Of a DNA stretch of 64,000 nt, positions 1-64,000 are shown one piece after another (the stretch's first letter is position 1; every line of letters begins with the position of its first letter). The notes beneath the pieces were generated by a model that was not told the DNA's origin, did no database searches, and worked only from the letters and a program-made list of their open reading frames with translations. A program made the position numbers and the translations under genes. The stretch comes from a virus. The DNA lies in the IMG/VR virus record IMGVR_UViG_3300034101_005937, positions 1 to 64,000 of that record, one strand, 5' to 3'.

Positions 1-1
1 A

Positions 2-439
2 TTATCTAATACAGATCCCTTGGAACCATCTGTTGAATTACTAAATAAAATAATTAAAATTATGGGATTACCTAATGCAAAAATCACAATAACTTCAAGA
101 CCATCTTTTTGTGCTGCGTCTACAACTCAAATTAATATAAATAGATCTGAAATTAGAGGAAATTTGAAAATTAGCATTTGTCCAGATTTAATAAAGAATA
201 GCACAACAATTTATTTGGTTGGAAAAGTTTCAGAATTTCTCAGATTAAGACCTTCAACACTTACACTTAGCAATATTACTGTGAATCAATTACCAGAAGA
301 AATTGATTCACAGCAAATTGTAAATCAAATGAAAGAAAAAATAAACGAACAAATTGCTAATATAGAAAAACATGAAGCGAGTTATATGTACACAAATATT
401 AAGCGTTACTTAATAAAGATATTAGAAAATTATTTTTAG
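2..439 (+). CDS. Hypothetical protein, 5' end cut by window edge
   Basis: The reading frame is open back to the first bases of the window. The only internal start near the edge is a TTG at position 20, so the gene most likely begins outside the window. The visible part is about 145 residues and ends at a TAA. I recognise no family. The C-terminal third is charged and probably helical, with several Lys/Glu-rich turns. It converges on the minus-strand gene at 453-779 with only 13 bases between them. Confidence 0.6.
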   Translation, partial: LSNTDPLEPSVELLNKIIKIMGLPNAKITITSRPSFCAASTTQININRSEIRGNLKISICPDLIKNSTTIYLVGKVSEFLRLRPSTLTLSNITVNQLPEEIDSQQIVNQMKEKINEQIANIEKHEASYMYTNIKRYLIKILENYF

Positions 440-452
440 CATTTAAAAAATA

Positions 453-779
453 TTATTCAATTTCTAAAAATTTAATATAACATTCTCCGTAGACTTCAAT
501 TTCTCCAACAATTTGTTGAAATTCTTTTTGAGTGTCTTTAATAAAATCTAATTCTCGAATGACTCTTTTAGTTTCACTTTTACAAAATTTAATAGCAGCC
601 TTTAAACCATCATTTTTAAGCACTTGCATAACTTCACGATATGGCTTATCTTTTATTGCAAAGTGATAATATGAGAGTATAGCATCCCCGCCTTTTGCTT
701 TAGCATCAGCAGCATTGTTTTGTGCTCCTTTACGTCTATTCTTTAAAAACTCTAAAGGATCTTCAGATTGTTGTTTCAT
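453..779 (-). CDS. Hypothetical small charged protein (108 aa)
   Basis: Charged, largely helical protein with no recognised domain; residues about 10-30 are rich in Lys, Ala and Gly. The ATG lacks a clear Shine-Dalgarno sequence. The 39-base divergent gap to the gene at 819 is AT-rich and must hold promoters for both directions. Coding is supported by length, compact placement between neighbours and good codon structure; function unknown. Confidence 0.6.
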   Translation of the reverse strand: MKQQSEDPLEFLKNRRKGAQNNAADAKAKGGDAILSYYHFAIKDKPYREVMQVLKNDGLKAAIKFCKSETKRVIRELDFIKDTQKEFQQIVGEIEVYGECYIKFLEIE

Positions 780-795
780 AATTTTATATATGTAT

Positions 796-803
796 CATAA
801 ATA
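796..803 (+). promoter_or_regulatory. TAAATA late-promoter-like box
   Basis: CATAAATA lies 15 bases before the start of the tagged gene at 819, with a GAGGT ribosome site between them. It resembles the T4 late -10 element TATAAATA. AT-rich DNA gives such 8-mers by chance, so the support is the recurring position ahead of tagged genes, not the motif alone. Confidence 0.35.
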
Positions 804-818
804 ATTTAGAGGTACAAC

Positions 819-1772
819 ATGACAAATTTTTCAGCATTTGTTCTTAAAAGAGATAACGAAATTTTAGAAGAGTTCAATCGTCTTTTGGATAAAAATTATA
901 AACTAGATCAAATTATTGAACATTTTAACAGAAAAGGAATCATGCTTAATGAAAGCATTCTTGGCAGCATTGGCAGTACTGCCAAGGGATTAGTTGCAGG
1001 ATTGGGTCATGTTGGTGAGCAAAATATTAAAGGAATTTTAAATATCATTAGTGGAGCTGCTAAAGGTTCTGCTGGTGGAGCTTTTGGATTAACAAGAGCA
1101 GGATTAGGAGCAATCGAAACTGGCGTTGGTCTTCCAATAGGAGCAATAAGTAACGATTGGGCTTTGATAGATATGGGTTCAAGTGAAGTTAAAAAGGGAT
1201 TGTATTCTGCTAGTAGTTCTTTATTAAGTGGTTTAAGTCAAATAGGAAAAGGTGCTGGTCAGATTGTAGCATCTCCAGTAACTGGTGCTATAAGAATGTT
1301 TCAAGCTGCTCGTCAGCCCGGATTTGGCAAACAACCGGGAAGTGAGTTGTCTCAATATTTTGGATTAGGAAGAAAGTCAAGACCCGGAGATATGGAAGAA
1401 GAATCTCCAGAAGAAACAGAATCACCAATACCTGAAAGAGGCAGTCACAAAAAAGATCCAATTATTAGTAATGGCGTTGAAGCTTTAAGAGTTTTATTAT
1501 CACAAGAAGAATTTGGAAATAATGCTTTAATATTATCTTACATTCCACCAGAAGATGGCGATAGGATATACTCATTCAGAGTAAATGAATTGATTGAAAA
1601 GATAAAAGAAATGGTAGATAAAATTAATTCCATGGAAGGATCAAATAAAAAAGAACAAAAAAATAAGTATAAAAACTTAAAACCAGCTGTAGAACAGATG
1701 TTGAAACGTATTATAAATACTTATGGAAGAGATTATTCATTGTATTTTAGGGAACACAGTTCTCAAATATAA
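819..1772 (+). CDS. Tagged glycine-rich hydrophobic protein, possible packaged or ejected protein
   Basis: The N-terminus (residues 1-45) contains an F-x-x-F-V segment and ends in L43-N44-E45, an [LI]-x-E site of the kind cut by T4-type prohead proteases. Residues 46-165 form a long Gly/Ala/Ser-rich, mildly hydrophobic stretch with GxxxG-like spacing. Then come an acidic Pro/Glu linker near residues 190-210 and a charged helical C-terminus. The minus-strand protein at 24643-25920 has the same plan with its LNE site at exactly the same residue. The GAGGT ribosome site and TAAATA box lie directly upstream. Inference: a virion-packaged protein that is processed during head maturation and may contact membranes. 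Its 3' end overlaps the convergent gene at 1747 by 26 bases. Confidence 0.7.
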   Translation: MTNFSAFVLKRDNEILEEFNRLLDKNYKLDQIIEHFNRKGIMLNESILGSIGSTAKGLVAGLGHVGEQNIKGILNIISGAAKGSAGGAFGLTRAGLGAIETGVGLPIGAISNDWALIDMGSSEVKKGLYSASSSLLSGLSQIGKGAGQIVASPVTGAIRMFQAARQPGFGKQPGSELSQYFGLGRKSRPGDMEEESPEETESPIPERGSHKKDPIISNGVEALRVLLSQEEFGNNALILSYIPPEDGDRIYSFRVNELIEKIKEMVDKINSMEGSNKKEQKNKYKNLKPAVEQMLKRIINTYGRDYSLYFREHSSQI

Positions 1773-2451
1773 ATTTTTCTTGATATAATTTATTGATTTC
1801 TTCAGTGTTAAAATCTTTAAATTTATCACATTCACTGATGTTATAAATTTCATCACGAATTTCTTCTGGTAATTTTTTCACCCAATTGCTGCAAAAACAC
1901 CAAATGGGATCTAGTTCTCTACATCTTACTTGAAGCAAGATTCTTTTTATATTTTTCACAAAAGTTTCATAATCTAAGTTATCACCAAGAGTTCTTTTGA
2001 GTGATTCTAATGATTTATTAAGTCCTACGTTTATGCTAGACTGATCTAATGTTTTATCATTAGCTTTCAGAACCATTCTTTTTTCTTCAATTTTTTTACT
2101 CCAAACATAAAAACGGTTCATTGCTTTTATGCCATGTAACATTCCGGGATAAATGTATGGATTGTTTTTTTCAAGTATTTTAGCTATTTCAAATTGAGCT
2201 TTTATAAAAAGAAAATAGTTAGAAGATGTTTCAAATTCAGCTCTTCTATCTTTGACGAGTTTAAGCAAATGTTTGAAAACTGCTTGTTTTTTAACTGGCT
2301 TTAAGTCGTTAAATGGCGTGTGTTTATAGTCAGGAAAATAAAATCTCTCACAATTTAGGTAGTAGATTGTGAGATGGTATGCAAAAAGCATATCTGGTTC
2401 GCCAGATAGCTTGAACATTTGCTCGTTGGATGCTTTGTAAAATTCTCGCAT
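1747..2451 (-). CDS. Hypothetical protein (234 aa)
   Basis: Mostly helical, charged protein with several Trp and Cys residues in its last third (two Trp and two Cys around residues 185-195). No family recognised. The ATG is preceded by AGGA at 7-base spacing, which decides the start. It is transcribed toward the tagged gene at 819-1772 and overlaps its end. A longer reading frame overlapping its 5' end on the same strand looks spurious. Confidence 0.65.
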   Translation of the reverse strand: MREFYKASNEQMFKLSGEPDMLFAYHLTIYYLNCERFYFPDYKHTPFNDLKPVKKQAVFKHLLKLVKDRRAEFETSSNYFLFIKAQFEIAKILEKNNPYIYPGMLHGIKAMNRFYVWSKKIEEKRMVLKANDKTLDQSSINVGLNKSLESLKRTLGDNLDYETFVKNIKRILLQVRCRELDPIWCFCSNWVKKLPEEIRDEIYNISECDKFKDFNTEEINKLYQEKFIFENCVP

Positions 2452-2762
2452 GTCTGAATCCTAACTGACGTTTCTGAGAAGTCAAATAGATTTTCTGGCA
2501 TACCAAAACAGTTCTGGGCTGGAAATAAGAAAACCATGTTTAAATCTAATCTTTTGGGTCTAGGAGCGTTCAATATTTGAAAATTGCATTCTGACTCATC
2601 TAAATGAGATCGTGGCTTTAAGAGGCTTTTTTGTAAAGATTATGATTTACATAATTTTTTTTATTTTTCTGTTTGATTGGCACGGTATTTGTTTCGTGCG
2701 TGTGCGTGTGCGCCTGCGTTTAAGTATTTAATTATATTATGTATTTGTAAGTAAGTTAATTT

Positions 2763-2818
2763 AGCAGTAGTATTTTATTACTCTGAGCGTAGCGAAGAGT
2801 AATAAATATACTACTGCT
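2763..2818. repeat. Long imperfect inverted repeat (hairpin)
   Basis: The outer arms 2763-2772 and 2809-2818 are a perfect 10-base complement. The inner arms 2777-2784 and 2796-2803 are a perfect 8-base complement around an 11-base loop that itself reads GAGCGTAGCGA. A and T bases between the arms can pair further. There is no T-run downstream, so it is not a typical terminator. Confidence 0.7.
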
Positions 2819-2852
2819 ATAGAGTAGAATTACGAAGTAATTCTACTCTATA
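2818..2852. repeat. Perfect 16-bp inverted repeat with 3-base loop
   Basis: Arms 2818-2833 and 2837-2852 are perfectly complementary around a GAA loop. It abuts the previous hairpin, sharing the base at 2818, so the two would form back-to-back stem-loops or a cruciform. It is followed at once by the TATTAATTTAACTT direct repeat. Confidence 0.75.
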
Positions 2853-2922
2853 TTAATTTAACTTAAATATATTAATTTAACTTTAGTTGCAAAAATCATG
2901 CCAAAAAAAATGATTTAACAAT

Positions 2923-2950
2923 TTGCTTTTTGAAAAATTCTGCGTAAAGT
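2923..2950 (+). promoter_or_regulatory. Candidate sigma-70 promoter for leaderless GTG start
   Basis: TTGCTT at 2923-2928, a 16-base spacer, TAAAGT at 2945-2950, then 7 bases to the GTG at 2958. No ribosome site precedes the GTG. The spacing matches four better promoters in this window that sit 6 bases before their start codon. Confidence 0.45.
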
Positions 2951-2957
2951 TGTTTTT

Positions 2958-4277
2958 GTGAACCAAGACTTTCTTACCTTTGAAAAAATGTTCGACGCTT
3001 TTAGCGTTGAGCCATATGTTTTTTTACAAAATTTAAATGAACCCGATTTGACTGACAGAAAAAATCTCTTATTAAATTTACAGTTTTCTGGACCCAAAGG
3101 GTCTAAATTTGAAATAAAATTACATAAAGATAATGCGTGTTCATTTGTACACCGATTTAATTCATGTTTGGAGAAATTTAATCGTCCAATTGTTTGTTTG
3201 GATGCAAAATTATTTCATTCTTTTTGTATTAAAGTTGGTTGTAATATCTTGCCAGATAGAACTAAGTTTTTCGACTTAAATTGGTTTGTTGATTATTCAG
3301 ACATAAAAAGTAGTTTTTCTACTTTCTCTGAAGTTCATTCAATCTTTATGAAGTTCATTAAGTCAGATTTAATGGAAGTTTATAGAAATGTATATCAACA
3401 ATTGATTTGCTCAACTGTTCCGCTGATGGAGAATGAAGGCATCATTCTTGATGATTCAGCTAGTTTTATTTTTCCTTATTATTCATCCAAATTTCAGGAA
3501 AACGGAAGACTTAATTCAAGTCTAGCTTCAGATAGGAATTTTAATCCTCATGGGATGACTAATGAAATAAAGAATAACCTTATCTTGCCTAATGATGATG
3601 AAGTTTTTGTTGCGTTTGACTTTAAAGCACTTGAGTTATATGTACTTGCATTTTTATGCAAAGACAGTAATCTGAATACATTACTTTATAACACATGCCA
3701 TCCTTATGAGCAGATAGCACAATATGTCTTAAATTTAAGCAATTTTGCAGATGAAAATTTGAAGGAACTAGGGAAAAAGATATTTTTGCCAGCAATTTAT
3801 GGAATTTCTGCTAATAAATTGTCAGAACTTTTAAATTGTTCAGCTATTGAGGCTAGTGATTACTTAAAGAAAATGAAGTCTATATTTAGTAAATCTTTTG
3901 ATTACGTCAGTGGTTTTATGGGTCAAGCTACCAACTTTGGTCATTGTATTGATTATTTTAATAGAAAGAAAAGTTTTAATGTAGAAGAATCTTATAAAGC
4001 AATGAATTTTTGTATTCATTCACCAGCAGCTACATTGTGCTTTATCAAGATGAATGAACTTAGTAATATAAAAACAAATGATTTCAGACTATTGTTTTCA
4101 ATTCATGACTGTTTCGTTTTTGCTGTTAAAGAAAAAAACGTCAATGAATCAATCAGTGTTATAAAAACAAAATTGGAAGAAGAATTTAAGGAACAAAAGG
4201 GTCTTAAGTTATTTGTTGATATAAAAGTTGGTAATAATCTATCCAACTTGAAAAATTTTAATTTAAATTTGACTTAA
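2958..4277 (+). CDS. Divergent family A (Pol I-like) DNA polymerase
   Basis: Template-directed DNA polymerase palm/fingers of family A. Seen in order: a GRL-x-S-S motif near residues 183-188, as in the Pol I N-G-R-L-S-S segment; motif A with D221 and the steric-gate Glu in the F-D-F-K-A-L-E-L run; motif B with K269, K273 and Y281-G282; motif C with H383-D384. The two catalytic aspartates are present. Differences from E. coli Pol I are Leu at the motif B Phe position and Cys instead of Glu after the motif C Asp. The N-terminal 150 residues have only traces of a 3'-5' exonuclease fold and no clear catalytic acids. At 439 aa it is short for the family. It heads the replication block with the helicase downstream. 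The GTG start is inferred from the promoter spacing; an ATG at 2988 is the alternative. Confidence 0.75.
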   Translation: MNQDFLTFEKMFDAFSVEPYVFLQNLNEPDLTDRKNLLLNLQFSGPKGSKFEIKLHKDNACSFVHRFNSCLEKFNRPIVCLDAKLFHSFCIKVGCNILPDRTKFFDLNWFVDYSDIKSSFSTFSEVHSIFMKFIKSDLMEVYRNVYQQLICSTVPLMENEGIILDDSASFIFPYYSSKFQENGRLNSSLASDRNFNPHGMTNEIKNNLILPNDDEVFVAFDFKALELYVLAFLCKDSNLNTLLYNTCHPYEQIAQYVLNLSNFADENLKELGKKIFLPAIYGISANKLSELLNCSAIEASDYLKKMKSIFSKSFDYVSGFMGQATNFGHCIDYFNRKKSFNVEESYKAMNFCIHSPAATLCFIKMNELSNIKTNDFRLLFSIHDCFVFAVKEKNVNESISVIKTKLEEEFKEQKGLKLFVDIKVGNNLSNLKNFNLNLT

Positions 4278-4325
4278 TTAAAAATCAAGCTAAGGTTCAG
4301 CTATTAGTAATTCAGGAGGCATATT

Positions 4326-4880
4326 ATGAAGATATTTGACCTTTTCAGGATTGATGCGGAAGAATTTTTAGCTTTAGAAGAGAAATTTGGTCAGTTGTGT
4401 TTGTTTGCTAGCTGGCAAATGATGCAAAATAACTCTCGTAATAACCATCAGTTGGATGTAGAAGACATCAAACAAGAACTTCTTATGGCTGTTCTTAGAG
4501 CTGGAAGTTATTACAAGAGACAAACTTATATCGAATCAAGTTTTGAGATATTAGATAAAAATGTTCCTCAAGAAGGAATATTTCGTAAAGTGTTTGATTC
4601 TTTGAAGGATCTATGGAAGAATAAGACGCATCATGGTGCTTACCGAAGGAAATTTGGTGATCCCCAAGAAGAAATTTTAGAGAAATTAGTTAAAAAATTT
4701 GTTCCCAAGGAAGACAGACCAGATATTAAGTTGAGGCTTGATATTAACACAAAATTTATCATTTACACCAAGCAGATCATATGGAATGCTGCTAGACATA
4801 TCGGTAAGAAGATTACCAAAGAAAAACATATCCGCTTTGGTCAAGTTTCACTTTCAGAACACGAACATCTTTACCTCTAA
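4326..4880 (+). CDS. Possible sigma-70-like factor (T4 gp55-type)
   Basis: The start follows a strong AGGAGG. Residues about 40-65 (a D-V-E-D-I-K-Q-E-L helix followed by a Y-Y-K-R segment) resemble sigma region 2.1-2.2. A helix near residues 140-165 with Ile, Trp, Asn, Arg and a Lys-rich end resembles region 2.3-2.4 and the matching part of T4 gp55. A charged insert of about 60 residues separates the two, and there is no region 4. Known: gp55 directs host RNA polymerase to TATAAATA late promoters. Inference: this protein may read the TAAATA boxes found ahead of tagged genes here. It is not certain; it could be another helical replication accessory protein. Confidence 0.45.
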   Translation: MKIFDLFRIDAEEFLALEEKFGQLCLFASWQMMQNNSRNNHQLDVEDIKQELLMAVLRAGSYYKRQTYIESSFEILDKNVPQEGIFRKVFDSLKDLWKNKTHHGAYRRKFGDPQEEILEKLVKKFVPKEDRPDIKLRLDINTKFIIYTKQIIWNAARHIGKKITKEKHIRFGQVSLSEHEHLYL

Positions 4881-4892
4881 CGGAAGGTGCCA

Positions 4893-6419
4893 ATGGACGG
4901 CAAACTTACTGAAGATCAAGAGAAACTTCTTGAAGCTATGCTTCAGAAGCAAAACTATCAAGCAAAATTCCGTTGGGATGAAAATTTCCAGCGGCGCATG
5001 CTTGGTATTCTGCTAACAGATAGAAACTTTCTTATTCAAGGTAAAGCATTAGTTATCCCTCAATACTTCTCAAATGAAGTACACATAGAAATATGCAAAA
5101 TACTTTTTGATTTATTTGATGAAACAAAAAATATCCCTGAAAAATTTATTATGGAAAATGAATTACTTGAAAAAGTGCGTGAAAAACCTGATGCAATTAA
5201 AATTTATTATAAATCTGAACTTGAATCATTATACGAATATTTTATTCCAAACCAATCTTCCAGAGATATATTACTTACAAAATTGCTAAACTTTTCTAAG
5301 ATTCAAAGTCTTAGATTGGCTATGGAAGAATCGCAAAGAGACCTTAAAAAGAATCCTGATTCCGAGGAAACATGGGCAAAAGTTTATGAAAGATTTCGTA
5401 ATTGCATGATGGTTTCCAAGACGTTTGATGCAGGGTTTGAATACTTCACACAAATTGATAATATGTTTCTAGAACTTAATAAAGATGACGAAAAAATAGA
5501 TAAATTTACTTCTGGCTTTTTGTCTATAGACTTTGAATTATCTGGTGGTGGTTGTCGTCGAGGTGAAATTTATGCTTTTATTGCTCTTCCCGGTGTTGGT
5601 AAATCACTTGCTTTAGTAAAAGCTGCTGTTGAAAATGTCAAGAAAGGATACAAAGTAGTATTCGTTTCTGTCGAAATGGATTGGGTTTCAATCTCTAAAA
5701 GATTTACTTCAGCTTATGCATGCGTTCCATATTCTAAACTGATGAGCAAAAAAGATGAAATTAAACAGATGATAGAATATGATATCATGAATTTCTCTGA
5801 TAAGAATCGATTGGTTGTCAAGCAGTTTCCGGCAGGAACGATTGATGTAAATGATATTCGTGCTTATTTGAATCAACTTGAGTTGCATGGATTTGTGCCA
5901 GATATGTTGATAGTTGATTATCCGGGCGAAATGAAAGATGCACCGGGGGTTCCTGTTTGGGAAAGCAAGTATAGAATCATAAGGGATCTTAGGGGTCTTG
6001 CTTGCGAGAAGAAAATGGTTGTATTTACAGCTATGCAACCAAACAAGAGTGCTTCAGAACTTTCCAGTTCTGAATTTATTGAGGAGGGTAACATTGGCGC
6101 TTCATTTGACATGTTCAAACCTTTGGATGGTTTATGGAGTATTAATAGAACTACTGATGAGGCTGGTGCCCAAGTTGGTAGAGTATTTGTTGTCAAGCAT
6201 AGAAATGGGAAAAGTAGATATCATTTTCCTATTGAATATAACAATGAATTCTTAACAATCACAGAAATAGATTTTGAAAAATACAAAACTAAGATGCATA
6301 ATAAGTCTCAGCAAGATGCTAACACTTACAGTGTGGCAAGTGATGCATCGCATCTTATTGATGATAAGAAAAAGAAGAACAAGAAAAAACAGAACGACCC
6401 TTCTAATCCAATTGACTGA
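4893..6419 (+). CDS. Replicative DNA helicase, DnaB-like
   Basis: Hexameric 5'-3' helicase of the DnaB/gp41 RecA-fold family. The N-terminal helical domain spans about residues 20-170. The ATPase core has Walker A (G-V-G-K-S near residue 235), an H1a S-V-E-M motif, Walker B (M-L-I-V-D-Y near residue 340), the H3 Gln in T-A-M-Q, and a C-terminal H4 segment with K-H-R-N-G-K that should supply the arginine finger. The start is set at the ATG at 4893, 5 bases after GGAAGG; the upstream GTG at 4887 overlaps the ribosome site. Length of about 508 aa fits the family. The C-terminal tail is Lys/Asn-rich and probably disordered. It follows the sigma-like gene by 12 bases and sits in the polymerase operon. 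Confidence 0.9.
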   Translation: MDGKLTEDQEKLLEAMLQKQNYQAKFRWDENFQRRMLGILLTDRNFLIQGKALVIPQYFSNEVHIEICKILFDLFDETKNIPEKFIMENELLEKVREKPDAIKIYYKSELESLYEYFIPNQSSRDILLTKLLNFSKIQSLRLAMEESQRDLKKNPDSEETWAKVYERFRNCMMVSKTFDAGFEYFTQIDNMFLELNKDDEKIDKFTSGFLSIDFELSGGGCRRGEIYAFIALPGVGKSLALVKAAVENVKKGYKVVFVSVEMDWVSISKRFTSAYACVPYSKLMSKKDEIKQMIEYDIMNFSDKNRLVVKQFPAGTIDVNDIRAYLNQLELHGFVPDMLIVDYPGEMKDAPGVPVWESKYRIIRDLRGLACEKKMVVFTAMQPNKSASELSSSEFIEEGNIGASFDMFKPLDGLWSINRTTDEAGAQVGRVFVVKHRNGKSRYHFPIEYNNEFLTITEIDFEKYKTKMHNKSQQDANTYSVASDASHLIDDKKKKNKKKQNDPSNPID

Positions 6420-6459
6420 TTCTGTTTCTAGTGGTAAGTTAATTTAACAGGAGGACTTT

Positions 6460-6888
6460 ATGGTTGAACGCATTTCGTTTCTAGGAAAAGAATGGACGAT
6501 TGACAACAAAGATCTCGTATTTACTGATGCTACATTGAACCAATTCTTTGAAAAGATTGGTGGAATTATTGATTATGTTGGTGCCGCTCATGCAAATAGC
6601 ATGAGATATAGTTCAGCTTGTGAACTTGCATACAAGAAAACATTTATTGAAAAGTTTAAACTTCAAAAAGATGCTGGAAAGTCTGATAAAACAGCAGAGT
6701 TATATGCTGAAGGTGAACAAGAATGTATTGATGCTAAAGAAGTATGTATTACTGCTAAGTATTATAAAGATAGGTTGTATGCACATCTTCAAGCATTAAA
6801 TGCTGCTCGTGAGGATGGACACAATCGTGGACACATGTTGCGTAAGGAAATGGATAGATTAAACATTGATTATGCTGAGAGATCATAA
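6460..6888 (+). CDS. Possible UvsY-like recombination mediator or replication accessory protein
   Basis: 142-residue, all-helical charged protein, started by AGGAGG. A central run of Lys/Glu/Ala helices (residues 55-135) with a conserved-looking H-N-R-G-H turn gives the overall look of T4 UvsY, which loads UvsX onto gp32-covered DNA. A UvsX and a gp32-like SSB are both encoded nearby, which fits. Sequence similarity is weak and the assignment is an inference from architecture and context. Its TAA overlaps the ATG of the deaminase. Confidence 0.35.
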   Translation: MVERISFLGKEWTIDNKDLVFTDATLNQFFEKIGGIIDYVGAAHANSMRYSSACELAYKKTFIEKFKLQKDAGKSDKTAELYAEGEQECIDAKEVCITAKYYKDRLYAHLQALNAAREDGHNRGHMLRKEMDRLNIDYAERS

Positions 6889-7487
6889 TGTTTAACATGG
6901 AATTCGTCAAAAAGTATATGTTGACTGCCAAATTATTTGGCGAATTAAAAAATCCATGTTATTCAAGGAAGATTGGCGTTGTTATACTTAACGCCAATCT
7001 TACCAAGGTGGTTGGCATGGGGTACAATGGTCCTCCAAGAGGTGCGCCACATTGTGATAGCCCAGAACATTTAAAAAATATATTTCTTCCTCAATTGACA
7101 GATGAAGATAAAAATTGCATTGCGAAAAATAAAAATTACGAAAGCTTTGATGAGGATAAATTTGTTAGAGATTTTGCTTATGAAAAAGTATGTCCAAGAA
7201 AGATTCTTGGATGTCCTTCAGGTAAAAGATTAGAATTGTGTTCTTGTGTTCACGCAGAAACAAATGCAATTGTAAATGCATCATGTGATTTACAAGATGC
7301 TCATATGTTTGCATGGTGTACTTTGCCATGCATAGAATGTACTAAATTAATTATCAATTCTGGAATAAAGAAACTTTTTTGTTTAAAAGATAATGAACCT
7401 GACTATTCTGTTGGTAGCAGGTTCTTAATTAAACAATGTAACGTAGATCTTGTTGAAATGGAAAAAGATTTTTTTAAGGATAACTAA
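6888..7487 (+). CDS. dCMP deaminase
   Basis: Zinc-dependent deoxycytidylate deaminase, converting dCMP to dUMP for thymidylate synthesis. The catalytic H-A-E is near residue 123 and the zinc-binding P-C-I-E-C near residue 150, in the correct order and spacing. The N-terminal K-N-P-C-Y-S-R-K-I-G-x-V segment is typical of the phage/eukaryote dCMP deaminase family. A Cys-rich insert (residues 100-120) is usual for phage members, some of which bind a second zinc. The start ATG overlaps the upstream stop (TAATG), indicating translational coupling. It works with ThyX (20482) and dUTPase (49149) in one pathway. Confidence 0.9.
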   Translation: MFNMEFVKKYMLTAKLFGELKNPCYSRKIGVVILNANLTKVVGMGYNGPPRGAPHCDSPEHLKNIFLPQLTDEDKNCIAKNKNYESFDEDKFVRDFAYEKVCPRKILGCPSGKRLELCSCVHAETNAIVNASCDLQDAHMFAWCTLPCIECTKLIINSGIKKLFCLKDNEPDYSVGSRFLIKQCNVDLVEMEKDFFKDN

Positions 7488-7495
7488 TTTACATC

Positions 7496-8209
7496 ATGTA
7501 TGAGATCATATTTAAATATTATAAACACAAAGACAATCTTGATTATGACCGAAACGAAAGTCTAATCTTAAAGAAAAAATTCGGTCAAATTGAAGAAGAA
7601 TATCCACTTGACAAGATAGCATGTTATATCATGTCACAGCTTGCTAGAAGAGATATATTTATACATGATGTAGAAATATATTCTTATGTTAAAAAGAATG
7701 TTAGTTTTAAGATTAGTAAGAATGGATTTTCTATAAATGGTCATAAGTTTGGACATAATGATACGGTTACAGAATTTAATTTAATTGAATCAACGCCTGA
7801 AAAGCCTCCACAACCTGCTTGTGAAGCTATCACGCATAAAGATTTTACACCAAAGTCTGATTTTGCACAACTTCAAAAAAAAGTTGAAAGTAATAAAGAA
7901 CGAAGAATAATTAAGAATGTTATTTTTATCCCACCATTGCAAATGGATAAAACTAGATTCCCATATAAGTTTACAATTAATAAAAAATATCCAGTTTATG
8001 CAGAAAAGCTTAGTCCGAGTGGAATTGGAATGACAATTTCAACAAATGATGATAATGGTAATCCTATTGATGTTTCTGATGAATATTTTATTCCTGCGAA
8101 TAATTCTTTAGAGTTTGACAATGATATGAATGCAAGTAAAAGAGGAAACAATGATTTGTTAAACTGGCAGGGTGATAGGTCATCAGGATCAATGCCAAAG
8201 TTGAGGTAA
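7496..8209 (+). CDS. Hypothetical protein (237 aa)
   Basis: Two-part protein with no recognised family. The N-terminal 95 residues look like a compact alpha/beta domain, with a short internal repeat of Lys-Asn and an N-G-x-K-F-G turn. A Pro-rich, charged linker follows. The C-terminal 80 residues (from about 150) have a beta-rich pattern around a K-Y-P-V-Y-A segment, resembling a small beta-barrel, then a disordered tail. It lies in the replication operon between dCMP deaminase and SSB, 8 bases after the former. No clear ribosome site is seen. Confidence 0.6.
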   Translation: MYEIIFKYYKHKDNLDYDRNESLILKKKFGQIEEEYPLDKIACYIMSQLARRDIFIHDVEIYSYVKKNVSFKISKNGFSINGHKFGHNDTVTEFNLIESTPEKPPQPACEAITHKDFTPKSDFAQLQKKVESNKERRIIKNVIFIPPLQMDKTRFPYKFTINKKYPVYAEKLSPSGIGMTISTNDDNGNPIDVSDEYFIPANNSLEFDNDMNASKRGNNDLLNWQGDRSSGSMPKLR

Positions 8210-8214
8210 TTAAT

Positions 8215-8502
8215 ATGAACCAGCGACAGAAAGATCAGAAGAATAAAGCTCGTAAAGTAGAAGCTCGAAAACGAGTTCTTGCTCGCAGAGAAGATATTCG
8301 CAAACAGAGAAGAGAAGAAGATAGGCTTGAAAAGGAATTTGAGGCAAGAGAATCTAAGTATTTGAGTCGAGAAGAAATTCTTCAAAGACTCGAACATAAC
8401 ATGAAGATACTTGAGCAGTTAGAATCACAGATTGCTGAACAGGAAAAAGTTCTTGACAAAGAACAACCAGTTGAGCATAATAACGAGACACCGATGGTGT
8501 AA
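8215..8502 (+). CDS. Small basic coiled-coil protein (95 aa)
   Basis: Almost entirely charged: an Arg/Lys-rich N-terminal half runs into a heptad-patterned helix (residues 50-85) rich in Leu, Glu and Gln. It probably binds nucleic acid or a partner. It starts 5 bases after the upstream stop. Its own stop lies within the possible pseudoknot that leads the SSB gene, so translation of this gene may influence SSB expression (inference). Confidence 0.6.
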   Translation: MNQRQKDQKNKARKVEARKRVLARREDIRKQRREEDRLEKEFEARESKYLSREEILQRLEHNMKILEQLESQIAEQEKVLDKEQPVEHNNETPMV

Positions 8503-8525
8503 CCTTTAGGTCAGGTTAAGACCTA
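8501..8525 (+). promoter_or_regulatory. Possible H-type RNA pseudoknot upstream of SSB gene
   Basis: AACCT (8501-8505) can pair with AGGTT (8513-8517), while TAGGTC (8507-8512) pairs with GACCTA (8520-8525). The interleaved order is that of an H-type pseudoknot with a 1-base first loop. Known: T4 gene 32 mRNA has a 5' pseudoknot that nucleates gp32 binding for translational autoregulation. Here the element sits 25 bases before a gp32-like gene. The 2-base last loop is tight. Confidence 0.45.
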
Positions 8526-8550
8526 GCTTTGCAGAGAAAGGCAGACGAAA

Positions 8551-9498
8551 ATGGCAGACTATGAATTGGATACGCTAGATATTGGCGATATCACAAAAGA
8601 AGCAGAGAGATTAAACAAAGAACAAAATAGTGGCGGCATTAACGATAATTACGTTCGTATGCCAGAAAAAGATGGATTTGTTTTGCTTAGGTTGTTGCCT
8701 AAGCTTAAGGGCAAACCATTTTTTCACCCCACAAGAATTCATCGCCTTGGTGAATATCCAAATGCAAAAACAATTTTTTGCACAAGGAGGTTGACACATA
8801 CACCAAGAGGTCCACAGTGGAAAGCTGTTAACCCAGACACTGATTGTCCAATTTGTCGTGAATACAATGCTATGTGGGAGAAATCTAAAAAGATGCCTCC
8901 TGATCGAGCAAAAAGTATTCAAGAGAAAGCTCGATCAATTAAGCCAGTCGAACGATACTACTACAATTGTATCGTTAGGTCTCAGCTGAATCCTAAGACC
9001 AATAATATTGAAACGAATATTGGACCCAAGATTTTTTCTTGTGGAAAGACTGTTCACAATATTATTTGTCTTTCAATTTCAGGGAACGAGACAACAGGCA
9101 AGCGAGCTTTGGGCGATGTTGCTCATCCATTGAGTGGCAGAGACTTCAAGGTTGTTAAGGTTCTTCGTGGCAAGGATGGATTTCCAAACTACGATCAAAG
9201 TTTCTTTGAAGATGCTTCTCAGTTGGGCACAAAGGAACAGATCAATAGATGGTTAACGTCTTATCATGATTTGGAAGTAATTCCAACTTATCTGACAATT
9301 GATCAGATGGAAGAAGCATTGACTGCTTTTCTTGATAATGGCAACAGTCAATCTGAACCTAAACAAGCTACATTTAAGTCATCAACACAGTCAAAATCTG
9401 CGCCTAAAGTTGAAAGCAGTCTTTTGGATGGGATTGATGGCATGCTTGATGATGACATGGAAGCACAGCTTGGAAATATTGGATTTGGCAGAAAGTAA
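8551..9498 (+). CDS. Single-stranded DNA-binding protein, gp32-like
   Basis: Likely helix-destabilising protein of the replication fork. Features match T4 gp32: a charged N-terminal arm (residues 1-40), an OB-fold core, a zinc-type site with C-P-I-C near residue 106 preceded by His and Cys residues (from about residue 66), a Ser/Gln/Lys flexible linker near residues 270-285, and an acidic C-terminal tail with a run of Asp residues that would contact partner proteins. Length of 315 aa is close to gp32 (301 aa). It is followed by a strong terminator, so it ends the replication operon that begins near 2958 or 4326. The possible pseudoknot upstream suggests autoregulation. Confidence 0.75.
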   Translation: MADYELDTLDIGDITKEAERLNKEQNSGGINDNYVRMPEKDGFVLLRLLPKLKGKPFFHPTRIHRLGEYPNAKTIFCTRRLTHTPRGPQWKAVNPDTDCPICREYNAMWEKSKKMPPDRAKSIQEKARSIKPVERYYYNCIVRSQLNPKTNNIETNIGPKIFSCGKTVHNIICLSISGNETTGKRALGDVAHPLSGRDFKVVKVLRGKDGFPNYDQSFFEDASQLGTKEQINRWLTSYHDLEVIPTYLTIDQMEEALTAFLDNGNSQSEPKQATFKSSTQSKSAPKVESSLLDGIDGMLDDDMEAQLGNIGFGRK

Positions 9499-9520
9499 TA
9501 TTTGCTGAACAATTGTCAGA

Positions 9521-9551
9521 AAACACCCATATTTTTATGGGTGTTTTTTTG
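9521..9551 (+). terminator. Rho-independent terminator after SSB
   Basis: A 10-bp stem (9521-9530 with 9537-9546), 6-base loop and T-run to 9550. It closes the SSB transcript; the tagged gene at 9583 has its own upstream signals. Confidence 0.9.
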
Positions 9552-9566
9552 TTTATATACTAAATA
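9551..9566 (+). promoter_or_regulatory. Late-promoter-like box (TAAATA)
   Basis: GTTTATATACTAAATA lies just after the terminator and 16 bases before the start of the tagged gene at 9583. The same 16-mer with one change occurs at 10111-10126 before the next tagged gene. The shared block, in the same place, is better evidence than the TAAATA core alone. Confidence 0.5.
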
Positions 9567-9582
9567 ACTCAAGGAGAAAGTT

Positions 9583-10104
9583 ATGAAAAGTTTTCAAGAA
9601 TATTATCTTATGCGAGAAAATGCTGTTAATACCATCAACATAGAAGAAGTTGCTGCTGGTCTAAAATTTTTACCAACTACTAAACAAAATAAAAATTATA
9701 ATTATGTTGCTACAGATGAAAATATGCCTCCTTTTTCCTACACAGTATCACAAGAGTCAAAACCGATTGTTACTGTTACCGAGGATGGCGAAGAAACTAC
9801 TAATACAGTTGAAGTTAATGACATTATTGTGAGTGGACCTAGTCGTGAACAATATGTTGTTAAGCCTGAAAAATTTTCAAAATCTTATGTAGGAAACATT
9901 GGTGGACCTGTGCGTCCAGAACAAAGTCCTAGAATGGTTGCTTTGTACACAGGTAATGAACATGTTGAGTTCATTTCGCCTTGGAACAAAAAAATGACTT
10001 TGAAACCTCAAGATTATCTTGTTAAAGAGGACGAAGGCAAATTTTATAGAATCGCAAAGTATGAGTACGGACAAACATACAATCCACTCGGTCAACAAGG
10101 ATAA
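9583..10104 (+). CDS. Tagged hypothetical protein, probable packaged virion protein
   Basis: The N-terminus reads M-K-S-F-Q-E-Y-Y-L-M-R-E-N, a clear member of the shared tag family of this window (compare T4 internal proteins). The rest (about 155 residues) is polar and beta-rich, with repeated Val/Thr-Glu strands around residues 60-90, no Cys and no recognised domain. It has an AAGGAG ribosome site, 9 bases before the ATG. Isolated by a terminator upstream and a TAAATA box, it should be expressed late. Function beyond packaging is unknown. Confidence 0.7.
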   Translation: MKSFQEYYLMRENAVNTINIEEVAAGLKFLPTTKQNKNYNYVATDENMPPFSYTVSQESKPIVTVTEDGEETTNTVEVNDIIVSGPSREQYVVKPEKFSKSYVGNIGGPVRPEQSPRMVALYTGNEHVEFISPWNKKMTLKPQDYLVKEDEGKFYRIAKYEYGQTYNPLGQQG

Positions 10105-10110
10105 TTTCTT

Positions 10111-10126
10111 GTTTATACACTAAATA
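10111..10126 (+). promoter_or_regulatory. Late-promoter-like box (TAAATA)
   Basis: GTTTATACACTAAATA, differing by one base from the block at 9551-9566, lies 25 bases before the tagged gene at 10152, with an AGGAG ribosome site between. Confidence 0.5.
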
Positions 10127-10151
10127 GTTTTGTAAAAATCAGGAGAATCAT

Positions 10152-10850
10152 ATGAAGTTTCATGAATATGTTCAGTTAAGAGAAGGTGCTGGAGATCATA
10201 TTTTTGCTGACGAAGCAACGGTTTTTCATCATCGTGATAAGGCTCATGGTAATCCTTTTACTTTAGGAATACCAGAAAAACGAATTGAAAGAACAAGCAT
10301 TATTGTAAGTGTAAATCAACCTTCAGAAACCAATGGATATAACTATGACATTCATACAAAAAGTGGAAGCATTTATACTATAAAAGATTTCTCGATTGAT
10401 AATGATGGCGAATTTGATGTAGAATCACTTTTTGTAAGATTTAATTTAAAACCTGTTCCGGGTTCTAAGTATGATCGTTATCTAAATAAACAAAAGGCAG
10501 AAGCAGCGCCATCGACAGATACGTCAGCACAATCAACTCCTCTTGGGGAAAATGAATCAAAAAGGATCATCATCCGTGAATTTCAACAATTGATTAAAAA
10601 ATTAATAGATAATAAAGACTCGATTATGGAAAAATATGCAAGCAATCCTGCTATTGCAAGTTGGATGGAAAACTTTTTAAGTAATACAGCAATTGTAAGC
10701 AAAAAATTTAAAGAACAAGTTATATCAAATAATTACCCAGAAAAATTAAAAATACATATTAAAAATTTAGAAGAAGCAAAACAAAGTGATGAAAACATGA
10801 TTGGTTATTTGTACAATGTTGTTCAAAATTTTAGAACTAAACCATTCTAA
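10152..10850 (+). CDS. Tagged hypothetical protein, probable packaged virion protein
   Basis: The first 11 residues (M-K-F-H-E-Y-V-Q-L-R-E) are identical to those of the next gene at 10863 and end in an L-R-E site suited to prohead-protease cutting. The body has a beta-rich N-terminal half, a Pro/Ala/Ser linker near residues 115-130 and a helical C-terminal half with many Lys and Asn. No family recognised. The near-identity of the tag DNA between this gene and the next (about 30 of 33 bases) points to recent duplication of the tag, while the bodies are unrelated. Confidence 0.7.
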   Translation: MKFHEYVQLREGAGDHIFADEATVFHHRDKAHGNPFTLGIPEKRIERTSIIVSVNQPSETNGYNYDIHTKSGSIYTIKDFSIDNDGEFDVESLFVRFNLKPVPGSKYDRYLNKQKAEAAPSTDTSAQSTPLGENESKRIIIREFQQLIKKLIDNKDSIMEKYASNPAIASWMENFLSNTAIVSKKFKEQVISNNYPEKLKIHIKNLEEAKQSDENMIGYLYNVVQNFRTKPF

Positions 10851-10862
10851 CAAAGGATTCGA

Positions 10863-11429
10863 ATGAAATTTCATGAATATGTTCAATTAAGAGAATCTCA
10901 ATTGGATGAAGGCAGACTTGGTTTGCTTGGTGGTTTAGCGTTAGGTGCAGCTTCAATGTTTGCTGGTCAATCTAAAGCGGAAGAACCTTCTGTTCATCAT
11001 TTTTCGGGTTCTACGTTGACGAACCCAATTACGTCTCACAAGCAACTTGGTGATGACGAACGATTTATTAAATCTTGGACAATGTACAAGGAACAAATTA
11101 TTAGAGCAGTTAAAAGAGATCCTCATGTGCAGGATCTTTTGATTGAAATTATCGAGGAACATCATCAAGGCAAGATGGAAGCTGTTGTTGAGATTGAAGC
11201 AACAATTGAAGCCCCTTCAAAAGAAGAAGCAAAACAAATGTTAATTAGATTGATCATGCGTGAAACTGGCAAAATGAATATGCAAGGGTCAGCTATTAGA
11301 GGATTAAAGAAGATATTTGTAGATAAGAATGAAAACGCATTATACGCTAAAATAATTCGAGAGTTTTCTAATGCTGTTCATCGAGTAAAAATTAAAATCA
11401 CATCTAATGACGCAACGATTGAACCTTAA
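10863..11429 (+). CDS. Tagged protein with hydrophobic glycine stretch after an L-D-E site
   Basis: It carries the same 11-residue tag as its upstream neighbour, with a second candidate site L14-D15-E16. Residues 17-36 are a Gly/Leu/Ala-rich hydrophobic segment that would form the new N-terminus after cutting, or could be mistaken for a signal peptide. The remaining 150 residues are soluble and helical with no recognised domain. It starts 12 bases after the previous stop, in the same transcript. Inference: packaged protein whose maturation exposes a membrane-active segment. Confidence 0.7.
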   Translation: MKFHEYVQLRESQLDEGRLGLLGGLALGAASMFAGQSKAEEPSVHHFSGSTLTNPITSHKQLGDDERFIKSWTMYKEQIIRAVKRDPHVQDLLIEIIEEHHQGKMEAVVEIEATIEAPSKEEAKQMLIRLIMRETGKMNMQGSAIRGLKKIFVDKNENALYAKIIREFSNAVHRVKIKITSNDATIEP

Positions 11430-11447
11430 ATCTGAATGATAAGTATT

Positions 11448-11879
11448 TTAATCGTTATTTGCAGCACGAACGCTTGATGTATTAACTTGCGTTACATCAA
11501 CGACGATATTTCCTTTTCCATCATCGCTTTGCACTTCGGCTACGATACCTGATGCACGACCAAATTGTCGTAAAAGTTCTTCTCTAACTTGATTCATAGC
11601 TTCTTTTTTTGCTTCTTGAGATGAACCGCTATAATTCCTGAAGCTGAAAGACCAAAAATAGGTCTGACCTTTTTCATTTTTTTCGTGCTCTACGGAAACA
11701 GAAGAATTTCCTATTTGTTGACTTGCTGGTTGTTTTAGTTTAGATGAAGGTAGTAATCCAGCAGCACCGGCAGCTAAAGTTGCACCAGCACCTATTCCTG
11801 CAATCCATCTTTTAAGAGATTCATGTAATTCGTTATCTCTTTCTTCCAACCATTCGGTAAATCGTAAAGGTATTGACAT
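11448..11879 (-). CDS. Tagged protein with hydrophobic glycine stretch, minus strand
   Basis: The N-terminus has an F-T-E-W-L-E-E tag core and an L18-H19-E20 site followed by a W-I-A-G-I-G-A-G-type hydrophobic stretch (residues 25-44). This is the same plan as the gene at 10863, though on the other strand. The C-terminal half resembles it too: a Glu/Ala-rich helix and an I-V-D-V-type strand end, suggesting distant paralogy. It has only a weak GA-rich ribosome site. It converges on the gene at 10863 with an 18-base gap. Confidence 0.65.
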   Translation of the reverse strand: MSIPLRFTEWLEERDNELHESLKRWIAGIGAGATLAAGAAGLLPSSKLKQPASQQIGNSSVSVEHEKNEKGQTYFWSFSFRNYSGSSQEAKKEAMNQVREELLRQFGRASGIVAEVQSDDGKGNIVVDVTQVNTSSVRAANND

Positions 11880-11952
11880 TTTTTCTCATTTCTAAAACAG
11901 TTAAACGTATTTATTAAACACTAGATAATTTTATGAAATTAGGAAAATTTTG

Positions 11953-11988
11953 ATGAGACTCACTCTATTAGGTTGAGTCTCATTTTTA
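11953..11988 (+). terminator. Terminator-like hairpin just before uvsX
   Basis: A 10-bp perfect stem (11953-11962 with 11974-11983), 11-base loop and a short T-run. It ends only 16 bases before the uvsX start, leaving just the GGAG ribosome site, so it may act as an attenuator or RNA processing signal rather than a plain terminator. Confidence 0.65.
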
Positions 11989-12004
11989 TTACACGGAGTG
12001 TGGT

Positions 12005-13207
12005 ATGGCTCGTCAAAAGAAAGATTCTAACTCCTCTGATTTATACACCGATATTGCAAGCGCCACTGGCGCAAAAGTAGTAGCAGATCTTGATCAAGCA
12101 AGATATTTTGTAGACACAGGCAATTTTGCAATTAATTATTCTTGTTCTGGCAAGTTTTACGGTGGTGGTATTCCCGGTGGCAGACTATCTGAAATTTATG
12201 GTCCATCGGCATCTAGCAAAAGTCTTATTGGCGCAAACATCCTTGCTGGCATTCAGCGAATGGGTGGAATTGGAATCATCCTTGATACAGAAAATGCAAT
12301 CAATGGTGAATTCATTCAAAAAGCCACAAAATGTGATATCTCTAAGATTTTAAGATACACTCCAGAAACACTAGAAGATTGTTTTTCAACAATCTATCGT
12401 GTTATTGATTATATCCGAAAAACAAAGAAAATCGAAGTTCCAATTTGCATTGTTTATGATTCAATCAGCGTTTCTCCAAGTTCAAGAGAACTAAGAGAAA
12501 CAAAACTACCTGAAGGATATAGCAAAGCTGATTTCAAGCGTATTGTTGGTGGAAATGAACAGCCCGGAGAAAGGGCTAAGATTTGTTCTAAAGAACTAAG
12601 AAAACTTAATACAGAGATGGAACAGAATGATGTTACTGTCGTCGTTCTGAATCAAATTAGAGACAAGATTGGGGTTATGTATGGAAACCCAGAAACCACA
12701 GCAGGTGGTGGGCAAGGATTGCCTTTCTATGCCAGTTTGAGAATGCGTAGTCAGACTCAAAAGAAGATTGAGCAGAGCGTTGCTGGATCAGCTAAGAAAA
12801 AGATTCTTGGGATCAATATTAAGGTTCAGAATAAGAAAAATAGATCTTATCGTCCGTTTGTTGAAGTTGATAATATTCCTCTTTATTTTGATAGAGGGAT
12901 GAATCCATTGGGTGGTGTTCTGGGCGCATTACTGGATTCTGGAAGAATTATTGCTAATGGAGCTGGTAATTTCTTAGTAAATCCAGAATTTACTGGTGGC
13001 AAAGAGGTTAAGTTTAAGTCATCTATGGAAAGAAATGATATTCCTAATGAAATTGCAGAGGAATATGCACAAATATTAGATGCTACACCTGAAGAGATGA
13101 AGGAATATTTGCAAATTTATTCTGATGTGATAAACTATAAAGTGTCTGGAGAGGTTGTCGAAGCAGATGATGATGTTGATATAGAAGTAGACGACCTTTT
13201 AGCTTGA
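12005..13207 (+). CDS. uvsX: UvsX-type RecA recombinase
   Basis: Strand-exchange ATPase for recombination-dependent replication and repair. Walker A at residues 66-73 reads G-P-S-A-S-S-K-S. It lacks the usual Gly before Lys, as T4 UvsX (G-P-S-K-S-F-K-S) also does, so it is the UvsX branch rather than cellular RecA. A Walker B-like strand (I-C-I-V-Y-D-S) lies near residue 152 and a V-V-V-L-N-Q segment near 213. The C-terminus is acidic (Asp/Glu/Val-rich, ending L-L-A), as in RecA and UvsX tails. The GGAG ribosome site follows a hairpin. Length of 400 aa is close to T4 UvsX (391). Confidence 0.9.
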   Translation: MARQKKDSNSSDLYTDIASATGAKVVADLDQARYFVDTGNFAINYSCSGKFYGGGIPGGRLSEIYGPSASSKSLIGANILAGIQRMGGIGIILDTENAINGEFIQKATKCDISKILRYTPETLEDCFSTIYRVIDYIRKTKKIEVPICIVYDSISVSPSSRELRETKLPEGYSKADFKRIVGGNEQPGERAKICSKELRKLNTEMEQNDVTVVVLNQIRDKIGVMYGNPETTAGGGQGLPFYASLRMRSQTQKKIEQSVAGSAKKKILGINIKVQNKKNRSYRPFVEVDNIPLYFDRGMNPLGGVLGALLDSGRIIANGAGNFLVNPEFTGGKEVKFKSSMERNDIPNEIAEEYAQILDATPEEMKEYLQIYSDVINYKVSGEVVEADDDVDIEVDDLLA

Positions 13208-13221
13208 TTTTAGGAGATACT

Positions 13222-13689
13222 ATGACTCCAGATTATGTCATGCTTAAGTGTCCAGATGGCAAAAATATAGTCACAGGCTATAACAATTTGTTGTCTTTAT
13301 CAGAATTCATTGAGTGTTTTAACATTAAAGTTGAAGCACTCAAGGCTAATGAAGCTGAAAACGCAGTTGGTCTTGAAGAAATCGCAAATATATTTTGTGA
13401 TTCTAATTATGTCAAGAATGCAACTGAAGGATTTGGGACTGATGTTGCTGTTCTTGAAAAGAACGCAACAAAAGACAAATCTTCTCGTTATATTAGAGAA
13501 AAGATTAAAGAACGTATTATTGACAATAAAGAAATTTCTTTTTCTGAAATATGTAAAATGTTTTCAAGTTTAAATTATTCTATTCCGGGTTTGAACAATA
13601 ATTTCAAACTAGCTCGTCAAGAATTGGAATCAGATGGTTATATCTGTTCTAAGGTTAAACGAGGAGTTTATAGGTTGGAAGGTCGATGA
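13222..13689 (+). CDS. Hypothetical protein with C-terminal winged-helix look
   Basis: The start is placed at the ATG 13222 because AGGAG ends 6 bases before it; the in-frame TTG at 13204 lies before that site. The last 50 residues show a helix-turn-helix plus wing pattern (a leucine/arginine recognition-like helix, then G-Y-I-C-S-K-V-K-R-G-V-Y-R), suggesting DNA binding. The N-terminal half is unrecognised. It sits directly after uvsX and overlaps the next start, so it is probably co-translated in a recombination or regulatory context. Confidence 0.6.
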   Translation: MTPDYVMLKCPDGKNIVTGYNNLLSLSEFIECFNIKVEALKANEAENAVGLEEIANIFCDSNYVKNATEGFGTDVAVLEKNATKDKSSRYIREKIKERIIDNKEISFSEICKMFSSLNYSIPGLNNNFKLARQELESDGYICSKVKRGVYRLEGR

Positions 13690-14171
13690 ACGAACAATTT
13701 ATTGTTAATCGTGTGGATGGTCTTAAAGAAGCAATTAAATATGCTAGATTGATGGGTTATGTATTACAGGAACAATTTGATTATAATAAGAACTCTGATT
13801 TAGATGTAATTTTTAAGGATTATAAAACTTGGGGATTTAACTGTGATGGTTACGATATTTATGTTTATTTTAATTGTGTTGAAACAGAGTTTGTTGAAGA
13901 TGAAAGATATGTAATTGAAACGCTTCAAATTTGGAGTGAAAACCTTTATTTCATACCATTTAATGTTGCTTTCAAGATTGTAATGGCATTTTTTGGAAAT
14001 GAAAATTTTGTGCTGACACAAATAATAACACCAGATAAATTAATTTATTGTTGGAATAAAATGTATGATGTGGACGGAAACAGCACAAAACCAGACAAAA
14101 AGATATGTATAGAAAAGAATTTTATGGGGACAGATTATTATCTTAGTAAAGAAGTGCCTTCTTTTTTCTAA
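13686..14171 (+). CDS. Hypothetical protein (161 aa)
   Basis: The ATG overlaps the previous stop (ATGA). Aromatic-rich alpha/beta protein: Tyr, Phe and Trp are unusually frequent, particularly residues 55-100. No motif or family recognised. It is the last gene of the uvsX transcript. A TATAAATA sequence at 14189 follows it on the same strand but has no gene directly downstream. Confidence 0.55.
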   Translation: MNEQFIVNRVDGLKEAIKYARLMGYVLQEQFDYNKNSDLDVIFKDYKTWGFNCDGYDIYVYFNCVETEFVEDERYVIETLQIWSENLYFIPFNVAFKIVMAFFGNENFVLTQIITPDKLIYCWNKMYDVDGNSTKPDKKICIEKNFMGTDYYLSKEVPSFF

Positions 14172-14212
14172 TATTATTATCTTGTTTGTATAAATATTGA
14201 AGCAAAGATTAG

Positions 14213-14884
14213 TTATAGTAGTTTAATACGATGCAACCAAGCCAATTCCAATTCTGCATGTTCAGGATTGTTCACATAGTCTAAATTTTTAATAGGATAT
14301 TTTTGAAAATCAATTGGTGGATTATCAAAATACTTTTTATTTGCCAGTGTAATTTCCAATCCAATTGGAACTAATTCCTTGTAATCACCATGATTGTTAC
14401 CATGAACATGAGCGACATAATGTGTACTAAGCATCTTTTCCATAACCGATAATGGCGTGTTGTTAGGATTCATGTTAAGATGTAATTCGAAAGCAAAACA
14501 AAAAATCTTTTCTTCAAAATGTTGTATATTTATTGTTTCAAAAAAATTCCATTCCGCCCCTTCGGTATCTATCTTTAGAACAATTTTATTAGATTGTTTT
14601 ACTTCTGGCATATTTAAGAATTCTTCATAGGTGTCAAGTTTTGTTTTCCTCGCCCATTCATGTGGAATGTCTACAGAAAAATCACACCCAATAACTTTTT
14701 TATTTCTATTTAATAAATCTTCTTCATAAGTAATATTATCTCCTAGTCCAAAAGAAATACAAAGATCACTTTCGTCAACACATTTTTTAGGAAGAATATA
14801 TCCTCCATCTTTGTTATTTCCTATTCTTATTTTTTCAAATTTTCTTGGTATTATGTGCTTATTAATCCATTTAAATATTTTCAT
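14213..14884 (-). CDS. FkbM-like SAM-dependent methyltransferase
   Basis: A Rossmann-fold methyltransferase of the FkbM type (O-methylation, often of sugars). A SAM-binding-like segment with S-F-G-L-G-D lies near residue 45, and the family signature K-I-D-T-E-G-A-E-W near residue 105 is intact. A later H-x-H-G-N-N region and Asn/Pro-rich loops are usual for the family. Length of 223 aa is normal. It could modify phage or host glycans, together with HldE and the glycosyltransferases of this window (inference). It stands alone on the minus strand; an AAAGG site precedes the ATG. Confidence 0.75.
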   Translation of the reverse strand: MKIFKWINKHIIPRKFEKIRIGNNKDGGYILPKKCVDESDLCISFGLGDNITYEEDLLNRNKKVIGCDFSVDIPHEWARKTKLDTYEEFLNMPEVKQSNKIVLKIDTEGAEWNFFETINIQHFEEKIFCFAFELHLNMNPNNTPLSVMEKMLSTHYVAHVHGNNHGDYKELVPIGLEITLANKKYFDNPPIDFQKYPIKNLDYVNNPEHAELELAWLHRIKLL

Positions 14885-15038
14885 TTTTAAAAACCTTTGT
14901 GTAAAAACACATACAATAAGACTGTTTAATAATTTTAATTATTTAGTTTGCTTTTTTATATTTTGTTTAAATGTTAATCGTACTAATGATAGATAGATAT
15001 AATGGTCCTCTGGAGCGGCATTAACATGCTGAATAAAA

Positions 15039-15353
15039 ATGACAAATACCAAGCCATCGACCAGCAGGGTTCAATCAGCAATAATCAAACATTTGGAAAA
15101 ATTTGGAACAATTCAAATAAATCTTCCAGATGATTTTATGATAGAGATTGGTATCGTAGACGAAGATGAAGTTGGAAAACAAGTAAGATCTGAAAATTAT
15201 TGCTATGTGATAGTAAAAAATGAATTAAGGGCTACAGTTATAGACAAATATAATGTTGGATTAAGATGCAAGGATGATGATAAATTAATTGTTTTAGAAG
15301 ATAAGTTTGAAGATCCAGATGGCAATAAAGTTAAGTCAATTAATATTGTTTGA
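15039..15353 (+). CDS. Hypothetical protein (104 aa)
   Basis: Acidic, beta-rich small protein with no recognised family. Upstream lie a TATAAT (14998-15003) and a GGAG (15012-15015) better spaced for another ATG at 15026, which opens a 35-codon frame overlapping this gene's start; that short frame could be a leader peptide or noise. The longer frame is preferred for its length and position. Confidence 0.55.
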   Translation: MTNTKPSTSRVQSAIIKHLEKFGTIQINLPDDFMIEIGIVDEDEVGKQVRSENYCYVIVKNELRATVIDKYNVGLRCKDDDKLIVLEDKFEDPDGNKVKSINIV

Positions 15354-15400
15354 CTTAACTCATTTAAATTGGGTTTCCGTTGTTTTAGAGGAATAGTTAC

Positions 15401-15661
15401 TTGAAAAAGCTCAATGTTTTCTTTTCTACCATGAACGACTACGATTTTGTGTACCTTTACACAAGGTTTTTACACAGATATCAGGATGATTTGGCACAAG
15501 CTTTTGATCTTATTTCAAATAAGTTTGCTGAAATCAACGAATGGTTTTCAAATGTTTCAATGTCTTCTGACTTCCATTCTAATATTGAAGCGTTAACTGA
15601 TGCCTTTGCAGTTGAAGCAAGAAGACGCAAAATCGGCGACCCTGTCCTTAACCCGCTCTAA
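15401..15661 (+). CDS. Hypothetical protein (86 aa), TTG start
   Basis: Small helical protein rich in Phe, Tyr and Asp, with a basic turn near the C-terminus. The TTG start has a GAGG site 9 bases upstream; no ATG gives a comparable frame. It is followed by a strong terminator, so it ends the short transcript begun near 15000. Function unknown. Confidence 0.55.
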   Translation: MKKLNVFFSTMNDYDFVYLYTRFLHRYQDDLAQAFDLISNKFAEINEWFSNVSMSSDFHSNIEALTDAFAVEARRRKIGDPVLNPL

Positions 15662-15687
15662 GGGGGTGATTTCTAGGGTGAGGATAT

Positions 15688-15718
15688 CAGACCTCCTTAA
15701 TCGGAGGTCTGTCTTTTT
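15688..15718 (+). terminator. Rho-independent terminator
   Basis: A perfect 9-bp GC-rich stem (15688-15696 with 15703-15711), 6-base loop and T-run. The T-run overlaps the -35 box of the next promoter, a very compact terminator-promoter junction. Confidence 0.9.
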
Positions 15719-15745
15719 GACAACTGTTGATTTCAAGTATATAAT
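15717..15745 (+). promoter_or_regulatory. Perfect consensus sigma-70 promoter, leaderless start
   Basis: TTGACA (15717-15722), 17-base spacer, TATAAT (15740-15745): an exact consensus match. The ATG of the helicase begins 6 bases after the -10 box, so transcription should start at or within a base or two of the ATG, with no ribosome site. It should be strong and recognised by unmodified host polymerase, hence early. Confidence 0.9.
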
Positions 15746-15751
15746 AAAATC

Positions 15752-17539
15752 ATGAACACAATAGAAATCGGCGAAGTTGTCGAGAAATCATCAGATTCTT
15801 TTAAGCTTTATAAATATCCTTTTGAAAACTTCAATGTTGTTCAAAGTTCTGTTTTGGATCATGTTGACAAAGATGCCAATTTTATAATTGCATCTTCAAC
15901 AAACAGTGGTAAAACAATAGTTGCTGAATTTTTTATTTTTGAATCTTTGATTAAAAATGACAAAAAATGCATTTACATGTGTCCTTTGAAATCACTTGCT
16001 TCTGAAAAGTTTTCAGCATGGTCATCTGAAGATCATCCATTTTCTAAGAAAAAAATAACAATAATGGCAGGTGATGAAAAGAAAGATAAAGATGGAGACT
16101 TAGTCGTAGCAACAATTGAAAGCTTTTGTCACAATGTAAGAACAAATCCAAATGTATTCGATGATATAGATACAATTATAGTAGATGAAGCACATATGAT
16201 CGGTTCAGATGATCGTGGTCCTACTTTAGAATTTGCTCTAACAGAATTTGCTAGAAAAAATCATTCAAAAATAATATTTCTCAGTGGTACATTGCCAAAT
16301 GCTAACCAAATCGGTGAATGGTTGCATGATTTAAACAAGAAACAAACCTATATTCTGAATTCAAACTATCAAGCTGTTCCTTTGAAAATACATTATAAGA
16401 AGTTTGACACATCTTTAAGTTCTAGTGGTGTCCCTCATGATATGTTTGATTGCATTTCAATTTTATGCGACAAACATCAGGCAGATAAGATATTAGTATT
16501 CGTTCATTCAAAGAATATTGGCAAAAAATTAGTGTCTTATATAAAGTCTAAAGGATTTGATACAAAGTTCCATTCAGCAGACTTGTCTCCTAGTAAGCGT
16601 AAAACGCTTGAGAAGGAGTTTAAGGAAGGAGCCTTACGAATACTCGTTGCAACAAGTACACTCGCTGCTGGCGTTAATTTGCCAGCTAGAAGAGTAATTA
16701 TAGCAGGGGTAGTAAGAGGCAAAGAGTTAGTTGATAAGTCTGAGATACGCCAGATGATTGGAAGAGCAGGGAGGAAAGGCATCGATGATCAAGGTGATGC
16801 TTATGTTTTCTTTCCAGATAACAAAATAACTTTAGCCAATGAGTACAAAAAAGTAGATGATGCTTTGTCAAAGTTATTTAATCTTAATGATGATTTAGAA
16901 TATAATAAACTTGCTATTCATATTCTTGCAATGATACATCAAGAAAAGAAACTTACATTTGATAAAATATGGAACATGCTTTCTAAGACATTTGGAGGAT
17001 TTCTCAACAAAGTAAATTCAAATTACTTGAAGAACACACTTGATAGGTTAGAGCATATGAAATTTGTTGTCATTGATGATGATGGTAATTACAATTTGAA
17101 AAAATTAGGTTTACCAAGTGTGTTATTTTTTATTGACCCTTATGATTTGAATTGTTGGATAAAAAGTTTTTCTAGATATTTTGCCGGAAGCGTTAGAAAA
17201 GATTCAATTCTTACATATTATCTTGCGTTTACACCAAGTAACAATAAAAACTTCATGTCAGAAGATGAAAAGAATTTTTGCTCTTTGTATATGCAAAGAT
17301 TGCAAGAGCTTTTAGGAAGAAACTATATTGAAACTGGATCAGTAAAAATAGGATATCTTTATTACTGCATGATGAATAAAAGAAGCACAGGCATGTTATC
17401 ACCATTGATTCCCGTCATAGTAAAAGATTTTGGCAGAATCTGTGCTTGCTTAAGTCTTGTTTCAAAAATTTGTGGTTGGAATTGTGGTGATTCATTTTTT
17501 TCGGATCTAAAAAATAGATTTAGTAAAAAAGAAGTTTAG
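15752..17539 (+). CDS. SF2 helicase, Ski2/Hel308-like
   Basis: ATP-dependent DNA or RNA helicase. Motif I (S-S-T-N-S-G-K-T, near residue 50), motif II (V-D-E-A-H, near 146), motif III (L-S-G-T, near 178), a second RecA domain with a V-A-T-S-T-L-A-A-G-V-N-L-P motif near 300-312 and motif VI (Q-M-I-G-R-A-G-R-K-G, near 333) are all present and in order. The G-V-N-L-P and G-R-A-G-R signatures point to the Ski2-like group (Hel308, Brr2, Mtr4) rather than RecG or RecQ. A C-terminal helical region of about 230 residues follows. It is driven by the perfect promoter upstream as a leaderless message, so it is probably made early. Confidence 0.9.
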   Translation: MNTIEIGEVVEKSSDSFKLYKYPFENFNVVQSSVLDHVDKDANFIIASSTNSGKTIVAEFFIFESLIKNDKKCIYMCPLKSLASEKFSAWSSEDHPFSKKKITIMAGDEKKDKDGDLVVATIESFCHNVRTNPNVFDDIDTIIVDEAHMIGSDDRGPTLEFALTEFARKNHSKIIFLSGTLPNANQIGEWLHDLNKKQTYILNSNYQAVPLKIHYKKFDTSLSSSGVPHDMFDCISILCDKHQADKILVFVHSKNIGKKLVSYIKSKGFDTKFHSADLSPSKRKTLEKEFKEGALRILVATSTLAAGVNLPARRVIIAGVVRGKELVDKSEIRQMIGRAGRKGIDDQGDAYVFFPDNKITLANEYKKVDDALSKLFNLNDDLEYNKLAIHILAMIHQEKKLTFDKIWNMLSKTFGGFLNKVNSNYLKNTLDRLEHMKFVVIDDDGNYNLKKLGLPSVLFFIDPYDLNCWIKSFSRYFAGSVRKDSILTYYLAFTPSNNKNFMSEDEKNFCSLYMQRLQELLGRNYIETGSVKIGYLYYCMMNKRSTGMLSPLIPVIVKDFGRICACLSLVSKICGWNCGDSFFSDLKNRFSKKEV

Positions 17540-17579
17540 ATTAGCTCTGTTAAAGAAAGTTTTCTTACCGGAGTATTTC

Positions 17580-18194
17580 ATGCTTGCTGAAAGTTACTAT
17601 ACAGGCAAAAAGTCAAAACCAAAATTGATGAAATTAACTTTTGGTGATGTTGAAAAAGTTGTTTATAAAATTGATATTGCTGATGAAGAATACGAAATTT
17701 GTGAATCGTTTTCAAGCAACATGTGGGCTAACAAGAAGACTGGCACATATGGAAGAGGTTTAGCTAATACAAAAGAAGACCCATATAAGGTTGAAAGAAC
17801 AGGAAAGATTGGAGAATTAGCCTTCTCTAAAGTTTTTGGTCTTCCTGTAGATTTTACTTACAGGGAAGGCGGTGATAAATATGACTTTATTGATGCAAGC
17901 AATAAAACAATAGACATAAAGACATCAATGAAGCGACCTTGGTACGATGCTGGACTTATCAGGGCAACGAATGAAGGTAAGATTCCAATGAATCTTAATT
18001 GTGATTTGTATGTGTTTGCTTATTTGTTGTTGGATGAAAAGTCTAAAAAACAAGCAAGTGTAATATTAATTGGTGCTTCAGAAAAAGAAGAAATTATCAA
18101 AAGAGAAAAATTCCCAGCAAGAAAAGGATCTCACTTAAATTATGAGGTTCCTTACAAGGAAATGATTTCTATACAGGATCTAAAGCTGAGTTAA
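17580..18194 (+). CDS. PD-(D/E)XK nuclease-like protein
   Basis: A predicted metal-dependent nuclease core: E79 in a G-E-L-A-F helix, D102 in a K-Y-D-F-I strand, and D112-x-K114 in an I-D-I-K-T strand give the E-D-(D)xK arrangement of the restriction-endonuclease fold. The N-terminal 60 residues are basic and may bind DNA. The GGAG ribosome site is clear. It probably shares the helicase transcript, a common helicase-nuclease pairing for processing DNA. It could degrade host DNA or resolve intermediates; the target cannot be told from sequence. Confidence 0.65.
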   Translation: MLAESYYTGKKSKPKLMKLTFGDVEKVVYKIDIADEEYEICESFSSNMWANKKTGTYGRGLANTKEDPYKVERTGKIGELAFSKVFGLPVDFTYREGGDKYDFIDASNKTIDIKTSMKRPWYDAGLIRATNEGKIPMNLNCDLYVFAYLLLDEKSKKQASVILIGASEKEEIIKREKFPARKGSHLNYEVPYKEMISIQDLKLS

Positions 18195-18426
18195 GATTCT
18201 TTCCAAAGAAGTTTTCTGGGTATTCCATTTTAACAACCTTTTTACCCTTCGCTTCTTCTTCCCAGAAGCGAACTTGTTCAACAGATACGCCTAGTTCGAT
18301 ATAGTGACAATCATCGCTTGCAGCTACAGGCATGTTTAAGTTTTTACCATTATAAATGATGTTAACTTTGCAAACTTTTTTTTCTCGATCAAAGCAAAAA
18401 CAATTGTTGCATTTTTTCTTGTTCAT
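18169..18426 (-). CDS. Small Cys-rich protein, possible metal binder
   Basis: 85 residues with C-x2-C-x-C-x6-C at the N-terminus and a later D-D-C-H-Y, giving five Cys and one His. This suggests a zinc or iron site. A loosely similar layout (C...C...P...D-x-C-x-x-Y) occurs in the protein at 45382-45636. The coding start overlaps the promoter that drives the kinase at 18442 in the opposite direction, so the two genes should interfere transcriptionally. Function unknown. Confidence 0.55.
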   Translation of the reverse strand: MNKKKCNNCFCFDREKKVCKVNIIYNGKNLNMPVAASDDCHYIELGVSVEQVRFWEEEAKGKKVVKMEYPENFFGKNLNSALDPV

Positions 18427-18435
18427 GACTATAAC
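18407..18435 (+). promoter_or_regulatory. Sigma-70 promoter, leaderless start
   Basis: TTGCAT (18407-18412), 17-base spacer, TATAAC (18430-18435), then exactly 6 bases to the ATG at 18442. It lies mainly inside the start of the opposing gene. Confidence 0.7.
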
Positions 18436-18441
18436 ATAGTT

Positions 18442-19074
18442 ATGAAAAATATCATTGTTGGCTTATTTGGTCAGGCAGCATCTGGTAAAGATACAGTTGC
18501 AGGAATGCTTGCTCCACGGCTGTGGCAATATATTGATCATGAAAAACCACTTGTTACAAAAATTGCTTTTGCCTATAATGTCAAAAAAATATATTGTGAT
18601 TACTTTGACGTTGATTTTGATTTTATTGAAGAATGGAAAAGAAATCCCGAACCTCCTCCCGGTTTTTCAATGAATGTCAGACAGGCTTTACAAATGATTG
18701 GTGATGGATTCAGAAAAGTTAAAAATTCTGTTTGGATCGACAAAGTTTTGAATAAAATGCAAAATGTAATTATCACAGATGGTCGTTATCTTAACGAAGC
18801 TAAAGCAATTAAAGAAAAAGATGGTATTGTCGTTCTTATTGATCGTCCCAATCATCGTAACACTGATCAAAACGATAGTGAAAAGATTATGGGAGAAGCA
18901 TCAGATTATTTTGGTAATAAAGACGCAAATGGAATTATTGCTGATAGTAACTATCCTATGTTTGATTATTACATGAAGAATGATAGTAATCTTTTGTCTT
19001 TAGAAGACAAGATAGTACAACAATTGATTCCTTTCATTGTTGAAAAGTTTGAATTAAAAGATTATAAAAATTAA
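18442..19074 (+). CDS. Deoxynucleoside monophosphate kinase, T4 gp1-like
   Basis: Phosphorylates dNMPs to dNDPs to feed phage DNA synthesis. The P-loop is G-Q-A-A-S-G-K-D-T at residues about 10-18. The N-V-R-Q-A-L-Q-M-I-G-D-G segment near 80 and the V-I-I-T-D-G-R-Y-L-N-E-A segment near 112 (D-x-R-x-x-N-E motif) are typical of phage dNMP kinases. Length of 210 aa fits (T4 gp1 is 241). Expressed from a leaderless sigma-70 promoter, consistent with early nucleotide metabolism. Confidence 0.85.
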   Translation: MKNIIVGLFGQAASGKDTVAGMLAPRLWQYIDHEKPLVTKIAFAYNVKKIYCDYFDVDFDFIEEWKRNPEPPPGFSMNVRQALQMIGDGFRKVKNSVWIDKVLNKMQNVIITDGRYLNEAKAIKEKDGIVVLIDRPNHRNTDQNDSEKIMGEASDYFGNKDANGIIADSNYPMFDYYMKNDSNLLSLEDKIVQQLIPFIVEKFELKDYKN

Positions 19075-19692
19075 TTAGTTAAGTTTTTTTAAAGCATTTT
19101 CAGTCATTACAATAAATTCCCAGCTTCTTTTTTGGCAATAAACATTTGCTGCTTTCCATTTGGCAACATTCTTAGCCCATTTTGTTTGAGACTTGGGTTT
19201 TATTTCCCATAATTCAATCTTGCCATCTGTATACTCAACAAGAATATCTGGAATATAATTGTGTGACGATCCTTCAAAAAAGTATTCTATTTGAAGACTT
19301 TCGGCTTTATACTTTCTTACATTCGGATTTTTCTCAAGTATTTTTAAAAATTTCAACTCAAGACCACTTCTGAAAAATATATCGCATTGATTCTTTTCTG
19401 AATGAAAATTACCTTGCTTAAATTTTGAAAAATTATTTTTTTTATTTGGACTTTTTATGTCTCTTATGATTATTGCTCTTGTTTGAATGTTTTCTGGCAT
19501 ATTCATGCCTATATGCTTTGATCTATAGTGAATTTGCATGTCTCTGACAGGGTGTTGACACAGTGGACACAAGACATAATCATCACTTTCAGTATGATTA
19601 TTGACTATATGATCTTTTAACAGATCAATATCATTGAATGTATCTTGACAAACAAAGCAACAGAATTTTCTGGTTTTATCTTTTTTGTTCAT
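19075..19692 (-). CDS. TnsA/gp4-like PD-(D/E)XK nuclease with two N-terminal C2H2 fingers
   Basis: Two zinc fingers: C12-x2-C15-x12-H28-x4-H33 and C42-x2-C45-x9-H55-x4-H60. The nuclease core follows: E112 in F-R-S-G-L-E-L, D149 in Y-I-P-D-I-L-V and E163-x-K165 in W-E-I-K-P, the pattern shared by TnsA N-terminal domains and the T4-type head completion protein gp4. The Q-T-K-W-A segment after the core is also typical of the gp4 group. Inference: head-completion or DNA-end-trimming nuclease to which DNA-binding fingers have been added; a homing-type role is possible. It begins 18 bases from the divergent tagged gene at 19711. Confidence 0.65.
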   Translation of the reverse strand: MNKKDKTRKFCCFVCQDTFNDIDLLKDHIVNNHTESDDYVLCPLCQHPVRDMQIHYRSKHIGMNMPENIQTRAIIIRDIKSPNKKNNFSKFKQGNFHSEKNQCDIFFRSGLELKFLKILEKNPNVRKYKAESLQIEYFFEGSSHNYIPDILVEYTDGKIELWEIKPKSQTKWAKNVAKWKAANVYCQKRSWEFIVMTENALKKLN

Positions 19693-19710
19693 GTCATAAT
19701 ATATACTTTC

Positions 19711-20082
19711 GTGAAAACATTTATTGAATTTTTAAAAGAAGAACGAAAGAATTCAGACTTCATTGATACTTTCGGGACTATTTTCAACATAGATCAAGAT
19801 GCTTTTGAAAAAGCACTTGAAAAGACACCATCTGTATTTTCTCAGGCACTTTATGGTGATGACCAAATAGGTGTCGGAGCTTTTGATACTAAGAAGGTTG
19901 GAGAAAGAACGTATCAACTTAAAAACAGAGATGCTTTTGGCGACATAAGATATAGGAATAATGTCAAGATGCGTCAACCAGTTAAAACAATTATTAATAA
20001 ATCATTTATGGATTATCTTAAGACACAAGGGTTAGCTGGAAGTGAAAAGATAGTACCAAAAAATGAAAAGAAGGACAAATGA
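19711..20082 (+). CDS. Tagged hypothetical protein, GTG start
   Basis: The GTG at 19711 gives an N-terminus M-K-T-F-I-E-F-L-K-E-E that fits the tag family, with an L-K-E site. An upstream ATG at 19645 would add a hydrophobic extension lying inside the opposite gene and is rejected. No ribosome site precedes the GTG; an AT-rich block (ATAATATATAC) ends 5 bases before it, so the mRNA may be leaderless. The body is a soluble, charged protein of about 110 residues with no known domain. Overlaps the next tagged gene by 4 bases. Confidence 0.65.
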   Translation: MKTFIEFLKEERKNSDFIDTFGTIFNIDQDAFEKALEKTPSVFSQALYGDDQIGVGAFDTKKVGERTYQLKNRDAFGDIRYRNNVKMRQPVKTIINKSFMDYLKTQGLAGSEKIVPKNEKKDK

Positions 20083-20291
20083 AAGGATTCAAAAATTGGT
20101 TGAATGAAGTTTCCACAAGCACAGCAGATGTGGCACATTTTTCTTTACCAATTAATGCTGGAATGGTTACAAGAAACTTCCCTCAGTTCTTTAATGTTAA
20201 AGATTATGGTTTCGGTGGTCCTATACAACATTTAACTTCTACAGATTATATTCCAGAAAAAAGAAAAAAAAATAGAAAAAAACATTCTTGA
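20079..20291 (+). CDS. Tagged small basic protein (70 aa)
   Basis: The N-terminus M-K-G-F-K-N-W-L-N-E with an L-N-E site is a tag-family member. A short middle region follows, then a very basic Lys/Arg tail of about 12 residues. The ATGA overlap with the previous stop shows coupling. The size and basic tail recall T4 internal proteins that are packaged with DNA (inference). Confidence 0.65.
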   Translation: MKGFKNWLNEVSTSTADVAHFSLPINAGMVTRNFPQFFNVKDYGFGGPIQHLTSTDYIPEKRKKNRKKHS

Positions 20292-20399
20292 TGTATACAT
20301 AATGACGGAAGGTTTCGATCTTCTATATTGTCAAAAGATAAATTTTTAATAAGTAAGTCAAAAAAAATACAAATAATAATTAGATATATCTGGGTTTTC

Positions 20400-20429
20400 G
20401 GAGGTTTCCTTAAAAAACCTCCTTTTTTT
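20400..20429 (+). terminator. Rho-independent terminator
   Basis: An 8-bp stem (20400-20407 with 20415-20422) with a 7-base loop and a run of seven T. It ends the tagged-gene pair and precedes the thyX promoter. Confidence 0.85.
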
Positions 20430-20430
20430 A

Positions 20431-20458
20431 TTGATTCTTTTTAACAATTAAATATAAT
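20431..20458 (+). promoter_or_regulatory. Sigma-70 promoter for thyX
   Basis: TTGATT (20431-20436), 16-base spacer, TATAAT (20453-20458). Unlike the leaderless set, a leader of about 20 bases with GAGG follows before the ATG at 20482. Confidence 0.65.
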
Positions 20459-20481
20459 AAAGCAACCTAGAGGATTTTCAG

Positions 20482-21345
20482 ATGGATGCTTTTTCCCTTC
20501 TTCCAAAAACTAAAATTGATTGTTTAGACAAAGGATTTGTAGAAATAGTTGATGTAATGCCAAGAATTATTCCAGATGGACAAACATGCGATTATGCAAT
20601 TGCTCAAATGGCAAGGGTCAGTTATGGACAAGGAACTAAATCTGTCAACGAAGACAAAGGATTGATTCGTTATCTTCTCAGACACAATCATACTTCTCCA
20701 TTCGAGGGAATCGATTTTAAGCTGCATATGAAAATGCCTATCTTTATTGCTAGACAAATGATAAGGCACAGAACTGTATCGCTCAATGAAATCAGTGGCA
20801 GATATTCTGTAATGAAGGATGAATTTTACATTCCTAATGTTGAGGATTTGAGAAAACAGTCAACAACTAATAAGCAGGGTGGCGAAGAGATTTTTGAAAA
20901 AGAGTCATCTCAAGAATTTGTTGATAAGATTGATTCAAGTTGCAAAGATGCATATGCTTTTTATTTGCAAATGTTAGATGCTGGTGTTTCAAGAGAACAA
21001 GCCAGAATGATTTTGCCTCTTAATCTTTATACAGAATGGTACTGGAAACAGAACTTGCATAATTTGTTGCATCTTCTGTCCCTTCGAGCAGATGCACACG
21101 CTCAGAAGGAAATTAGGGTGTATGCTGATGCTATTCTTGAGCTTATTACGCCTTTGGTCCCATGGACTATTGAAGCATGGAATGATTATCATCCAATGCG
21201 TGGAGCAATGTCTTTAACAAAATTAGAAGTCGAAGCTATTTCAAATTCTGATATTAAAGGAACTATTCCTGAGATCCGCTCTGAAAACAAGAGAGAATCT
21301 CAGGAATGGAAAGTTAAAGCTGAAAAACTTTTTCCTAGTAAATAA
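20482..21345 (+). CDS. thyX: Flavin-dependent thymidylate synthase ThyX
   Basis: Makes dTMP from dUMP using methylene-tetrahydrofolate and FAD. The hallmark R-H-R-x-x-S-x-N-E-x-S-x-R-Y motif is complete near residue 93. Flanking regions (H-N-H-T-S-P-F-E upstream; R-M-I-L-P-L-N-L-Y-T-E-W and R-A-D-A-H-A-Q-K-E-I-R downstream) match the family. At 287 aa it is slightly longer than many ThyX, with a C-terminal Lys/Glu tail. It completes the dUMP-to-dTMP route with dCMP deaminase (6888) and dUTPase (49149). Has its own promoter. Confidence 0.95.
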   Translation: MDAFSLLPKTKIDCLDKGFVEIVDVMPRIIPDGQTCDYAIAQMARVSYGQGTKSVNEDKGLIRYLLRHNHTSPFEGIDFKLHMKMPIFIARQMIRHRTVSLNEISGRYSVMKDEFYIPNVEDLRKQSTTNKQGGEEIFEKESSQEFVDKIDSSCKDAYAFYLQMLDAGVSREQARMILPLNLYTEWYWKQNLHNLLHLLSLRADAHAQKEIRVYADAILELITPLVPWTIEAWNDYHPMRGAMSLTKLEVEAISNSDIKGTIPEIRSENKRESQEWKVKAEKLFPSK

Positions 21346-21664
21346 CTTTTGATGTGTTTTGCATCTTATTATCTAATTCGATAAACTTGTTAAGCATTTC
21401 AACAAGTTTGTCTGCTCTTTCTCTTGTAATAAGGACTTCATCAAAGCTTCCTGATTTATTATTGATTCCAAACAAATATGTAAAAGCATTTTTTAATCTT
21501 TCAAAAAAAGTAGTAGGAGCTAAATGTATTTGCACATAGAACTCACAACCTTCTAACTTCTTGTTATCTGTCCACCAAGTTAATCCAAAATGTGCCATGT
21601 GTTCTAAAGACCCACATTGACAAATAATGAATTCCGATACTTCTTCATACTTTCTGACTGGCAT
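21335..21664 (-). CDS. Hypothetical protein (109 aa)
   Basis: The start is set at the ATG 21664 because AAGGAGG ends 6 bases before it. A C-x-C-G-S-x-E-H pattern near residue 15, a beta-rich middle and a charged C-terminal helix are visible. It looks like a widespread type of short phage protein but I cannot name a family. It converges on thyX, overlapping its end by 11 bases. Confidence 0.6.
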   Translation of the reverse strand: MPVRKYEEVSEFIICQCGSLEHMAHFGLTWWTDNKKLEGCEFYVQIHLAPTTFFERLKNAFTYLFGINNKSGSFDEVLITRERADKLVEMLNKFIELDNKMQNTSKVIY

Positions 21665-21758
21665 AGTTAGCCTCCTTGATGGTCTCATTCTGCCATTTTA
21701 TTAAATGAAGTCAATACCCTTTTGTTTTATTTGACTAGTTTAATTTGGAGGAAAAATT

Positions 21759-22190
21759 ATGAATGGTGATAATTCTTGGCGTTATATGCTTTTGTTTTTT
21801 CAATTGATAACTCTGATTGGTGTTACAACTTTAAATTGTAATAACAATCGTGTTAACACATTGCAAAGCGGTGCAAAGATTGAACAATCAGAACTAGAAG
21901 CACAACTTGCTAATAAAAATTTGTATCTGGACAATTATACTTGGACTGTGTCAAAAACTCCAAGTGTAACTATCATTGACAATCAAGTTATAGATGGAAT
22001 TAACATTATTTTCTTAGAATTGAACGATAGTAGGACTGTTCGATTGAATGAAGCTAAGTTTTCAGCTAAAGAAAACGATAATGTTGTTACTGTAAAAGTT
22101 AAAGCTTTTTGCAAATCTTACGCAGAAAGAGTTAAGGGTAGAATGATTCTTACAAAGACAAGCGTGATTGATTCTAAAATTTCAGAATAA
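21759..22190 (+). CDS. Membrane-anchored or exported hypothetical protein (143 aa)
   Basis: A hydrophobic segment at residues 9-26 after a short polar start suggests a signal anchor; it ends at a Cys-Asn-rich turn. The rest is a soluble beta-rich domain (alternating Val/Ile-Thr strands, residues 60-135). A GGAGG ribosome site is present. It faces the minus-strand secreted-protein cassette, so it may belong to the same host-envelope programme (inference). Confidence 0.6.
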   Translation: MNGDNSWRYMLLFFQLITLIGVTTLNCNNNRVNTLQSGAKIEQSELEAQLANKNLYLDNYTWTVSKTPSVTIIDNQVIDGINIIFLELNDSRTVRLNEAKFSAKENDNVVTVKVKAFCKSYAERVKGRMILTKTSVIDSKISE

Positions 22191-22574
22191 TTACCTTCGA
22201 CCGAAGGCTTCTGTCCTACTTTGGTCAAGTAGGACAGTATGCTTTTGATTTAACTGGTGATTTTTATAATAAGTTGGTTTTGAGTAATAGATAGGCTTGT
22301 TAGCTGTTGGTGTATTATATAATTTGGGGGTAGATGAACTGGGAACAACTTGCGGAAGAGACTTTGGTTCTTCTTTTGGACTTTCTTTTGGTTCTTTTTT
22401 TTGTTGGTTTGCCTGTAGTAACTCTTCTTTACTGTTTGCATCAAGTTCTTTGATTAACTCTTTGATCGCAGCTTTGTCTATTTCCTTTTTGCTGGGAAAT
22501 TTAACAACAGGCAAATCTTGAGCTAAACAATTTAAGCTAAATGCAAACAGTAAAAAAAGAATTAATTTTTTCAA
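22191..22574 (-). CDS. Secreted Pro/Lys-rich protein with signal peptide
   Basis: Residues 1-18 are a textbook Sec signal peptide (Lys-Lys, then Leu/Phe core, ending C-L-A before Gln). The mature part is 109 residues: a Lys/Glu helix, a Pro/Glu/Lys-rich linker, and a Tyr/Pro/Asn-rich tail, probably extended in the periplasm. It is the last gene of the minus-strand cassette that includes the papain-like protease; its start overlaps the gene upstream by 4 bases. No enzyme motif seen. Confidence 0.65.
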   Translation of the reverse strand: MKKLILFLLFAFSLNCLAQDLPVVKFPSKKEIDKAAIKELIKELDANSKEELLQANQQKKEPKESPKEEPKSLPQVVPSSSTPKLYNTPTANKPIYYSKPTYYKNHQLNQKHTVLLDQSRTEAFGRR

Positions 22575-23047
22575 GACTTATCCTCATCAATTGCTTTTTC
22601 AATAGCTGCAAGTACTGCTTGCAAAATCTTTTGTCCATACTTTTCAAACACATATGGAATTACTTTTTCGAGCATAACTTGAATCATTGTTGCGCTCATC
22701 ATATCAATGTTTTTGTCACTGATCATATCTTCAATTTCACGTTTGCCCATAACAGTTGCACCAAATGATTTGATGCTTTCGGCTTCTACCATATTGGCTA
22801 CCATCTTTTTTCTAGAAACCATTGAGATAAAGAAATCTAAAACAAATGGACCAAACAGTCTGAATGATTCAATAATAAAGGCAAAGGAAAAGCCATTCCT
22901 AAGTCCTTCTGTTACTGTGCTAAGTACTTCAGGACCATACTTATTTAAACAATCAGCAACAAATTCTGTGGAAGCGCCCATGTTGAGAGCATCTTCCTTC
23001 ATTACTTCAATGTCAGTCAATGAATATCTTGTTTCTGGCTCACTCAT
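22571..23047 (-). CDS. Hypothetical protein with one hydrophobic helix (158 aa)
   Basis: The start at 23047 follows AAGGAG with good spacing; the longer frame from 23080 would overlap the protease gene. A hydrophobic, Phe-rich segment lies near residues 52-77, the rest is charged helix. A membrane-associated or holin-like role is possible but there is no firm family. It lies between the protease and the secreted protein in one transcript. Confidence 0.6.
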   Translation of the reverse strand: MSEPETRYSLTDIEVMKEDALNMGASTEFVADCLNKYGPEVLSTVTEGLRNGFSFAFIIESFRLFGPFVLDFFISMVSRKKMVANMVEAESIKSFGATVMGKREIEDMISDKNIDMMSATMIQVMLEKVIPYVFEKYGQKILQAVLAAIEKAIDEDKS

Positions 23048-23057
23048 ATCAAGCTCC

Positions 23058-23864
23058 TTATACTTTAACAACAGGGACATCGTCTGCCGGATCTTTATCT
23101 AGATGATCTTCCACAATACCTTGGAAAGCAAAACAATCAAGCTTGCTTCGGCTTGTAAAATGTTCTTTTCTAACATAGCAATAGCCACCTAATCCAAAAC
23201 TGGAACCCCAACTATTCTGAAGTTTTACCAACCAGCCATACTTGCTATGTTGTTTTATTCCGCATGCAAGCATTGAATGTCCTCCACCACCACCATTTGG
23301 AAGTGGAGAAATACCTTCTGAATCAACTTTAATAAAGTTAGATCCAACAAGGATACCGATGTTTACAACAAAACCAAGATTGATTGCTTGGCAAACTTCT
23401 TCAAATGTGTCACATTGATAAGCATATCCCAGCTTAAATCTAGCAGCATTGTCATAAGAAGCCTTGGTTAGACTGCTCTTGTAATAAACACGGTCATGTG
23501 GGAATGCACTTGTTTCGCAGATTCCATACTTTCTAAGCATATTAAGGCTATCTGAAATATAAGCTCCACCATCTTGTCCACCATTAATTAAAGCATAGTG
23601 GAAGAATGGATTGAAACTTTTTTGAATGTTTTGACGTTGCTTTTGCAAAATTTCCATTCCAGCAGCAGATGCATGACCAACACAGCTGTTAGTTGACTTT
23701 TGGTTTAGGATTCTATGCCCTTGCCAAGACATATCAATTTCTTTAAGAACAGCAGCGTTAAAGCTCTTGAACGCATCTCCAAACTTTGGAGTATCATTTT
23801 CTGGACTTGGTGTGTGTGAAAGAATACGATAATAACCGTCGAAATATATTGATGGAAAACTCAT
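23058..23864 (-). CDS. Papain-like cysteine protease (C1 type)
   Basis: Catalytic elements of the papain family in order: oxyanion Gln55 in N-Q-K-S-T-N-S-C, nucleophile Cys61, His196 in G-G-H-S-M-L-A, and Asn217 in L-Q-N-S-W-G, followed by the usual G-G-Y-C-Y-V. There is no signal peptide and only a short N-terminal segment, so no normal propeptide. Papain-like proteases are unusual in phages. Its flanking genes encode two proteins with Sec signals, so it may cut an envelope or virion protein, or act during lysis (inference). Length of 268 aa. Confidence 0.85.
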   Translation of the reverse strand: MSFPSIYFDGYYRILSHTPSPENDTPKFGDAFKSFNAAVLKEIDMSWQGHRILNQKSTNSCVGHASAAGMEILQKQRQNIQKSFNPFFHYALINGGQDGGAYISDSLNMLRKYGICETSAFPHDRVYYKSSLTKASYDNAARFKLGYAYQCDTFEEVCQAINLGFVVNIGILVGSNFIKVDSEGISPLPNGGGGGHSMLACGIKQHSKYGWLVKLQNSWGSSFGLGGYCYVRKEHFTSRSKLDCFAFQGIVEDHLDKDPADDVPVVKV

Positions 23865-23865
23865 G

Positions 23866-24615
23866 TTATTCTCCCTTTGTAATTTTGTTTAGAACTTTAA
23901 TAACTTCTGCTTCTGTTTTTGGAATAGCACTGTAGTAAAGGACAGTTCCATCAGTTTTTTGTACAACAAACAAATTATTACTGTTTAATTTCTTAAGAAG
24001 CCCATCCATCTTCTTCTGTTTGACAACCAAACTGTTAACATCATAAACCTTATAAAAGCTTTTTGTTTTTAGAATAATATCTCTGATATCTTTACCATTT
24101 AAAACAGCTGCAATATCTGGTGTTGATTCATTATAATCTGTTAAAAAAGTAACATGCAAACCTTCTGGAACCTTTTCTATTACTACATCTGGATCAATAG
24201 GATCATTTGGATCTGGTTTTACTGGATCAGGCTTAACGCCTTTAACTGTAATGTCGGTTCTTGCAAAATCCGTTAGCTTGCCTTCTATAAGAGCAATAGC
24301 AAAAACATTAATGCTTCCAGATTGAGGAACAGAAACAATTAAACTATTTGCAGCATCATTAGCAACATATTTAACTTTGCTGTTACCAACTACAAACCAT
24401 TTAACTTGTCCCTTGGATTTAGCTTGGACAACAAGAAATCCTTCACTGCTATCAACCGTGATTGGTTCAGGCAGTTCAAGTCCTTCAACTTTATTTGTAA
24501 TTGAATATATGGGTGACTGCGGGATTGCTGGTGGTTCAACTGCTATAAGTGAATCAGCAGAAAAACATGAAACTGTAAAAAGAGCAGAAAGCAAAACACT
24601 TAGTAGAAATTTCAT
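23866..24615 (-). CDS. Secreted beta-rich protein with Pro/Asp linker
   Basis: A clear signal peptide (residues 1-20, ending C-F-S-A). Residues 30-125 look like an immunoglobulin/PKD-type beta sandwich. A D-P-x-x-P-D-P linker near residues 130-143 joins it to a C-terminal domain of about 100 residues, whose L-F-V-V-Q-K-T-D-G-T-V-L-Y pattern recalls a thioredoxin-fold half but lacks a C-x-x-C. GGAG precedes the ATG. It is the first gene of the four-gene cassette with the protease one base downstream. Role unknown; the periplasm is the expected location. Confidence 0.65.
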   Translation of the reverse strand: MKFLLSVLLSALFTVSCFSADSLIAVEPPAIPQSPIYSITNKVEGLELPEPITVDSSEGFLVVQAKSKGQVKWFVVGNSKVKYVANDAANSLIVSVPQSGSINVFAIALIEGKLTDFARTDITVKGVKPDPVKPDPNDPIDPDVVIEKVPEGLHVTFLTDYNESTPDIAAVLNGKDIRDIILKTKSFYKVYDVNSLVVKQKKMDGLLKKLNSNNLFVVQKTDGTVLYYSAIPKTEAEVIKVLNKITKGE

Positions 24616-24642
24616 TTCATCTCCATGAAGCTGTGTATGCTG

Positions 24643-25920
24643 TTAAAATAGTATATTTTCTTTAATTAGTAACCAATTTTTGAAAGTCAAAGATAGTTTT
24701 GCTTCTTCTAAACTGTTGAGTAGTCGTGCAACACCAGATTGTCCAGCAGCACCAAGGGTTTTTAATCCTTCTCCGCATTTATCTGGATTGTCTATACAAA
24801 AAGAATTTAAATAATCTTTAGTATCATCTATTGCTGAAAATAAATTTTTCCAAATTTTTTCTTCCTTCAAAGTTTTATTAAGATTGCTACCTGTTAGTCC
24901 ATGATTTTTTTCATAATATTCAAATCTTCTTATCAAGTTATTAGTTAACGATTCTTTGCTAAAATCACAACTATTGTTTGTGAATATCTCAACAATTTTT
25001 TTCAACATTTCTTCATGTTCTTCTGAACCAATTTTATTTACATTTTTTTCTTTGTGAAGGTCTTGCAGATCTCTAGATCCATAAATATATCCAAATCTAT
25101 AAAGTCTTTTTAGTATTGTTAAGACAGAGAAAGGTAATTTTTTTTGTTCAATAAAACTTAATTTTTTCATTAAAATATCAATAAATTCTCTTAAATTCAT
25201 TAAGAACTCTTTATCTTTGAAAGATAATACTTCCTTTTTTGGTTCTGGTTCTGGTTCTGGTTCTGGTAATTCTCCTGTTCTTGTCATTTCTCCAGTGTCT
25301 TCATCGTCTGCTGGAAGAGGAGCAGGACCAGTTGGGTCTGACATTATTGGAGGACCACCACTGCCATCTGGCGGCGTAACAATTGGCGCAGGATCTTTTG
25401 GTTTTCTTGGTTTTCTTGGTTTTTTTGGCACTTCGGCTTCTGCTTCAGCCTCTGCCTCGGCTTCAGCTTCTATTTTTTCTTTTGCAGGAACAGGTGTAAA
25501 AGTAGGAGAACTTTTTGTTGGTCCGTATTCTTTTTCTGTTGTAGTTTCTCCACTTACTGCTTTTGTAATTGCAATGTCTGAATTTTTTCTTAAATTATCT
25601 AAGATTTTATTTGCAGTAGCTTCATCTCCAGTACTTTTTACTAAGCTATTTTTAAAGGTTCTATAAGCGAAATCTAATTGATTTTTTAAAATTTCTGTTG
25701 CTTTGGTAATATCTTTACTGCCATATCCTGATTTCCAACCATGATACAAACCGCTTAAAGCGCCACCAATACCTCCAAAAATCCCTTCATTAAGGTTTCT
25801 TGTGTTATTGATCTTCATCGCTAATGAGATCAAATCAGTTGGACTAACTCTTTTTTCAACCAAAAAATTTACGAATTGATCGTCGATTAGCTTTTTTCTT
25901 AGTTGATGTAAATTGTGCAT
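24643..25920 (-). CDS. Large tagged low-complexity protein with L-N-E site
   Basis: The N-terminal 45 residues end in L43-N44-E45, the same site at the same residue as the protein at 819-1772, followed by a G-I-F-G-G-I-G-G-type glycine zipper. The middle has Glu-Ala repeats, a K-P-R repeat, a Pro/Gly/Asp stretch and Glu-Pro repeats (about residues 150-235). The C-terminal 180 residues are helical, and the very end carries another tag-like run (L-T-F-K-N-W-L-L-I-K-E-N). Having tag-like runs at both ends is odd. AAAGGA precedes the ATG. Inference: packaged scaffold, core or internal protein. Confidence 0.7.
   Translation of the reverse strand: MHNLHQLRKKLIDDQFVNFLVEKRVSPTDLISLAMKINNTRNLNEGIFGGIGGALSGLYHGWKSGYGSKDITKATEILKNQLDFAYRTFKNSLVKSTGDEATANKILDNLRKNSDIAITKAVSGETTTEKEYGPTKSSPTFTPVPAKEKIEAEAEAEAEAEAEVPKKPRKPRKPKDPAPIVTPPDGSGGPPIMSDPTGPAPLPADDEDTGEMTRTGELPEPEPEPEPKKEVLSFKDKEFLMNLREFIDILMKKLSFIEQKKLPFSVLTILKRLYRFGYIYGSRDLQDLHKEKNVNKIGSEEHEEMLKKIVEIFTNNSCDFSKESLTNNLIRRFEYYEKNHGLTGSNLNKTLKEEKIWKNLFSAIDDTKDYLNSFCIDNPDKCGEGLKTLGAAGQSGVARLLNSLEEAKLSLTFKNWLLIKENILF
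25241..25472. repeat. Codon-level tandem repeats inside tagged protein gene
   Basis: GGTTCT repeated four times plus GG (25241-25266), a TTCTTGGTT-type repeat near 25395-25430 and a GC-richer alternating Glu-Ala codon run near 25432-25472. On the minus strand they encode Glu-Pro, Lys-Pro-Arg and Glu-Ala repeats. Likely prone to length change by slippage. Confidence 0.7.
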
Positions 25921-25954
25921 ATTTTCCTTTAGTTTCTTTAACTATATTTACTTC

Positions 25955-27325
25955 ATGAACAATATTTTTTCAAAATTAATAGATAAGCTTTTTGTTAAAC
26001 CAATAACAATTAATGTTATTGGAGATGTTATTATTGATGAATATTATCATGTTGAAGTTGACAGAATAAGTCCAGAATTTCCAATTCCAGTTCACAGTTC
26101 TAATACATCTGAACCATATCAGACATTATGCGGAGGTGCAGCTAATGTTGCTTATCAATTCCGCAATTTTAATGTAAAAGTTAATATTATCTCTTTGTTG
26201 AACCCTAAATCAGAACAAATTTGTTCTTCAAATGGAATAAATACTCAATATTCAATTGTTGATGAAAAAATTAACAACCCAATAAAAAGAAGATTTTACA
26301 AAGATTTTCACCCTTTAACCAGATGGGATATTGAAAAGTCTAATTTTGGACTAAGCAATATTGACTCTTATCTTGAAGAACTCAAGATTCCAGAAGCAGA
26401 TATTAATATTTTTTCAGATTATGATAAAGGATTATTTTCAACAAATTGGCATAAAAAATATTTAAAGCAAAGTAAATCGCTCGTTGATCCCAAAAAGAAT
26501 CTTAACATTTGGGAAGGATGTTATTTATTTAAGCCTAATGCTGTTGAAGCAAAAAGATTTGTCAGCAAAGAAAAAGTTGAAGATCAGTTGAAATGGCTTC
26601 ATGCATTGTTAGGATGTAATAATGTTGTTATTACAAATGCAGGGGAATGTGTAGATGCAATTGATGATAATGACAAAATATATCATGTAACACCTAGTAA
26701 AAAAGTAATAAAACCAGAAAGCGTAATTGGTGCTGGAGATGCATACATGGCATTCTTGGCAATGTCACTAGGTCTAGGCATCGATTTTTTAGAATCATTA
26801 AACATTTCGTTTGAAGCTGGGATTAATTATGTTGCTAACCGTTATAACAAACCTTTAAACCCATCAGATTTTTTTGTTGAAGATAAAGTGATTGATAATC
26901 CTGCTGTGTTAAGAAACAGGGATTTTAGCTTAGTGTGGACTAATGGCTGCATGGATCTTACACATTATGGTCATATATCATCTTTAAAACAAGCAAAATC
27001 TTTTGGTGACAAACTCTGTGTTGGTATTAATTCAGATGAGAGTATAGCTAAATTGAAGGGTGAAAAAAGACCAATCATACCTTTGTCTCAAAGAATTGAA
27101 ATGTTAAAAGCAATAAAATATGTAGATTTTATTTTTGTTTTAGAAGAAGATTTCCCTCAAAATGCAATTGAATCAATTAAACCAAATGTTTTGGTTAAGG
27201 GTGAAGATTGGAGAGGTAAAAACATTGCTGGAGCCAATGTTGTTGATAGAATTGAATTCATTCCTTTGGTCGAAGGTCTATCAACAACTAATATTATTGA
27301 TAAAATCATTCATGCTTATGGATGA
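25955..27325 (+). CDS. hldE: Bifunctional ADP-heptose synthase HldE
   Basis: Residues 10-310 are a PfkB-type sugar kinase (C-G-G-A-A-N-V-A near residue 65; catalytic G-A-G-D-A near 258), which phosphorylates heptose-7-phosphate at C1. Residues 325-455 are a cytidylyltransferase-like nucleotidyltransferase with T-N-G-C-M-D-L-T-H-Y-G-H (H-x-G-H) and a C-terminal S-T-T-N-I-I motif, which transfers AMP. Both halves look intact, and the length is near bacterial HldE (477 aa). Product: ADP-heptose precursor for LPS core. The ATG at 25955 sits 6 bases after a TATATT, so it may be leaderless. Heptosyltransferase-like genes follow at 42.5-44.8 kb. Confidence 0.9.
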   Translation: MNNIFSKLIDKLFVKPITINVIGDVIIDEYYHVEVDRISPEFPIPVHSSNTSEPYQTLCGGAANVAYQFRNFNVKVNIISLLNPKSEQICSSNGINTQYSIVDEKINNPIKRRFYKDFHPLTRWDIEKSNFGLSNIDSYLEELKIPEADINIFSDYDKGLFSTNWHKKYLKQSKSLVDPKKNLNIWEGCYLFKPNAVEAKRFVSKEKVEDQLKWLHALLGCNNVVITNAGECVDAIDDNDKIYHVTPSKKVIKPESVIGAGDAYMAFLAMSLGLGIDFLESLNISFEAGINYVANRYNKPLNPSDFFVEDKVIDNPAVLRNRDFSLVWTNGCMDLTHYGHISSLKQAKSFGDKLCVGINSDESIAKLKGEKRPIIPLSQRIEMLKAIKYVDFIFVLEEDFPQNAIESIKPNVLVKGEDWRGKNIAGANVVDRIEFIPLVEGLSTTNIIDKIIHAYG

Positions 27326-27434
27326 GTTTTGCTTTAACAAATGGGCAGTAGTGAAACTGTCCAATGATTGTTGAAGTTACACCAACAAAAAAACCTAAAA
27401 CAAAAGCCACTACCAATGTGATAAATGTTTTCAT
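27306..27434 (-). CDS. Small membrane protein (42 aa)
   Basis: Short gene read from the sequence: ATG at 27434 preceded by GGAGG at 6-base spacing, ending TGA at 27306. It begins M-K-T-F-I-T, then a hydrophobic helix of about 20 residues with G-F-F-V-G, then a short basic/His tail with one Cys. It overlaps the end of hldE by 20 bases on the opposite strand. Single-pass inner-membrane topology expected; function unknown. Confidence 0.55.
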   Translation of the reverse strand: MKTFITLVVAFVLGFFVGVTSTIIGQFHYCPFVKAKLIHKHE

Positions 27435-27445
27435 TTTTGAACCCT

Positions 27446-27453
27446 CCTAAATA
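27446..27453 (+). promoter_or_regulatory. TAAATA late-promoter-like box
   Basis: CCTAAATA 9 bases before the start of the tagged gene at 27463, leaving little or no leader if used as a -10 element. Confidence 0.35.
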
Positions 27454-27462
27454 AATAGAGAT

Positions 27463-27780
27463 ATGTTATCATTTAAAAAATATATGAATCAAATTGAAGA
27501 AGCCGCAGCTACTATTCCAGCTGTAGGAACAACTAGTGCTACTACTAAGACACCAGCATCTACCAAGCCTATAAATCCAGCTACTAGAACTGCTCTTGAA
27601 ACAGCAGCAAAAGCCAATCCAGTTGCTCTTCGTCTATTTTCTACGGGAGATCAAAAAGGCGCAATAAAAAAATTAAGAGAAGATCCTAAATTTTTAACAG
27701 CAATGGCACAGGTGACTGCTGCTAATCCTGCTGCCAACGCCGCTGCTTTAGTTAATGCTGCTTTGGGTGGAAATCCATGA
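27463..27780 (+). CDS. Tagged Ala/Pro/Thr-rich protein (105 aa)
   Basis: The N-terminus M-L-S-F-K-K-Y-M-N-Q-I-E-E fits the tag family with an I-E-E site; after it comes an Ala/Thr/Pro-rich low-complexity stretch (residues 15-45), then an Ala-rich helical region. Cutting after I-E-E would leave a small neutral polypeptide. Next gene overlaps by 4 bases. Probably a packaged internal protein (inference). Confidence 0.65.
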   Translation: MLSFKKYMNQIEEAAATIPAVGTTSATTKTPASTKPINPATRTALETAAKANPVALRLFSTGDQKGAIKKLREDPKFLTAMAQVTAANPAANAAALVNAALGGNP

Positions 27781-27935
27781 CTTTCAAAGACTTCTTACAA
27801 CTTGATGAAAGAAATGGTCATGGTGGCAGTCGCCATAACAGCTTTACTGTATTGAGGATGAATATTCCAAAAACAGTTGGACCACATTTCCCTAAATCTC
27901 CAAAAAATATGAGAAAGAAACTCTTTAAGTTTTGA
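27777..27935 (+). CDS. Tagged very small basic protein (52 aa)
   Basis: Found by eye: ATG overlaps the previous stop (ATGA). The N-terminus M-T-F-K-D-F-L-Q-L-D-E-R is a clean tag with L-D-E; the rest is Gly/His/Ser then Lys/Pro-rich, ending K-K-L-F-K-F. After cutting, a strongly basic 40-residue peptide would remain, which suits DNA binding inside a capsid (inference). Its stop overlaps the next start (TGATG). Confidence 0.65.
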   Translation: MTFKDFLQLDERNGHGGSRHNSFTVLRMNIPKTVGPHFPKSPKNMRKKLFKF

Positions 27936-28513
27936 TGGTTCTATTTCCAGAAATTAAATATCCAAAGTTCAATCTAGGTATTGTTGTCCCTCCATACAAA
28001 CCATATGATGTTTTGTCATTTCTATGTTGGTTTTCTTTTTACAAGAACATGCCAAAAGTAAATCCAGTAATTTTTGTTTCAGGAAATTCTCAAGTCGATA
28101 TGGTTCCTTGGGCAAGAAAAATTGGAATTCCTGTATTTTATGTTCATTCATGTTTCAATCCAACCATTCTTACAAGAATTAATATATGGGATAGATCTTG
28201 TGCTATTGTTGTATCAAATGTTTTTTGTATGAACAAATTTAAATTTACACGAAACATTAGAGACAAATATGTATTGATAACCAGTCCTGTTCATGATACT
28301 GATTCGGTTTCTTATGGGAAAATGGAAGAAAATAAGTGTTATGATTTAGTTCATTGGAATATTCAAAATAATTTTGAAGAAGTCAGAGATAGGATAGTAA
28401 ATAGTAATAGCATCTTTTTAGGTGATAAGAGTTTAAATCAAATTAAACTTGAATCATTTTGGAATGATGCTAAGAACATAAGAACTCTTTTGGATAAGGA
28501 GGCACCGCCATGA
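27935..28513 (+). CDS. Hypothetical alpha/beta protein (192 aa)
   Basis: Alternating hydrophobic strands and helices (V-V-P-P, V-I-F-V-S-G-N-S, V-L-I-T-S-P-V) suggest a Rossmann-like fold. The arrangement is similar to a glycosyltransferase donor-binding half, but no signature is present. Codon start ATG or the adjacent TTG at 27932. It overlaps both neighbours, so it is coupled to the tagged small proteins upstream and the acidic protein downstream. Confidence 0.55.
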   Translation: MVLFPEIKYPKFNLGIVVPPYKPYDVLSFLCWFSFYKNMPKVNPVIFVSGNSQVDMVPWARKIGIPVFYVHSCFNPTILTRINIWDRSCAIVVSNVFCMNKFKFTRNIRDKYVLITSPVHDTDSVSYGKMEENKCYDLVHWNIQNNFEEVRDRIVNSNSIFLGDKSLNQIKLESFWNDAKNIRTLLDKEAPP

Positions 28514-28788
28514 AAAGATTTGATTTTGAAACATATGGCGATGATGAGTTCGATGACGACTTTGAAGATGAAGATGAAGACGGAAACGAAAGTTTCATCG
28601 ATTCTCAAATGTTAGCCATACAGATGGAACAAAATATTCTTCTTGAGCAAGAAATTCAAACAAAATTGCTTGAGGAATCATTGAAAATTTGTAAAAGTTC
28701 TTGGTTTTGGTCGTTTATATCATTAAAAAATAAAATGGAAAAAATTAAAATTGCTTATAATGAATTAAAAAAATTGATTCAAGATTAA
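28510..28788 (+). CDS. Acidic then basic small protein (92 aa)
   Basis: Residues 1-30 are almost all Asp/Glu (isoelectric extreme), followed by a Glu/Leu coiled-coil segment and a Trp/Lys-rich C-terminal helix. This may act as a DNA mimic or charged adaptor, but nothing specific can be assigned. AGGAGG ribosome site; ATGA overlap with the previous gene. Confidence 0.55.
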   Translation: MKRFDFETYGDDEFDDDFEDEDEDGNESFIDSQMLAIQMEQNILLEQEIQTKLLEESLKICKSSWFWSFISLKNKMEKIKIAYNELKKLIQD

Positions 28789-28838
28789 GTTTTTCAAACC
28801 TTGCACTAATTTATTGATATAGTTCAAGGGTCAATGTC

Positions 28839-29165
28839 TTGCCTACATATAATTTTGCTTGTAAAAACTGTGATAAAAACTACGAAGCACTAGCGTCTTT
28901 CGATCCAAAAGGTCGATACGCTAGCGTTTCATGTCCTGATTGTAATTCGAAGAAAAAGAAAAAATTAATAAATGATGCTAATATTAAGTTCGCCCAACCT
29001 AAAGACACTAGTAAATTTGATAATTTTAATTACAGGGCTGGATATAACTTGGAACAAGCTCAAGATCTAAGAAGAAAAGCAGAAAGTTCTTCCCATATGG
29101 GAACAACTCCGTATAATCCGATTGATGATATTTCTAGTGGCAATCACTTTGGAGAGGTAAAATAA
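28839..29165 (+). CDS. FmdB-like zinc-ribbon protein
   Basis: Begins M-P-T-Y-N-F-A-C-K-N-C, the signature start of the FmdB/CxxC_CxxC_SSSS regulatory family, with the second C-P-D-C near residue 33. This fixes the TTG start. The Lys-rich stretch after the ribbon and a disordered tail (residues 50-108) are usual for the family. It ends two bases before prkA and may be part of that operon. It may regulate transcription or act as an adaptor; no target can be inferred. Confidence 0.65.
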   Translation: MPTYNFACKNCDKNYEALASFDPKGRYASVSCPDCNSKKKKKLINDANIKFAQPKDTSKFDNFNYRAGYNLEQAQDLRRKAESSSHMGTTPYNPIDDISSGNHFGEVK

Positions 29166-29166
29166 C

Positions 29167-31242
29167 ATGGTTAGTTTGACACAGTTTGCTAATAACAACA
29201 ATCTTGATGATTATAAGAAGCTCCATGAAGAGCTTGGTTTTGAAGAATATCTTAACAGATGTTACAGTAATCCAAAATTAGCTCGTAATTCTCATCAAAG
29301 AATTTACGACATGATCACTTCATTCGGAACAGAAGAAATTGACAAGTATCGCAAGAAGATCGTAACCTATAAATTTTTTGAAAATCATGAAGAAATTAAA
29401 GTTTTTGGTATCGAAGATCAGCTTGAGTCTTTGGTTGCTCATTTCAAGGGTGCCGCAGGACATTACGGTCCAGAAAAAAGAATCCTTCTTCTATGCGGAC
29501 CTGTAGGTTCTGCTAAGTCTACTATTTGCCGATTAATCAAGCGTAATATGGAAGATTATTCCAAGACTGAAAATGGCGCTTGGTATTCCTACAAGTGGGT
29601 CAATCTGCCAACAGGACAAAATGGCTTCTACACAAGCGACACTTGTGAATGCCCAATGAACGAAGATCCAATCAAACTTCTTCCTCTTGCAGTAAGAAAG
29701 CAAGTACTTGAGGAATTGAATAAGATTCATAGGGATAATGCTGATCCATCACAAAGAACAACTCTCTACAGCCTCAATGTAGAAGGTGAAATTAATCCAA
29801 AATGTAAGTTTTTCTTTGACAAATTGCTCAAGATGTACAATGGAGATTGGGTTAAAGTTGTAAATAACCACATTGTTGTTGTCAGAAAACAATATTCTGA
29901 AGCAGATAGAGTTGGTATTGCTTCTTTCCAGCCTAAAGATGAAAAGAATCAAGATAGCACAGAACTTACTGGTGATATCAATTTTGCTCTACTTCCAACA
30001 TTTGGAAGTGATTCTGATCCAAGAACATTTAATTTCGATGGTGAATTCTGCGTTGCAAATCGTGGAGTTATCGAATTTATTGAAATGCTAAAGCTTGAAA
30101 CAGCTTTCTTGTACGATCTTCTTGGAGCATCACAAGAAAAGTCAATTAAGCCTAAAAAGTTTTCTCAGATTAGCATTGATGAAGCTATCATCGGACATAC
30201 CAATATTCCTGAATACGAAAAGTTAAAGAACAATCAGTACATGGAAGCTTTGAAGGACAGAACTGTAAGAATCGAAATTCCTTATCTCCTAGAATGGAGC
30301 AAGGAACTCAAAGTATTAGAACAAGATTATAATTCAAATAAGATCAAGCAGCATATCGCTCCTCACACATTACAGATTGCTGCACTGTTTTCAGTCCTTA
30401 CAAGGCTTGAAGATGACAAGGACAATAAGATCACTTTGACAGAAAAAGCAGACCTCTATGATGGAAAGATGTTGCCCGGATGGACAATTGATAGAGTTAG
30501 AGAGATTAAGGATAAGAACCCAAATGAAGGTATGACTGGCATGTCTGCAAGATATGTACAGGACAAGATTTCTTCTACCTTATCAAGCAGACATGATTAT
30601 ATTAATCCATTCATGGTGCTGAATGCTTTGAAGAGTGGACTTGAGAATCATTCTCTTATTTCTAACAAAGATTTGGTACGCAAGTATCAAAACTGCATTA
30701 CTCTTGCAACTAAGAAGCTTGATGACATTCTTAAGAACGAAGTTCAAAAGGCTCTTGTGGGAGATGAAGAGGCAATTGTCAGGCTTTGTGCAAATTATAT
30801 CGACAATTTGATGGCTTACATCAATAAAGCAAGAATTACCAATAAGATTACTGGACGAGAAGAAAGTCCAGATGAAAAGCTAATGCGATCTATTGAGAGC
30901 AAGATTGATGTTCCAGAATCTACTTGTGATGATTTCCGGCGTATGATTGCAGCCTTTATTGGCGATCTTGCAGTAAAAGGTAAGACTTTCAGATGGGATA
31001 GCAACCCTCTTCTCAAGAAAGCTTTGGAATCAAAGTTGTTTGAGGATACAAAAGATCACATTAAATTGAGTGCATTTTCATCTGGAGCAACAACAGTTGA
31101 CCCAGATGTTCAAAAGAAGATTGATGCGGTCAAGCAAAGACTTGTTGAAAAATATGGTTATAATGAGCAGAGCGCAACAGATGTGCTTGATTATGTAAGC
31201 AGTATTTTTGCAAGAGGCGATTTAGCAGAAGACCTATTCTAA
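29167..31242 (+). CDS. prkA: PrkA-family serine protein kinase (YeaG-like)
   Basis: The N-terminal AAA+ domain has Walker A G-P-V-G-S-A-K-S-T near residue 112, then the family-specific C-E-C-P-M-N-E-D-P-I-x-L-L-P segment near residue 160. The C-terminal region (from about residue 370) is the PrkA-type kinase domain. Length of 691 aa is full size (E. coli YeaG is 644). GAGG precedes the ATG. Known: PrkA/YeaG works in stress, sporulation and nitrogen-starvation responses and is co-transcribed with yeaH. Here yeaH-like and spoVR-like genes follow directly, so the cellular trio is kept intact. Translation-biased codons are not evident. Why a phage carries it is unknown. Confidence 0.9.
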   Translation: MVSLTQFANNNNLDDYKKLHEELGFEEYLNRCYSNPKLARNSHQRIYDMITSFGTEEIDKYRKKIVTYKFFENHEEIKVFGIEDQLESLVAHFKGAAGHYGPEKRILLLCGPVGSAKSTICRLIKRNMEDYSKTENGAWYSYKWVNLPTGQNGFYTSDTCECPMNEDPIKLLPLAVRKQVLEELNKIHRDNADPSQRTTLYSLNVEGEINPKCKFFFDKLLKMYNGDWVKVVNNHIVVVRKQYSEADRVGIASFQPKDEKNQDSTELTGDINFALLPTFGSDSDPRTFNFDGEFCVANRGVIEFIEMLKLETAFLYDLLGASQEKSIKPKKFSQISIDEAIIGHTNIPEYEKLKNNQYMEALKDRTVRIEIPYLLEWSKELKVLEQDYNSNKIKQHIAPHTLQIAALFSVLTRLEDDKDNKITLTEKADLYDGKMLPGWTIDRVREIKDKNPNEGMTGMSARYVQDKISSTLSSRHDYINPFMVLNALKSGLENHSLISNKDLVRKYQNCITLATKKLDDILKNEVQKALVGDEEAIVRLCANYIDNLMAYINKARITNKITGREESPDEKLMRSIESKIDVPESTCDDFRRMIAAFIGDLAVKGKTFRWDSNPLLKKALESKLFEDTKDHIKLSAFSSGATTVDPDVQKKIDAVKQRLVEKYGYNEQSATDVLDYVSSIFARGDLAEDLF

Positions 31243-31257
31243 TTTAAGGGGACATCA

Positions 31258-32448
31258 ATGCCAAGAAGGATTGATTCCGACCATAAAGACTTTAGAGATA
31301 TTGTCAGCGGTAGAATCAGAAAAAACTTGAAGAAGTTTATCAAGAGTGGCGAAGTATTTCGCCACCGTGGTAAAAACGGTAAAGTTTCAATCAAAATACC
31401 ATCAATTGACATTCCTCATTTTCTTCATGGTAGGAATCCTAATGGTGTTGGGCGTGGAGATGGCAAAGATGGCGACACCATCGGTAAAGATGGTGGACCA
31501 AAAGGAAATGGTAATGGTGCTGGACAAGATGAAAGCGAAGGCATCATCGTCCAGCTAGACATGGAAGACATTCTTCATTTCATGAAAGAAGAACTCAGTC
31601 TTCCTGATATCAAACCAAAAGAAAATGCCAATCTTGAAGATGTAAAAATCAAATATAATAACATTTCTCTTGTTGGTCCAGAATCTCTTCGTCACACTCG
31701 CAGAACAATGCTTCAGGCTTTGAAACGTCTTTGTGGCACTGGCGAAATCAACGAAATGTACGAAATTCCCGGCTTTAAAGATAAAGTCAGGATGATTAAT
31801 CCTATTAATAGTGACAAAAGGTACAGACAATATAACGAAATTGTCTTTCCTTCAAGCAACGCAGTTGTTATCTTTGCTAGAGATGCTAGCGGATCAATGG
31901 ATGATAATAAAGTTTCTGTTGTGTCTGATATGGCTTATTGGATCGACACTTATATCAGAAGTTTTTATCAAAGAGTCGAAAGACTTTATGTTTGGCATGA
32001 CGTTGCTGCTCACGAAGTAGATGCAAAGGACTTCTATAGGATAAGAAACGGTGGCGGCACCACATGTTCTACAGCTTTAGATCTAGTTGCAAAACAATTT
32101 GAGAATAGATTTCCTCCTAACAATTGGAACATCTATTTCTTTTATTTCACAGATGGTGAAAATTATGATAATGATAATGAAAAGTTTGTGTCTCTGCTGA
32201 AAAAGGAATTTCCTCAAAATATAGTCAACTTGGCTTCTATAACACAAATTGGTTCGTACACTTATAAAGGAACTGTTGCAGAAGCAGTGGAAAAAGAAAT
32301 TATAGAAGGAACATTAGGAGATAATGTGATTGTCACAGAAATTCCGCATGGTGTTCTTAAGGATGAAGAAAAACGGAACGAAGCAATACTAGGTGCTATT
32401 AGAGAAATTCTTGGAAATCCGTTCACAAGTGCGGATAGGACATTTTAA
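31258..32448 (+). CDS. YeaH/YhbH family (DUF444) protein with VWA fold
   Basis: The N-terminal R-R-I-D-x-D-H-K-D-F opening is the family signature; a Gly/Asp/Lys-rich low-complexity stretch follows (residues 60-90). The C-terminal von Willebrand A-like domain has a metal-site D-A-S-G-S-M near residue 212 and a T-D-G-E-N near residue 300. Length of 396 aa is close to E. coli YeaH (427). GGGGA ribosome site, 16 bases after prkA. Known: it partners with PrkA/YeaG. Expected role: adaptor or substrate-scaffold of the kinase. Confidence 0.9.
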   Translation: MPRRIDSDHKDFRDIVSGRIRKNLKKFIKSGEVFRHRGKNGKVSIKIPSIDIPHFLHGRNPNGVGRGDGKDGDTIGKDGGPKGNGNGAGQDESEGIIVQLDMEDILHFMKEELSLPDIKPKENANLEDVKIKYNNISLVGPESLRHTRRTMLQALKRLCGTGEINEMYEIPGFKDKVRMINPINSDKRYRQYNEIVFPSSNAVVIFARDASGSMDDNKVSVVSDMAYWIDTYIRSFYQRVERLYVWHDVAAHEVDAKDFYRIRNGGGTTCSTALDLVAKQFENRFPPNNWNIYFFYFTDGENYDNDNEKFVSLLKKEFPQNIVNLASITQIGSYTYKGTVAEAVEKEIIEGTLGDNVIVTEIPHGVLKDEEKRNEAILGAIREILGNPFTSADRTF

Positions 32449-32450
32449 AA

Positions 32451-34046
32451 ATGAGTGATAAATTCTTATTTGGTTCACCTGTTCTGTTTGGATCAGCAAC
32501 CACCCCCGGTGTGCCAATTCCAGAAGAACTACAGAAACATATCCCTACCATTTTTAAAGCTTGTAAAGATTTTGGTCTTGATTTTTATCCAACCATTGTA
32601 CAAATGCTTTCTCATGATGAAATGAGTGAAGTTGCAAGCTATGGTGGATTTGCAGTAAGATATCCACATTGGAAGTTTGGCGCTGAATACGAAGAAATGC
32701 AACGTGGTTATCTGCACGGCAACCATAGAATATATGAAATGGTTATCAACTGTAATCCATCATATCTATATTGTCTAAATTCAAACACAATTCTTGATAA
32801 TATTACGGTTATTGCTCATGCTCTTGGGCATGTTCATTTCTTCAAGAATAACATTCATTTTTCTAGAACTAATACGAATGCTCATAATGAACTTGCCAAC
32901 AATGGATCTAATGTAAGAAAATACATGTCTCGATATGGAAGAGAAACTGTTACAGAATTTATTGATAATTTAATGCGTCTTGAAACACTTGTCGATCCAA
33001 TGAATATTTGGAAAGAAAGAAAAGCTAAAGAAGTTGTAATCACAGATAAAAGAGAATACTCTTTCCCAAGAAGAATTAAAACAAAAAATGATTACATGGA
33101 AGACTGGATCAATACAAAAGAATTTATTAATGCTCAAAATACAAAAATTGAAGAACGAGAAATATTAAATGATCTGAATATGATGGCTAACCCAGAATCT
33201 GATGTATTTGGGTATATTAAAGAAAACGCACCATTCAAACCTTGGCAACGAGATATTGCAGAAATTCTTTACAACGAAGCAATTTATTTTAGCCCACAAG
33301 GTAAAACTAAAGTATGCAACGAAGGTCTAGCCTCATGGACAGACTACAATATTATTGCTAAACAAGGCTATTGCAGCCTTGGACAAGAAGCAGAAGACGC
33401 TGGGATTGTTGAATATTCAATTCATAAAGCAGGTGTGCTTGGAGGCAAATATAGCACCAATCCATATAAACTTGGCTTTACTCTTTTGATGGATATTGAA
33501 GAAAGATGGAACAAAGGCAGATTCGGAAGCGAATATGAATCTTGCACAGATCCATTACTTAAAGAAAATTGGGATCAAAAATTAGGATTAGGTAAAGAAA
33601 AGGTGTTTGAAGTTTGCAAAAACTATGATGATTTTCAGTTAATTAATGAATTCTTTACTAAAGATTTTTGTGAAAAGAATGAGTTCTTTGAATATAAAAG
33701 ATATCCAACTGGTGAAGTTAAGATTGAAAGTCATGATTACAAGAAGATTAAAAAGAATCTTCTTAAGAAACATATCAATAGAGGATTGCCAAACATTAAA
33801 TTAGTTGAACCTAATTTTAAAGGGAATATTTTCTTTATACAACATTATTCTGATGGTTTAGAATTGTATAAACCATATGCTTATGAAGTAATTAAATCTA
33901 TTTGCCTTTTAATGAGACAACCTGTAGCATTGCAAACAATCAATCACAATAATGATGAAGTGTTTTATTATTGTCAAGATATGAATGGTGACTATTCGCT
34001 TGCTGATCCCAAGACGATTAGTAGGGAGCAATTGATGCGGCTATGA
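32451..34046 (+). CDS. SpoVR family protein (YcgB-like)
   Basis: Matches the SpoVR family along its length: a Y-P-H-W-K-F-G-x-E-Y segment near residue 72, an E-M-V-I-N-x-N-P-S-Y-L-Y-C-L segment near 100, a His-rich A-H-x-x-G-H-V-H-F-F-K-N-N run near 125, and an E-G-L-A-S-W near residue 288. Length of 531 aa is usual. The start is two bases after yeaH stop. Known: SpoVR is needed for spore cortex formation in Bacillus and occurs beside prkA-yeaH in many proteobacteria; its biochemical activity is not known. The conserved His run suggests metal binding. Confidence 0.9.
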   Translation: MSDKFLFGSPVLFGSATTPGVPIPEELQKHIPTIFKACKDFGLDFYPTIVQMLSHDEMSEVASYGGFAVRYPHWKFGAEYEEMQRGYLHGNHRIYEMVINCNPSYLYCLNSNTILDNITVIAHALGHVHFFKNNIHFSRTNTNAHNELANNGSNVRKYMSRYGRETVTEFIDNLMRLETLVDPMNIWKERKAKEVVITDKREYSFPRRIKTKNDYMEDWINTKEFINAQNTKIEEREILNDLNMMANPESDVFGYIKENAPFKPWQRDIAEILYNEAIYFSPQGKTKVCNEGLASWTDYNIIAKQGYCSLGQEAEDAGIVEYSIHKAGVLGGKYSTNPYKLGFTLLMDIEERWNKGRFGSEYESCTDPLLKENWDQKLGLGKEKVFEVCKNYDDFQLINEFFTKDFCEKNEFFEYKRYPTGEVKIESHDYKKIKKNLLKKHINRGLPNIKLVEPNFKGNIFFIQHYSDGLELYKPYAYEVIKSICLLMRQPVALQTINHNNDEVFYYCQDMNGDYSLADPKTISREQLMRL

Positions 34047-34783
34047 GTCAACCAGCTTTAAGATTCGTTTTTCAAAATGCACCCGGCTTACCATTCGGTA
34101 AATGGTATTCTAAATTTGATAACAGTCTGGAAGATAAAAATGTTAAAATATTTTTATTCGGAGACAGATCTCTTGCTAATACATGTTTTTTAAAGTCTAT
34201 TATTCAAAAAAGATGTTTTTTTAATGTGTTTTGTGATGAAGAATTAATCAAAAATATTGATTATGTAAACAATTATATTAAAAAATATTGTGAAAGCATG
34301 TTGGTCAAAGGTGCTTTTTCAGAGTCTCCATTGAAATTTGATACTGATACTGATTTGGTTCTAAGAAATTATGAGAAAATTAATTTAAAAGAATTTTTTA
34401 AAGATGAGTGGCATTTTTATTACACAAACAAATCGCCACACTACTATAGACTTAGTGACCAATATGGCAATATGCCATTTGGTTATATATGGTCATTTTT
34501 CTTCACAGAAGATGAAACAGAAACATTAGTTCTTGATGATTATGTTCTAGAAAATAAACATATGTTTCAACATAGCATGAAGCTTACAACAGAACTTGAA
34601 CCTGAAAAAAAATATAAAATAATATTCTGGGATATGAACAAATATAAATTTGATATTAACAAAATCATGGGCGCTGTTAAAGAAAACGGCTTGCTATTGG
34701 TAAGAAATGGTGACTTTGAAGTTCCTAATATGATTGGTTGGCGGGATGTAAGAAATCGCATGCTTGGAGTGGTAAAGGTTTAA
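34043..34783 (+). CDS. Hypothetical protein coupled to the PrkA operon (246 aa)
   Basis: ATGA overlap with spoVR places it in the same operon. Alpha/beta composition with K-I-F-L-F-G-D-R near residue 35 and a late K-I-I-F-W-D-M-N...L-L-V-R-N-G-D-F pattern resembling the end of a methyltransferase-type Rossmann fold, but no SAM motif is seen. If it is a fourth member of the system its family would be informative. No confident assignment. Confidence 0.55.
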   Translation: MSQPALRFVFQNAPGLPFGKWYSKFDNSLEDKNVKIFLFGDRSLANTCFLKSIIQKRCFFNVFCDEELIKNIDYVNNYIKKYCESMLVKGAFSESPLKFDTDTDLVLRNYEKINLKEFFKDEWHFYYTNKSPHYYRLSDQYGNMPFGYIWSFFFTEDETETLVLDDYVLENKHMFQHSMKLTTELEPEKKYKIIFWDMNKYKFDINKIMGAVKENGLLLVRNGDFEVPNMIGWRDVRNRMLGVVKV

Positions 34784-34785
34784 AA

Positions 34786-34896
34786 ATGTTAAACGAAACA
34801 ATTGAATATTTTGCATTTTTAAATTTGACTTTTATGTTTATTATGTTTATGGTATACTTTAGTGTACTTGATAGGAAAGATGATTATTATGAATGA
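34786..34896 (+). CDS. Small membrane protein (36 aa)
   Basis: Read directly from sequence: ATG 34786, TGA 34894-34896. A hydrophobic helix of about 18 residues very rich in Phe and Met (residues 9-27) with an acidic/Tyr tail. It starts 2 bases after the previous stop and overlaps the next gene, so it is likely translationally coupled. Ribosome site weak (TAAAGG). Function unknown. Confidence 0.4.
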   Translation: MLNETIEYFAFLNLTFMFIMFMVYFSVLDRKDDYYE

Positions 34897-35116
34897 TACT
34901 CAAGACATTTCTATTTTGATTAAACAAAGTCCTCTTGAAATGTTTAATCAAATACAACATCTCAAAAAACACAACGAAGAACTTCAATCTATTGATTCTT
35001 TACAACAAATGACAATCGAAAGATTGAATAAAGAAGTTCATCGTCTTCGTGAATCTTTGTTCTTATTAGAAGATCAATACAAAAGAAGTCTGGTACAAAA
35101 CACCTCCATTTGTTAA
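34880..35116 (+). CDS. Small coiled-coil protein (78 aa)
   Basis: Leu/Gln/Glu heptads from about residue 25 to 65 indicate a coiled coil. ATG at 34880 is close to AGGAAAG; ATG at 34889 in the same frame is equally possible. Its stop lies inside an inverted repeat (ACCTCCA at 35100 with TGGAGGT near 35121-35127). Function unknown. Confidence 0.5.
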   Translation: MIIMNDTQDISILIKQSPLEMFNQIQHLKKHNEELQSIDSLQQMTIERLNKEVHRLRESLFLLEDQYKRSLVQNTSIC

Positions 35117-35152
35117 AATGTGGAGGTAATTTGTTGTTAGCAAGGAAGAGCT

Positions 35153-36496
35153 ATGCACATGAATATTGTTGGCTTTGAACATTTGCATTTACACAGCGAA
35201 TACAGTATCCTTGACGGTTTTGGGAAAATTTTAGAATATTGCGACAGATGGAGCACACATGGTGATTACCTTTGTGTTACCGATCATGGACTCATGGCAT
35301 CAATCCCAAGTCTAATCTCACAAACAGAACAATTTGATAAAAAGAAGTTTAAGCCAGTTTTTGGCTGCGAGCTTTACGTTAATCCTATTCACACAGAAGC
35401 AACTGAGAACGAAGAAGAAAGAAATAACTTCATAAAGAGTCTTTCTCCTGATCAATACGAAGCATTCAAAACATCAAGTCATATATTAGCCATTGCCGTT
35501 TCAAACAAAGGTTACGAAAACTTAACTAAACTTTGTAGCCTTGGTTGGTCACAAGGTTTTTATAGGAAACCTAGAGTTAATCATGAATTATTAAAGAAAC
35601 ACAGAGAAGGTATAATCTTTACTAGTTGTTGTTGCGCTTCAGAAGCAGCAAGAGCTTTGAAGCTATATGGAAAAGAAAAAGCAGAAGAAATGGTTCTGAA
35701 ATACAAGGATATGTTTGGTGATAACTTTTATCTTGAAATGATGTTGCTTGATTTTGAGTATCAGAGAGGTTATGACCAATTTTTAGTAGAAATGCATCTT
35801 AAGCATGGCATTCCTATGATTATGAGCAATGATGTTCATTATGCATATGAGGAAGATAGCAAGTATCAGACAATAATGATGTTGGTTAACACTAAGAGAA
35901 CATTAGCTGAAATTGAAAAGTTGAAGTCAGAAAATGCTGATGTTTTTGAATTGCAGGATAGAAACCTTTGGATGAAGACTGAAGATGAAATGAACAAGAA
36001 GTGGCTTGAGAAATATTCTGATGTAATTCCTTTGGAGATATTTGAACAAGCCAAGATGAATACTGTTAAGATATGTCGTATGGCAGAGAATGTTAAGTTG
36101 GATAGAAGTGTTAAATTGCCTAAGATTATTGATGAAGAGGAGAAATTGAAAGAATTAGTAATGCAAGGTTTGAAGAAGAGAGGGATTAGTAAAACTAATG
36201 ATGTTTATTTCAAGAGAATATTAGAAGAATTAGATTTGATTTTTAGAAAGCAATTTTCATCTTACTTTTTAATTGTTAAAAGTTTTACTGATGAAGCTAG
36301 GAGAATTAGTCATGAGATTACTGGTTTGGATGGTGTTTATGCGGTTGGACCCGGTCGAGGTTCTGGTGCTGGTTCTCTCGTCTTATATTTACTTGGTGTT
36401 ACTGACGTAGATCCAATCAGACATGACCTACTGTTCTCTAGATTCCTCTCAGAGAATAGAGGTAGTCAAGCTGTACTGAAGTTTAGTCAATCTTGA
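35153..36496 (+). CDS. dnaE: DNA polymerase III alpha, N-terminal part (PHP and start of palm)
   Basis: Replicative C-family polymerase, first of two pieces. The PHP domain begins with H-L-H-L-H-S-E-Y-S-I-L-D-G and keeps G-C-E-L-Y and later His/Asp residues (M-S-N-D-V-H). The polymerase part reaches the G-P-G-R-G-S-G-A-G-S-L-V-x-Y-L-L motif near residue 398 and the D-P-I-x-x-D-L-L-F-x-R-F-L segment, then ends after a short unrelated tail of about 12 residues. In intact DnaE the next residues hold the catalytic P-D-x-D-x-D-F, which is here in a separate gene at 38221. GGAAG precedes the ATG. No intein fold is visible at the end. Confidence 0.9.
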   Translation: MHMNIVGFEHLHLHSEYSILDGFGKILEYCDRWSTHGDYLCVTDHGLMASIPSLISQTEQFDKKKFKPVFGCELYVNPIHTEATENEEERNNFIKSLSPDQYEAFKTSSHILAIAVSNKGYENLTKLCSLGWSQGFYRKPRVNHELLKKHREGIIFTSCCCASEAARALKLYGKEKAEEMVLKYKDMFGDNFYLEMMLLDFEYQRGYDQFLVEMHLKHGIPMIMSNDVHYAYEEDSKYQTIMMLVNTKRTLAEIEKLKSENADVFELQDRNLWMKTEDEMNKKWLEKYSDVIPLEIFEQAKMNTVKICRMAENVKLDRSVKLPKIIDEEEKLKELVMQGLKKRGISKTNDVYFKRILEELDLIFRKQFSSYFLIVKSFTDEARRISHEITGLDGVYAVGPGRGSGAGSLVLYLLGVTDVDPIRHDLLFSRFLSENRGSQAVLKFSQS

Positions 36497-36503
36497 TGTT
36501 TAT

Positions 36504-37856
36504 TTATTGTTTGAGTAAAGAAATTACTTCTGGATTTGTTCCTGTGTAATACTTTCTTAAGATTTGTCTCATTTTATTTTTGTTAGATGCATAATGAAGC
36601 AAATTATAAACATTATCAGAATTTAGTTTATCAATATTTTCTTTACCTAATATTCTTGCCATTTCTTCTATGTCATATGCATTACGAAGCAAACTATAAA
36701 CATCACTATTAGTTAATTTATTAATATTTTCTGGACCTAATATTTCTGCCATTTCTGCCATTTTATTTTTGTTAGATGCATAATGAAGCAAATCAGAAAC
36801 ATTTTTAGCAGTTAATTTATTAATATTGTCTGGACCTAATATTCTTGCCATTTGACCTTTGTTTTTTGTATAAATAAGCAAGTTATAAACATGATCACCA
36901 GATAATTTATTAATATTGTCTGATGAAAATATTCCTGCCATTTCATCTTTGTTTTTTGTAAGTCTAAGCAAACTATAAATATCATCATCAGATAATTTAT
37001 TAATATTGTCTGAACCCAATATTCTTGCTATTTCATCTTTATTTTCTGCATAATAAAGCAAAGTAGAAATATCGTCATTAGACAATTCTGGTTTATATTG
37101 AATTATAATTCTTGCTATTTCATCTTTGTTTTCTGCGTCATCAAGAAATTTTTGAATATCATTATTAAACAAATTTCTATTTTTTAACAATTTTTCAAGT
37201 TGGTTCAAAGGAATTTTGTTTATATCAGGTAATGGCTTCCTCAATATTTGTGGAATCACAAGTATCCTTCTCAACGCAGTACCAGTAAAAACAACACCTT
37301 GAGTTGGTTCGTTTTCATGAATTGTTTTAGTATTATGATCTACAAATCCATCAATCTCACATTTTCTTAAATTAGCATTCCATAAAACAGGTTTATGGAA
37401 TGCCATTTCTCTGGTCACAAGCCATAATTTAGAATAATTACTACGCAATTCATAATTGTTCTCAAGGCGTTCTATTGCAAGATCAACTTCTTCTTTTGCA
37501 AACACATTAAGTAAATCCAATCCTTTCTGATTATTTATATCAGAAGTCATGTGTAATATTTTTTCTGGTCTTGTAAACTCGCAAACATTAAGATAAGGTT
37601 GTTCTCCAGCAAATGGAACATTCATTTTCTTTTCAATGACAAAATCTATTGGATAAAAGTAAATGCCAAGAGGCGTATCGTATTTACTTTTTGGATTGAT
37701 GCCAACTTTATCAATCATTGTAAACGTAACAACAAGATTTTCTGGATTTGGATGAGTTTCTTGTATGTGTTTCAATGCAGTCAATGGCTCACGAAATTCT
37801 TGGTCCTTGACCGTTATTGTTTCAGATAAAATTAACCAAGATTTAAAGTTCATCAT
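36504..37856 (-). CDS. Tagged protein with helical repeats, inserted between dnaE halves
   Basis: The N-terminus M-M-N-F-K-S-W-L-I-L-S-E-T carries the tag with an L-S-E site. Residues 40-220 form a domain with a G-I-N-P-x-S-x-Y-D-T-P-L-G-I-Y segment and a V-P-F-A-G segment that recur in phage virion-associated proteins as I remember them (not checked). Residues 235-445 hold about seven tandem repeats of 29-33 residues (core: N-K-D-E-M-A-R-I-L-G, then D-N-I-N-K-L, then D-V-Y-x-L-L). The repeats should form an alpha solenoid. It is probably a packaged effector or structural protein (inference). It runs opposite to dnaE. Confidence 0.75.
   Translation of the reverse strand: MMNFKSWLILSETITVKDQEFREPLTALKHIQETHPNPENLVVTFTMIDKVGINPKSKYDTPLGIYFYPIDFVIEKKMNVPFAGEQPYLNVCEFTRPEKILHMTSDINNQKGLDLLNVFAKEEVDLAIERLENNYELRSNYSKLWLVTREMAFHKPVLWNANLRKCEIDGFVDHNTKTIHENEPTQGVVFTGTALRRILVIPQILRKPLPDINKIPLNQLEKLLKNRNLFNNDIQKFLDDAENKDEIARIIIQYKPELSNDDISTLLYYAENKDEIARILGSDNINKLSDDDIYSLLRLTKNKDEMAGIFSSDNINKLSGDHVYNLLIYTKNKGQMARILGPDNINKLTAKNVSDLLHYASNKNKMAEMAEILGPENINKLTNSDVYSLLRNAYDIEEMARILGKENIDKLNSDNVYNLLHYASNKNKMRQILRKYYTGTNPEVISLLKQ
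36540..37160. repeat. Tandem coding repeats of about 90-100 bases
   Basis: About seven imperfect copies encode the 29-33 residue solenoid repeat of the minus-strand protein. Copies share blocks such as TTTTTTGTA and GATAATTTATTAATATTGTC. Copy number could vary by recombination. Confidence 0.65.
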
Positions 37857-37858
37857 TT

Positions 37859-38152
37859 TTAGTCCAAGTGGCTAACTTCATAGTCATCAAATTTACTTGT
37901 CTTTGAAAAATCAATACTTGGTGTTCCTAAATCGCCAAAAGGCTTATCTGTGTTATAACCTTTAGCTCTATAGGGCAAACTCTTTTTGCCTTGTAGTGGG
38001 AAACCGTAATGCTTACCTTTGACAAATGTGTCTTCTGGTGCATTCGGATCAGGAAAAGCATAACTTTTCATGATGTCTTGCATTTTCTTACGAGAATCAC
38101 TGATTTCTAAATCTTTTTTATAAGCAGCTAATGATTTAATTTTTTTTGCCAT
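37859..38152 (-). CDS. Hypothetical small basic protein (97 aa)
   Basis: Lys/Asp/Pro-rich, no Cys, with a K-G-K-H-Y-G-F-P-L-Q-G-K-K segment near residue 45. Probably partly disordered. An AGAGGTG ribosome site precedes the ATG, and a CGTAAATA box lies 17 bases upstream. It is co-transcribed with the tagged repeat protein downstream (2-base gap) and so is probably a virion or packaging protein (inference). Confidence 0.6.
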   Translation of the reverse strand: MAKKIKSLAAYKKDLEISDSRKKMQDIMKSYAFPDPNAPEDTFVKGKHYGFPLQGKKSLPYRAKGYNTDKPFGDLGTPSIDFSKTSKFDDYEVSHLD

Positions 38153-38169
38153 TGTTCACCTCTATGCTT

Positions 38170-38177
38170 TATTTACG
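38170..38177 (-). promoter_or_regulatory. TAAATA late-promoter-like box, minus strand
   Basis: CGTAAATA on the minus strand 17 bases before the start at 38152. It is back to back with the sigma-70 promoter for the dnaE C-part. Confidence 0.35.
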
Positions 38178-38185
38178 ATTTTCGT

Positions 38186-38214
38186 TTGATTTTTACAACC
38201 AAATCTAGTAAAAT
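38186..38214 (+). promoter_or_regulatory. Sigma-70 promoter, leaderless start of dnaE C-part
   Basis: TTGATT (38186-38191), 17-base spacer, TAAAAT (38209-38214), then exactly 6 bases to the ATG. No ribosome site lies between. Confidence 0.75.
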
Positions 38215-38220
38215 ACCTAT

Positions 38221-40689
38221 ATGAGCATTACAATTGAAAATTTTACAAAACTGATCAAACATCAGTTTAACAAATTTCCTTTTTGCAATGATCCAGAACA
38301 TAAGTTCAGGCTCAGATATGAATTAATTGAAATTGAAACACAAAATTGCTGCGATTATTTCATCGACCTCGTAAGACAAAAAAAGAAATTACCCAATGAA
38401 AACAATCTCCTTGTTCCAGTTCTTCTCGGAATATGTGATGAATTTAACATAAACGAAATGCCTAAAACAAAAACAAATGAATTTCCAGACGTTGATATTG
38501 ACTTTATAGCAGATGTTAGAGATTATCTTAAAAATACATACGCACCTAGTGAATACAAAGCTGTAAATACTTGTTCAATCGGAACTTATGGAAGATATGC
38601 TCTTAAGAGCGCCATGATTGACATGGCGAGAATATATGGATTAGACAGAAATGAAGTTTTAAATATTACTAAGAATTTAAGGATGAGAGATGAAGATGGG
38701 GATGAATTGACTTATGAGGAAGCTGTTGATACTTTTCCTGAATTAAAATCATATCTTGGAAAATATCCAGAATTAGCATTAGCAGTTCAAAAGTTGCTTC
38801 ATAGAATTAGAAATACAGGCAAACATGCTGGTGGTGTTATTATATGCAGAGATGAAATTAACAAATTCGTTCCCTTAATGAAAACTACTGGTGGTGATCA
38901 CTTAGTATCACAATTTGTTGAAGGATTAGCGACACAAGAACTTGGACCGCTTGGTCTTGTAAAATTTGATTTGTTGGTAATTAGTGCTTTAGAACAAATG
39001 GCATATACTGCAAAGATGGTAAAAGAAAGACATAATGTAAAATTCATTTCAGGCAATAATGAAGATTGGGATGATATATCTTATCTGAATGATCCAAAAT
39101 CAATAGCAAATGCTAATGACGCAGATCTTATTGGTGTGTTCCAGTATGATAGCAGTGGCATTAGAGAGGTCGTAAAAGCCTCTGGGATCGATAGTTTTAA
39201 TGACTTAGTAGCAATCGTCAGTTTGTATCGTCCGGGTCCGCTTAACGCAGAAATGGATAAAGTATTCATTAGAAGAAAAACAAAACAAGAAGAATACACA
39301 CTTCATCCCGCTCTTGCACCAATTCTTTCTTCTACATATGGAATTATTGTCTACCAAGAACAAGTTATGAGAATCCTTAACGTAGTTGGTAAAATTCCAC
39401 TCAAAGACTGCGAAACAATCAGAAAAGCCATTTCAAAGAAAAAAATATCAAGCTTTATAAAATATAAAGAACAGTTTATTGAAAACGGCATCCATGTACT
39501 TGAAGCAACAAGAGAAGAAGTAGCACAAATTTTCTCTGAAATTGAAGCTTTCGCCGCTTATGGATTCAACCTAAGTCATGCCACAGCTTATACTTACGTT
39601 TCATCACGCCAACTATATTTAAAGACACATTATCCGCTTGAATTTTATGCTGCTCTTCTGATGTTAGAAAAGGATGAGGAGAAGAAAAGAGTTTACATTA
39701 CAGATGCTTACAAGCATGGAGTGATTGTTAATCCTGTTGACATAAACAAAAGCAGTTATAATTTTTCTATTCAAGACAATCAGATTTATGCAGGGTTTGG
39801 CAACATTAAGGGAATTGGAGAGGATACAGCTAGAGATATAGTATTAAAGAAGCCTTATAAGGGCATACACGATTTTCTACAGCGGTTTGGATCGGATGCT
39901 AGTGTATTGAAAGCTTTGATTCCTTTGCGTGTGTTTGGGGTCAATACTGAGAAGGATTACAAGTTCTGGCAAGCGTATTCTCTTCAGAACAAGAAAGTTA
40001 TTGACAAGAATAAAAGATCTAATAAAAGTTATTTGGATCTTAAGAAAAGTATTATGAGTTTATTGCCAGAAAAGTATTATAATTTGGAGTTATCTGAAAG
40101 TTTGTTTGGTATACTTTCAAGTATAAATCCTAGTCCAGACGTATTGAAATTGCATAAAAAATGGAAGAGGATGACACAGAAAGGAACAGCCGAGGTAGAG
40201 ATTAGTTATGATGATTTTGATGAAGATGAAATTACAATTGATGATAAAGAATTGATTCTTGATCTTAACGACATTCATTTGGCAGAAAGAAAGCATTATG
40301 GTTTTCAGTTTACTTGTCGATTGTCTACATTCAAAATGTACGATCCTAGTTGTACATTTGCAAATTCTATTGAATTGCATGCTAATGGTGTTCGCAGGCA
40401 CAATGTTCAGATTGAAGTTTTAGATGTGAATGTTAAGTATTCTAAGAATAACAAATCATATTGTCAGTTAATTGGCATGGACAGTGAGTTTAGGATAGAA
40501 AGAATTAATGTATGGGCAGACGATTATGTGATATTTAAGCATATTCTAGAAAAGAATAATTGTTTATCAATACAGGTTTCTCCACCAACCAATGGATTTT
40601 CTACTTTTAGTTTAAACTCTCCTCCTCAACATAAAAGATATCTTTTGCCATCAAACACTCTTGATTACAGAATTGTTTTAATAAACTAG
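38221..40689 (+). CDS. dnaE: DNA polymerase III alpha, C-terminal catalytic part
   Basis: Second piece of the C-family polymerase. P-D-V-D-I-D-F near residue 90 supplies two catalytic Asp, and V-K-F-D-L-L near residue 247 the third. K-H-A-G-G-V, the Y-Q-E-Q-V-M segment, Q-L-Y-L-K-T-H-Y-P-L-E-F and a helix-hairpin-helix (G-F-G-N-I-K-G-I-G-E-D-T-A) follow in normal order. The first 85 residues look like a worn second copy of the region that ends the N-part (R-L-R-Y-E-L-I-E-I...Y-F-I...L-L-G-I), without the G-P-G-R-G-S motif. The tau-binding tail is shortened or divergent. It is expressed from its own leaderless promoter. Confidence 0.9.
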   Translation: MSITIENFTKLIKHQFNKFPFCNDPEHKFRLRYELIEIETQNCCDYFIDLVRQKKKLPNENNLLVPVLLGICDEFNINEMPKTKTNEFPDVDIDFIADVRDYLKNTYAPSEYKAVNTCSIGTYGRYALKSAMIDMARIYGLDRNEVLNITKNLRMRDEDGDELTYEEAVDTFPELKSYLGKYPELALAVQKLLHRIRNTGKHAGGVIICRDEINKFVPLMKTTGGDHLVSQFVEGLATQELGPLGLVKFDLLVISALEQMAYTAKMVKERHNVKFISGNNEDWDDISYLNDPKSIANANDADLIGVFQYDSSGIREVVKASGIDSFNDLVAIVSLYRPGPLNAEMDKVFIRRKTKQEEYTLHPALAPILSSTYGIIVYQEQVMRILNVVGKIPLKDCETIRKAISKKKISSFIKYKEQFIENGIHVLEATREEVAQIFSEIEAFAAYGFNLSHATAYTYVSSRQLYLKTHYPLEFYAALLMLEKDEEKKRVYITDAYKHGVIVNPVDINKSSYNFSIQDNQIYAGFGNIKGIGEDTARDIVLKKPYKGIHDFLQRFGSDASVLKALIPLRVFGVNTEKDYKFWQAYSLQNKKVIDKNKRSNKSYLDLKKSIMSLLPEKYYNLELSESLFGILSSINPSPDVLKLHKKWKRMTQKGTAEVEISYDDFDEDEITIDDKELILDLNDIHLAERKHYGFQFTCRLSTFKMYDPSCTFANSIELHANGVRRHNVQIEVLDVNVKYSKNNKSYCQLIGMDSEFRIERINVWADDYVIFKHILEKNNCLSIQVSPPTNGFSTFSLNSPPQHKRYLLPSNTLDYRIVLIN

Positions 40690-40697
40690 TTTATTTT

Positions 40698-41123
40698 ATG
40701 CAAAACGAACTTATTGTAACTGAAGAAAACTTTGATAAATATTTTAGAAATATTAGGACAAAGAAAAAGCAGAAGAATGATGTTATAGCTGTATTTCAGT
40801 CTTCTGCTATTTTTCAAAAGGGTAAGTTGAAGGAAGAGATAGTTGATTTATTGTGCAATGAATTTGGAAGTGTTGCAAAATGTGTTGGCAAGTTGTTTAA
40901 ATATGCTTATGCTTCTCAGGGTGAAGCGATAAGATTGTGTAAAGAAATAATTAAAGATTTTACATCTGGTATTTCAAGAGACGATATTGTAATAAAAGAA
41001 TATCCTTTTTTCTTACAAATGTTTTTTTACACAAAAGAAAAGTATATGCCAAAAGATGATGCAAGGTGGATGGTATTGAAAGATGAAAAAAGAGAAAATA
41101 ATAACAATATTATGTCCGTATAA
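40698..41123 (+). CDS. Hypothetical protein (141 aa)
   Basis: Helical, Lys-rich, with an F-x-x-M-F-F-Y-T-K-E-K-Y-M-P-K-D-D-A segment near the C-terminus. Starts 8 bases after dnaE C-part and overlaps the next gene by 41 bases in another frame. Likely replication-linked by position only; no family recognised. Confidence 0.55.
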   Translation: MQNELIVTEENFDKYFRNIRTKKKQKNDVIAVFQSSAIFQKGKLKEEIVDLLCNEFGSVAKCVGKLFKYAYASQGEAIRLCKEIIKDFTSGISRDDIVIKEYPFFLQMFFYTKEKYMPKDDARWMVLKDEKRENNNNIMSV

Positions 41124-41628
41124 ACAAATTCCTAACAGTTTTAGTGTTGCTATAAAAAACAATAAAGGATTTTTAGTTGCCGAACAGTTTTACAAGTGCA
41201 GAGAAATATTTCATGAAGATTTTCCATATACAAAAAATCTGATTGTATGTATTCCTCCTTACAAGAAGAAAAGATTGTGTAATACATTTGAATTTATAGA
41301 AAAACACTTGAATATAAAAAATAAATCAAAAATATTTTTAACTCAAAGAAAAAATTTATTTTATGTAAAATTAAGTGATTTTTGGAAATCTAAGATCAAA
41401 TTTAGCTTACTTACCTTGCTAATCAGGTCTGGACTTAAGATAAATGATGACATAAGTATAGAAAAGTTGATATCAAAATTGTCATATTTGAAGAAAACTA
41501 AGGAAGCTTTATATGTATTTTTTATTGGAAACACTAGATATTATGGCAAGAACAGTTCTTGGTTCAAAGAATTCAAAGACAAAAGTGCAGAGGAATCTGC
41601 CAAGTTGCTGAAAAAGGCAAATAGTTGA
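41083..41628 (+). CDS. Hypothetical protein (181 aa)
   Basis: Basic protein starting with a strand pattern (I-I-T-I-L-C-P-Y) and a C-I-P-P-Y-K-K-K-R segment near residue 55, then helices. The 41-base overlap with the preceding gene is longer than usual here, but both frames look coding. I recognise no family. Confidence 0.55.
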   Translation: MKKEKIITILCPYKQIPNSFSVAIKNNKGFLVAEQFYKCREIFHEDFPYTKNLIVCIPPYKKKRLCNTFEFIEKHLNIKNKSKIFLTQRKNLFYVKLSDFWKSKIKFSLLTLLIRSGLKINDDISIEKLISKLSYLKKTKEALYVFFIGNTRYYGKNSSWFKEFKDKSAEESAKLLKKANS

Positions 41629-41655
41629 ATATATAGTTTAATGGAGGCAACAACA

Positions 41656-42345
41656 ATGTCTGACTGGGAAAAACAAAAAGATCAAATGAAAGACTTTTGC
41701 AAAGTTTGGGATAAAGCCAAGAGCAAAGAAGCTAATGGCGGCAAGAAGGTTGTAAAGAATCAAGCGTATTGCACATTGAAGGAATCTTTTGATAACACGC
41801 TATCAAACTACAAGAGCGATTGGGAAAGAATCCTAAAAGCTTCTGTACCAGCATTTTCCGAAGATGGAGATGGTCAGATTCTCAATGAAGTCCGTAAAAA
41901 AAAAGTAGGTAAGAAAGCAACATCAAAAACAAAGGCTAAAAAGTCAAAAAAATCTCCATATGATTTGCTTAACCCTGATGCTTTTAATTATGTAAAGCCA
42001 AGTATTGAAGATGCTGATGCTGATGATACCAGTTTGACTGTTAAGGTTAAGAAGTTAGCTAATTTGCCTAATAAAGTAGATTCTGATTCTTATGGTAGAG
42101 ATGGAGTTGGCAAGAGTGGCAGAACAAAGGTTTCTGCCGGTTGGACAGATGATCCTAACATGAAGAAATTGGTTGATTTAAAGCAGAAGCTTTATGATTT
42201 AGAGCGTGAGATGAGTGTACCAAATGGTCTTGATGAAATAAAAACTAAGAAAAACGAAAAGAAATTTAACAAATTACATGATGAGATCGCTAAGTTAAGT
42301 GATAAGTTCGTTGGCGACTACAAGACAAACCAATACTATGTCTGA
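41656..42345 (+). CDS. Lys-rich hypothetical protein (229 aa)
   Basis: ATG 41656 follows GGAGG with 8-base spacing. A helical N-terminal domain with two Trp, then a Lys/Ala/Ser stretch (residues about 85-110) resembling a basic DNA-binding tail, then a polar region and a C-terminal coiled helix. It could be a packaged or DNA-binding protein; nothing more specific. Confidence 0.6.
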   Translation: MSDWEKQKDQMKDFCKVWDKAKSKEANGGKKVVKNQAYCTLKESFDNTLSNYKSDWERILKASVPAFSEDGDGQILNEVRKKKVGKKATSKTKAKKSKKSPYDLLNPDAFNYVKPSIEDADADDTSLTVKVKKLANLPNKVDSDSYGRDGVGKSGRTKVSAGWTDDPNMKKLVDLKQKLYDLEREMSVPNGLDEIKTKKNEKKFNKLHDEIAKLSDKFVGDYKTNQYYV

Positions 42346-42538
42346 TTTAGAAAAAAAATTCATGATTCGATGTCTGAAATGCCGTTGGGCAGAAACATCC
42401 ACCGGCATTTCAGATGATCTAAAACATCTTACAGAAATTCCTAGAACATGTATGAACTGTGGAACACCTCGCCAGTTCAAATGTCCTAAATGTGGTCGTG
42501 CAGCTAAAATGATGCGGATTAAAAGAAGTGCGCCATAA
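42338..42538 (+). CDS. Small zinc-ribbon protein (66 aa)
   Basis: Three C-x2-C pairs: C-L-K-C near residue 12, C-M-N-C near 37 and C-P-K-C near 49, giving one or two zinc sites, with a basic tail. The ATG overlaps the preceding gene end. Could bind nucleic acid or act as a transcription adaptor. Confidence 0.6.
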   Translation: MSDLEKKFMIRCLKCRWAETSTGISDDLKHLTEIPRTCMNCGTPRQFKCPKCGRAAKMMRIKRSAP

Positions 42539-43667
42539 GTATTTAAATTTAAAAAAAGAAAATAAAGAATTATTTAATGAGCTTGTTTTTAACAAGCATA
42601 TATTTAAAGAAGAGAAACAACTTTCTGAGAAGTTGTTTTATTTTTCTTTTGGTGAATTTGGTTGTGAATCTATAATACCAACATTTTTGATTCCGAGAAT
42701 TAATAATAATTTTAAAGAATACAGGAAGATTGTTGTTGGTTGGCAAGGTAGAGAATACTTTTACAGAGATGTCTGCGATGAATTTTGGGAAATAGACAAT
42801 GAATTCATGTCTCTTAAAGACAGATCCCATGCTTTTGAAAATCACTCAACAGAAATAGCAAGTCTTGAAAAAAGATTATCTAATTTAGGCATCGTTATTA
42901 ATGGTAATAAGATGGGTAATTTGTGTTTAACGTGTAGATGTGCTGCTTGTTCTCATGAGTTTCCAAGAGACAGGGGCGATGTATATTGTCCAAAATGTAA
43001 TTCTGTTAAAATAATTAAGTCTTTGATACAAGGATGCAAAGACTACAAAAACAATGTTTATCCTTTGCCGCAAATAAATCAAAAATATATTGATTTTGCG
43101 GACGAATTGATTCCTGAAAAATCTGTTGCTCTATTTGCTAGAAACAGAAAAACGTATGGCAGAAATTTGCCAAAAGATTTTTACAATGATGTTATCAATC
43201 TTCTAACAGATTTTGGATACAAAGTAGTATTGCTTGGAGAAGTGAGTTCTAGTTATAACATTGATAATGATAAGATTATTAATCTTATGAATCATGAGTA
43301 TGTTGGCAATTTGGAAGCAGCTTTTGCAGTTGTTAAAAAATGTGATTTTTCTCTTCAATTCTATACAGCATCTACAAGAATAAGTAGTTTGTTGAATAAA
43401 CCTTTTGTGCTGGTAGAATCGCCAGAGCAAATGTTTGGCAGAGGTCAAGAAGGGTTTAGACTGTCCTTAATGACTAAAAAATATAGTGATAAAAAGCTAG
43501 TTGTATCCAATTTTGTGGATGTAGTTGATAATTTTTCAGAATTTCTAACTATGCTTAAAGATGCAGTAATAGATTTTATAGTAAACAAAAATTCTGAAGA
43601 CGTGTTTTTTAGACCGAATGATATGTTATTAGCTCAAAGTCAGAAATACAAAGAAAACATATGGTAA
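42528..43667 (+). CDS. GT9/heptosyltransferase-like protein with zinc-ribbon insert
   Basis: The C-terminal half (from about residue 195) reads like the donor domain of ADP-heptose:LPS heptosyltransferases: an A-R-N-R-K-T strand end, a helix, V-V-L-L-G-E, then a D-F-S-L-Q-F-Y-T-A-S-T strand-loop and a K-P-F-V-L-V-E-S-P edge. A C-R-C-A-A-C...C-P-K-C ribbon is inserted near residues 135-160, which is unusual for the family. GTG start. Given HldE at 26 kb, ADP-heptose is a plausible donor (inference). Overlaps the next, related-looking gene by 7 bases. Confidence 0.5.
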   Translation: MRHKYLNLKKENKELFNELVFNKHIFKEEKQLSEKLFYFSFGEFGCESIIPTFLIPRINNNFKEYRKIVVGWQGREYFYRDVCDEFWEIDNEFMSLKDRSHAFENHSTEIASLEKRLSNLGIVINGNKMGNLCLTCRCAACSHEFPRDRGDVYCPKCNSVKIIKSLIQGCKDYKNNVYPLPQINQKYIDFADELIPEKSVALFARNRKTYGRNLPKDFYNDVINLLTDFGYKVVLLGEVSSSYNIDNDKIINLMNHEYVGNLEAAFAVVKKCDFSLQFYTASTRISSLLNKPFVLVESPEQMFGRGQEGFRLSLMTKKYSDKKLVVSNFVDVVDNFSEFLTMLKDAVIDFIVNKNSEDVFFRPNDMLLAQSQKYKENIW

Positions 43668-44806
43668 ATGCTGTTGATATAAAAGAAGTTATAGAATCTG
43701 CCTCTATAAGAGGTAATTTTATTAGAGAGAAGTTTGATTCAAGGAATATTCCTGATAATCTACAAAAAATAATTGTAATACCAATATTTCCAGAATTAAG
43801 TCATCTTTTAGTTTTTGCAAATTACATATTTCCTAGTTTAAAGAATGATATTAATTTTAAAGACAAGTACATTATAATTGTTACTTGGAAAGGATTTTCT
43901 AAGTTTTTTGCACAAGCAGATGAAGTATGGTCACAGAAATCTGTTGATAATATTGATAGATTTTATGAAAAAACTGAAGGCATGTTAAATAAATCAGATA
44001 CAATAACTGTCATTTTTAGAAGTTTGAATGAATTTTTCAGAAACGTAATTGACCCATCTAGATTTGCAAATTTATTTCAGAATGGCTTCAATAGATCAAA
44101 TATAGGTAAAAATTCTATTGATATAGTTAAATCAAATTTGCCTAATATAAATTATTTGAATCAAAGTATTGTTAAAAGTATTTCAGAATTAGGTGAAAGA
44201 AAGGTTTTTATAATTCCTTTTAAATTCATCAAGCAATGGCACTTAGGTAAGGTAATATTGCATAAATTATCGTCTTCTTTTTACCAAAGTGTGATAGAAA
44301 GTTTTACTTCTAAAAACATTAAATGTGTTGTTTTAAAGAATTATATGACGTTTGATATTTCTAAGGATTTTATTGACAATCCTAATGTTTTGTTTGTTCA
44401 AGAAGATGATTGGTTTTTGGTGATGGCGTATATGCTTTCAACTAAGATATTTGTTGATTTCTTTTCTGGTCTTAATTCAATGTCAATGTATTGTGGTTGC
44501 AGAAGTATTAGTATTGCGGAAAGAAATTTTAACGTAGTTTCTAACCAAAAAGATATAGAATTATGTATGACAGATTCAAATATTGATACTAAAGTCTTTA
44601 CGTTTTTCGATTTAAATTATAGTTTGCTTAATAAAAAGTTATTTTTCATAGATAAATTAATTTATGAGATTGTAAATACTAACCTTGACAAGCATATCGA
44701 AAATAAAAATAAATATTCAGTTGATTTGCAGGCAAGTATAGTTGAAAGAGTAAAACAGTTTCACCCCAAGTTTATAGGCATTAAAAAGAAAGTGATTGAG
44801 GAATAA
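43661..44806 (+). CDS. Possible second glycosyltransferase (GT9-like paralogue)
   Basis: Same size as its upstream neighbour and similar order of elements: an N-terminal I-I-V-I-P-I-F-P-E-L-S-H strand-helix, a W-K-G-F-S-K-F-F segment resembling W-Q-G-R-E-Y-F in the neighbour, and a late F-V-D-F-F-S-G-L-N-S-M-S-M-Y-C-G segment like the donor-site end of GT9 enzymes. The zinc ribbon is absent. It is probably a diverged duplicate. Catalytic residues cannot be judged by eye. Confidence 0.45.
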   Translation: MVNAVDIKEVIESASIRGNFIREKFDSRNIPDNLQKIIVIPIFPELSHLLVFANYIFPSLKNDINFKDKYIIIVTWKGFSKFFAQADEVWSQKSVDNIDRFYEKTEGMLNKSDTITVIFRSLNEFFRNVIDPSRFANLFQNGFNRSNIGKNSIDIVKSNLPNINYLNQSIVKSISELGERKVFIIPFKFIKQWHLGKVILHKLSSSFYQSVIESFTSKNIKCVVLKNYMTFDISKDFIDNPNVLFVQEDDWFLVMAYMLSTKIFVDFFSGLNSMSMYCGCRSISIAERNFNVVSNQKDIELCMTDSNIDTKVFTFFDLNYSLLNKKLFFIDKLIYEIVNTNLDKHIENKNKYSVDLQASIVERVKQFHPKFIGIKKKVIEE

Positions 44807-44807
44807 A

Positions 44808-45086
44808 ATGGCACGAAAGGCAAATGTTAGAGTAGTTTCAAGAGACAACGGTTATGACGATCATCGTGACAGGTCTTTTAAAGCTTTGATGAGTGCATTC
44901 CGTCAAGCAGTCAATAAGGCTGGTATCTTGCGTGAATACAGGCTTAGAGAAACATATGAAAGCCCATCAGAGAAGTCACGCAGGAAGAGGCGTGAGAAGG
45001 AAGCTACTATTCTTAAGAGTCAGATGAGAGAAAGCTTCCCTGTTAAAAACAAAAAGGAAAAGCCATGTCCGAAAAACAAAAAATAA
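44808..45086 (+). CDS. rpsU: Ribosomal protein bS21 homologue
   Basis: 92 residues with the bS21 layout: F-K-A-L-M-S-A-F-R-Q-A-V-N-K-A-G-I-L-R-E-Y-type helix, then R-x-x-Y-E-S-P-S, then a Lys/Arg-rich C-terminal helix. Known: bS21 sits by the anti-Shine-Dalgarno end of 16S rRNA and affects initiation; phage-encoded copies have been reported in some large and marine phages. ATG 44808 after GAGG is preferred over an upstream start. Expected to exchange into host 30S subunits. The C-terminal extension is Lys/Pro-rich. Confidence 0.75.
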   Translation: MARKANVRVVSRDNGYDDHRDRSFKALMSAFRQAVNKAGILREYRLRETYESPSEKSRRKRREKEATILKSQMRESFPVKNKKEKPCPKNKK

Positions 45087-45382
45087 TCACTTTTGGTATT
45101 CCAGAATCTTTATACAACAAAATAAATGATGTTGCTTCTGCGAAAGATCAGAAAGTATCAGTCTACATGAAAAAATTTGTAGATGATTATTTTACTGATG
45201 ACAAGAATATTGTCAGAGTTGTACTTGATGCACCAAAGGATAAGCGTGGGGATAAGCTTTATATGAGAGCTTGGTTTGAGCAAAAGGTAGAATACTTAAT
45301 CGAAAAGTTATATGATCAATTGGCTCATGAAAATCCAAATGGTCCTTGGTCTACACCTACAGCGCATGAGGACTATGAATAA
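45065..45382 (+). CDS. Small protein with ribbon-helix-helix-like N-terminus
   Basis: Residues 7-45 (a strand I-I-T-F-G-I-P, then two helices with V-S-V-Y-M-K-K-F-V-D-D-Y-F) fit an Arc/CopG-type fold, so DNA-binding regulation is possible. The rest is polar with Trp and Pro near the end. It overlaps the bS21 gene by 22 bases and touches the next start. Confidence 0.5.
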   Translation: MSEKQKIITFGIPESLYNKINDVASAKDQKVSVYMKKFVDDYFTDDKNIVRVVLDAPKDKRGDKLYMRAWFEQKVEYLIEKLYDQLAHENPNGPWSTPTAHEDYE

Positions 45383-45636
45383 TGCCATTGAGTATCGATC
45401 AGGTTTATGACATCTGTCTTGCTAGTGATAACAAAGGTAACTGCTGCAAATATCTTTCTCAAGACAGTGGAGGATCAGACTTCCACTGTCTCAAGAAAAC
45501 TGAGTATAAAAAAGACATAGATTATGAAACTAATGTAAATGCAAAAAAAGATCCTACCATTCCTCAAGGTGATAATTGTCCGGGTTATCCAGTGTTTCAG
45601 CATTTAATTGTTGGATACGACCAAAAGAACTCTTGA
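45382..45636 (+). CDS. Small Cys-containing protein (84 aa)
   Basis: Five Cys: one near residue 12, C-C near 21, one near 36 and D-N-C-P-G-Y near 66. The C...C...P-x-x-D-x-C-x-x-Y order loosely resembles the protein at 18169-18426, so both may belong to one metal-binding group. The ATG overlaps the previous stop. Confidence 0.5.
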   Translation: MPLSIDQVYDICLASDNKGNCCKYLSQDSGGSDFHCLKKTEYKKDIDYETNVNAKKDPTIPQGDNCPGYPVFQHLIVGYDQKNS

Positions 45637-45658
45637 CACAAATCTTTCAATTGATAAA

Positions 45659-46111
45659 ATGACTGCGGACATATCCCGGAATGGAGTCTTTGATATGCTG
45701 CATAGTCTGAGCAGTGTTTGTCTTTTTGATGGTGAAGAGAATCAAGATTTTGTACCTGTCACAAAACATGAATACATAAAAAACATCTTTGAAAGAGTGT
45801 TTTCTAATTTAAAAGATGTAGATGGTAATGATCTTTCAGGAAAAGCTGAATTCCAAGAAAAATATATTTCAACTTTGGAAAAGTGTGATATTGAAAACAC
45901 AATAGATCTTATTTACAAGCTTATTGGTAAAAAAATTAAATTGGGAAGTGCGATTTATTATAAAGATGATATGGATGCAGAGCTTCCAAAAGATGTAGTT
46001 ATTGTAATAGAAATGATTAAGCATTTGCACTTCCACAGGGTGCCCAAAAAATTTGTAGCTGGGTTTTTATTACTTATGGTTAGATTTATTTATTTTCCGC
46101 TAAATAATTAG
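45659..46111 (+). CDS. Hypothetical protein (150 aa)
   Basis: Soluble helical protein with a hydrophobic last 25 residues. The start is uncertain: TTGACA (45633) and TAAAAT (45655) with a 16-base spacer form a good promoter overlapping the ATG at 45659, and GGAG (45683-45686) stands 8 bases before an in-frame ATG at 45695, which may be the true start. No family recognised. Confidence 0.5.
   Translation: MTADISRNGVFDMLHSLSSVCLFDGEENQDFVPVTKHEYIKNIFERVFSNLKDVDGNDLSGKAEFQEKYISTLEKCDIENTIDLIYKLIGKKIKLGSAIYYKDDMDAELPKDVVIVIEMIKHLHFHRVPKKFVAGFLLLMVRFIYFPLNN
46099..46106 (+). promoter_or_regulatory. TAAATA late-promoter-like box
   Basis: GCTAAATA ends 6 bases before the ATG of the tagged gene at 46113, and no ribosome site lies between. 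If used as a -10 element the mRNA would be leaderless. Confidence 0.35.
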
Positions 46112-46112
46112 T

Positions 46113-46460
46113 ATGAAAACATTTGAAGAATATAATCTACTTTGGCTCAACTTGGCTTTTGTAAAATCAAAAGCCAATAAAGAGCATTCTTTCTTATATA
46201 AATATTTTGATAAAAGTCCTCATAAAGAGGCTATGGAATATTTTTATGTTATGGGAGAGAATTATATTTATCTATTTACTGATCATACAGGGTATAAGGC
46301 AAACGCTTCTTTTCTTTCAAAACAGTTTTATAAATTTAAGAGTCTTATGAGCATATATAATAAAGCCAAGCAAGAAATTGACTTGGAAACTTTGAGAAAA
46401 TTAGATCAAGGCAAAATAAAACCAAGACATTTTAAGGAGATAAATGCTGATAAAATATGA
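46113..46460 (+). CDS. Tagged hypothetical protein (115 aa)
   Basis: The N-terminus M-K-T-F-E-E-Y-N-L-L fits the tag pattern, though no [LI]-x-E site follows closely. Aromatic-rich helical body (many Tyr and Phe) with a Lys-rich C-terminus. It overlaps the next tagged gene by 17 bases. Probably a virion protein by association. Confidence 0.6.
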   Translation: MKTFEEYNLLWLNLAFVKSKANKEHSFLYKYFDKSPHKEAMEYFYVMGENYIYLFTDHTGYKANASFLSKQFYKFKSLMSIYNKAKQEIDLETLRKLDQGKIKPRHFKEINADKI

Positions 46461-46665
46461 AGATTGGCGATTAATGCAAGAATCATCTCCTCTGACTCGT
46501 CAAAGGCTAGGTTGGGGCAGAAAGGGTTCTTATCCATTAAGAGCAGACTTCATGAGCCACAGCACTCCTCCTCCTGATATTATGAACAAATTAATTGATA
46601 CTTTTGGGACAACTGACGGTAAACATAAACCAAAACGCAAGAGGCGAAGGAAAAAACATGGTTAA
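46444..46665 (+). CDS. Tagged small basic protein (73 aa)
   Basis: M-L-I-K-Y-E-D-W-R-L-M-Q-E-S-S-P is a variant tag (M-Q-E site). The body is Arg/Pro/Ser-rich and ends in a strongly basic Lys/Arg tail of about 16 residues, as does the tagged protein at 20079. AAGGAG precedes the start. Suits packaging with DNA (inference). Confidence 0.6.
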   Translation: MLIKYEDWRLMQESSPLTRQRLGWGRKGSYPLRADFMSHSTPPPDIMNKLIDTFGTTDGKHKPKRKRRRKKHG

Positions 46666-47404
46666 TTGTAAATCTGCTTGGATTAATACAACTGATTGTT
46701 GCAATTCATCTATTTCAGGAACTCCTGATTATGTAACAAAGCAACACAGTACTTACCCTCCTCTTAGGATTGAAGTTACTGATTGCGATCAACAACCATA
46801 TGATTTGAAAGATTTGGTTGTTGAAGCAAATATGTGGACAAATGCAAAACTTAAAACTGCTTTAACTATAAATGACAATTTAATTAAATTTGCTGATAAT
46901 GTTGGATATGATAGTGTTGGTCCAAATTCTATTCTCCATGTATCTTCTGGTAGAGATTTTGAACGAATGACAGTTGTTGGCTTTGATGATGTTAATAAGG
47001 TCATTCAAGTACAACGAGGCGCTTGTGATACAAGAATTCGTCCTTGGTTGAAAGGCACACCTGTAAAAGTTTTAAGATTCATAAATGCTGCTGCTGCTTC
47101 AGAAATGGTATATTCTGACAAAGAAAATATCGATGGAACAATTTCTCTTAATGTTTTGCAGAAAAGCTTTCTCATTTATGAGTGGAAGCCAGAAGACGTT
47201 TGTTTTATAGGTAAATATTATTTCGAGTTTAAAGTCTTAAAAATGAACCTATTAACAAGCCTTGATAGCATTGATATAATACCAGCTAGCAATATTGATT
47301 ATCATTGCGAATTAGGTCTTGGTGTCGAATGGGCAAGAAGATTCCCTAACGACAAGGAAGGCTTCATAGTAGAGGTTTCAGCTAGCCCAACAGCGGAGTG
47401 TTAA
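46658..47404 (+). CDS. Possible baseplate or tail-fibre-associated protein (BppU-like N-terminus)
   Basis: Residues 30-190 show strands typical of an N-terminal tail/baseplate upper-protein domain: P-L-R-I-E-V-T-D-C-D-x-x-P-Y-D-L-K-D-L near residue 30 and a later G-K-Y-Y-F-E-F-K-V-L near 185. A middle segment (I-Q-V-Q-R-G-A-C-D-T-R) looks like an added small domain. Start set at ATG 46658 after GAAGGA. Assignment is by pattern only. It overlaps the tagged basic gene by 8 bases. Confidence 0.45.
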   Translation: MVNCKSAWINTTDCCNSSISGTPDYVTKQHSTYPPLRIEVTDCDQQPYDLKDLVVEANMWTNAKLKTALTINDNLIKFADNVGYDSVGPNSILHVSSGRDFERMTVVGFDDVNKVIQVQRGACDTRIRPWLKGTPVKVLRFINAAAASEMVYSDKENIDGTISLNVLQKSFLIYEWKPEDVCFIGKYYFEFKVLKMNLLTSLDSIDIIPASNIDYHCELGLGVEWARRFPNDKEGFIVEVSASPTAEC

Positions 47405-47405
47405 T

Positions 47406-47930
47406 TTGTCGGACATTAATCGTTTGCGTGTAAATTTTCAGATTCGTATCCCCCAAGTAAGAGTCATGCAAGATGGAAAAGTCTTGGGCATTATGCCAAC
47501 AGAGAAAGCCCGAAACATGGCTTTTGATTTGGGATTGGATCTTGTTGAAATAGTTCCAAACGCAATTCCTCCTGTTTGTCATATTCTTGATTATTCAAAA
47601 TATAAATACGAACAAAAAATGAAGATTAAGGAAAATAATAAAAAACAAAGAGAGACTGCTCAAATATCAAAAGAAATTAGATTGTCTCCTGTTATTGGCA
47701 AACATGACTTAGAAACCAAGATCAAGCATATTGTTGAATTTTTGCAAGATGAGAAAAAAGTTCAAATTACAATGAAATTTAGATCTAGAGAAATGCAACA
47801 TAAAGAAGTTGGATTTGAAAAAATTAATGCAATTTTGGAAAAGTGTAAAGAAGTTTGCTTGGTAGAATCTAATCCAAAATTTGAAGGCACACGTCTTATC
47901 TGTCGTTTAGCTCCACAAAAAACAAATTAA
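47406..47930 (+). CDS. infC: Translation initiation factor IF3
   Basis: Complete two-domain IF3. The N-domain has R-V-M-Q-D-G-K-V-L-G-I-M-P-T-E-K-A; the linker and C-domain have K-E-I-R-L-S-P-V-I-G-K-H-D-L and the basic M-K-F-R-S-R-E-M-Q-H ribosome-binding loop. Length of 174 aa is normal (E. coli 180). It starts with TTG, 7 bases after GGAG, just as cellular infC uses a rare AUU start that IF3 itself discriminates against; autoregulation is plausible. Phage IF3 is rare. With bS21 it could bias initiation toward phage messages. Confidence 0.92.
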   Translation: MSDINRLRVNFQIRIPQVRVMQDGKVLGIMPTEKARNMAFDLGLDLVEIVPNAIPPVCHILDYSKYKYEQKMKIKENNKKQRETAQISKEIRLSPVIGKHDLETKIKHIVEFLQDEKKVQITMKFRSREMQHKEVGFEKINAILEKCKEVCLVESNPKFEGTRLICRLAPQKTN

Positions 47931-47968
47931 TACACTCATTTAAATTGTAGTCCTATGGAGATTTAATA

Positions 47969-48271
47969 ATGGCAGATTTGAAGAAGGTTACTGGCTGTAA
48001 GCCTTGTGGCTCACAGGTTTTGATTGAACTCTTGACAACCCAAGAACTAGCAAACACAAAGTTGTTCTTGACTAACAAGAAGCAAAAAGATGATTTTCAG
48101 GCAATTGTTTTGGCAGTAGGTCCATCTATCAAGACCGAAAATTATGGCTTTAATGTCGGTGATAGAGTTGTTATCTCAGGCGGCGCAGTTCCTGTTCCAG
48201 ATTATGGACCAGAATCTGAACGTGAACGAGTTTTGGTTGAACCATCAACCATCAAAGCTGTACTGGTTTGA
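47969..48271 (+). CDS. GroES-like co-chaperonin
   Basis: About 100 residues with the chaperonin-10 pattern: an N-terminal strand K-P-C-G-S-Q-V-L-I-E-L, a mobile-loop-like polar segment (residues 24-38), A-I-V-L-A-V-G-P, V-G-D-R-V-V-I near residue 63 and a last strand T-I-K-A-V-L-V. T4 gp31 is the phage precedent: it replaces GroES so GroEL can fold the major capsid protein. Sequence similarity is moderate, so the fold call is fairly safe and the function inferred. GGAG precedes the ATG. Confidence 0.65.
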   Translation: MADLKKVTGCKPCGSQVLIELLTTQELANTKLFLTNKKQKDDFQAIVLAVGPSIKTENYGFNVGDRVVISGGAVPVPDYGPESERERVLVEPSTIKAVLV

Positions 48272-48737
48272 AAGAAACATTTTTAATTTTATAGGCGTTT
48301 CTTAAATATTGAGGACCACAGTATGACGCTTCTATACGAGTTATATTTGATGAATCAGAGCTAATGTCCTTTCCGTGTCTTTGGAAAGCGACTTTTAGCT
48401 TGGTCTTATTAGGGATGATAGGCAAATCCCCTTGAATTGATCTGTATTGACCGGGACTAAAGTAAAGTTTAGTCCCGTCTTCTAATTCAATTTCAATTAT
48501 TTTTTTCTTGTCATTCAAAACAGTTACCATTTTCTCTTTTACAACTTCTGGTATGCCAAATTCACCATCATTTATAGCTAAGTCTAAATCTGGTAAGTGG
48601 TTCGGTCTTCCAGAGTATCCAAATGTTGAAACAGCTTGTGATCCGGTGTCACTGCTTGTTTGTACAGCTCCGGGGAACGGTTTGTTAAAACCTGAAAATG
48701 GGTTTTTATTTTCTATAAATTTTTTGAATCCAATCAT
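48252..48737 (-). CDS. Tagged hypothetical protein (161 aa)
   Basis: Starting at 48737 gives M-I-G-F-K-K-F-I-E-N, which fits the tag family; an in-frame ATG at 48755 adds six residues and is also possible, neither having a clear ribosome site. The body is Pro/Ser-rich near the N-terminus, then beta-rich (I-I-E-I-E-L-E-D-G-T-K-L-Y-F). No family recognised. Converges on the GroES-like gene with a 20-base overlap. Confidence 0.55.
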   Translation of the reverse strand: MIGFKKFIENKNPFSGFNKPFPGAVQTSSDTGSQAVSTFGYSGRPNHLPDLDLAINDGEFGIPEVVKEKMVTVLNDKKKIIEIELEDGTKLYFSPGQYRSIQGDLPIIPNKTKLKVAFQRHGKDISSDSSNITRIEASYCGPQYLRNAYKIKNVSFKPVQL

Positions 48738-48772
48738 TATCTTAGTATGTATCATTTTGTAAAGGAATTTTT

Positions 48773-49183
48773 ATGAGTATTGAAAAGTCGAATTTTAATT
48801 TTGGTTCCAATGTTAAGAAATCATCAATGTCTGATAGGAATTATTTATTGAGAACTCAAGGTCGTTCTTCTAATTGGACACATGATTCAGTCAAAAGATT
48901 GATTGAAGCAAAAATTCAAGATGAACAAATTAAACAAAAAATGTTGCAAAAATTGAATAAGTGTCCTGATGGCGCACTTGAATCATTTGTTTTAAATATG
49001 GAAATTAATATTTCTAAAATTATTGAAGAATCATTGCCAAAACAAGAAAAAAAGAATTTGAAAAAGAAACTTGATACTATTACAATGGATGACATCATTG
49101 CGATGAGGAATACAATTTCCGAAGAAGCCAAACAGGAGCAAGGTAAAGATGACCTCCCCCCTACCGATCCAAATTTTGTGTGA
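48773..49183 (+). CDS. Hypothetical charged helical protein (136 aa)
   Basis: Polar N-terminal 35 residues, then Lys/Glu helices with a P-K-Q-E-K-K-N-L-K-K-K run near residue 88 and an acidic disordered end. AAAGGA precedes the ATG. Its last 35 bases overlap the dUTPase gene in another frame. No family recognised. Confidence 0.55.
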   Translation: MSIEKSNFNFGSNVKKSSMSDRNYLLRTQGRSSNWTHDSVKRLIEAKIQDEQIKQKMLQKLNKCPDGALESFVLNMEINISKIIEESLPKQEKKNLKKKLDTITMDDIIAMRNTISEEAKQEQGKDDLPPTDPNFV

Positions 49184-49592
49184 AGATTTGTTTTTTATTC
49201 CAGAGAAGTCAACTGCTGGGTCTTTGGGACTTGATCTAAAAGCAAAACTTGAAGAAGATGAAATAACAATATATCCACTTGATACTATCAAAGTAAAAGC
49301 TGGATTTTCATTAGCCATACCAAATGGCTATCATGCTAAAATTGTTTCAAGAAGTGGATTGTCAAGCAAAGGCATTGTTGTAAGCAACTCGCCGGGAATA
49401 ATTGATAGTGACTACAGAGGTGAGATTTGTGTTTTGTTAACAAATACTGGCAAGAATCCTTACAAGTTGGCAAATAAAACAAGAGTAGCACAAATGTTTT
49501 TTGATAAGAATCTTGATACAGAATTTGTTTTTGTTACTTCATTAGATCAGACTGAACGTGGTGCTGGCGGTTTCGGTTCAACTGGAGCATGA
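49149..49592 (+). CDS. dut: dUTPase
   Basis: Trimeric dUTP pyrophosphatase, giving dUMP for ThyX and keeping uracil out of DNA. All five family motifs are seen: G-L-D-L-K-A near residue 27, S-R-S-G-L-S near 69, N-S-P-G-I-I-D-S-D-Y-R-G near 80, R-V-A-Q-M near 113, and the C-terminal R-G-A-G-G-F-G-S-T-G. Length of 147 aa is standard. AGGT-type site upstream lies inside the preceding gene. Confidence 0.95.
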   Translation: MTSPLPIQILCEDLFFIPEKSTAGSLGLDLKAKLEEDEITIYPLDTIKVKAGFSLAIPNGYHAKIVSRSGLSSKGIVVSNSPGIIDSDYRGEICVLLTNTGKNPYKLANKTRVAQMFFDKNLDTEFVFVTSLDQTERGAGGFGSTGA

Positions 49593-49804
49593 AATTGAAA
49601 GCTTATATTGTTGTTAATGTTGGGAATGAAATAGATGGCAGACTTACTGTCGTTAAAATAGAAAAATCATTTAGTTCAACCGAATCGGCACAGAAGTACA
49701 TGAACTCTGTGCCAAGAGTTTACAGTGAACCATTAAAAACAAAAGATCAAACAATTAACTGCGTTTTTGAACGAAATGTACATGAAGTTGAAATAGAGGA
49801 TTAA
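49589..49804 (+). CDS. Hypothetical small protein (71 aa)
   Basis: Beta-strand start (K-A-Y-I-V-V-N-V-G) then a helix and two strands; compact alpha/beta fold. ATGA overlap with dut and a 1-base gap to the glycosyltransferase show co-translation. No family recognised. Confidence 0.55.
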   Translation: MKLKAYIVVNVGNEIDGRLTVVKIEKSFSSTESAQKYMNSVPRVYSEPLKTKDQTINCVFERNVHEVEIED

Positions 49805-49805
49805 T

Positions 49806-50525
49806 ATGCAACCTGATATTCAGAATAGAAACGAACTTAAGATTGATCTTGCTAAAGCAAATATACAAGATTCTGTGTCTATTGTAATCGTACACAAGGA
49901 CAAACCAGAATATCTTAATATTTGCTTGCAATCAATTGCTGTAAATTCAATCAACAATAATTATGAAATTATTGTTGTTGATAATGCTAGCGGACCAGAA
50001 ACTCAGACATTCCTTGATGATCTTGAAAAGGATGTCAAAGTTGTTCGTAATGACAAGAATCTTTATTTTAGCGCAGCAGCTAATCTTGGATTCAGACATG
50101 CTAATAAGAACAGCAAATATGTTATTTTCATGCATTACGATGTCGTCATTCTTAATCCAGCTTGGATTGATTTGATGATTAATGTCGCTGAAGCAAATAA
50201 GAGCGGATTTGTAGGACTTGAATCTGGTCAGTATATGATCGGCAATCAAAAAGTTGAATTTGTTCAAGAATGGTGTTTGCTCACAACAAGACAATGCATG
50301 GAGAAGATTAATCTTTTCCCAGAACAACTTCCTCTTGTTGGTAATGCCTTCATTGCAACACTCAGAGCACAACAGGAAGGCTTTAAACCACAAGTAATGA
50401 AGAATAACTTAGTTCATCATTACAAGGCATTCTCTGTTGATGTTAACACATATGAAAAGCTTTCTGAAGAAGCATTGGCACTTCTGCCAAAGATTGTGAG
50501 TCAGGCACAAGCTAGATCAGTTTAA
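49806..50525 (+). CDS. Family 2 glycosyltransferase
   Basis: GT-A fold: V-S-I-V-I-V-H-K-D strand near residue 25, I-I-V-V-D-N-A-S-G near 57, and N-L-G-F-R-H-A-N...F-M-H-Y-D-V near 97-113, where H-Y-D-V takes the place of the D-x-D metal site. At 239 aa it is a minimal catalytic domain. GAGG precedes the ATG. Likely acts on phage or host surface glycans, with the second GT2 at 57069. Confidence 0.75.
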   Translation: MQPDIQNRNELKIDLAKANIQDSVSIVIVHKDKPEYLNICLQSIAVNSINNNYEIIVVDNASGPETQTFLDDLEKDVKVVRNDKNLYFSAAANLGFRHANKNSKYVIFMHYDVVILNPAWIDLMINVAEANKSGFVGLESGQYMIGNQKVEFVQEWCLLTTRQCMEKINLFPEQLPLVGNAFIATLRAQQEGFKPQVMKNNLVHHYKAFSVDVNTYEKLSEEALALLPKIVSQAQARSV

Positions 50526-50537
50526 AGGAGAATAATT

Positions 50538-50993
50538 ATGAAAGTAAGTAGTTTTTTTAAGAATCTTGATACTGTTTCAGAAGATAATAAAGTAGCTTTT
50601 AAGACTCCTGATGGTAAATTTATACCATTTCATTTTCATGTCACAGAAGCTGCTACTATCAATAAAAAATTTAGAGATTGTGGCGGCGTAGAACGTAATG
50701 AAAATTATGCTTCTATTCAATTATGGGTGGCTAATGATTTTGATCATCGCATTAATGCTGGCAAGATCAGGAAGATCATTCTTAGTACATTAATAGAAAA
50801 TGAAATGGACATGGATTTAGTAGTTGAATACGAAACAGATACATTATCAACTTATAATATTGATTCTGTTGAAATCATCAAAAACACGCTTGTGTACAGT
50901 TTAATTAAAAAGAAGACCGAATGTCTTGCTCCAGACAAATGTGGCATTACAGCCCCAAAAAAGCCATGCTGTGGCGGAAATAAATGTGGTTAG
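50538..50993 (+). CDS. DUF6428-like protein with Cys-rich tail
   Basis: A K-F-I-P-F-H-F-H-V-T-E segment near residue 33, F-R-D-C-G-G near 46 and I-Q-L-W-V-A-N-D-F-D-H-R near 60 match my memory of the DUF6428 family, a small bacterial domain of unknown function. The tail has six Cys (C-C-G-G-N-K-C and others) that could bind metal. AAGGAG precedes the ATG. Function unknown. Confidence 0.5.
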   Translation: MKVSSFFKNLDTVSEDNKVAFKTPDGKFIPFHFHVTEAATINKKFRDCGGVERNENYASIQLWVANDFDHRINAGKIRKIILSTLIENEMDMDLVVEYETDTLSTYNIDSVEIIKNTLVYSLIKKKTECLAPDKCGITAPKKPCCGGNKCG

Positions 50994-51427
50994 TCTAAAG
51001 TTTTGATAAAATCTGTCAATTCTGGAATGTTATAGGTTTCTATATGATGAGTTGAGTAGTTTGAAGCATAAACCATGCAAAAAACTTCTTCACAATTCAT
51101 TTTAGGTTTTTTATTATAAAACTTTTTGCAAAGTTTATTCCACTCTTGTTTTTGTTTTTCTGTAACAAGTTTTTCAAAAACAAGATGTGCGATTTCATGA
51201 AGTGTTGTAAATTCTCTACCATAATTCCAAGGTGCTGCTACCACTATGTCATATTTATTAATATTTCCTATGTGATTGGTATCATTATCTAGAGTGTTTT
51301 TGCAAGTAAGCTTTATTTTAAAGTTTGCTAATAACATGCGATGTTTTTTAGGCAACTTATCAATTGTTGCTTTTAAATTTTTTTGTTCTTCAGATTTTTG
51401 TTCTACGAACTGAATAAAACTTCTCAT
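50990..51427 (-). CDS. HExxH zinc metalloprotease, possibly tagged
   Basis: T-L-H-E-I-A-H-L near residue 78 is a full zincin motif; a downstream C-E-E-V-F-C-M-V-Y-A-S helix near residue 113 could give the third ligand Glu, as in gluzincins. The N-terminus M-R-S-F-I-Q-F-V-E-Q fits the tag family but lacks an [LI]-x-E site. Only 145 aa, so a minimal protease. If packaged, it would be delivered to the host at infection (inference). Convergent 4-base overlap with the DUF6428-like gene. Confidence 0.65.
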   Translation of the reverse strand: MRSFIQFVEQKSEEQKNLKATIDKLPKKHRMLLANFKIKLTCKNTLDNDTNHIGNINKYDIVVAAPWNYGREFTTLHEIAHLVFEKLVTEKQKQEWNKLCKKFYNKKPKMNCEEVFCMVYASNYSTHHIETYNIPELTDFIKTLD

Positions 51428-51442
51428 GCCCTATATATGGGT

Positions 51443-52129
51443 ATGAAAAGAAGAAAAAAACCAACTCCTGAAGAAATTCAGAAACCAGTTCATGCTAGCG
51501 CCAAGAAAAAGGAGCTTTTTCATATTGAGTTCCTTAATTCTGTACAAAAAAAATGTTGGGAAACAATTCAAGACAATGATATTGTTTTCCTTTTGGGCAG
51601 TGCAGGTAGCGGTAAAACATTCATTTCTACCGCATATTCTGTTTATAGTTTCCTAAGAAAGGAAACACAAAAAATAACAATTACCAGACCTATTGTTGAA
51701 GCTGGTGAACGTCTTGGATTTTTGCCGGGATCGTTTGAAGATAAAGTCCATCCTTACATGCTTCCTATTTATGACACATTGGATGAATTGGTTGGCACAG
51801 AAGGACCACAGCGCATGGCTCTTAATAAATCTCTTGAAGTTGCGCCACTAGCTTATCTTCGTGGTCGTACTTTCAAGAATTCTGTTTGCATCCTTGATGA
51901 AGCACAAAACTGTACTTATACCCAATTAAAATTGTTTCTTACACGATTGGGACAGAACAGTAAATTGATCATCACAGGCGATCCTAAGCAATCAGACTTG
52001 CCCGGTAAAATTGCAGTTATGGAAATTGTGGAAAGACTCAGAGACGTTAAAGGAATTGGCGTAGTTGACTTGCCAGATTCATCAATTGTAAGGCATCCAT
52101 TGATATCTGCAATTGTCGAAAGAATTTAA
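51443..52129 (+). CDS. phoH: PhoH-like ATPase
   Basis: Walker A G-S-A-G-S-G-K-T near residue 53, the P-I-V-E-A-G-E-R-L-G-F-L-P-G segment near 85, Walker B I-L-D-E-A-Q-N near 150 and I-I-T-G-D-P-K-Q-S-D near 175 are all typical of PhoH. At 228 aa it is the short phage form. PhoH is common in phages; its role (RNA metabolism or phosphate stress) is not settled. The start could also be 51437; no ribosome site is seen for either. Confidence 0.9.
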   Translation: MKRRKKPTPEEIQKPVHASAKKKELFHIEFLNSVQKKCWETIQDNDIVFLLGSAGSGKTFISTAYSVYSFLRKETQKITITRPIVEAGERLGFLPGSFEDKVHPYMLPIYDTLDELVGTEGPQRMALNKSLEVAPLAYLRGRTFKNSVCILDEAQNCTYTQLKLFLTRLGQNSKLIITGDPKQSDLPGKIAVMEIVERLRDVKGIGVVDLPDSSIVRHPLISAIVERI

Positions 52130-52130
52130 T

Positions 52131-53411
52131 ATGGCTTTAGTAGATTTTGAAAAAGATCTGGTTGTTGCCTACGATCTAGGCACACAACCAACATATTGCT
52201 ATAGAATAGAATCTTATCCATACAGGAATGAAGCTGCTGATGCTCAAATAGTAGCTGGTACTGGTGGTCCAAACGAACAAACCATTATTCATACAATATG
52301 TGCTAAAAGCTTAAATGAAGTTTGCAAACAGTTAAAAAATATTGATTTAATGATGGATGTCGATACTGTTTCTATCTGGTCAAACACATTATCTGGACCA
52401 TATGGTGGAAGCAATCCAAGTAGAGAAAATTATGGTCGATATACTGAAATAACAGATTTTTGTCAGAATGCTGAATGTGTTGATTTTTGTGTTGCAATTA
52501 AAGGACATGTTAATTTTACTGCTATTTCATTTGGAGTTACTGATAACAACCAAATAACTGGAGACGGTGGAGGAGAATTAGTCGGTTCTGCTGTTTATTT
52601 TTCTAAGAAAAATCAATATATTTCGTCTGGTCTTGGGATGATTTCTTCAGGCACAGCACCTGCTTCTCAAATTGGTGGTATTGATGGAACAGCTTTTATA
52701 GGTAGTGGTGGCGCTTCTATGTCAGGGTCTGGAGGTGCCAGAGGTTCTGATCTAGGAACATATGTTCAAGATTTTGGCATGGATATTAGTTCTGTAGAAC
52801 TTAGCACGTTAGGAATTCCTTCTCAGATTCCTAATAATTTAGTTGGCTTTGGTGGTATTTCAAGATCAGATATTTGTGACTGCAAGAACGTACCTTATCA
52901 AATACAGCTTAGACATAATTTGACAAGATCTAGTGAATTGACAAGATTCACAAATAGAAACAATATAGTCATTCCAACAATTGTATCAATGACATATAAT
53001 GAAATAATTGGTTGCTATGCTGGAAACTTAAGATTTGATGGTATATCATCTTTTGTAAACAAAGATGAGAGTTGGTACATTTCTTTTAATCTGTACTGTA
53101 CAGGTGAATTGAATCAATTTGCAAATAGATATAATTGGATATTTTCTTCTGTCATTCGTAGATCTACTGTTGATTTTAATGATTCTGAAACAAGTATTAT
53201 AATATTTTTATCAAGTGATTACATATGTCCAAGTTTTAGTGCTAATAATTTTAATTTTAGAACAAATTTGAATGTTCAAACTCTTAATTTACAAGTTAAT
53301 AATACAATTTTTGTTAACTCTTCTAATATTAACGACAGGCTTAACTTGTTTTTGTCTAGTGCGTGGCTAGCGAATCCTGTGCTTAGTTTTTCTATTGGAA
53401 CTTTATTATGA
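52131..53411 (+). CDS. Probable virion structural protein (Gly/Ser-rich)
   Basis: 426 residues, beta-rich, almost no Lys in the middle, with a Gly/Ser-rich linker (residues 165-210: G-S-G-G-A-S-M-S-G-S-G-G) separating an N-terminal domain from a C-terminal strand-rich half with many Asn, Phe and Ile. This composition is typical of fibre, collar or decoration proteins. ATG 52131 is one base after the phoH stop. No family recognised. Confidence 0.5.
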   Translation: MALVDFEKDLVVAYDLGTQPTYCYRIESYPYRNEAADAQIVAGTGGPNEQTIIHTICAKSLNEVCKQLKNIDLMMDVDTVSIWSNTLSGPYGGSNPSRENYGRYTEITDFCQNAECVDFCVAIKGHVNFTAISFGVTDNNQITGDGGGELVGSAVYFSKKNQYISSGLGMISSGTAPASQIGGIDGTAFIGSGGASMSGSGGARGSDLGTYVQDFGMDISSVELSTLGIPSQIPNNLVGFGGISRSDICDCKNVPYQIQLRHNLTRSSELTRFTNRNNIVIPTIVSMTYNEIIGCYAGNLRFDGISSFVNKDESWYISFNLYCTGELNQFANRYNWIFSSVIRRSTVDFNDSETSIIIFLSSDYICPSFSANNFNFRTNLNVQTLNLQVNNTIFVNSSNINDRLNLFLSSAWLANPVLSFSIGTLL

Positions 53412-53740
53412 TTTTTGAAGTCCTTTTGGGCATTAACATATTCTTTCTACTTATTTCAATTGGTCTTTCTTACTTTTATTATCGACAAAATTATCTTGTT
53501 TTAAAAGATAATGCTGATGCATTCAAATTGCTTGTAGAATTTTTACATAAAAATTTGGAAAAAAATTTCTCAGATCATGAGCAATTAGTAAAAGTCGTAA
53601 CAGACAATGATGAGAAAGTTGTTGTAGCTTTGACAGAAAATGATCAAAAAATAGTAAATCTTATTGTTGAAGAACAGAAAAACATTATGAACCTTGCATA
53701 TTTTTTAGGCTACAGACCTAAAAATTTAGAAGATCTTTAA
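53408..53740 (+). CDS. Membrane-anchored coiled-coil protein (110 aa)
   Basis: A hydrophobic helix at residues 3-22 followed by a Tyr/Arg stop-transfer, then a long amphipathic, partly heptad-patterned helix with repeated V-V-x-x-x-D-N-D-E-K units. The topology suggests a single-pass membrane protein facing the cytoplasm or periplasm. Spanin-like or Rz-like roles cannot be excluded. ATGA overlap with the previous gene. Confidence 0.55.
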   Translation: MIFEVLLGINIFFLLISIGLSYFYYRQNYLVLKDNADAFKLLVEFLHKNLEKNFSDHEQLVKVVTDNDEKVVVALTENDQKIVNLIVEEQKNIMNLAYFLGYRPKNLEDL

Positions 53741-53781
53741 AATCCTTACTATTTTATTAATGATGGCACTGGAGTTCTTTT

Positions 53782-54747
53782 ATGAGAGTCAGTTACAAAA
53801 AATTTGATTCCGCAAGAAACTTCGGTGTTGAACTGGAAGTTGGAAATGAAATTTCAAGATCAGCCATATCAAGCGTTATAAAAAATACCACTAAAATGAA
53901 AGTTTCTATAGCAAATTACAGCCAATCTGTTAATAATAGTCATTGGGTTGTTAAAACTGATGCATCTTGTGGTAAAAAAGTCAGATCGAATGGCATGAAT
54001 GAAGGTGGATACGAGATAGCATCTTTTGTAGCATCTGGAATTGAAGATGCAGAAAAAATAGCTAGAGTTGCTGCATCTTTAAAAAGACGTAAAGTAAGAG
54101 CAAATGATAATTGTGGTTATCATATTCATGTTAATGTTTCTGATTTTCTTGAAGAACAAGTAGGCAATCTGGTTGGTTATTGGGTCATGATTGAAGATGT
54201 TTTGTTTAGTGCAGTACCGTTTCGCAGAACTGTTAATAAATATTGTAAAAAAGTAAAATTAAAGAAAATGTCATTTGATGGAATAATAGAATCTTTGAAT
54301 ACAGGGAAAAAATTGTGGGAGCATTTTAGACCAAAAGTTTTAAACTTAAGAAGTCCTACAGAAAAAAGATATTCACTTAATTTGTTGAATTACTTTGTTG
54401 CTTCTCGAACAAAGTTTAAAAGAAAAACAATAGAATTTAGGTTTCCTGAAGGAACACTTAGCAGAGAAACTGTTAAAAATTTCATTTTATTATTGGTTAA
54501 TTTTGTTGAAAATGTTAAAAATATGTCAACGCCTATAGTCAAGGACAAAAGGACAATAGAAGAAGCTTTAGTTTTCCTTGGACTTTCTGATGCTAAATCA
54601 TTCTGCTTATTAGACTTAAATCTCATGAAGGTTAAAGTTTGGTTACTAAAGAGAATAGTTCGTTACAGCAAAAGTGTTGCTCATAAAGATCAAGCTAAAG
54701 CTATTCTGGCAAGGATCAATAGGGGGATTGGTAATGCAAAAGGCTAA
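53782..54747 (+). CDS. Amidoligase-type COOH-NH2 ligase
   Basis: N-F-G-V-E-L-E-V-G near residue 13, W-V-V-K-T-D-A-S near 55, G-Y-E-I-A-S near 76, C-G-Y-H-I-H-V near 110 and R-x-x-N-K-Y near 155 match the Amidoligase_2 family, a glutamine-synthetase-like fold that forms amide or peptide bonds. A late E-F-R-F-P-E-G strand completes the metal site. Known: such ligases occur in phages and can sit with gamma-glutamylcyclotransferase-type genes; one is at 60913. Substrate unknown. Confidence 0.7.
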   Translation: MRVSYKKFDSARNFGVELEVGNEISRSAISSVIKNTTKMKVSIANYSQSVNNSHWVVKTDASCGKKVRSNGMNEGGYEIASFVASGIEDAEKIARVAASLKRRKVRANDNCGYHIHVNVSDFLEEQVGNLVGYWVMIEDVLFSAVPFRRTVNKYCKKVKLKKMSFDGIIESLNTGKKLWEHFRPKVLNLRSPTEKRYSLNLLNYFVASRTKFKRKTIEFRFPEGTLSRETVKNFILLLVNFVENVKNMSTPIVKDKRTIEEALVFLGLSDAKSFCLLDLNLMKVKVWLLKRIVRYSKSVAHKDQAKAILARINRGIGNAKG

Positions 54748-54934
54748 AAGCAGAAGAGAAATGGCTCAAGCATTTTCTAAAAGGTATGAAAATATACCAT
54801 TGTCATTTATAATGAGAACTTTAGATAATATTGATTCATATGGAAAATGCTTTGATATATTTGAAGATTACGATAAGACATCTTCTAAAGTTTTTAATCA
54901 TGAAACTAAAAGTTGGTTAAGCAGAATTATTTGA
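54734..54934 (+). CDS. Hypothetical small protein (66 aa)
   Basis: ATG 54734 follows AGGGGG; the frame overlaps the amidoligase end by 14 bases. Helical with a basic start and an acidic D-I-F-E-D-Y-D turn. The longer upstream frame is a shadow. No family recognised. Confidence 0.5.
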   Translation: MQKAKSRREMAQAFSKRYENIPLSFIMRTLDNIDSYGKCFDIFEDYDKTSSKVFNHETKSWLSRII

Positions 54935-55011
54935 AATGCATAATCATGCATAAATATATTGCAAAATGGAATATTAATAATTTCGGAAAAATCCTATTAA
55001 GAGGTGATAAA

Positions 55012-55314
55012 ATGACAGTAGAAACCGATACAACAGTAAATTCTCCAACAACTGTAGAAGACCGTTCTTACCATCGTATTTTTAGTCTTGTTGGATTTAT
55101 TTATGGATTGCTTAGAAGCGTTGGTATTTTCTTATTTGGCATATTTTTGGGATTAGGCATTGTTCTTAGAGATCCTCCTAAAGATAAGCAAAGTTTAGAA
55201 ATGATTTCTAAATTGCAACAGGAAAACGAATCATTAAAACTATCTTTGAAACAAGATGATTCTAAAAAACCAATATTTGGCGAAATAAAAAACAGCGTTG
55301 TCATAGGCAAGTAA
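55012..55314 (+). CDS. Membrane protein with coiled-coil tail (100 aa)
   Basis: Start set at ATG 55012 after AGAGGTG. A 25-residue polar N-terminus, a hydrophobic segment at about residues 27-53 (Gly/Leu/Ile/Phe-rich, one long or two short helices), then a Gln/Glu/Leu coiled coil and a short strand. Single-pass or hairpin membrane protein; function unknown. Confidence 0.6.
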   Translation: MTVETDTTVNSPTTVEDRSYHRIFSLVGFIYGLLRSVGIFLFGIFLGLGIVLRDPPKDKQSLEMISKLQQENESLKLSLKQDDSKKPIFGEIKNSVVIGK

Positions 55315-55356
55315 AACTGTTTTTCCACGCTATATTAATTTAAGCGAGGATTAAAA

Positions 55357-55572
55357 ATGGCTGATAAAGATTATTTTAAAATGGTTCAAAACTTTGAACA
55401 AGCTAGTGCTATGATGGAACCATTTGCCAATTTTATTGGTGTTTATTTTAAGAATCTTATTGATAATGGTTTTGCCAGAGAAGAAGCTCTACAATTAGTA
55501 CAAAATTTTCAAATTTTGATTTTCAACAAAGCATTTGATAGTGTTGGGGATTCTCTTACAGAAGAAGAGTGA
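55357..55572 (+). CDS. Hypothetical small acidic protein (71 aa)
   Basis: Helical, Phe- and Asn-rich, acidic end. GAGGAT precedes the ATG. The pattern G-F-A-R-E-E-A-L-Q-L-V-Q-N resembles short phage proteins of unknown role. Overlaps nothing essential; ends 14 bases before the next start. Confidence 0.55.
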   Translation: MADKDYFKMVQNFEQASAMMEPFANFIGVYFKNLIDNGFAREEALQLVQNFQILIFNKAFDSVGDSLTEEE

Positions 55573-55586
55573 TACGGGAGCTAGTC

Positions 55587-55841
55587 ATGAATTTCTTAAG
55601 CATTAACAATTCTAAGCACCAGAGAGGACAATCATTTTGCGATGAATGCCTTAATGGTTATCCAAGAAGATGTCGTTGTGGCGGTTATATTCATGCTGAA
55701 CACATAGGACAGAATCTTCCGTCTAAATATCTGTGTGATAAATGTGGAGATAAGTTCGTGAAGAACACACCTCCTCCTCAACATTATAAACCATTAGTGA
55801 AAAACAAGAAACCTAAATCAGGCGCAAAATATGGCAAGTAA
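55587..55841 (+). CDS. Small zinc-finger-like protein (84 aa)
   Basis: C-D-E-C near residue 18, C-R-C near 29, H-A-E-H near 36 and C-D-K-C near 49 give a compact set of Cys and His ligands. Pro/Lys-rich basic tail. ATG 55587 follows GGGAG. Could bind nucleic acid. Overlaps the adenosyltransferase by 11 bases. Confidence 0.6.
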   Translation: MNFLSINNSKHQRGQSFCDECLNGYPRRCRCGGYIHAEHIGQNLPSKYLCDKCGDKFVKNTPPPQHYKPLVKNKKPKSGAKYGK

Positions 55842-56418
55842 ATCTTCGCTTTATACAGGTTATGGCGATAAAGGGGTTACTTATACAAAAAATAACCCCA
55901 AAACGCCAAAACAAGATAAACTGATCTGTCTGATTGGTGAAATAGATGATTTGAATAGCCATCTCGGATACTTAGTTTATTTGCTGGAAAAGAAAAGTTA
56001 TCAAGAAAGTTTCGTGAATTTTCAAATGAGAATTCAGTCTATTTTATTTCATATTGGTGCTTTTTTGGGTTACAGCACACCAATAAAAAAGGAAAATTTA
56101 GAAAAAGCAATTGCAACAATTGAATATCAAGTTGATGTTCAAGAACAAGAAAATGAAAAAATAAATAATTTTATTTTGCCTTATGGAACACAAGCTGCTT
56201 CTTTTGCTCACATTTGTCGCTCTAAAACAAGAGGTTTAGAGAGATTGTTTTGTGATTATCTGACAACACAAAAAACTGATCAAGAAATCAATACTTTGAT
56301 TCAAGTTTTTATTAATCGTCTCAGTGATTATTTTTTCAGTTTGGCTCGTACCATCAATCGCATCAATGGTAAAAAAGAATTTATCTGGAGAGCGGATTCA
56401 ATTGAATACGATTTTTAA
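55831..56418 (+). CDS. ATP:cob(I)alamin adenosyltransferase (PduO type)
   Basis: Attaches adenosyl from ATP to cob(I)alamin to make coenzyme B12. Family landmarks: Y-T-G-Y-G-D-K-G near residue 8 (ATP-binding loop), E-I-D-D-L-N-S-H-L-G near 38, I-Q-S-I-L-F-H-I-G-A near 69, F-I-L-P-Y-G near 113, R-S-K-T-R-G-L-E-R near 128 and N-R-L-S-D-Y-F-F near 163. At 195 aa it is standard. An unusual phage-carried metabolic gene; a B12-dependent ribonucleotide reductase would explain it but none is in this window. Confidence 0.85.
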   Translation: MASKSSLYTGYGDKGVTYTKNNPKTPKQDKLICLIGEIDDLNSHLGYLVYLLEKKSYQESFVNFQMRIQSILFHIGAFLGYSTPIKKENLEKAIATIEYQVDVQEQENEKINNFILPYGTQAASFAHICRSKTRGLERLFCDYLTTQKTDQEINTLIQVFINRLSDYFFSLARTINRINGKKEFIWRADSIEYDF

Positions 56419-56452
56419 AATCAAAAGAAAAAGCTGCTCCATAAATAAATCG

Positions 56453-57079
56453 ATGGACCAAAAATTGACAAAACCAGTTCTTGTCCTCAATAAGAGCTGG
56501 GTTGCTGTTGGGACAACTCCTCTTTACAAGGCGTTCAGCCTTGTATTCAATAACGATAATAACAAAAATAAAGCAGAAATTATTGATATTGATTGCTCCC
56601 CATATACTTGGGATCAATGGAGTGTTTTGAAACCACAGGAAAATGAAGAAACAATCAGTACTGTAAATTATTCTTTTAGAATACCACAGGTAATAAAACT
56701 TAACTCTTATGACAAGATCCCAAGGCAAAGAGTTATCTTTTGCCGTAGCAATCTTTATAAAAGAGATAATTATCAGTGTCAGTATTGTGCTATAAAACCG
56801 GGAACAGAAGAATTAACGATTGATCATGTGCTTCCTAGATGCCAAGGCGGTATGACAACTTGGGAAAATTGCGTCATATGTTGTCCAGAGTGTAACAAAA
56901 TTAAAGGTGGCAGATTGCCACATGAAGTTAAACATAAGAAGTTTCCTAGCGGTATGAAACTTCTTAAAGAACCTGTAATGCCAAAATATCGTGAAATAAA
57001 GATGCAAACCTTTTATCCTAGCTGGAAACAATGGCTTGACACAACTTATTGGAACATTGAGCTAGAAAATGACAACTGA
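56453..57079 (+). CDS. HNH endonuclease
   Basis: Zinc-supported HNH nuclease: R-D-N-Y-Q-C-Q-Y-C near residue 100, T-I-D-H-V-L-P-R near 123, then G-G-x-x-x-W-E-N and C-C-P-E-C-N-x-x-K-G-G near 140-150. The N-terminal part (P-V-L-V-L-N-K-S-W-x-x-V) is that of the common bacterial HNH proteins that start near this motif. ATG 56453; a TAAATA box lies 6 bases upstream with no ribosome site. Could be free-standing homing, packaging-related or defence-type. Confidence 0.85.
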   Translation: MDQKLTKPVLVLNKSWVAVGTTPLYKAFSLVFNNDNNKNKAEIIDIDCSPYTWDQWSVLKPQENEETISTVNYSFRIPQVIKLNSYDKIPRQRVIFCRSNLYKRDNYQCQYCAIKPGTEELTIDHVLPRCQGGMTTWENCVICCPECNKIKGGRLPHEVKHKKFPSGMKLLKEPVMPKYREIKMQTFYPSWKQWLDTTYWNIELENDN

Positions 57080-57824
57080 AAAAAACATTTCAAGACCAAC
57101 AGTTATCATTTCTAATGAAAAATCTAAATTACTAGATCTCATAATACCTTTTCATGCATGTTATGAAAATGTAGCAAACTTAATTGAAAATATATTCAGA
57201 TATTCTCCCAGCATCGTTAATAAGGTAATTCTTGTTGATGATGACTCACCTAATAAAGATTTTGTAAAAATTTATGAAAATAATAAAAGAATCAAAATTG
57301 TTAAAAATGAAAAAAATATTGGATTCGGCGCAAGTGTTAACAAAGGTGTTTCAGCATCTGAAAGAGCAACTGTGGCTGTGCTTCATAGTGATGTTTTGTT
57401 TGAAGATAGAAATTCTTTAACAAATTTGTATAACGACTTTATTCTTCTTAGAAATCAGTCAGTAGCTTTTATTTCTGCTGTTAGCAATAATCCTCAAATA
57501 AATGAAAATATACTTAAGAAAAATAAAGTTACTGATGATCCACCAGAAATTGTTTCAAATAATTTTCTTCCAATGTATTGTTGTATTTTTGATTTATCTG
57601 CATGGAGAAATGTTAATGGTATTCCAGAATTTCCTTTTGCATGGTTTGAAGATGAAGGATTTTGCTATAAATTAAATAAGATCGGATATAAGATTGCATA
57701 CTCAAATAGAAGCTATGTTAAACACATCGGATCTCAGACAATAAAATATTTAGTTAATAAAAATAGGAAAAATTTAGATGTAATGAAGTCAAATATAAAT
57801 TTATTAAATAAAATTAAAAAGTAG
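57069..57824 (+). CDS. Family 2 glycosyltransferase
   Basis: GT-A fold: D-L-I-I-P-F-H-A near residue 23, V-I-L-V-D-D-D-S-P near 53, K-N-I-G-F-G-A-S-V-N-K-G near 80, L-H-S-D-V near 103 (metal site position), and an F-A-W-F-E-D-E-G-F-C near 190, which is the catalytic E-D region. Length of 251 aa. It overlaps the HNH gene by 11 bases. Likely part of the surface-glycan set. Confidence 0.8.
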   Translation: MTTEKNISRPTVIISNEKSKLLDLIIPFHACYENVANLIENIFRYSPSIVNKVILVDDDSPNKDFVKIYENNKRIKIVKNEKNIGFGASVNKGVSASERATVAVLHSDVLFEDRNSLTNLYNDFILLRNQSVAFISAVSNNPQINENILKKNKVTDDPPEIVSNNFLPMYCCIFDLSAWRNVNGIPEFPFAWFEDEGFCYKLNKIGYKIAYSNRSYVKHIGSQTIKYLVNKNRKNLDVMKSNINLLNKIKK

Positions 57825-57826
57825 AT

Positions 57827-57834
57827 CCTAAATA
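57827..57834 (+). promoter_or_regulatory. TAAATA late-promoter-like box
   Basis: CCTAAATA lies 17 bases before the small gene at 57852, with AAGGAGG between. Confidence 0.4.
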
Positions 57835-57851
57835 TATTAAAAGGAGGATCT

Positions 57852-58034
57852 ATGGACAATTCCGTATTTACAAATTCGATTAGCTGTATTAATAGCTTAG
57901 GGGCAACAGTTACTGTAACTATCAGAGCTTTCCCACCAAGCTGCCCAAAAATTAATTATAATAATCAGTGCAGCACAACCAACAGTGCATGGTTGCCAGC
58001 TATTACTGTCTGTCGCCAATCTCTTTTTGCTTGA
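57852..58034 (+). CDS. Small Cys/Ser-rich protein (60 aa)
   Basis: Strong AAGGAGG ribosome site and upstream TAAATA box make this short gene convincing. Four Cys, no Lys except one, Thr/Ser/Asn-rich, beta-strand pattern; composition suggests a secreted or virion decoration protein with disulfides. The end overlaps the convergent gene by 32 bases. Confidence 0.55.
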   Translation: MDNSVFTNSISCINSLGATVTVTIRAFPPSCPKINYNNQCSTTNSAWLPAITVCRQSLFA

Positions 58035-58875
58035 TTTTCAATAATTTTCTTTTGGTTCTTGCAGGAGTTTCAATAACCTTGCAAGAACCGTCTTTATTTA
58101 AATTCTTTTGCTTTTGTTTTACGAATGTTGTGCTGTCTTTTTTATCATAGCTACTAATATTGTTGTTGCCACCTGATGTAAATTTTTGAACATTATATTG
58201 AGCATAAAATCTAGCAGCTTTTTGAGCATTAACATCCCCAGCATTAATCATTTGCTCAGTCATAGTCCAATCTGATGTAAATGACTGTCTATGAACAGGA
58301 ACTAATTGTGCAATTGGAGTTTTATCACTAGGCTTAAATCTAATTGGTTTAAATTTTTGTGTGAATACAAGGTTCATCCATATGTCATACTGCATCCAGT
58401 CTGTTTCAAGCATACCTTCCATGATGTAGTAATGTTGCCGTTCAGGAAAGTTTATAGGTGATCTAATTTGCAAACACCAATTTGGATTAGTTTTAAATAT
58501 GCATCCTGTGTAAACCTGAACGACCCCTGCTTCAACCAATCCATATGTAAATTTTGATCTTCCCGTTCCAGTACTGCACCATTTTTCCATCTTAGCCAAT
58601 TCTGGTGCTCTTAAAATGCTAGAAATTATTCCGTAATCTGAATCGTCATATTCTTCATAATTTTTATAAGTAAAATCTTTACCTCCATGCCAAGTGATCT
58701 CAAAGTCTATAGGAGGATATATCCAGAAACCCATTTGGTTGGCAATCTTGTATGGCATACACCACTTGATGCCATTCTGGTCGGCACTTTCATTGAGAGT
58801 TTTTTCTGCTCTTGCGATTCTACAGGCTTGTGGATGAGTTTTAAAAACTTCAAGATTTAACTGTTCTTCTCGCAT
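58003..58875 (-). CDS. DUF6065-like protein
   Basis: The segment W-C-M-P-Y-K-I-A-N-Q-M-G-F-W near residue 38, then P-P-I-D-F-E-I-T-W-H-G-G, matches my memory of DUF6065, a bacterial and phage family of unknown function (jelly-roll-like, beta-rich, about 230-280 aa). The C-terminal 60 residues are Lys/Thr-rich and disordered. AAGGA precedes the ATG. No catalytic clue. Confidence 0.55.
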   Translation of the reverse strand: MREEQLNLEVFKTHPQACRIARAEKTLNESADQNGIKWCMPYKIANQMGFWIYPPIDFEITWHGGKDFTYKNYEEYDDSDYGIISSILRAPELAKMEKWCSTGTGRSKFTYGLVEAGVVQVYTGCIFKTNPNWCLQIRSPINFPERQHYYIMEGMLETDWMQYDIWMNLVFTQKFKPIRFKPSDKTPIAQLVPVHRQSFTSDWTMTEQMINAGDVNAQKAARFYAQYNVQKFTSGGNNNISSYDKKDSTTFVKQKQKNLNKDGSCKVIETPARTKRKLLKIKQKEIGDRQ

Positions 58876-58920
58876 TTCCTTGCCCTCTTAATAATTTAAA
58901 AGAGTAAAGCAAAACAACCC

Positions 58921-58949
58921 TTGACCTAGTTGGTGAAATTGTCTAAGCT
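58921..58949 (+). promoter_or_regulatory. Sigma-70 promoter, leaderless start of ParB-like gene
   Basis: TTGACC (58921-58926), 17-base spacer, TAAGCT (58944-58949), then exactly 6 bases to the ATG at 58956. Confidence 0.65.
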
Positions 58950-58955
58950 TGTTTC

Positions 58956-60275
58956 ATGTGGGAAGAGAATCCCATGTTAACGCCAAGGAAGTTACACATG
59001 AAAGCAGTTGATGTTGAAGCCGGTCTGTATCGTGTTGCTTTTGCTGATATTAAACCAGCTAAAGATTTTGATGAGTTTGAGTTTTCTTTCTTCAATCCTA
59101 GAATTCTCGATAACAATAAAAAAGAAATGTACGGATTTTCTAAGGAAGAAATCGATAGTCTTAAAGAATCTATCAGAAGCAAAGGATTGATGGAAAATCT
59201 TAACATCAATGCCAATAACGGAGAATGTGGTCTTCTTGATGGTCATCGCCGACACGAAGCTATTTCTCAGTTAATCAGTGAAAACGCTCCTTGCTTTGAC
59301 AATCATACCAACCAGTGGGTGGCAGCTAAAGATCTTTACAAAGAAGTTATTGTAAAGGTTTTTAATAACCTTTCACCAGCTGATTGTTTCAGCAGGGCTT
59401 TTGATAGTGATAGCAATAAAGTTTCTTTTGGTGAAAATGCTAGCATCCGATTTGTTGATTATTGCATCAACTTTAGGATGACAGAAAAGAAAATTGTCGA
59501 GATGTGTGGTAAAACCATTTCTTGGTTGCGCTATATTAGCAAACTGTTGTCCAAAGTTAACAAAGATCCTGTTATCAAGGATGCTTTGCTAAACGGTAGT
59601 ATTAATGCCACTGCTGCTGATTCTTTAATGGACATTGAAGAAGAGCAAGAACGCCACAATGTTTACAAGGCAGCTTTGGAAAAAGCAGAAGAAGATTTTG
59701 AAGAAAAAGTAAAAAAGACTAATCTTGCTATTAAAAACACCAACAGAAAGATAGAGATTGCTAAAAAGAAGAAAGAAGAAGCAGAAGAATTTGGTGATAT
59801 TGGAGATATTACTGATGCTGATGCTTTGCTTGAAAAGCATTCCACCACCTTGGAAATAAAGAAACGGGAGAAGAATGAAATTTCTCCAAAAATTAATACC
59901 AAAAACATTGAACAAGCTCTTGATGAAGTTGGTCTTGACATCGAATCTGATGAAGAATCAGATGATGAATCTCCAAAAGCTACCAAGAAGCCAAAGATGT
60001 CTATCAAAAGCATCAAAGATGCTTGGATGAAAGAGATTGAATCTTCTATCAACCGTGGACATATGACAGAAGAACAAGAATCAATTCCACCGATTCTCAA
60101 CAATTGCTTTATCGATATGATTAAGGCAATGTTTGATGAGAAAATCAGCTATCAAGATTTCATTTATCGCTGGACAGATAAAATGATTGATGCTGGTCTT
60201 AATTTGAATGCTGGATTCACTCAGACAAAGTCTGAACCAGAAGATGAAGATGATGATGAAACTGGCGATCTATAA
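58956..60275 (+). CDS. ParB-like DNA-binding protein
   Basis: The ParB/Srx nuclease-like domain is seen: F-S-K-E-E-I-D-S-L-K-E-S-I-R-S-K-G-L near residue 60, then L-L-D-G-H-R-R-H-E-A near 93 (box II). A helix-turn-helix region (residues about 165-225), a long Lys/Glu coiled coil (230-300) and an acidic C-terminus follow. Phage ParB-like proteins act in segregation, transcription regulation or DNA nicking; no ParA is seen nearby. The ATG is 6 bases after the promoter and has no ribosome site. A terminator follows. Confidence 0.75.
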   Translation: MWEENPMLTPRKLHMKAVDVEAGLYRVAFADIKPAKDFDEFEFSFFNPRILDNNKKEMYGFSKEEIDSLKESIRSKGLMENLNINANNGECGLLDGHRRHEAISQLISENAPCFDNHTNQWVAAKDLYKEVIVKVFNNLSPADCFSRAFDSDSNKVSFGENASIRFVDYCINFRMTEKKIVEMCGKTISWLRYISKLLSKVNKDPVIKDALLNGSINATAADSLMDIEEEQERHNVYKAALEKAEEDFEEKVKKTNLAIKNTNRKIEIAKKKKEEAEEFGDIGDITDADALLEKHSTTLEIKKREKNEISPKINTKNIEQALDEVGLDIESDEESDDESPKATKKPKMSIKSIKDAWMKEIESSINRGHMTEEQESIPPILNNCFIDMIKAMFDEKISYQDFIYRWTDKMIDAGLNLNAGFTQTKSEPEDEDDDETGDL

Positions 60276-60300
60276 CATTTTGATTTAGTTAAAATATAAA

Positions 60301-60328
60301 ACCCACAACAAAAGTTGTGGGTTTTTTT
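60301..60328 (+). terminator. Rho-independent terminator after ParB-like gene
   Basis: A perfect 9-bp stem (60301-60309 with 60314-60322), AAAA loop, and a T-run to 60328. Confidence 0.9.
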
Positions 60329-60351
60329 ATATACCTGATTAAATATGATAG

Positions 60352-60657
60352 ATGAAAATATCTTCTTGCCCATTTTGCGGAAAACCATTCCCTCAAATTT
60401 TGCACGATGGAATTATTTTTTGTGATAAATGCAATCACATGGTTGAAAGCTCACTTAGAAACAAATTGTTAAGCGTATTCAGATCAGTAGAAAAATATAA
60501 TGGTGTAAGTCTTAGTCAGATAAAGTATGAAGCAGAACTTGATGATCAATCATGGCAATTGATCATCAAGTCCTATGAGGATTGTTTATCATGGCAGGAA
60601 TTTCAGGAATTACTAAATAAAATGTCACTGTCATCTTCTTCTTCAAGCTTGTCTTGA
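60352..60657 (+). CDS. Small zinc-ribbon protein (101 aa)
   Basis: C-P-F-C near residue 6 and C-D-K-C near 24 form a zinc ribbon; then a helical domain with two Trp, ending in a Ser-rich tail. The ATG comes 5 bases after an ATTAAATA block and has no ribosome site. Convergent with csrA; ends overlap by 55 bases. Confidence 0.55.
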   Translation: MKISSCPFCGKPFPQILHDGIIFCDKCNHMVESSLRNKLLSVFRSVEKYNGVSLSQIKYEAELDDQSWQLIIKSYEDCLSWQEFQELLNKMSLSSSSSSLS

Positions 60658-60830
60658 CGACCAAGAAGTTCTTCTCTTGCGATCACATAGTCTTTGTCAG
60701 CATCGATACCGATTTTTACTCTTCCGTTCTTACCATAACCTTGAATTCCACAGATTGTTAAGGCAATGTCTTTGCCTTCTGGGGTTTTGATGTAAACTTT
60801 TTCGTATAACTTGCGTGTAAGTACTAACAT
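60603..60830 (-). CDS. csrA: CsrA-like translational regulator
   Basis: The start M-L-V-L-T-R-K and the V-I-A-R-E-E-L segment near residue 50 (equivalent to the V-H-R-E-E RNA-contact region) are CsrA hallmarks, with the intervening strands matching. The C-terminus carries an acidic Asp/Glu tail beyond the usual 60 residues. Strong AAGGAGG precedes the ATG. Known: CsrA binds A(N)GGA motifs at ribosome sites to block or activate translation. In a phage it could retune host or phage mRNAs. Confidence 0.85.
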   Translation of the reverse strand: MLVLTRKLYEKVYIKTPEGKDIALTICGIQGYGKNGRVKIGIDADKDYVIAREELLGRQDKLEEEDDSDILFSNS

Positions 60831-60912
60831 GAAGCCTCCTTGTATGTTTATACAAATTAAATGAGTAACGGTAACTAACTTAATTTGGATTTTCTCCTCA
60901 AGGACGCAATAA

Positions 60913-61365
60913 ATGTACAATCTAAAGACAATAACAAAAAAAGTTCCTTTATTTGTTTACGGAACATTGAAAAAGGGTGAAAGAGCTTACAATAGACTTG
61001 AAGGGTCAAAGCTCATAGCCATGGCTGAACTTCAACCAGAATATAAATTACTTAATTGTGGAAGATATCCAGCACTAGTAAAAGCCAAGAATGGTACGAA
61101 TGCTATTTCTGGCGAAATTTATGAAGTTGCTAAAGATGTTCTTGAAAATTTACACAATTATGAAGGTGTAAGTTCTGGTTTGTTTTATTTTGATTATTTG
61201 TCTTTAGGCGAAATTGAAATTGTTAATCAACCAGAAGACAATTTAACCAAAATGATGCTCAACAGAAGTCTTGCTTTTGGTTATCTTTATGTTAATCAAA
61301 ATGAAAATTTACCAGAAATAGAACACTGGTCTACTGATTTTCTCTTTTCTCTAGCCATTCGTTGA
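60913..61365 (+). CDS. Gamma-glutamylcyclotransferase (AIG2-like) family protein
   Basis: F-V-Y-G-T-L-K-K-G-E near residue 14 is the substrate-binding loop signature; the later G-E-I-Y-E-V and the N-Y-E-G-V segment near 85 fit the fold, with a conserved acidic residue on the expected strand. The fold releases 5-oxoproline from gamma-glutamyl amines or peptides. Could reverse or pair with the amidoligase at 53782. AAGGA precedes the ATG. Confidence 0.75.
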   Translation: MYNLKTITKKVPLFVYGTLKKGERAYNRLEGSKLIAMAELQPEYKLLNCGRYPALVKAKNGTNAISGEIYEVAKDVLENLHNYEGVSSGLFYFDYLSLGEIEIVNQPEDNLTKMMLNRSLAFGYLYVNQNENLPEIEHWSTDFLFSLAIR

Positions 61366-62266
61366 AACTTGGCATGTTGTGTTCTTTCAACATATATTTT
61401 TTCTTGCTTTTGCGCCATGTGCCGCCATGTTTCTTATAGTCTTTTGCTGCCCATGCATTTGCATAAGCTGAATTTCCTGTAACACATGGTTGATCATTAA
61501 TATTGGTCACCCATGTGCCTAATGATGTTTCTGGACACCAAACCATTTCATTACCAGATGGATGTATTTCAAAATTGCTTAGTAAAGGCATTCCTTCATC
61601 AACAAACAATTTGGTATAGGATTGAAATCCCATTGTAGATTCAAGCAATAATTGATCGTTCTGTTCAATAACCCATTTATGATCAAGGGTAGATGTGCAG
61701 AAATAATGTCCATCAGTGTAAATTTCATGCACAGGAGCATTTTTATGGATGTGTATGTTTTCTATTTTAACAAATTTCCTTATTCTTTCATTAAGATCAA
61801 ATGCAGCAATCTCATCTCCAACTTTTAATTCATTAACGTATTTCCACCCATCCTTAGTTAAAGCTGGATAAGATACAGGCAAACATGGATACACATCAAA
61901 TTTTCTTTTAGCTTTAGCTTTTGATTGTGCCCACAACTTGGGATTATTTGGCAAGTTTTTGCCTTCACTAAGATTTTCGTGAGATACCATAACTGGTTTT
62001 CTCCCTTTGTGATGAGGGTTTTTCTTTTCTGCTCTGCGTTTTTGGGCAGTAGCCTTTTCTTTAAGCTCAGGACTCATTGCAGCGGCTTTTTTTGCTGGAC
62101 GGCACTTGGGGTAGGCTTTCTTCTGATCGCCCTTTCTAGACCCCTTTTTGGAGCTTGCACCACATGGTGGATGTTTGCCTGATTTGTCTTTGCGAGAAAT
62201 GTCTACCCATTTCTCGTCAAACCATTTACCAAGACCTGAGTTTTTGTATGTTTCGTTAATATCCAT
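61331..62266 (-). CDS. DUF5872-like protein interrupted by a mini-intein
   Basis: The host protein has a G-L-G-K-W-F-x-E-K-W-V-D-I start, then Lys/Arg/Pro-rich stretches with K-H-P-P-C-G and R-P-A-K-K, and K-F-D-V-Y-P at residue 127. It resumes as S-A-Y-A-N-A-W-A-A-K at residue 266 with G-G-T-W-R. Together K-F-D-V-Y-P/S-A-Y-A-N-A-W reads as one conserved block. Residues 128-265 are a self-splicing Hint domain. The very C-terminus (P-S-F-N-E-W-L-E-K-R-E-N) is tag-like, but at the wrong end of the protein. The spliced product would be about 173 residues, very basic, probably DNA- or core-associated. Confidence 0.75.
   Translation of the reverse strand: MDINETYKNSGLGKWFDEKWVDISRKDKSGKHPPCGASSKKGSRKGDQKKAYPKCRPAKKAAAMSPELKEKATAQKRRAEKKNPHHKGRKPVMVSHENLSEGKNLPNNPKLWAQSKAKAKRKFDVYPCLPVSYPALTKDGWKYVNELKVGDEIAAFDLNERIRKFVKIENIHIHKNAPVHEIYTDGHYFCTSTLDHKWVIEQNDQLLLESTMGFQSYTKLFVDEGMPLLSNFEIHPSGNEMVWCPETSLGTWVTNINDQPCVTGNSAYANAWAAKDYKKHGGTWRKSKKKYMLKEHNMPSFNEWLEKRENQ
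61472..61885 (-). mobile_element. Mini-intein (138 aa), no homing endonuclease
   Basis: Begins with Cys (residue 1 of the intein) and a D-G-W-K-Y-V-N-E-L-K-V-G-D-E-I-A-A-F block A-like region, has a T-S-T-L-D-H block B (Thr-x-x-x-His), and ends V-T-G-N followed by Ser. The penultimate residue is Gly, not the usual His. At 138 residues it is a minimal splicing domain. Splicing should be possible, but the Gly may slow it. Confidence 0.8.
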
Positions 62267-62278
62267 GATAACATTATA

Positions 62279-62286
62279 TATTTACC
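62279..62286 (-). promoter_or_regulatory. TAAATA late-promoter-like box, minus strand
   Basis: GGTAAATA on the minus strand 12 bases before the intein-bearing gene start at 62266. Confidence 0.35.
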
Positions 62287-62309
62287 TGCAAAAAAATATT
62301 AATGACCTG

Positions 62310-62317
62310 TATAAATA
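62310..62317 (+). promoter_or_regulatory. Exact T4-type late promoter box TATAAATA
   Basis: Exact match to the T4 late -10 consensus, placed about 100 bases upstream of a strong terminator with no protein gene between. It is the best candidate start for the putative ncRNA downstream. Confidence 0.45.
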
Positions 62318-62321
62318 TAAT

Positions 62322-62446
62322 TGGTTTCACATAGTGGTGGGCGTTTTTGCTGTTTCCTGCTCCGGTATGTGATTAAGGATTGTTCTGAAGATTAACAGCG
62401 TCAAGACATCCCCTGAAAACCGTAACAATTTGTTACGGTTTTATTT
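62322..62446 (+). ncRNA. Candidate structured small RNA
   Basis: The stretch between the TATAAATA box and the terminator has visibly higher G+C than its surroundings and no open reading frame of note. A 7-bp stem (62327-62333 with 62366-62372) encloses a 32-base loop, and GGAT/ATCC plus TGTT/AACA complements follow. No known RNA family is recognised; it does not fit a tRNA cloverleaf. Confidence 0.35.
62416..62446 (+). terminator. Rho-independent terminator
   Basis: A perfect 12-bp stem (62416-62427 with 62431-62442), 3-base loop, and a T-rich tail (TTTTATTTT). Confidence 0.9.
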
Positions 62447-62457
62447 TGGATAAAGTT

Positions 62458-62607
62458 ATGAAAGATTTTTTAGTTATTTGGCGAAGAGCCTTGGACTTAA
62501 ATGAGAATGATCACTGCTTAACAGTGATCATTCGTACATTCTTTTGGGTGATAAATATAATTACATGTGGTTTTATTATGGCTAATTGTACAAGACATTG
62601 GAATTAA
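62458..62607 (+). CDS. Possible small membrane protein (49 aa)
   Basis: ATG 62458 with a weak GGA 8 bases upstream, ending TAA at 62605. A basic start and a hydrophobic C-terminal helix (residues 23-40, Ile/Phe/Trp-rich). It contains a perfect 11-bp inverted repeat (62507-62517 with 62523-62533) in its coding sequence, and it follows a terminator, so it may not be real. Function unknown. Confidence 0.25.
   Translation: MKDFLVIWRRALDLNENDHCLTVIIRTFFWVINIITCGFIMANCTRHWN
62507..62533. repeat. Perfect 11-bp inverted repeat
   Basis: AATGATCACTG / CAGTGATCATT around a 5-base loop. There is no T-run on either side, so it is more likely a protein-binding palindrome or mRNA structure than a terminator. 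Confidence 0.6.
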
Positions 62608-64000
62608 TTTTTTGTCATTTCGACAAACAAACTAATTTCAGGCAACATGTCAATTGTTTCTTTAATAATTTGTTTGTTTCCATTACAAAATGTTTTCTTT
62701 TCAACAACAAATCCTGCTTTTTCACCCAACGTCTTTAAACCAGCAAAATCATATGCAATCTTATGACCTTCAAATAGCAATGACCATAATTTACCTGATT
62801 CAAATTCATTTCTAGCACAGCCATCGTTAATTTCATCAAATACATTCAATTGATTGGCTTGATAATATTTAATCAATTTATCAGCATCTGGTACTGCAAT
62901 ACGCAATACAGCACCTTTTTTCATGCAACGATAACATTCACTAAGGAAACTGATACCTTCTGCGACAGTCAAGTGTTCAAACATATGACTTGAATAAGCC
63001 AAATCAATAGTTTCATTTTGAAAAGGTAATGGATTTTGTGCATTAATTGCTAAAAACTTGTATTTGTGCCTAGATGCAAAATCTTGTAAATTCAAAACAT
63101 CAGTATTGATCCATCCGTAATGGAACATATTAATAAAGCTGCCAAAGTTAACCTTAAGTTTATTGTCGCCAGCAGGAATGTTGACAGCAATATTTCCACG
63201 CTCTAAGTCTTCTTTGTCAACAACCAATTGCGTTGATGGCATTCTTTCAAGCCACCATTCCTTAGTTCTCAAAGTACAATGAGTTTTATCAAATCCATCA
63301 TCATTTTCACCAAAATCAACACCATGCAAGCCACGCTTACTAACTCGATCCATTTCTTTCAAAACAGCATCAAGATGTTCTTCTGGAATATGTTCAAAAA
63401 CCGCTGTTGAAAACGCTAAATCAAATTCTTTGTCTTTGAAATTCCAAGGAGTCTGACAAATATCCCATTCAATCACATCATTGGTAACTCTGGTTAGTTG
63501 ACAATGATGACTGATTTCTAATCCTTTAGACCTAACTCCAGCATCATTAAATTTCTTAACCATGTACCCTCTAGCAGCACCAATCTCTAGAATGGATTCG
63601 GGATTGTGTTCCATTACTTTTTGATAAGTAACCCAGTGAACAGGATAATCCCAATATCCTTCATGAGCGTAACCGCCAACTTTGCCACCACCATTGAAGT
63701 AATGTTTGTCGAATAGACTTTTGCGATCTTCTTTTTTTGGTTTTGTAACTTCAATAATCATGTCTGTTCCTAATTCCCCATGTGGTAAAACTACTATGTT
63801 TTCAAACCCTGCTTCACGCATTAGCTTGATTGCATAAACAGGACAAAGACTGTTTCTGTGCGTGTTTTCATCATAATTCTGATCACCAAATATAATGGAA
63901 GAACTGTCATCATTCCATTCTTCTTGATTCAATACCCATTCCATTTGTCTTTTTGTGTTAGCTGTTATAAAAACGGCTTTGCCACTATCACGAAGAATTC
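62604..64000 (-). CDS. Multi-domain SAM methyltransferase, 5' end cut by window edge
   Basis: The frame is open to the right edge, so the gene starts outside the window. Visible: the end of one domain (to about 95 residues in), then a complete methyltransferase with I-L-E-I-G-A-A-R-G-Y and the F-D-L-A-F-S-T-A-V-F-E-H-I-P motif, then a second one with L-A-Y-S-S-H-M-F-E-H-L and V-L-R-I-A-V-P-D-A-D. The second lacks a clear glycine-rich SAM loop. Architecture resembles glycan-modifying methyltransferases that sit with glycosyltransferases. It is the largest sugar-modification candidate here. Confidence 0.8.
   Translation of the reverse strand, partial: ILRDSGKAVFITANTKRQMEWVLNQEEWNDDSSSIIFGDQNYDENTHRNSLCPVYAIKLMREAGFENIVVLPHGELGTDMIIEVTKPKKEDRKSLFDKHYFNGGGKVGGYAHEGYWDYPVHWVTYQKVMEHNPESILEIGAARGYMVKKFNDAGVRSKGLEISHHCQLTRVTNDVIEWDICQTPWNFKDKEFDLAFSTAVFEHIPEEHLDAVLKEMDRVSKRGLHGVDFGENDDGFDKTHCTLRTKEWWLERMPSTQLVVDKEDLERGNIAVNIPAGDNKLKVNFGSFINMFHYGWINTDVLNLQDFASRHKYKFLAINAQNPLPFQNETIDLAYSSHMFEHLTVAEGISFLSECYRCMKKGAVLRIAVPDADKLIKYYQANQLNVFDEINDGCARNEFESGKLWSLLFEGHKIAYDFAGLKTLGEKAGFVVEKKTFCNGNKQIIKETIDMLPEISLFVEMTKN

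Follow-up and report, generated by a model that had tools for sequence, protein, structure and literature searches.

The locus described here raises the question why a phage keeps the genes for ribosomal protein bS21 and initiation factor IF3 close together, and what both proteins could do to translation in an infected cell. The window, i.e. the whole stretch of DNA analysed, comprises 64,000 bases and corresponds to bases 1–64000 of a 77,851-base IMG/VR virus record, which is probably a fragment of a larger genome. The window phage groups with a huge-phage lineage that also holds LR756511 (595 kb). An earlier note on this DNA had placed bS21 and IF3 within 3 kb of each other, proposed that they replace the host proteins, and suggested a specialised initiation regime with use of leaderless mRNAs and of GTG/TTG starts. 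The positions were confirmed: bS21 begins at 44808, IF3 stops at 47930, and both pass the Pfam cut-offs. Nothing in the sequence indicates a replacement of host bS21 or IF3.

The bS21 and IF3 genes

44808–45086, + strand: bS21 (rpsU-like), 92 amino acids, match to PF01165
47395–47398, + strand: Shine-Dalgarno (SD) sequence GGAG, 7 nt ahead of the infC TTG, read directly
47406–47930, + strand: IF3 (infC-like), 174 amino acids, two domains (PF05198 and PF00707), TTG start

With an E-value of 2e-10 and 40.7 bits (cut-off 27) the PF01165 match reveals the helical S21 core, which aligns with solved bS21 chains. The predicted structure is helical with moderate confidence (pLDDT 70). Basic, lineage-specific extensions are found at both the N-terminal and the C-terminal end. 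The gene is preceded by GAGGA and is hence SD-led, and orthologues were found in G001 and G002, the two nearest relatives of the window phage (G000), as well as in G003 and G004. A tblastn search with bS21 against known phages returned zero matches, probably owing to the small size and the divergence of the protein; when seven of those records were searched with a profile, bS21 was recovered in four.

In IF3 both domains are matched at full length (PF05198, 8e-25; PF00707, 2e-28), and the protein belongs to phrog_9787 (7e-47) with about 38–43% identity to full-length solved IF3 structures. The AlphaFold model (mean pLDDT 87) exhibits the two-domain fold of IF3 with N- and C-terminal domains joined by a linker helix of residues 63–87, and a Foldseek search with this model gave matches to IF3. 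Between the window phage and two relatives, pN/pS amounts to 0.09–0.17 for bS21 and 0.13–0.24 for IF3. Since the substitutions are mostly silent, both genes are selected as proteins (purifying selection). Both GGAG and TTG of infC are retained in G001 and G002.

The earlier note had also called for a comparison of IF3 residues. In E. coli numbering, Y75, K110, R131 and R133 are retained, whereas arginines 99, 112, 116, 147 and 168 are changed to S, K, E, A and T. These five sites vary among bacteria too. Glutamate at position 116 occurs in 27 of 54 phage rows compared to 2 of 24 bacterial rows, but because the aligned rows are related this enrichment is a lead rather than a test. The altered arginines could shift the affinity for the 30S subunit or the fidelity of the factor.

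Compared to the closest bacterial IF3s found, the window protein shows only 41–50% identity, and the best matches are spread across Kiritimatiellota, Calditrichota, Alphaproteobacteria and Actinomycetota. A host call from the IF3 tree was dropped. Due to this scatter, and since the tree does not settle the placement of the window clade, no host is named.

Gene order and linkage in related phages

45065–45382, + strand: small ribbon-helix-helix (RHH)-like protein, overlapping the end of bS21, weak CopG match (0.064)
45382–45636, + strand: small Cys-containing protein, conserved
45633–45660, + strand: predicted sigma70-like promoter TTGACA-16-TAAAAT inside the cluster, 11/12 consensus
45695–46111, + strand: hypothetical protein, probable start ATG 45695 with SD GGAG
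46113–46460, + strand: hypothetical protein p46113, found across the lineage
46444–46665, + strand: small basic hypothetical protein, 86–89% identity in the nearest relatives
46655–47404, + strand: p46655, directly 5' of IF3, weak tail-protein similarity (phrog_1101, 3e-5)
47969–48271, + strand: GroES-like co-chaperonin (PF00166, 9e-7)
48452–48477, + strand: terminator-like hairpin with a 10-bp stem 3' of the cluster, consensus match only

From 42528 to 48271 all genes point the same way and either overlap or stand a few bases apart, the largest gap being 38 nt before the GroES-like gene. The interval from bS21 to IF3 holds the RHH-like protein, the small Cys protein, three hypothetical proteins and the protein with weak tail similarity. 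Pfam and PHROG gave no function for most neighbours, and the Cys protein had no match in Pfam. The RHH-like gene adjoins bS21 in relatives also, the Cys protein is present between bS21 and IF3 in most lineage loci, and p46655 has a counterpart in nearly all of them. The start at ATG 45695 is kept in G001 and G002, and the GroES-like gene, SD-led in the window, is conserved 3' of IF3.

Close bS21 homologues were found in four IMG/VR records. Three of these carry IF3 2.6–3.6 kb downstream of bS21 on the same strand; the contig of the fourth stops shortly past bS21. To cover a broader set, a co-occurrence census began from IF3-bearing records, for which a profile-guided IMG/VR search yielded 73 records of which 50, reaching 511 kb, were tested for bS21. 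The gene was detected in 37 of the 50 (36 above the curated cut-off). Both genes lie on the same strand in 37/37 records and within 20 kb in 36/37. Since several record pairs are nearly identical, which leaves about 31 distinct distances, and further records are related to each other, a sign test on these counts exaggerates the evidence. At least three arrangements are seen: bS21 3.6–11 kb upstream of IF3 with intervening genes in common, bS21 upstream of IF3 without detectable common intervening genes, and, in one IF3 clade (support 100/99), bS21 some 18 kb downstream of IF3.

Much of the gene order of the window is kept in about 18 non-redundant loci including LR756511. Twelve of them have a peptide deformylase in the bS21-IF3 interval, and DnaJ lies downstream in 12 as well. 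In G000, G001 and G002, which are partial records, neither deformylase nor DnaJ was found by tblastn, whereas both are detected in most other lineage members. A deformylase-like match directly adjoins IF3 in other, unrelated IF3 loci as well (L157, L170 and L184). The window accordingly shares same-strand bS21 and IF3 with the common syntenic genes of the LR756511-type cluster and lacks a detectable internal deformylase and downstream DnaJ, which are common features of this type, not defining ones. That bS21 and IF3 are linked and conserved suggests that they act jointly in initiation.

The predicted promoter at 45633–45660 recurs at the corresponding position in G001 and G002 as TTGAC(A/T)-16/17-TAAA(A/C)T. 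The IF3 half of the cluster could therefore be transcribed separately, and simultaneous production of bS21 and IF3 is not required. Within 40600–49200, 36 promoter-like sites compare with 40 expected by chance, i.e. there is no general excess. Another promoter-like site at 47252–47280 in p46655, 5' of infC, was dropped as it is not conserved in relatives.

The CsrA gene that had been reported near 60603 is present as well:

60603–60830, − strand: CsrA-like regulator, 75 amino acids (PF02599, 5e-13)

Its start had to be moved to ATG 60830, which stands behind a perfect AAGGAGG; TTG 60920 was rejected. The protein clears its Pfam cut-off too, and both MLVLTRK (N-terminal MLxLTR) and VIAREEL (AREEL-type), at the two ends of the CsrA core, are conserved. 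Located about 13 kb from IF3 on the opposite strand, csrA is outside the bS21-IF3 cluster, and only 10 of the 50 IF3-bearing records contain it, several of these in two copies. CsrA may contribute post-transcriptional control.

Initiation signals and the role of the cluster

With starts picked blind to SD sequences, an SD core precedes 45% of the genes in the record compared to 4% of internal ATGs. SD initiation is therefore the main detectable mode. The start codons obtained with a crude caller are 83 ATG, 7 TTG and 1 GTG. The number of GTG/TTG starts is thus ordinary, although the TTG of infC is retained in three relatives.

Leaderless genes were sought by the position of strict two-box sigma70-like promoters relative to the start codon. 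Only this stricter test gave a signal; TANNNT boxes 4–9 nt before starts show no general excess. In four genes of the record the −10 box stops exactly 6 nt ahead of the ATG, compared to about 0.1 per position elsewhere, and across eleven lineage records 19 promoters stand at 6 nt versus about 3.4 per position (a 5-fold peak). The strict pattern fits only about 1–4% of genes. The candidates in the window are:

38221–40689, + strand: DNA polymerase III alpha C-part, predicted leaderless, TTGATT-17-TAAAAT-6-ATG
15752–17539, + strand: SF2 helicase, predicted leaderless, TTGACA-17-TATAAT-6-ATG
61331–62266, − strand: DUF5872 protein (3e-7), probable mini-intein, possibly leaderless, TTAATA-18-TATAAT-6-ATG
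1747–2451, − strand: hypothetical protein, possibly leaderless, ambiguous as the −10 box is also readable as SD

For the polymerase C-part, boxes and 6-nt distance are kept in G000, G001 and G002 in spite of different bases in between; this supports the prediction that the transcripts are leaderless. The same gene is SD-led in G004, G008, G014 and G019. The pattern of the SF2 helicase is not kept in the other relatives, and that of the gene starting at 2451 is not conserved either. Since the bS21-IF3 cluster is kept where the polymerase is SD-led, leaderless use is not tied to bS21 and IF3. Of the leaderless genes assumed previously a minority signal at four loci remains, which includes neither bS21 nor IF3. 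Leaderless use, as predicted from promoter spacing, is a lineage-specific minority feature.

The selectivity ascribed to IF3 in the earlier note was supported by the literature in one half. Elevated IF3 suppresses leaderless translation (PMC9031893), but according to a published review AUG, GUG and UUG are not discriminated against by IF3 (PMC4611024). The argument from GTG/TTG starts therefore falls, and extra IF3 should, barring alterations of the phage protein, oppose leaderless messages.

We consider it rather probable that the cluster is part of a huge-phage translation-takeover module that boosts initiation on SD-led phage mRNAs. What bS21 and IF3 are, that they are under selection, and how they are linked and ordered is directly established; for binding, timing and effect we infer the following. 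At the anti-SD platform, bS21 of the phage would be taken up into host 30S subunits, and the phage IF3 would hold 30S subunits free and accelerate correct start selection. Together they could raise or redirect initiation toward abundant SD-led phage mRNAs during infection; in the relatives, deformylase and chaperones would process the surplus of nascent protein. Surplus IF3 would, if anything, penalise leaderless messages. Clustering probably lets infected cells preferentially make phage proteins. That the bS21, IF3 and GroES genes are themselves SD-led supports this reading, as does the recurrence of the bS21-IF3 pairing in arrangements without detectable common intervening genes. Family assignment and fold, purifying selection, the same-strand pairing in 37 records, the deformylase beside IF3 in relatives, the strong SD use and the like role proposed earlier for huge phages count in its favour too. 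The conserved predicted promoter between the two genes, with which their timing may differ, and the changed IF3 arginines speak against it.

A simple dosage supplement, in which bS21, IF3, deformylase and co-chaperonin replenish scarce host factors and leave the choice of messages unchanged, appears unlikely. It would agree with the retention of both IF3 domains and most core residues and with the housekeeping functions of the deformylase and GroES neighbours, but the bS21 extensions and the loss of several basic residues in IF3 would be superfluous in a simple copy.

Quite improbable is an early-to-late switch in which host ribosomes first translate a few leaderless genes, such as the polymerase III alpha C-part, until accumulating phage IF3 and bS21 turn leaderless initiation off and favour SD-led messages. 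The sharp promoter peak 6 nt before ATG, the polymerase pattern kept in three phages despite differing intervening bases, and the inhibition of leaderless translation by excess IF3 are in accordance with such a switch. However, the cluster is retained in relatives with an SD-led polymerase, the strict leaderless pattern is confined to a few percent of genes at most, and with a predicted sigma70-like promoter ahead of the IF3 part IF3 may be early too. We are similarly doubtful about a protein-birth operon, in which bS21 and IF3 would serve initiation, deformylase the first residue, and GroES and DnaJ folding, all as one programmed unit, and rising IF3 would switch translation from early leaderless phage messages to SD-led ones.

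A modification of IF3 and bS21 toward preference for leaderless mRNAs and for GTG/TTG starts, in line with the idea first suggested for this locus, is very improbable: the substituted arginines, some predicted leaderless genes and the conserved infC TTG would fit, but SD-led genes predominate, IF3 does not discriminate against GUG/UUG and inhibits leaderless translation, leaderless use is uncoupled from the cluster across relatives, and R131, R133, K110 and Y75 are kept. Counter-defence or moonlighting, with phage copies standing in for host factors hit by a defence or stress response, has an equally slight probability, even though the distance of the phage IF3 from every bacterial IF3 found would fit an escape from host-specific attack.

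Overall, the cluster exists as described, is conserved and lends itself well to tests. If, as the favoured takeover reading holds, bS21 and IF3 act on host ribosomes, the virus would change what the bacterial initiation complex is made of, beyond the supply of tRNA or mRNA. Because bS21, IF3 and deformylase stay linked across giant phages, they offer a compact co-expression test set, which single-gene reports did not. With predicted leaderless genes beside a phage IF3, control of leaderless translation by IF3 dosage becomes testable in a natural infection.

Comparison with known systems

Bacterial infC usually stands beside rpmI-rplT and rpsU beside dnaG-rpoD. These operons contain the same protein families as the phage genes, but with other partners, so that the phage pairing was apparently not inherited as an operon.

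Among phages, IF1, IF3 and S21 were reported in huge phages by Al-Shayeb et al. 2020, who proposed a redirection of host translation (PMC7162821). Like those phages the window phage has IF3 and S21, for which the same role was proposed there. No clustering of these genes was found in the main text of that paper, from which the words "operon" and "adjacent" are absent. The phage collection also holds LR756511, the genome of an uncultured huge phage. From its record type it appears to derive from that study, although no listing of it was seen in the main text. Its order of bS21, RHH-like protein, deformylase, Cys protein, p46113, p46655 and IF3 matches that of the window but for the deformylase.

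The Sinorhizobium jumbo phages AP-J-162 (PMC11242549) and Phosso are cultivated and, as the window phage, carry IF-3 and S21 together. Their gene neighbourhoods differ: in Phosso, S21 follows IF3 at a distance of about 7 kb, and AP-J-162 has L7/L12 in addition. For bS21-encoding phages with late bS21 expression (PMC9723584) and for pelagiphage HTVC008M (PMC6375957), entry of the phage bS21 into host ribosomes was proposed. In the former bS21 sits among virion genes, and the paper does not mention IF3. Among the main texts of openly readable papers, none was found to describe the conserved linkage on one strand or the intervening deformylase. IF3 and S21 genes in giant phages are already known; the new detail is their conserved cluster.

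Split polymerase gene and paired CsrA matches

DNA polymerase III alpha is encoded in two pieces, with opposite-strand genes standing between them:
35153-36496, + strand: N-part, with PHP and the start of the catalytic domain
38221-40689, + strand: C-part, the second piece of the split gene

Both parts are separate open frames also in the examined records of the huge-phage lineage that shares the bS21-IF3 cluster. The point where the gene is interrupted showed no sign of an intein. Two CsrA matches, oppositely oriented and about 2-8 kb apart, were found in each of the related IMG/VR records G005, G007, G008, G014, G018 and G019.

Proteins with a possible insert or with repeats

61331-62266, - strand: DUF5872 protein
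68278-77776 of the full record, past the window end (8278-17776 in L003 numbering), - strand: three long proteins with many repeats of the SGNIASGQIG type

Judged by eye only, the DUF5872 protein carries an apparent small intein-like insert (CLPVSYPALTKDGWKYVNELKVGDEIAAFD ... VTGN, then S). The repeat-rich proteins, one of which matches phrog_19111, are probably tail-fibre-like.

Likeness to bacterial genes

25955-27325, + strand: PfkB kinase fused with a cytidylyltransferase domain
29167-34046, + strand: PrkA-like AAA protein kinase (PF08298, PF06798), intervening gene and SpoVR (PF04293)

Since the fusion resembles HldE of heptose synthesis, it hints at a Gram-negative host. PrkA identity across the phage lineage is 51-86%, and the PrkA-like kinase and SpoVR, with one gene between them, resemble the bacterial prkA-yeaH-spoVR cluster.
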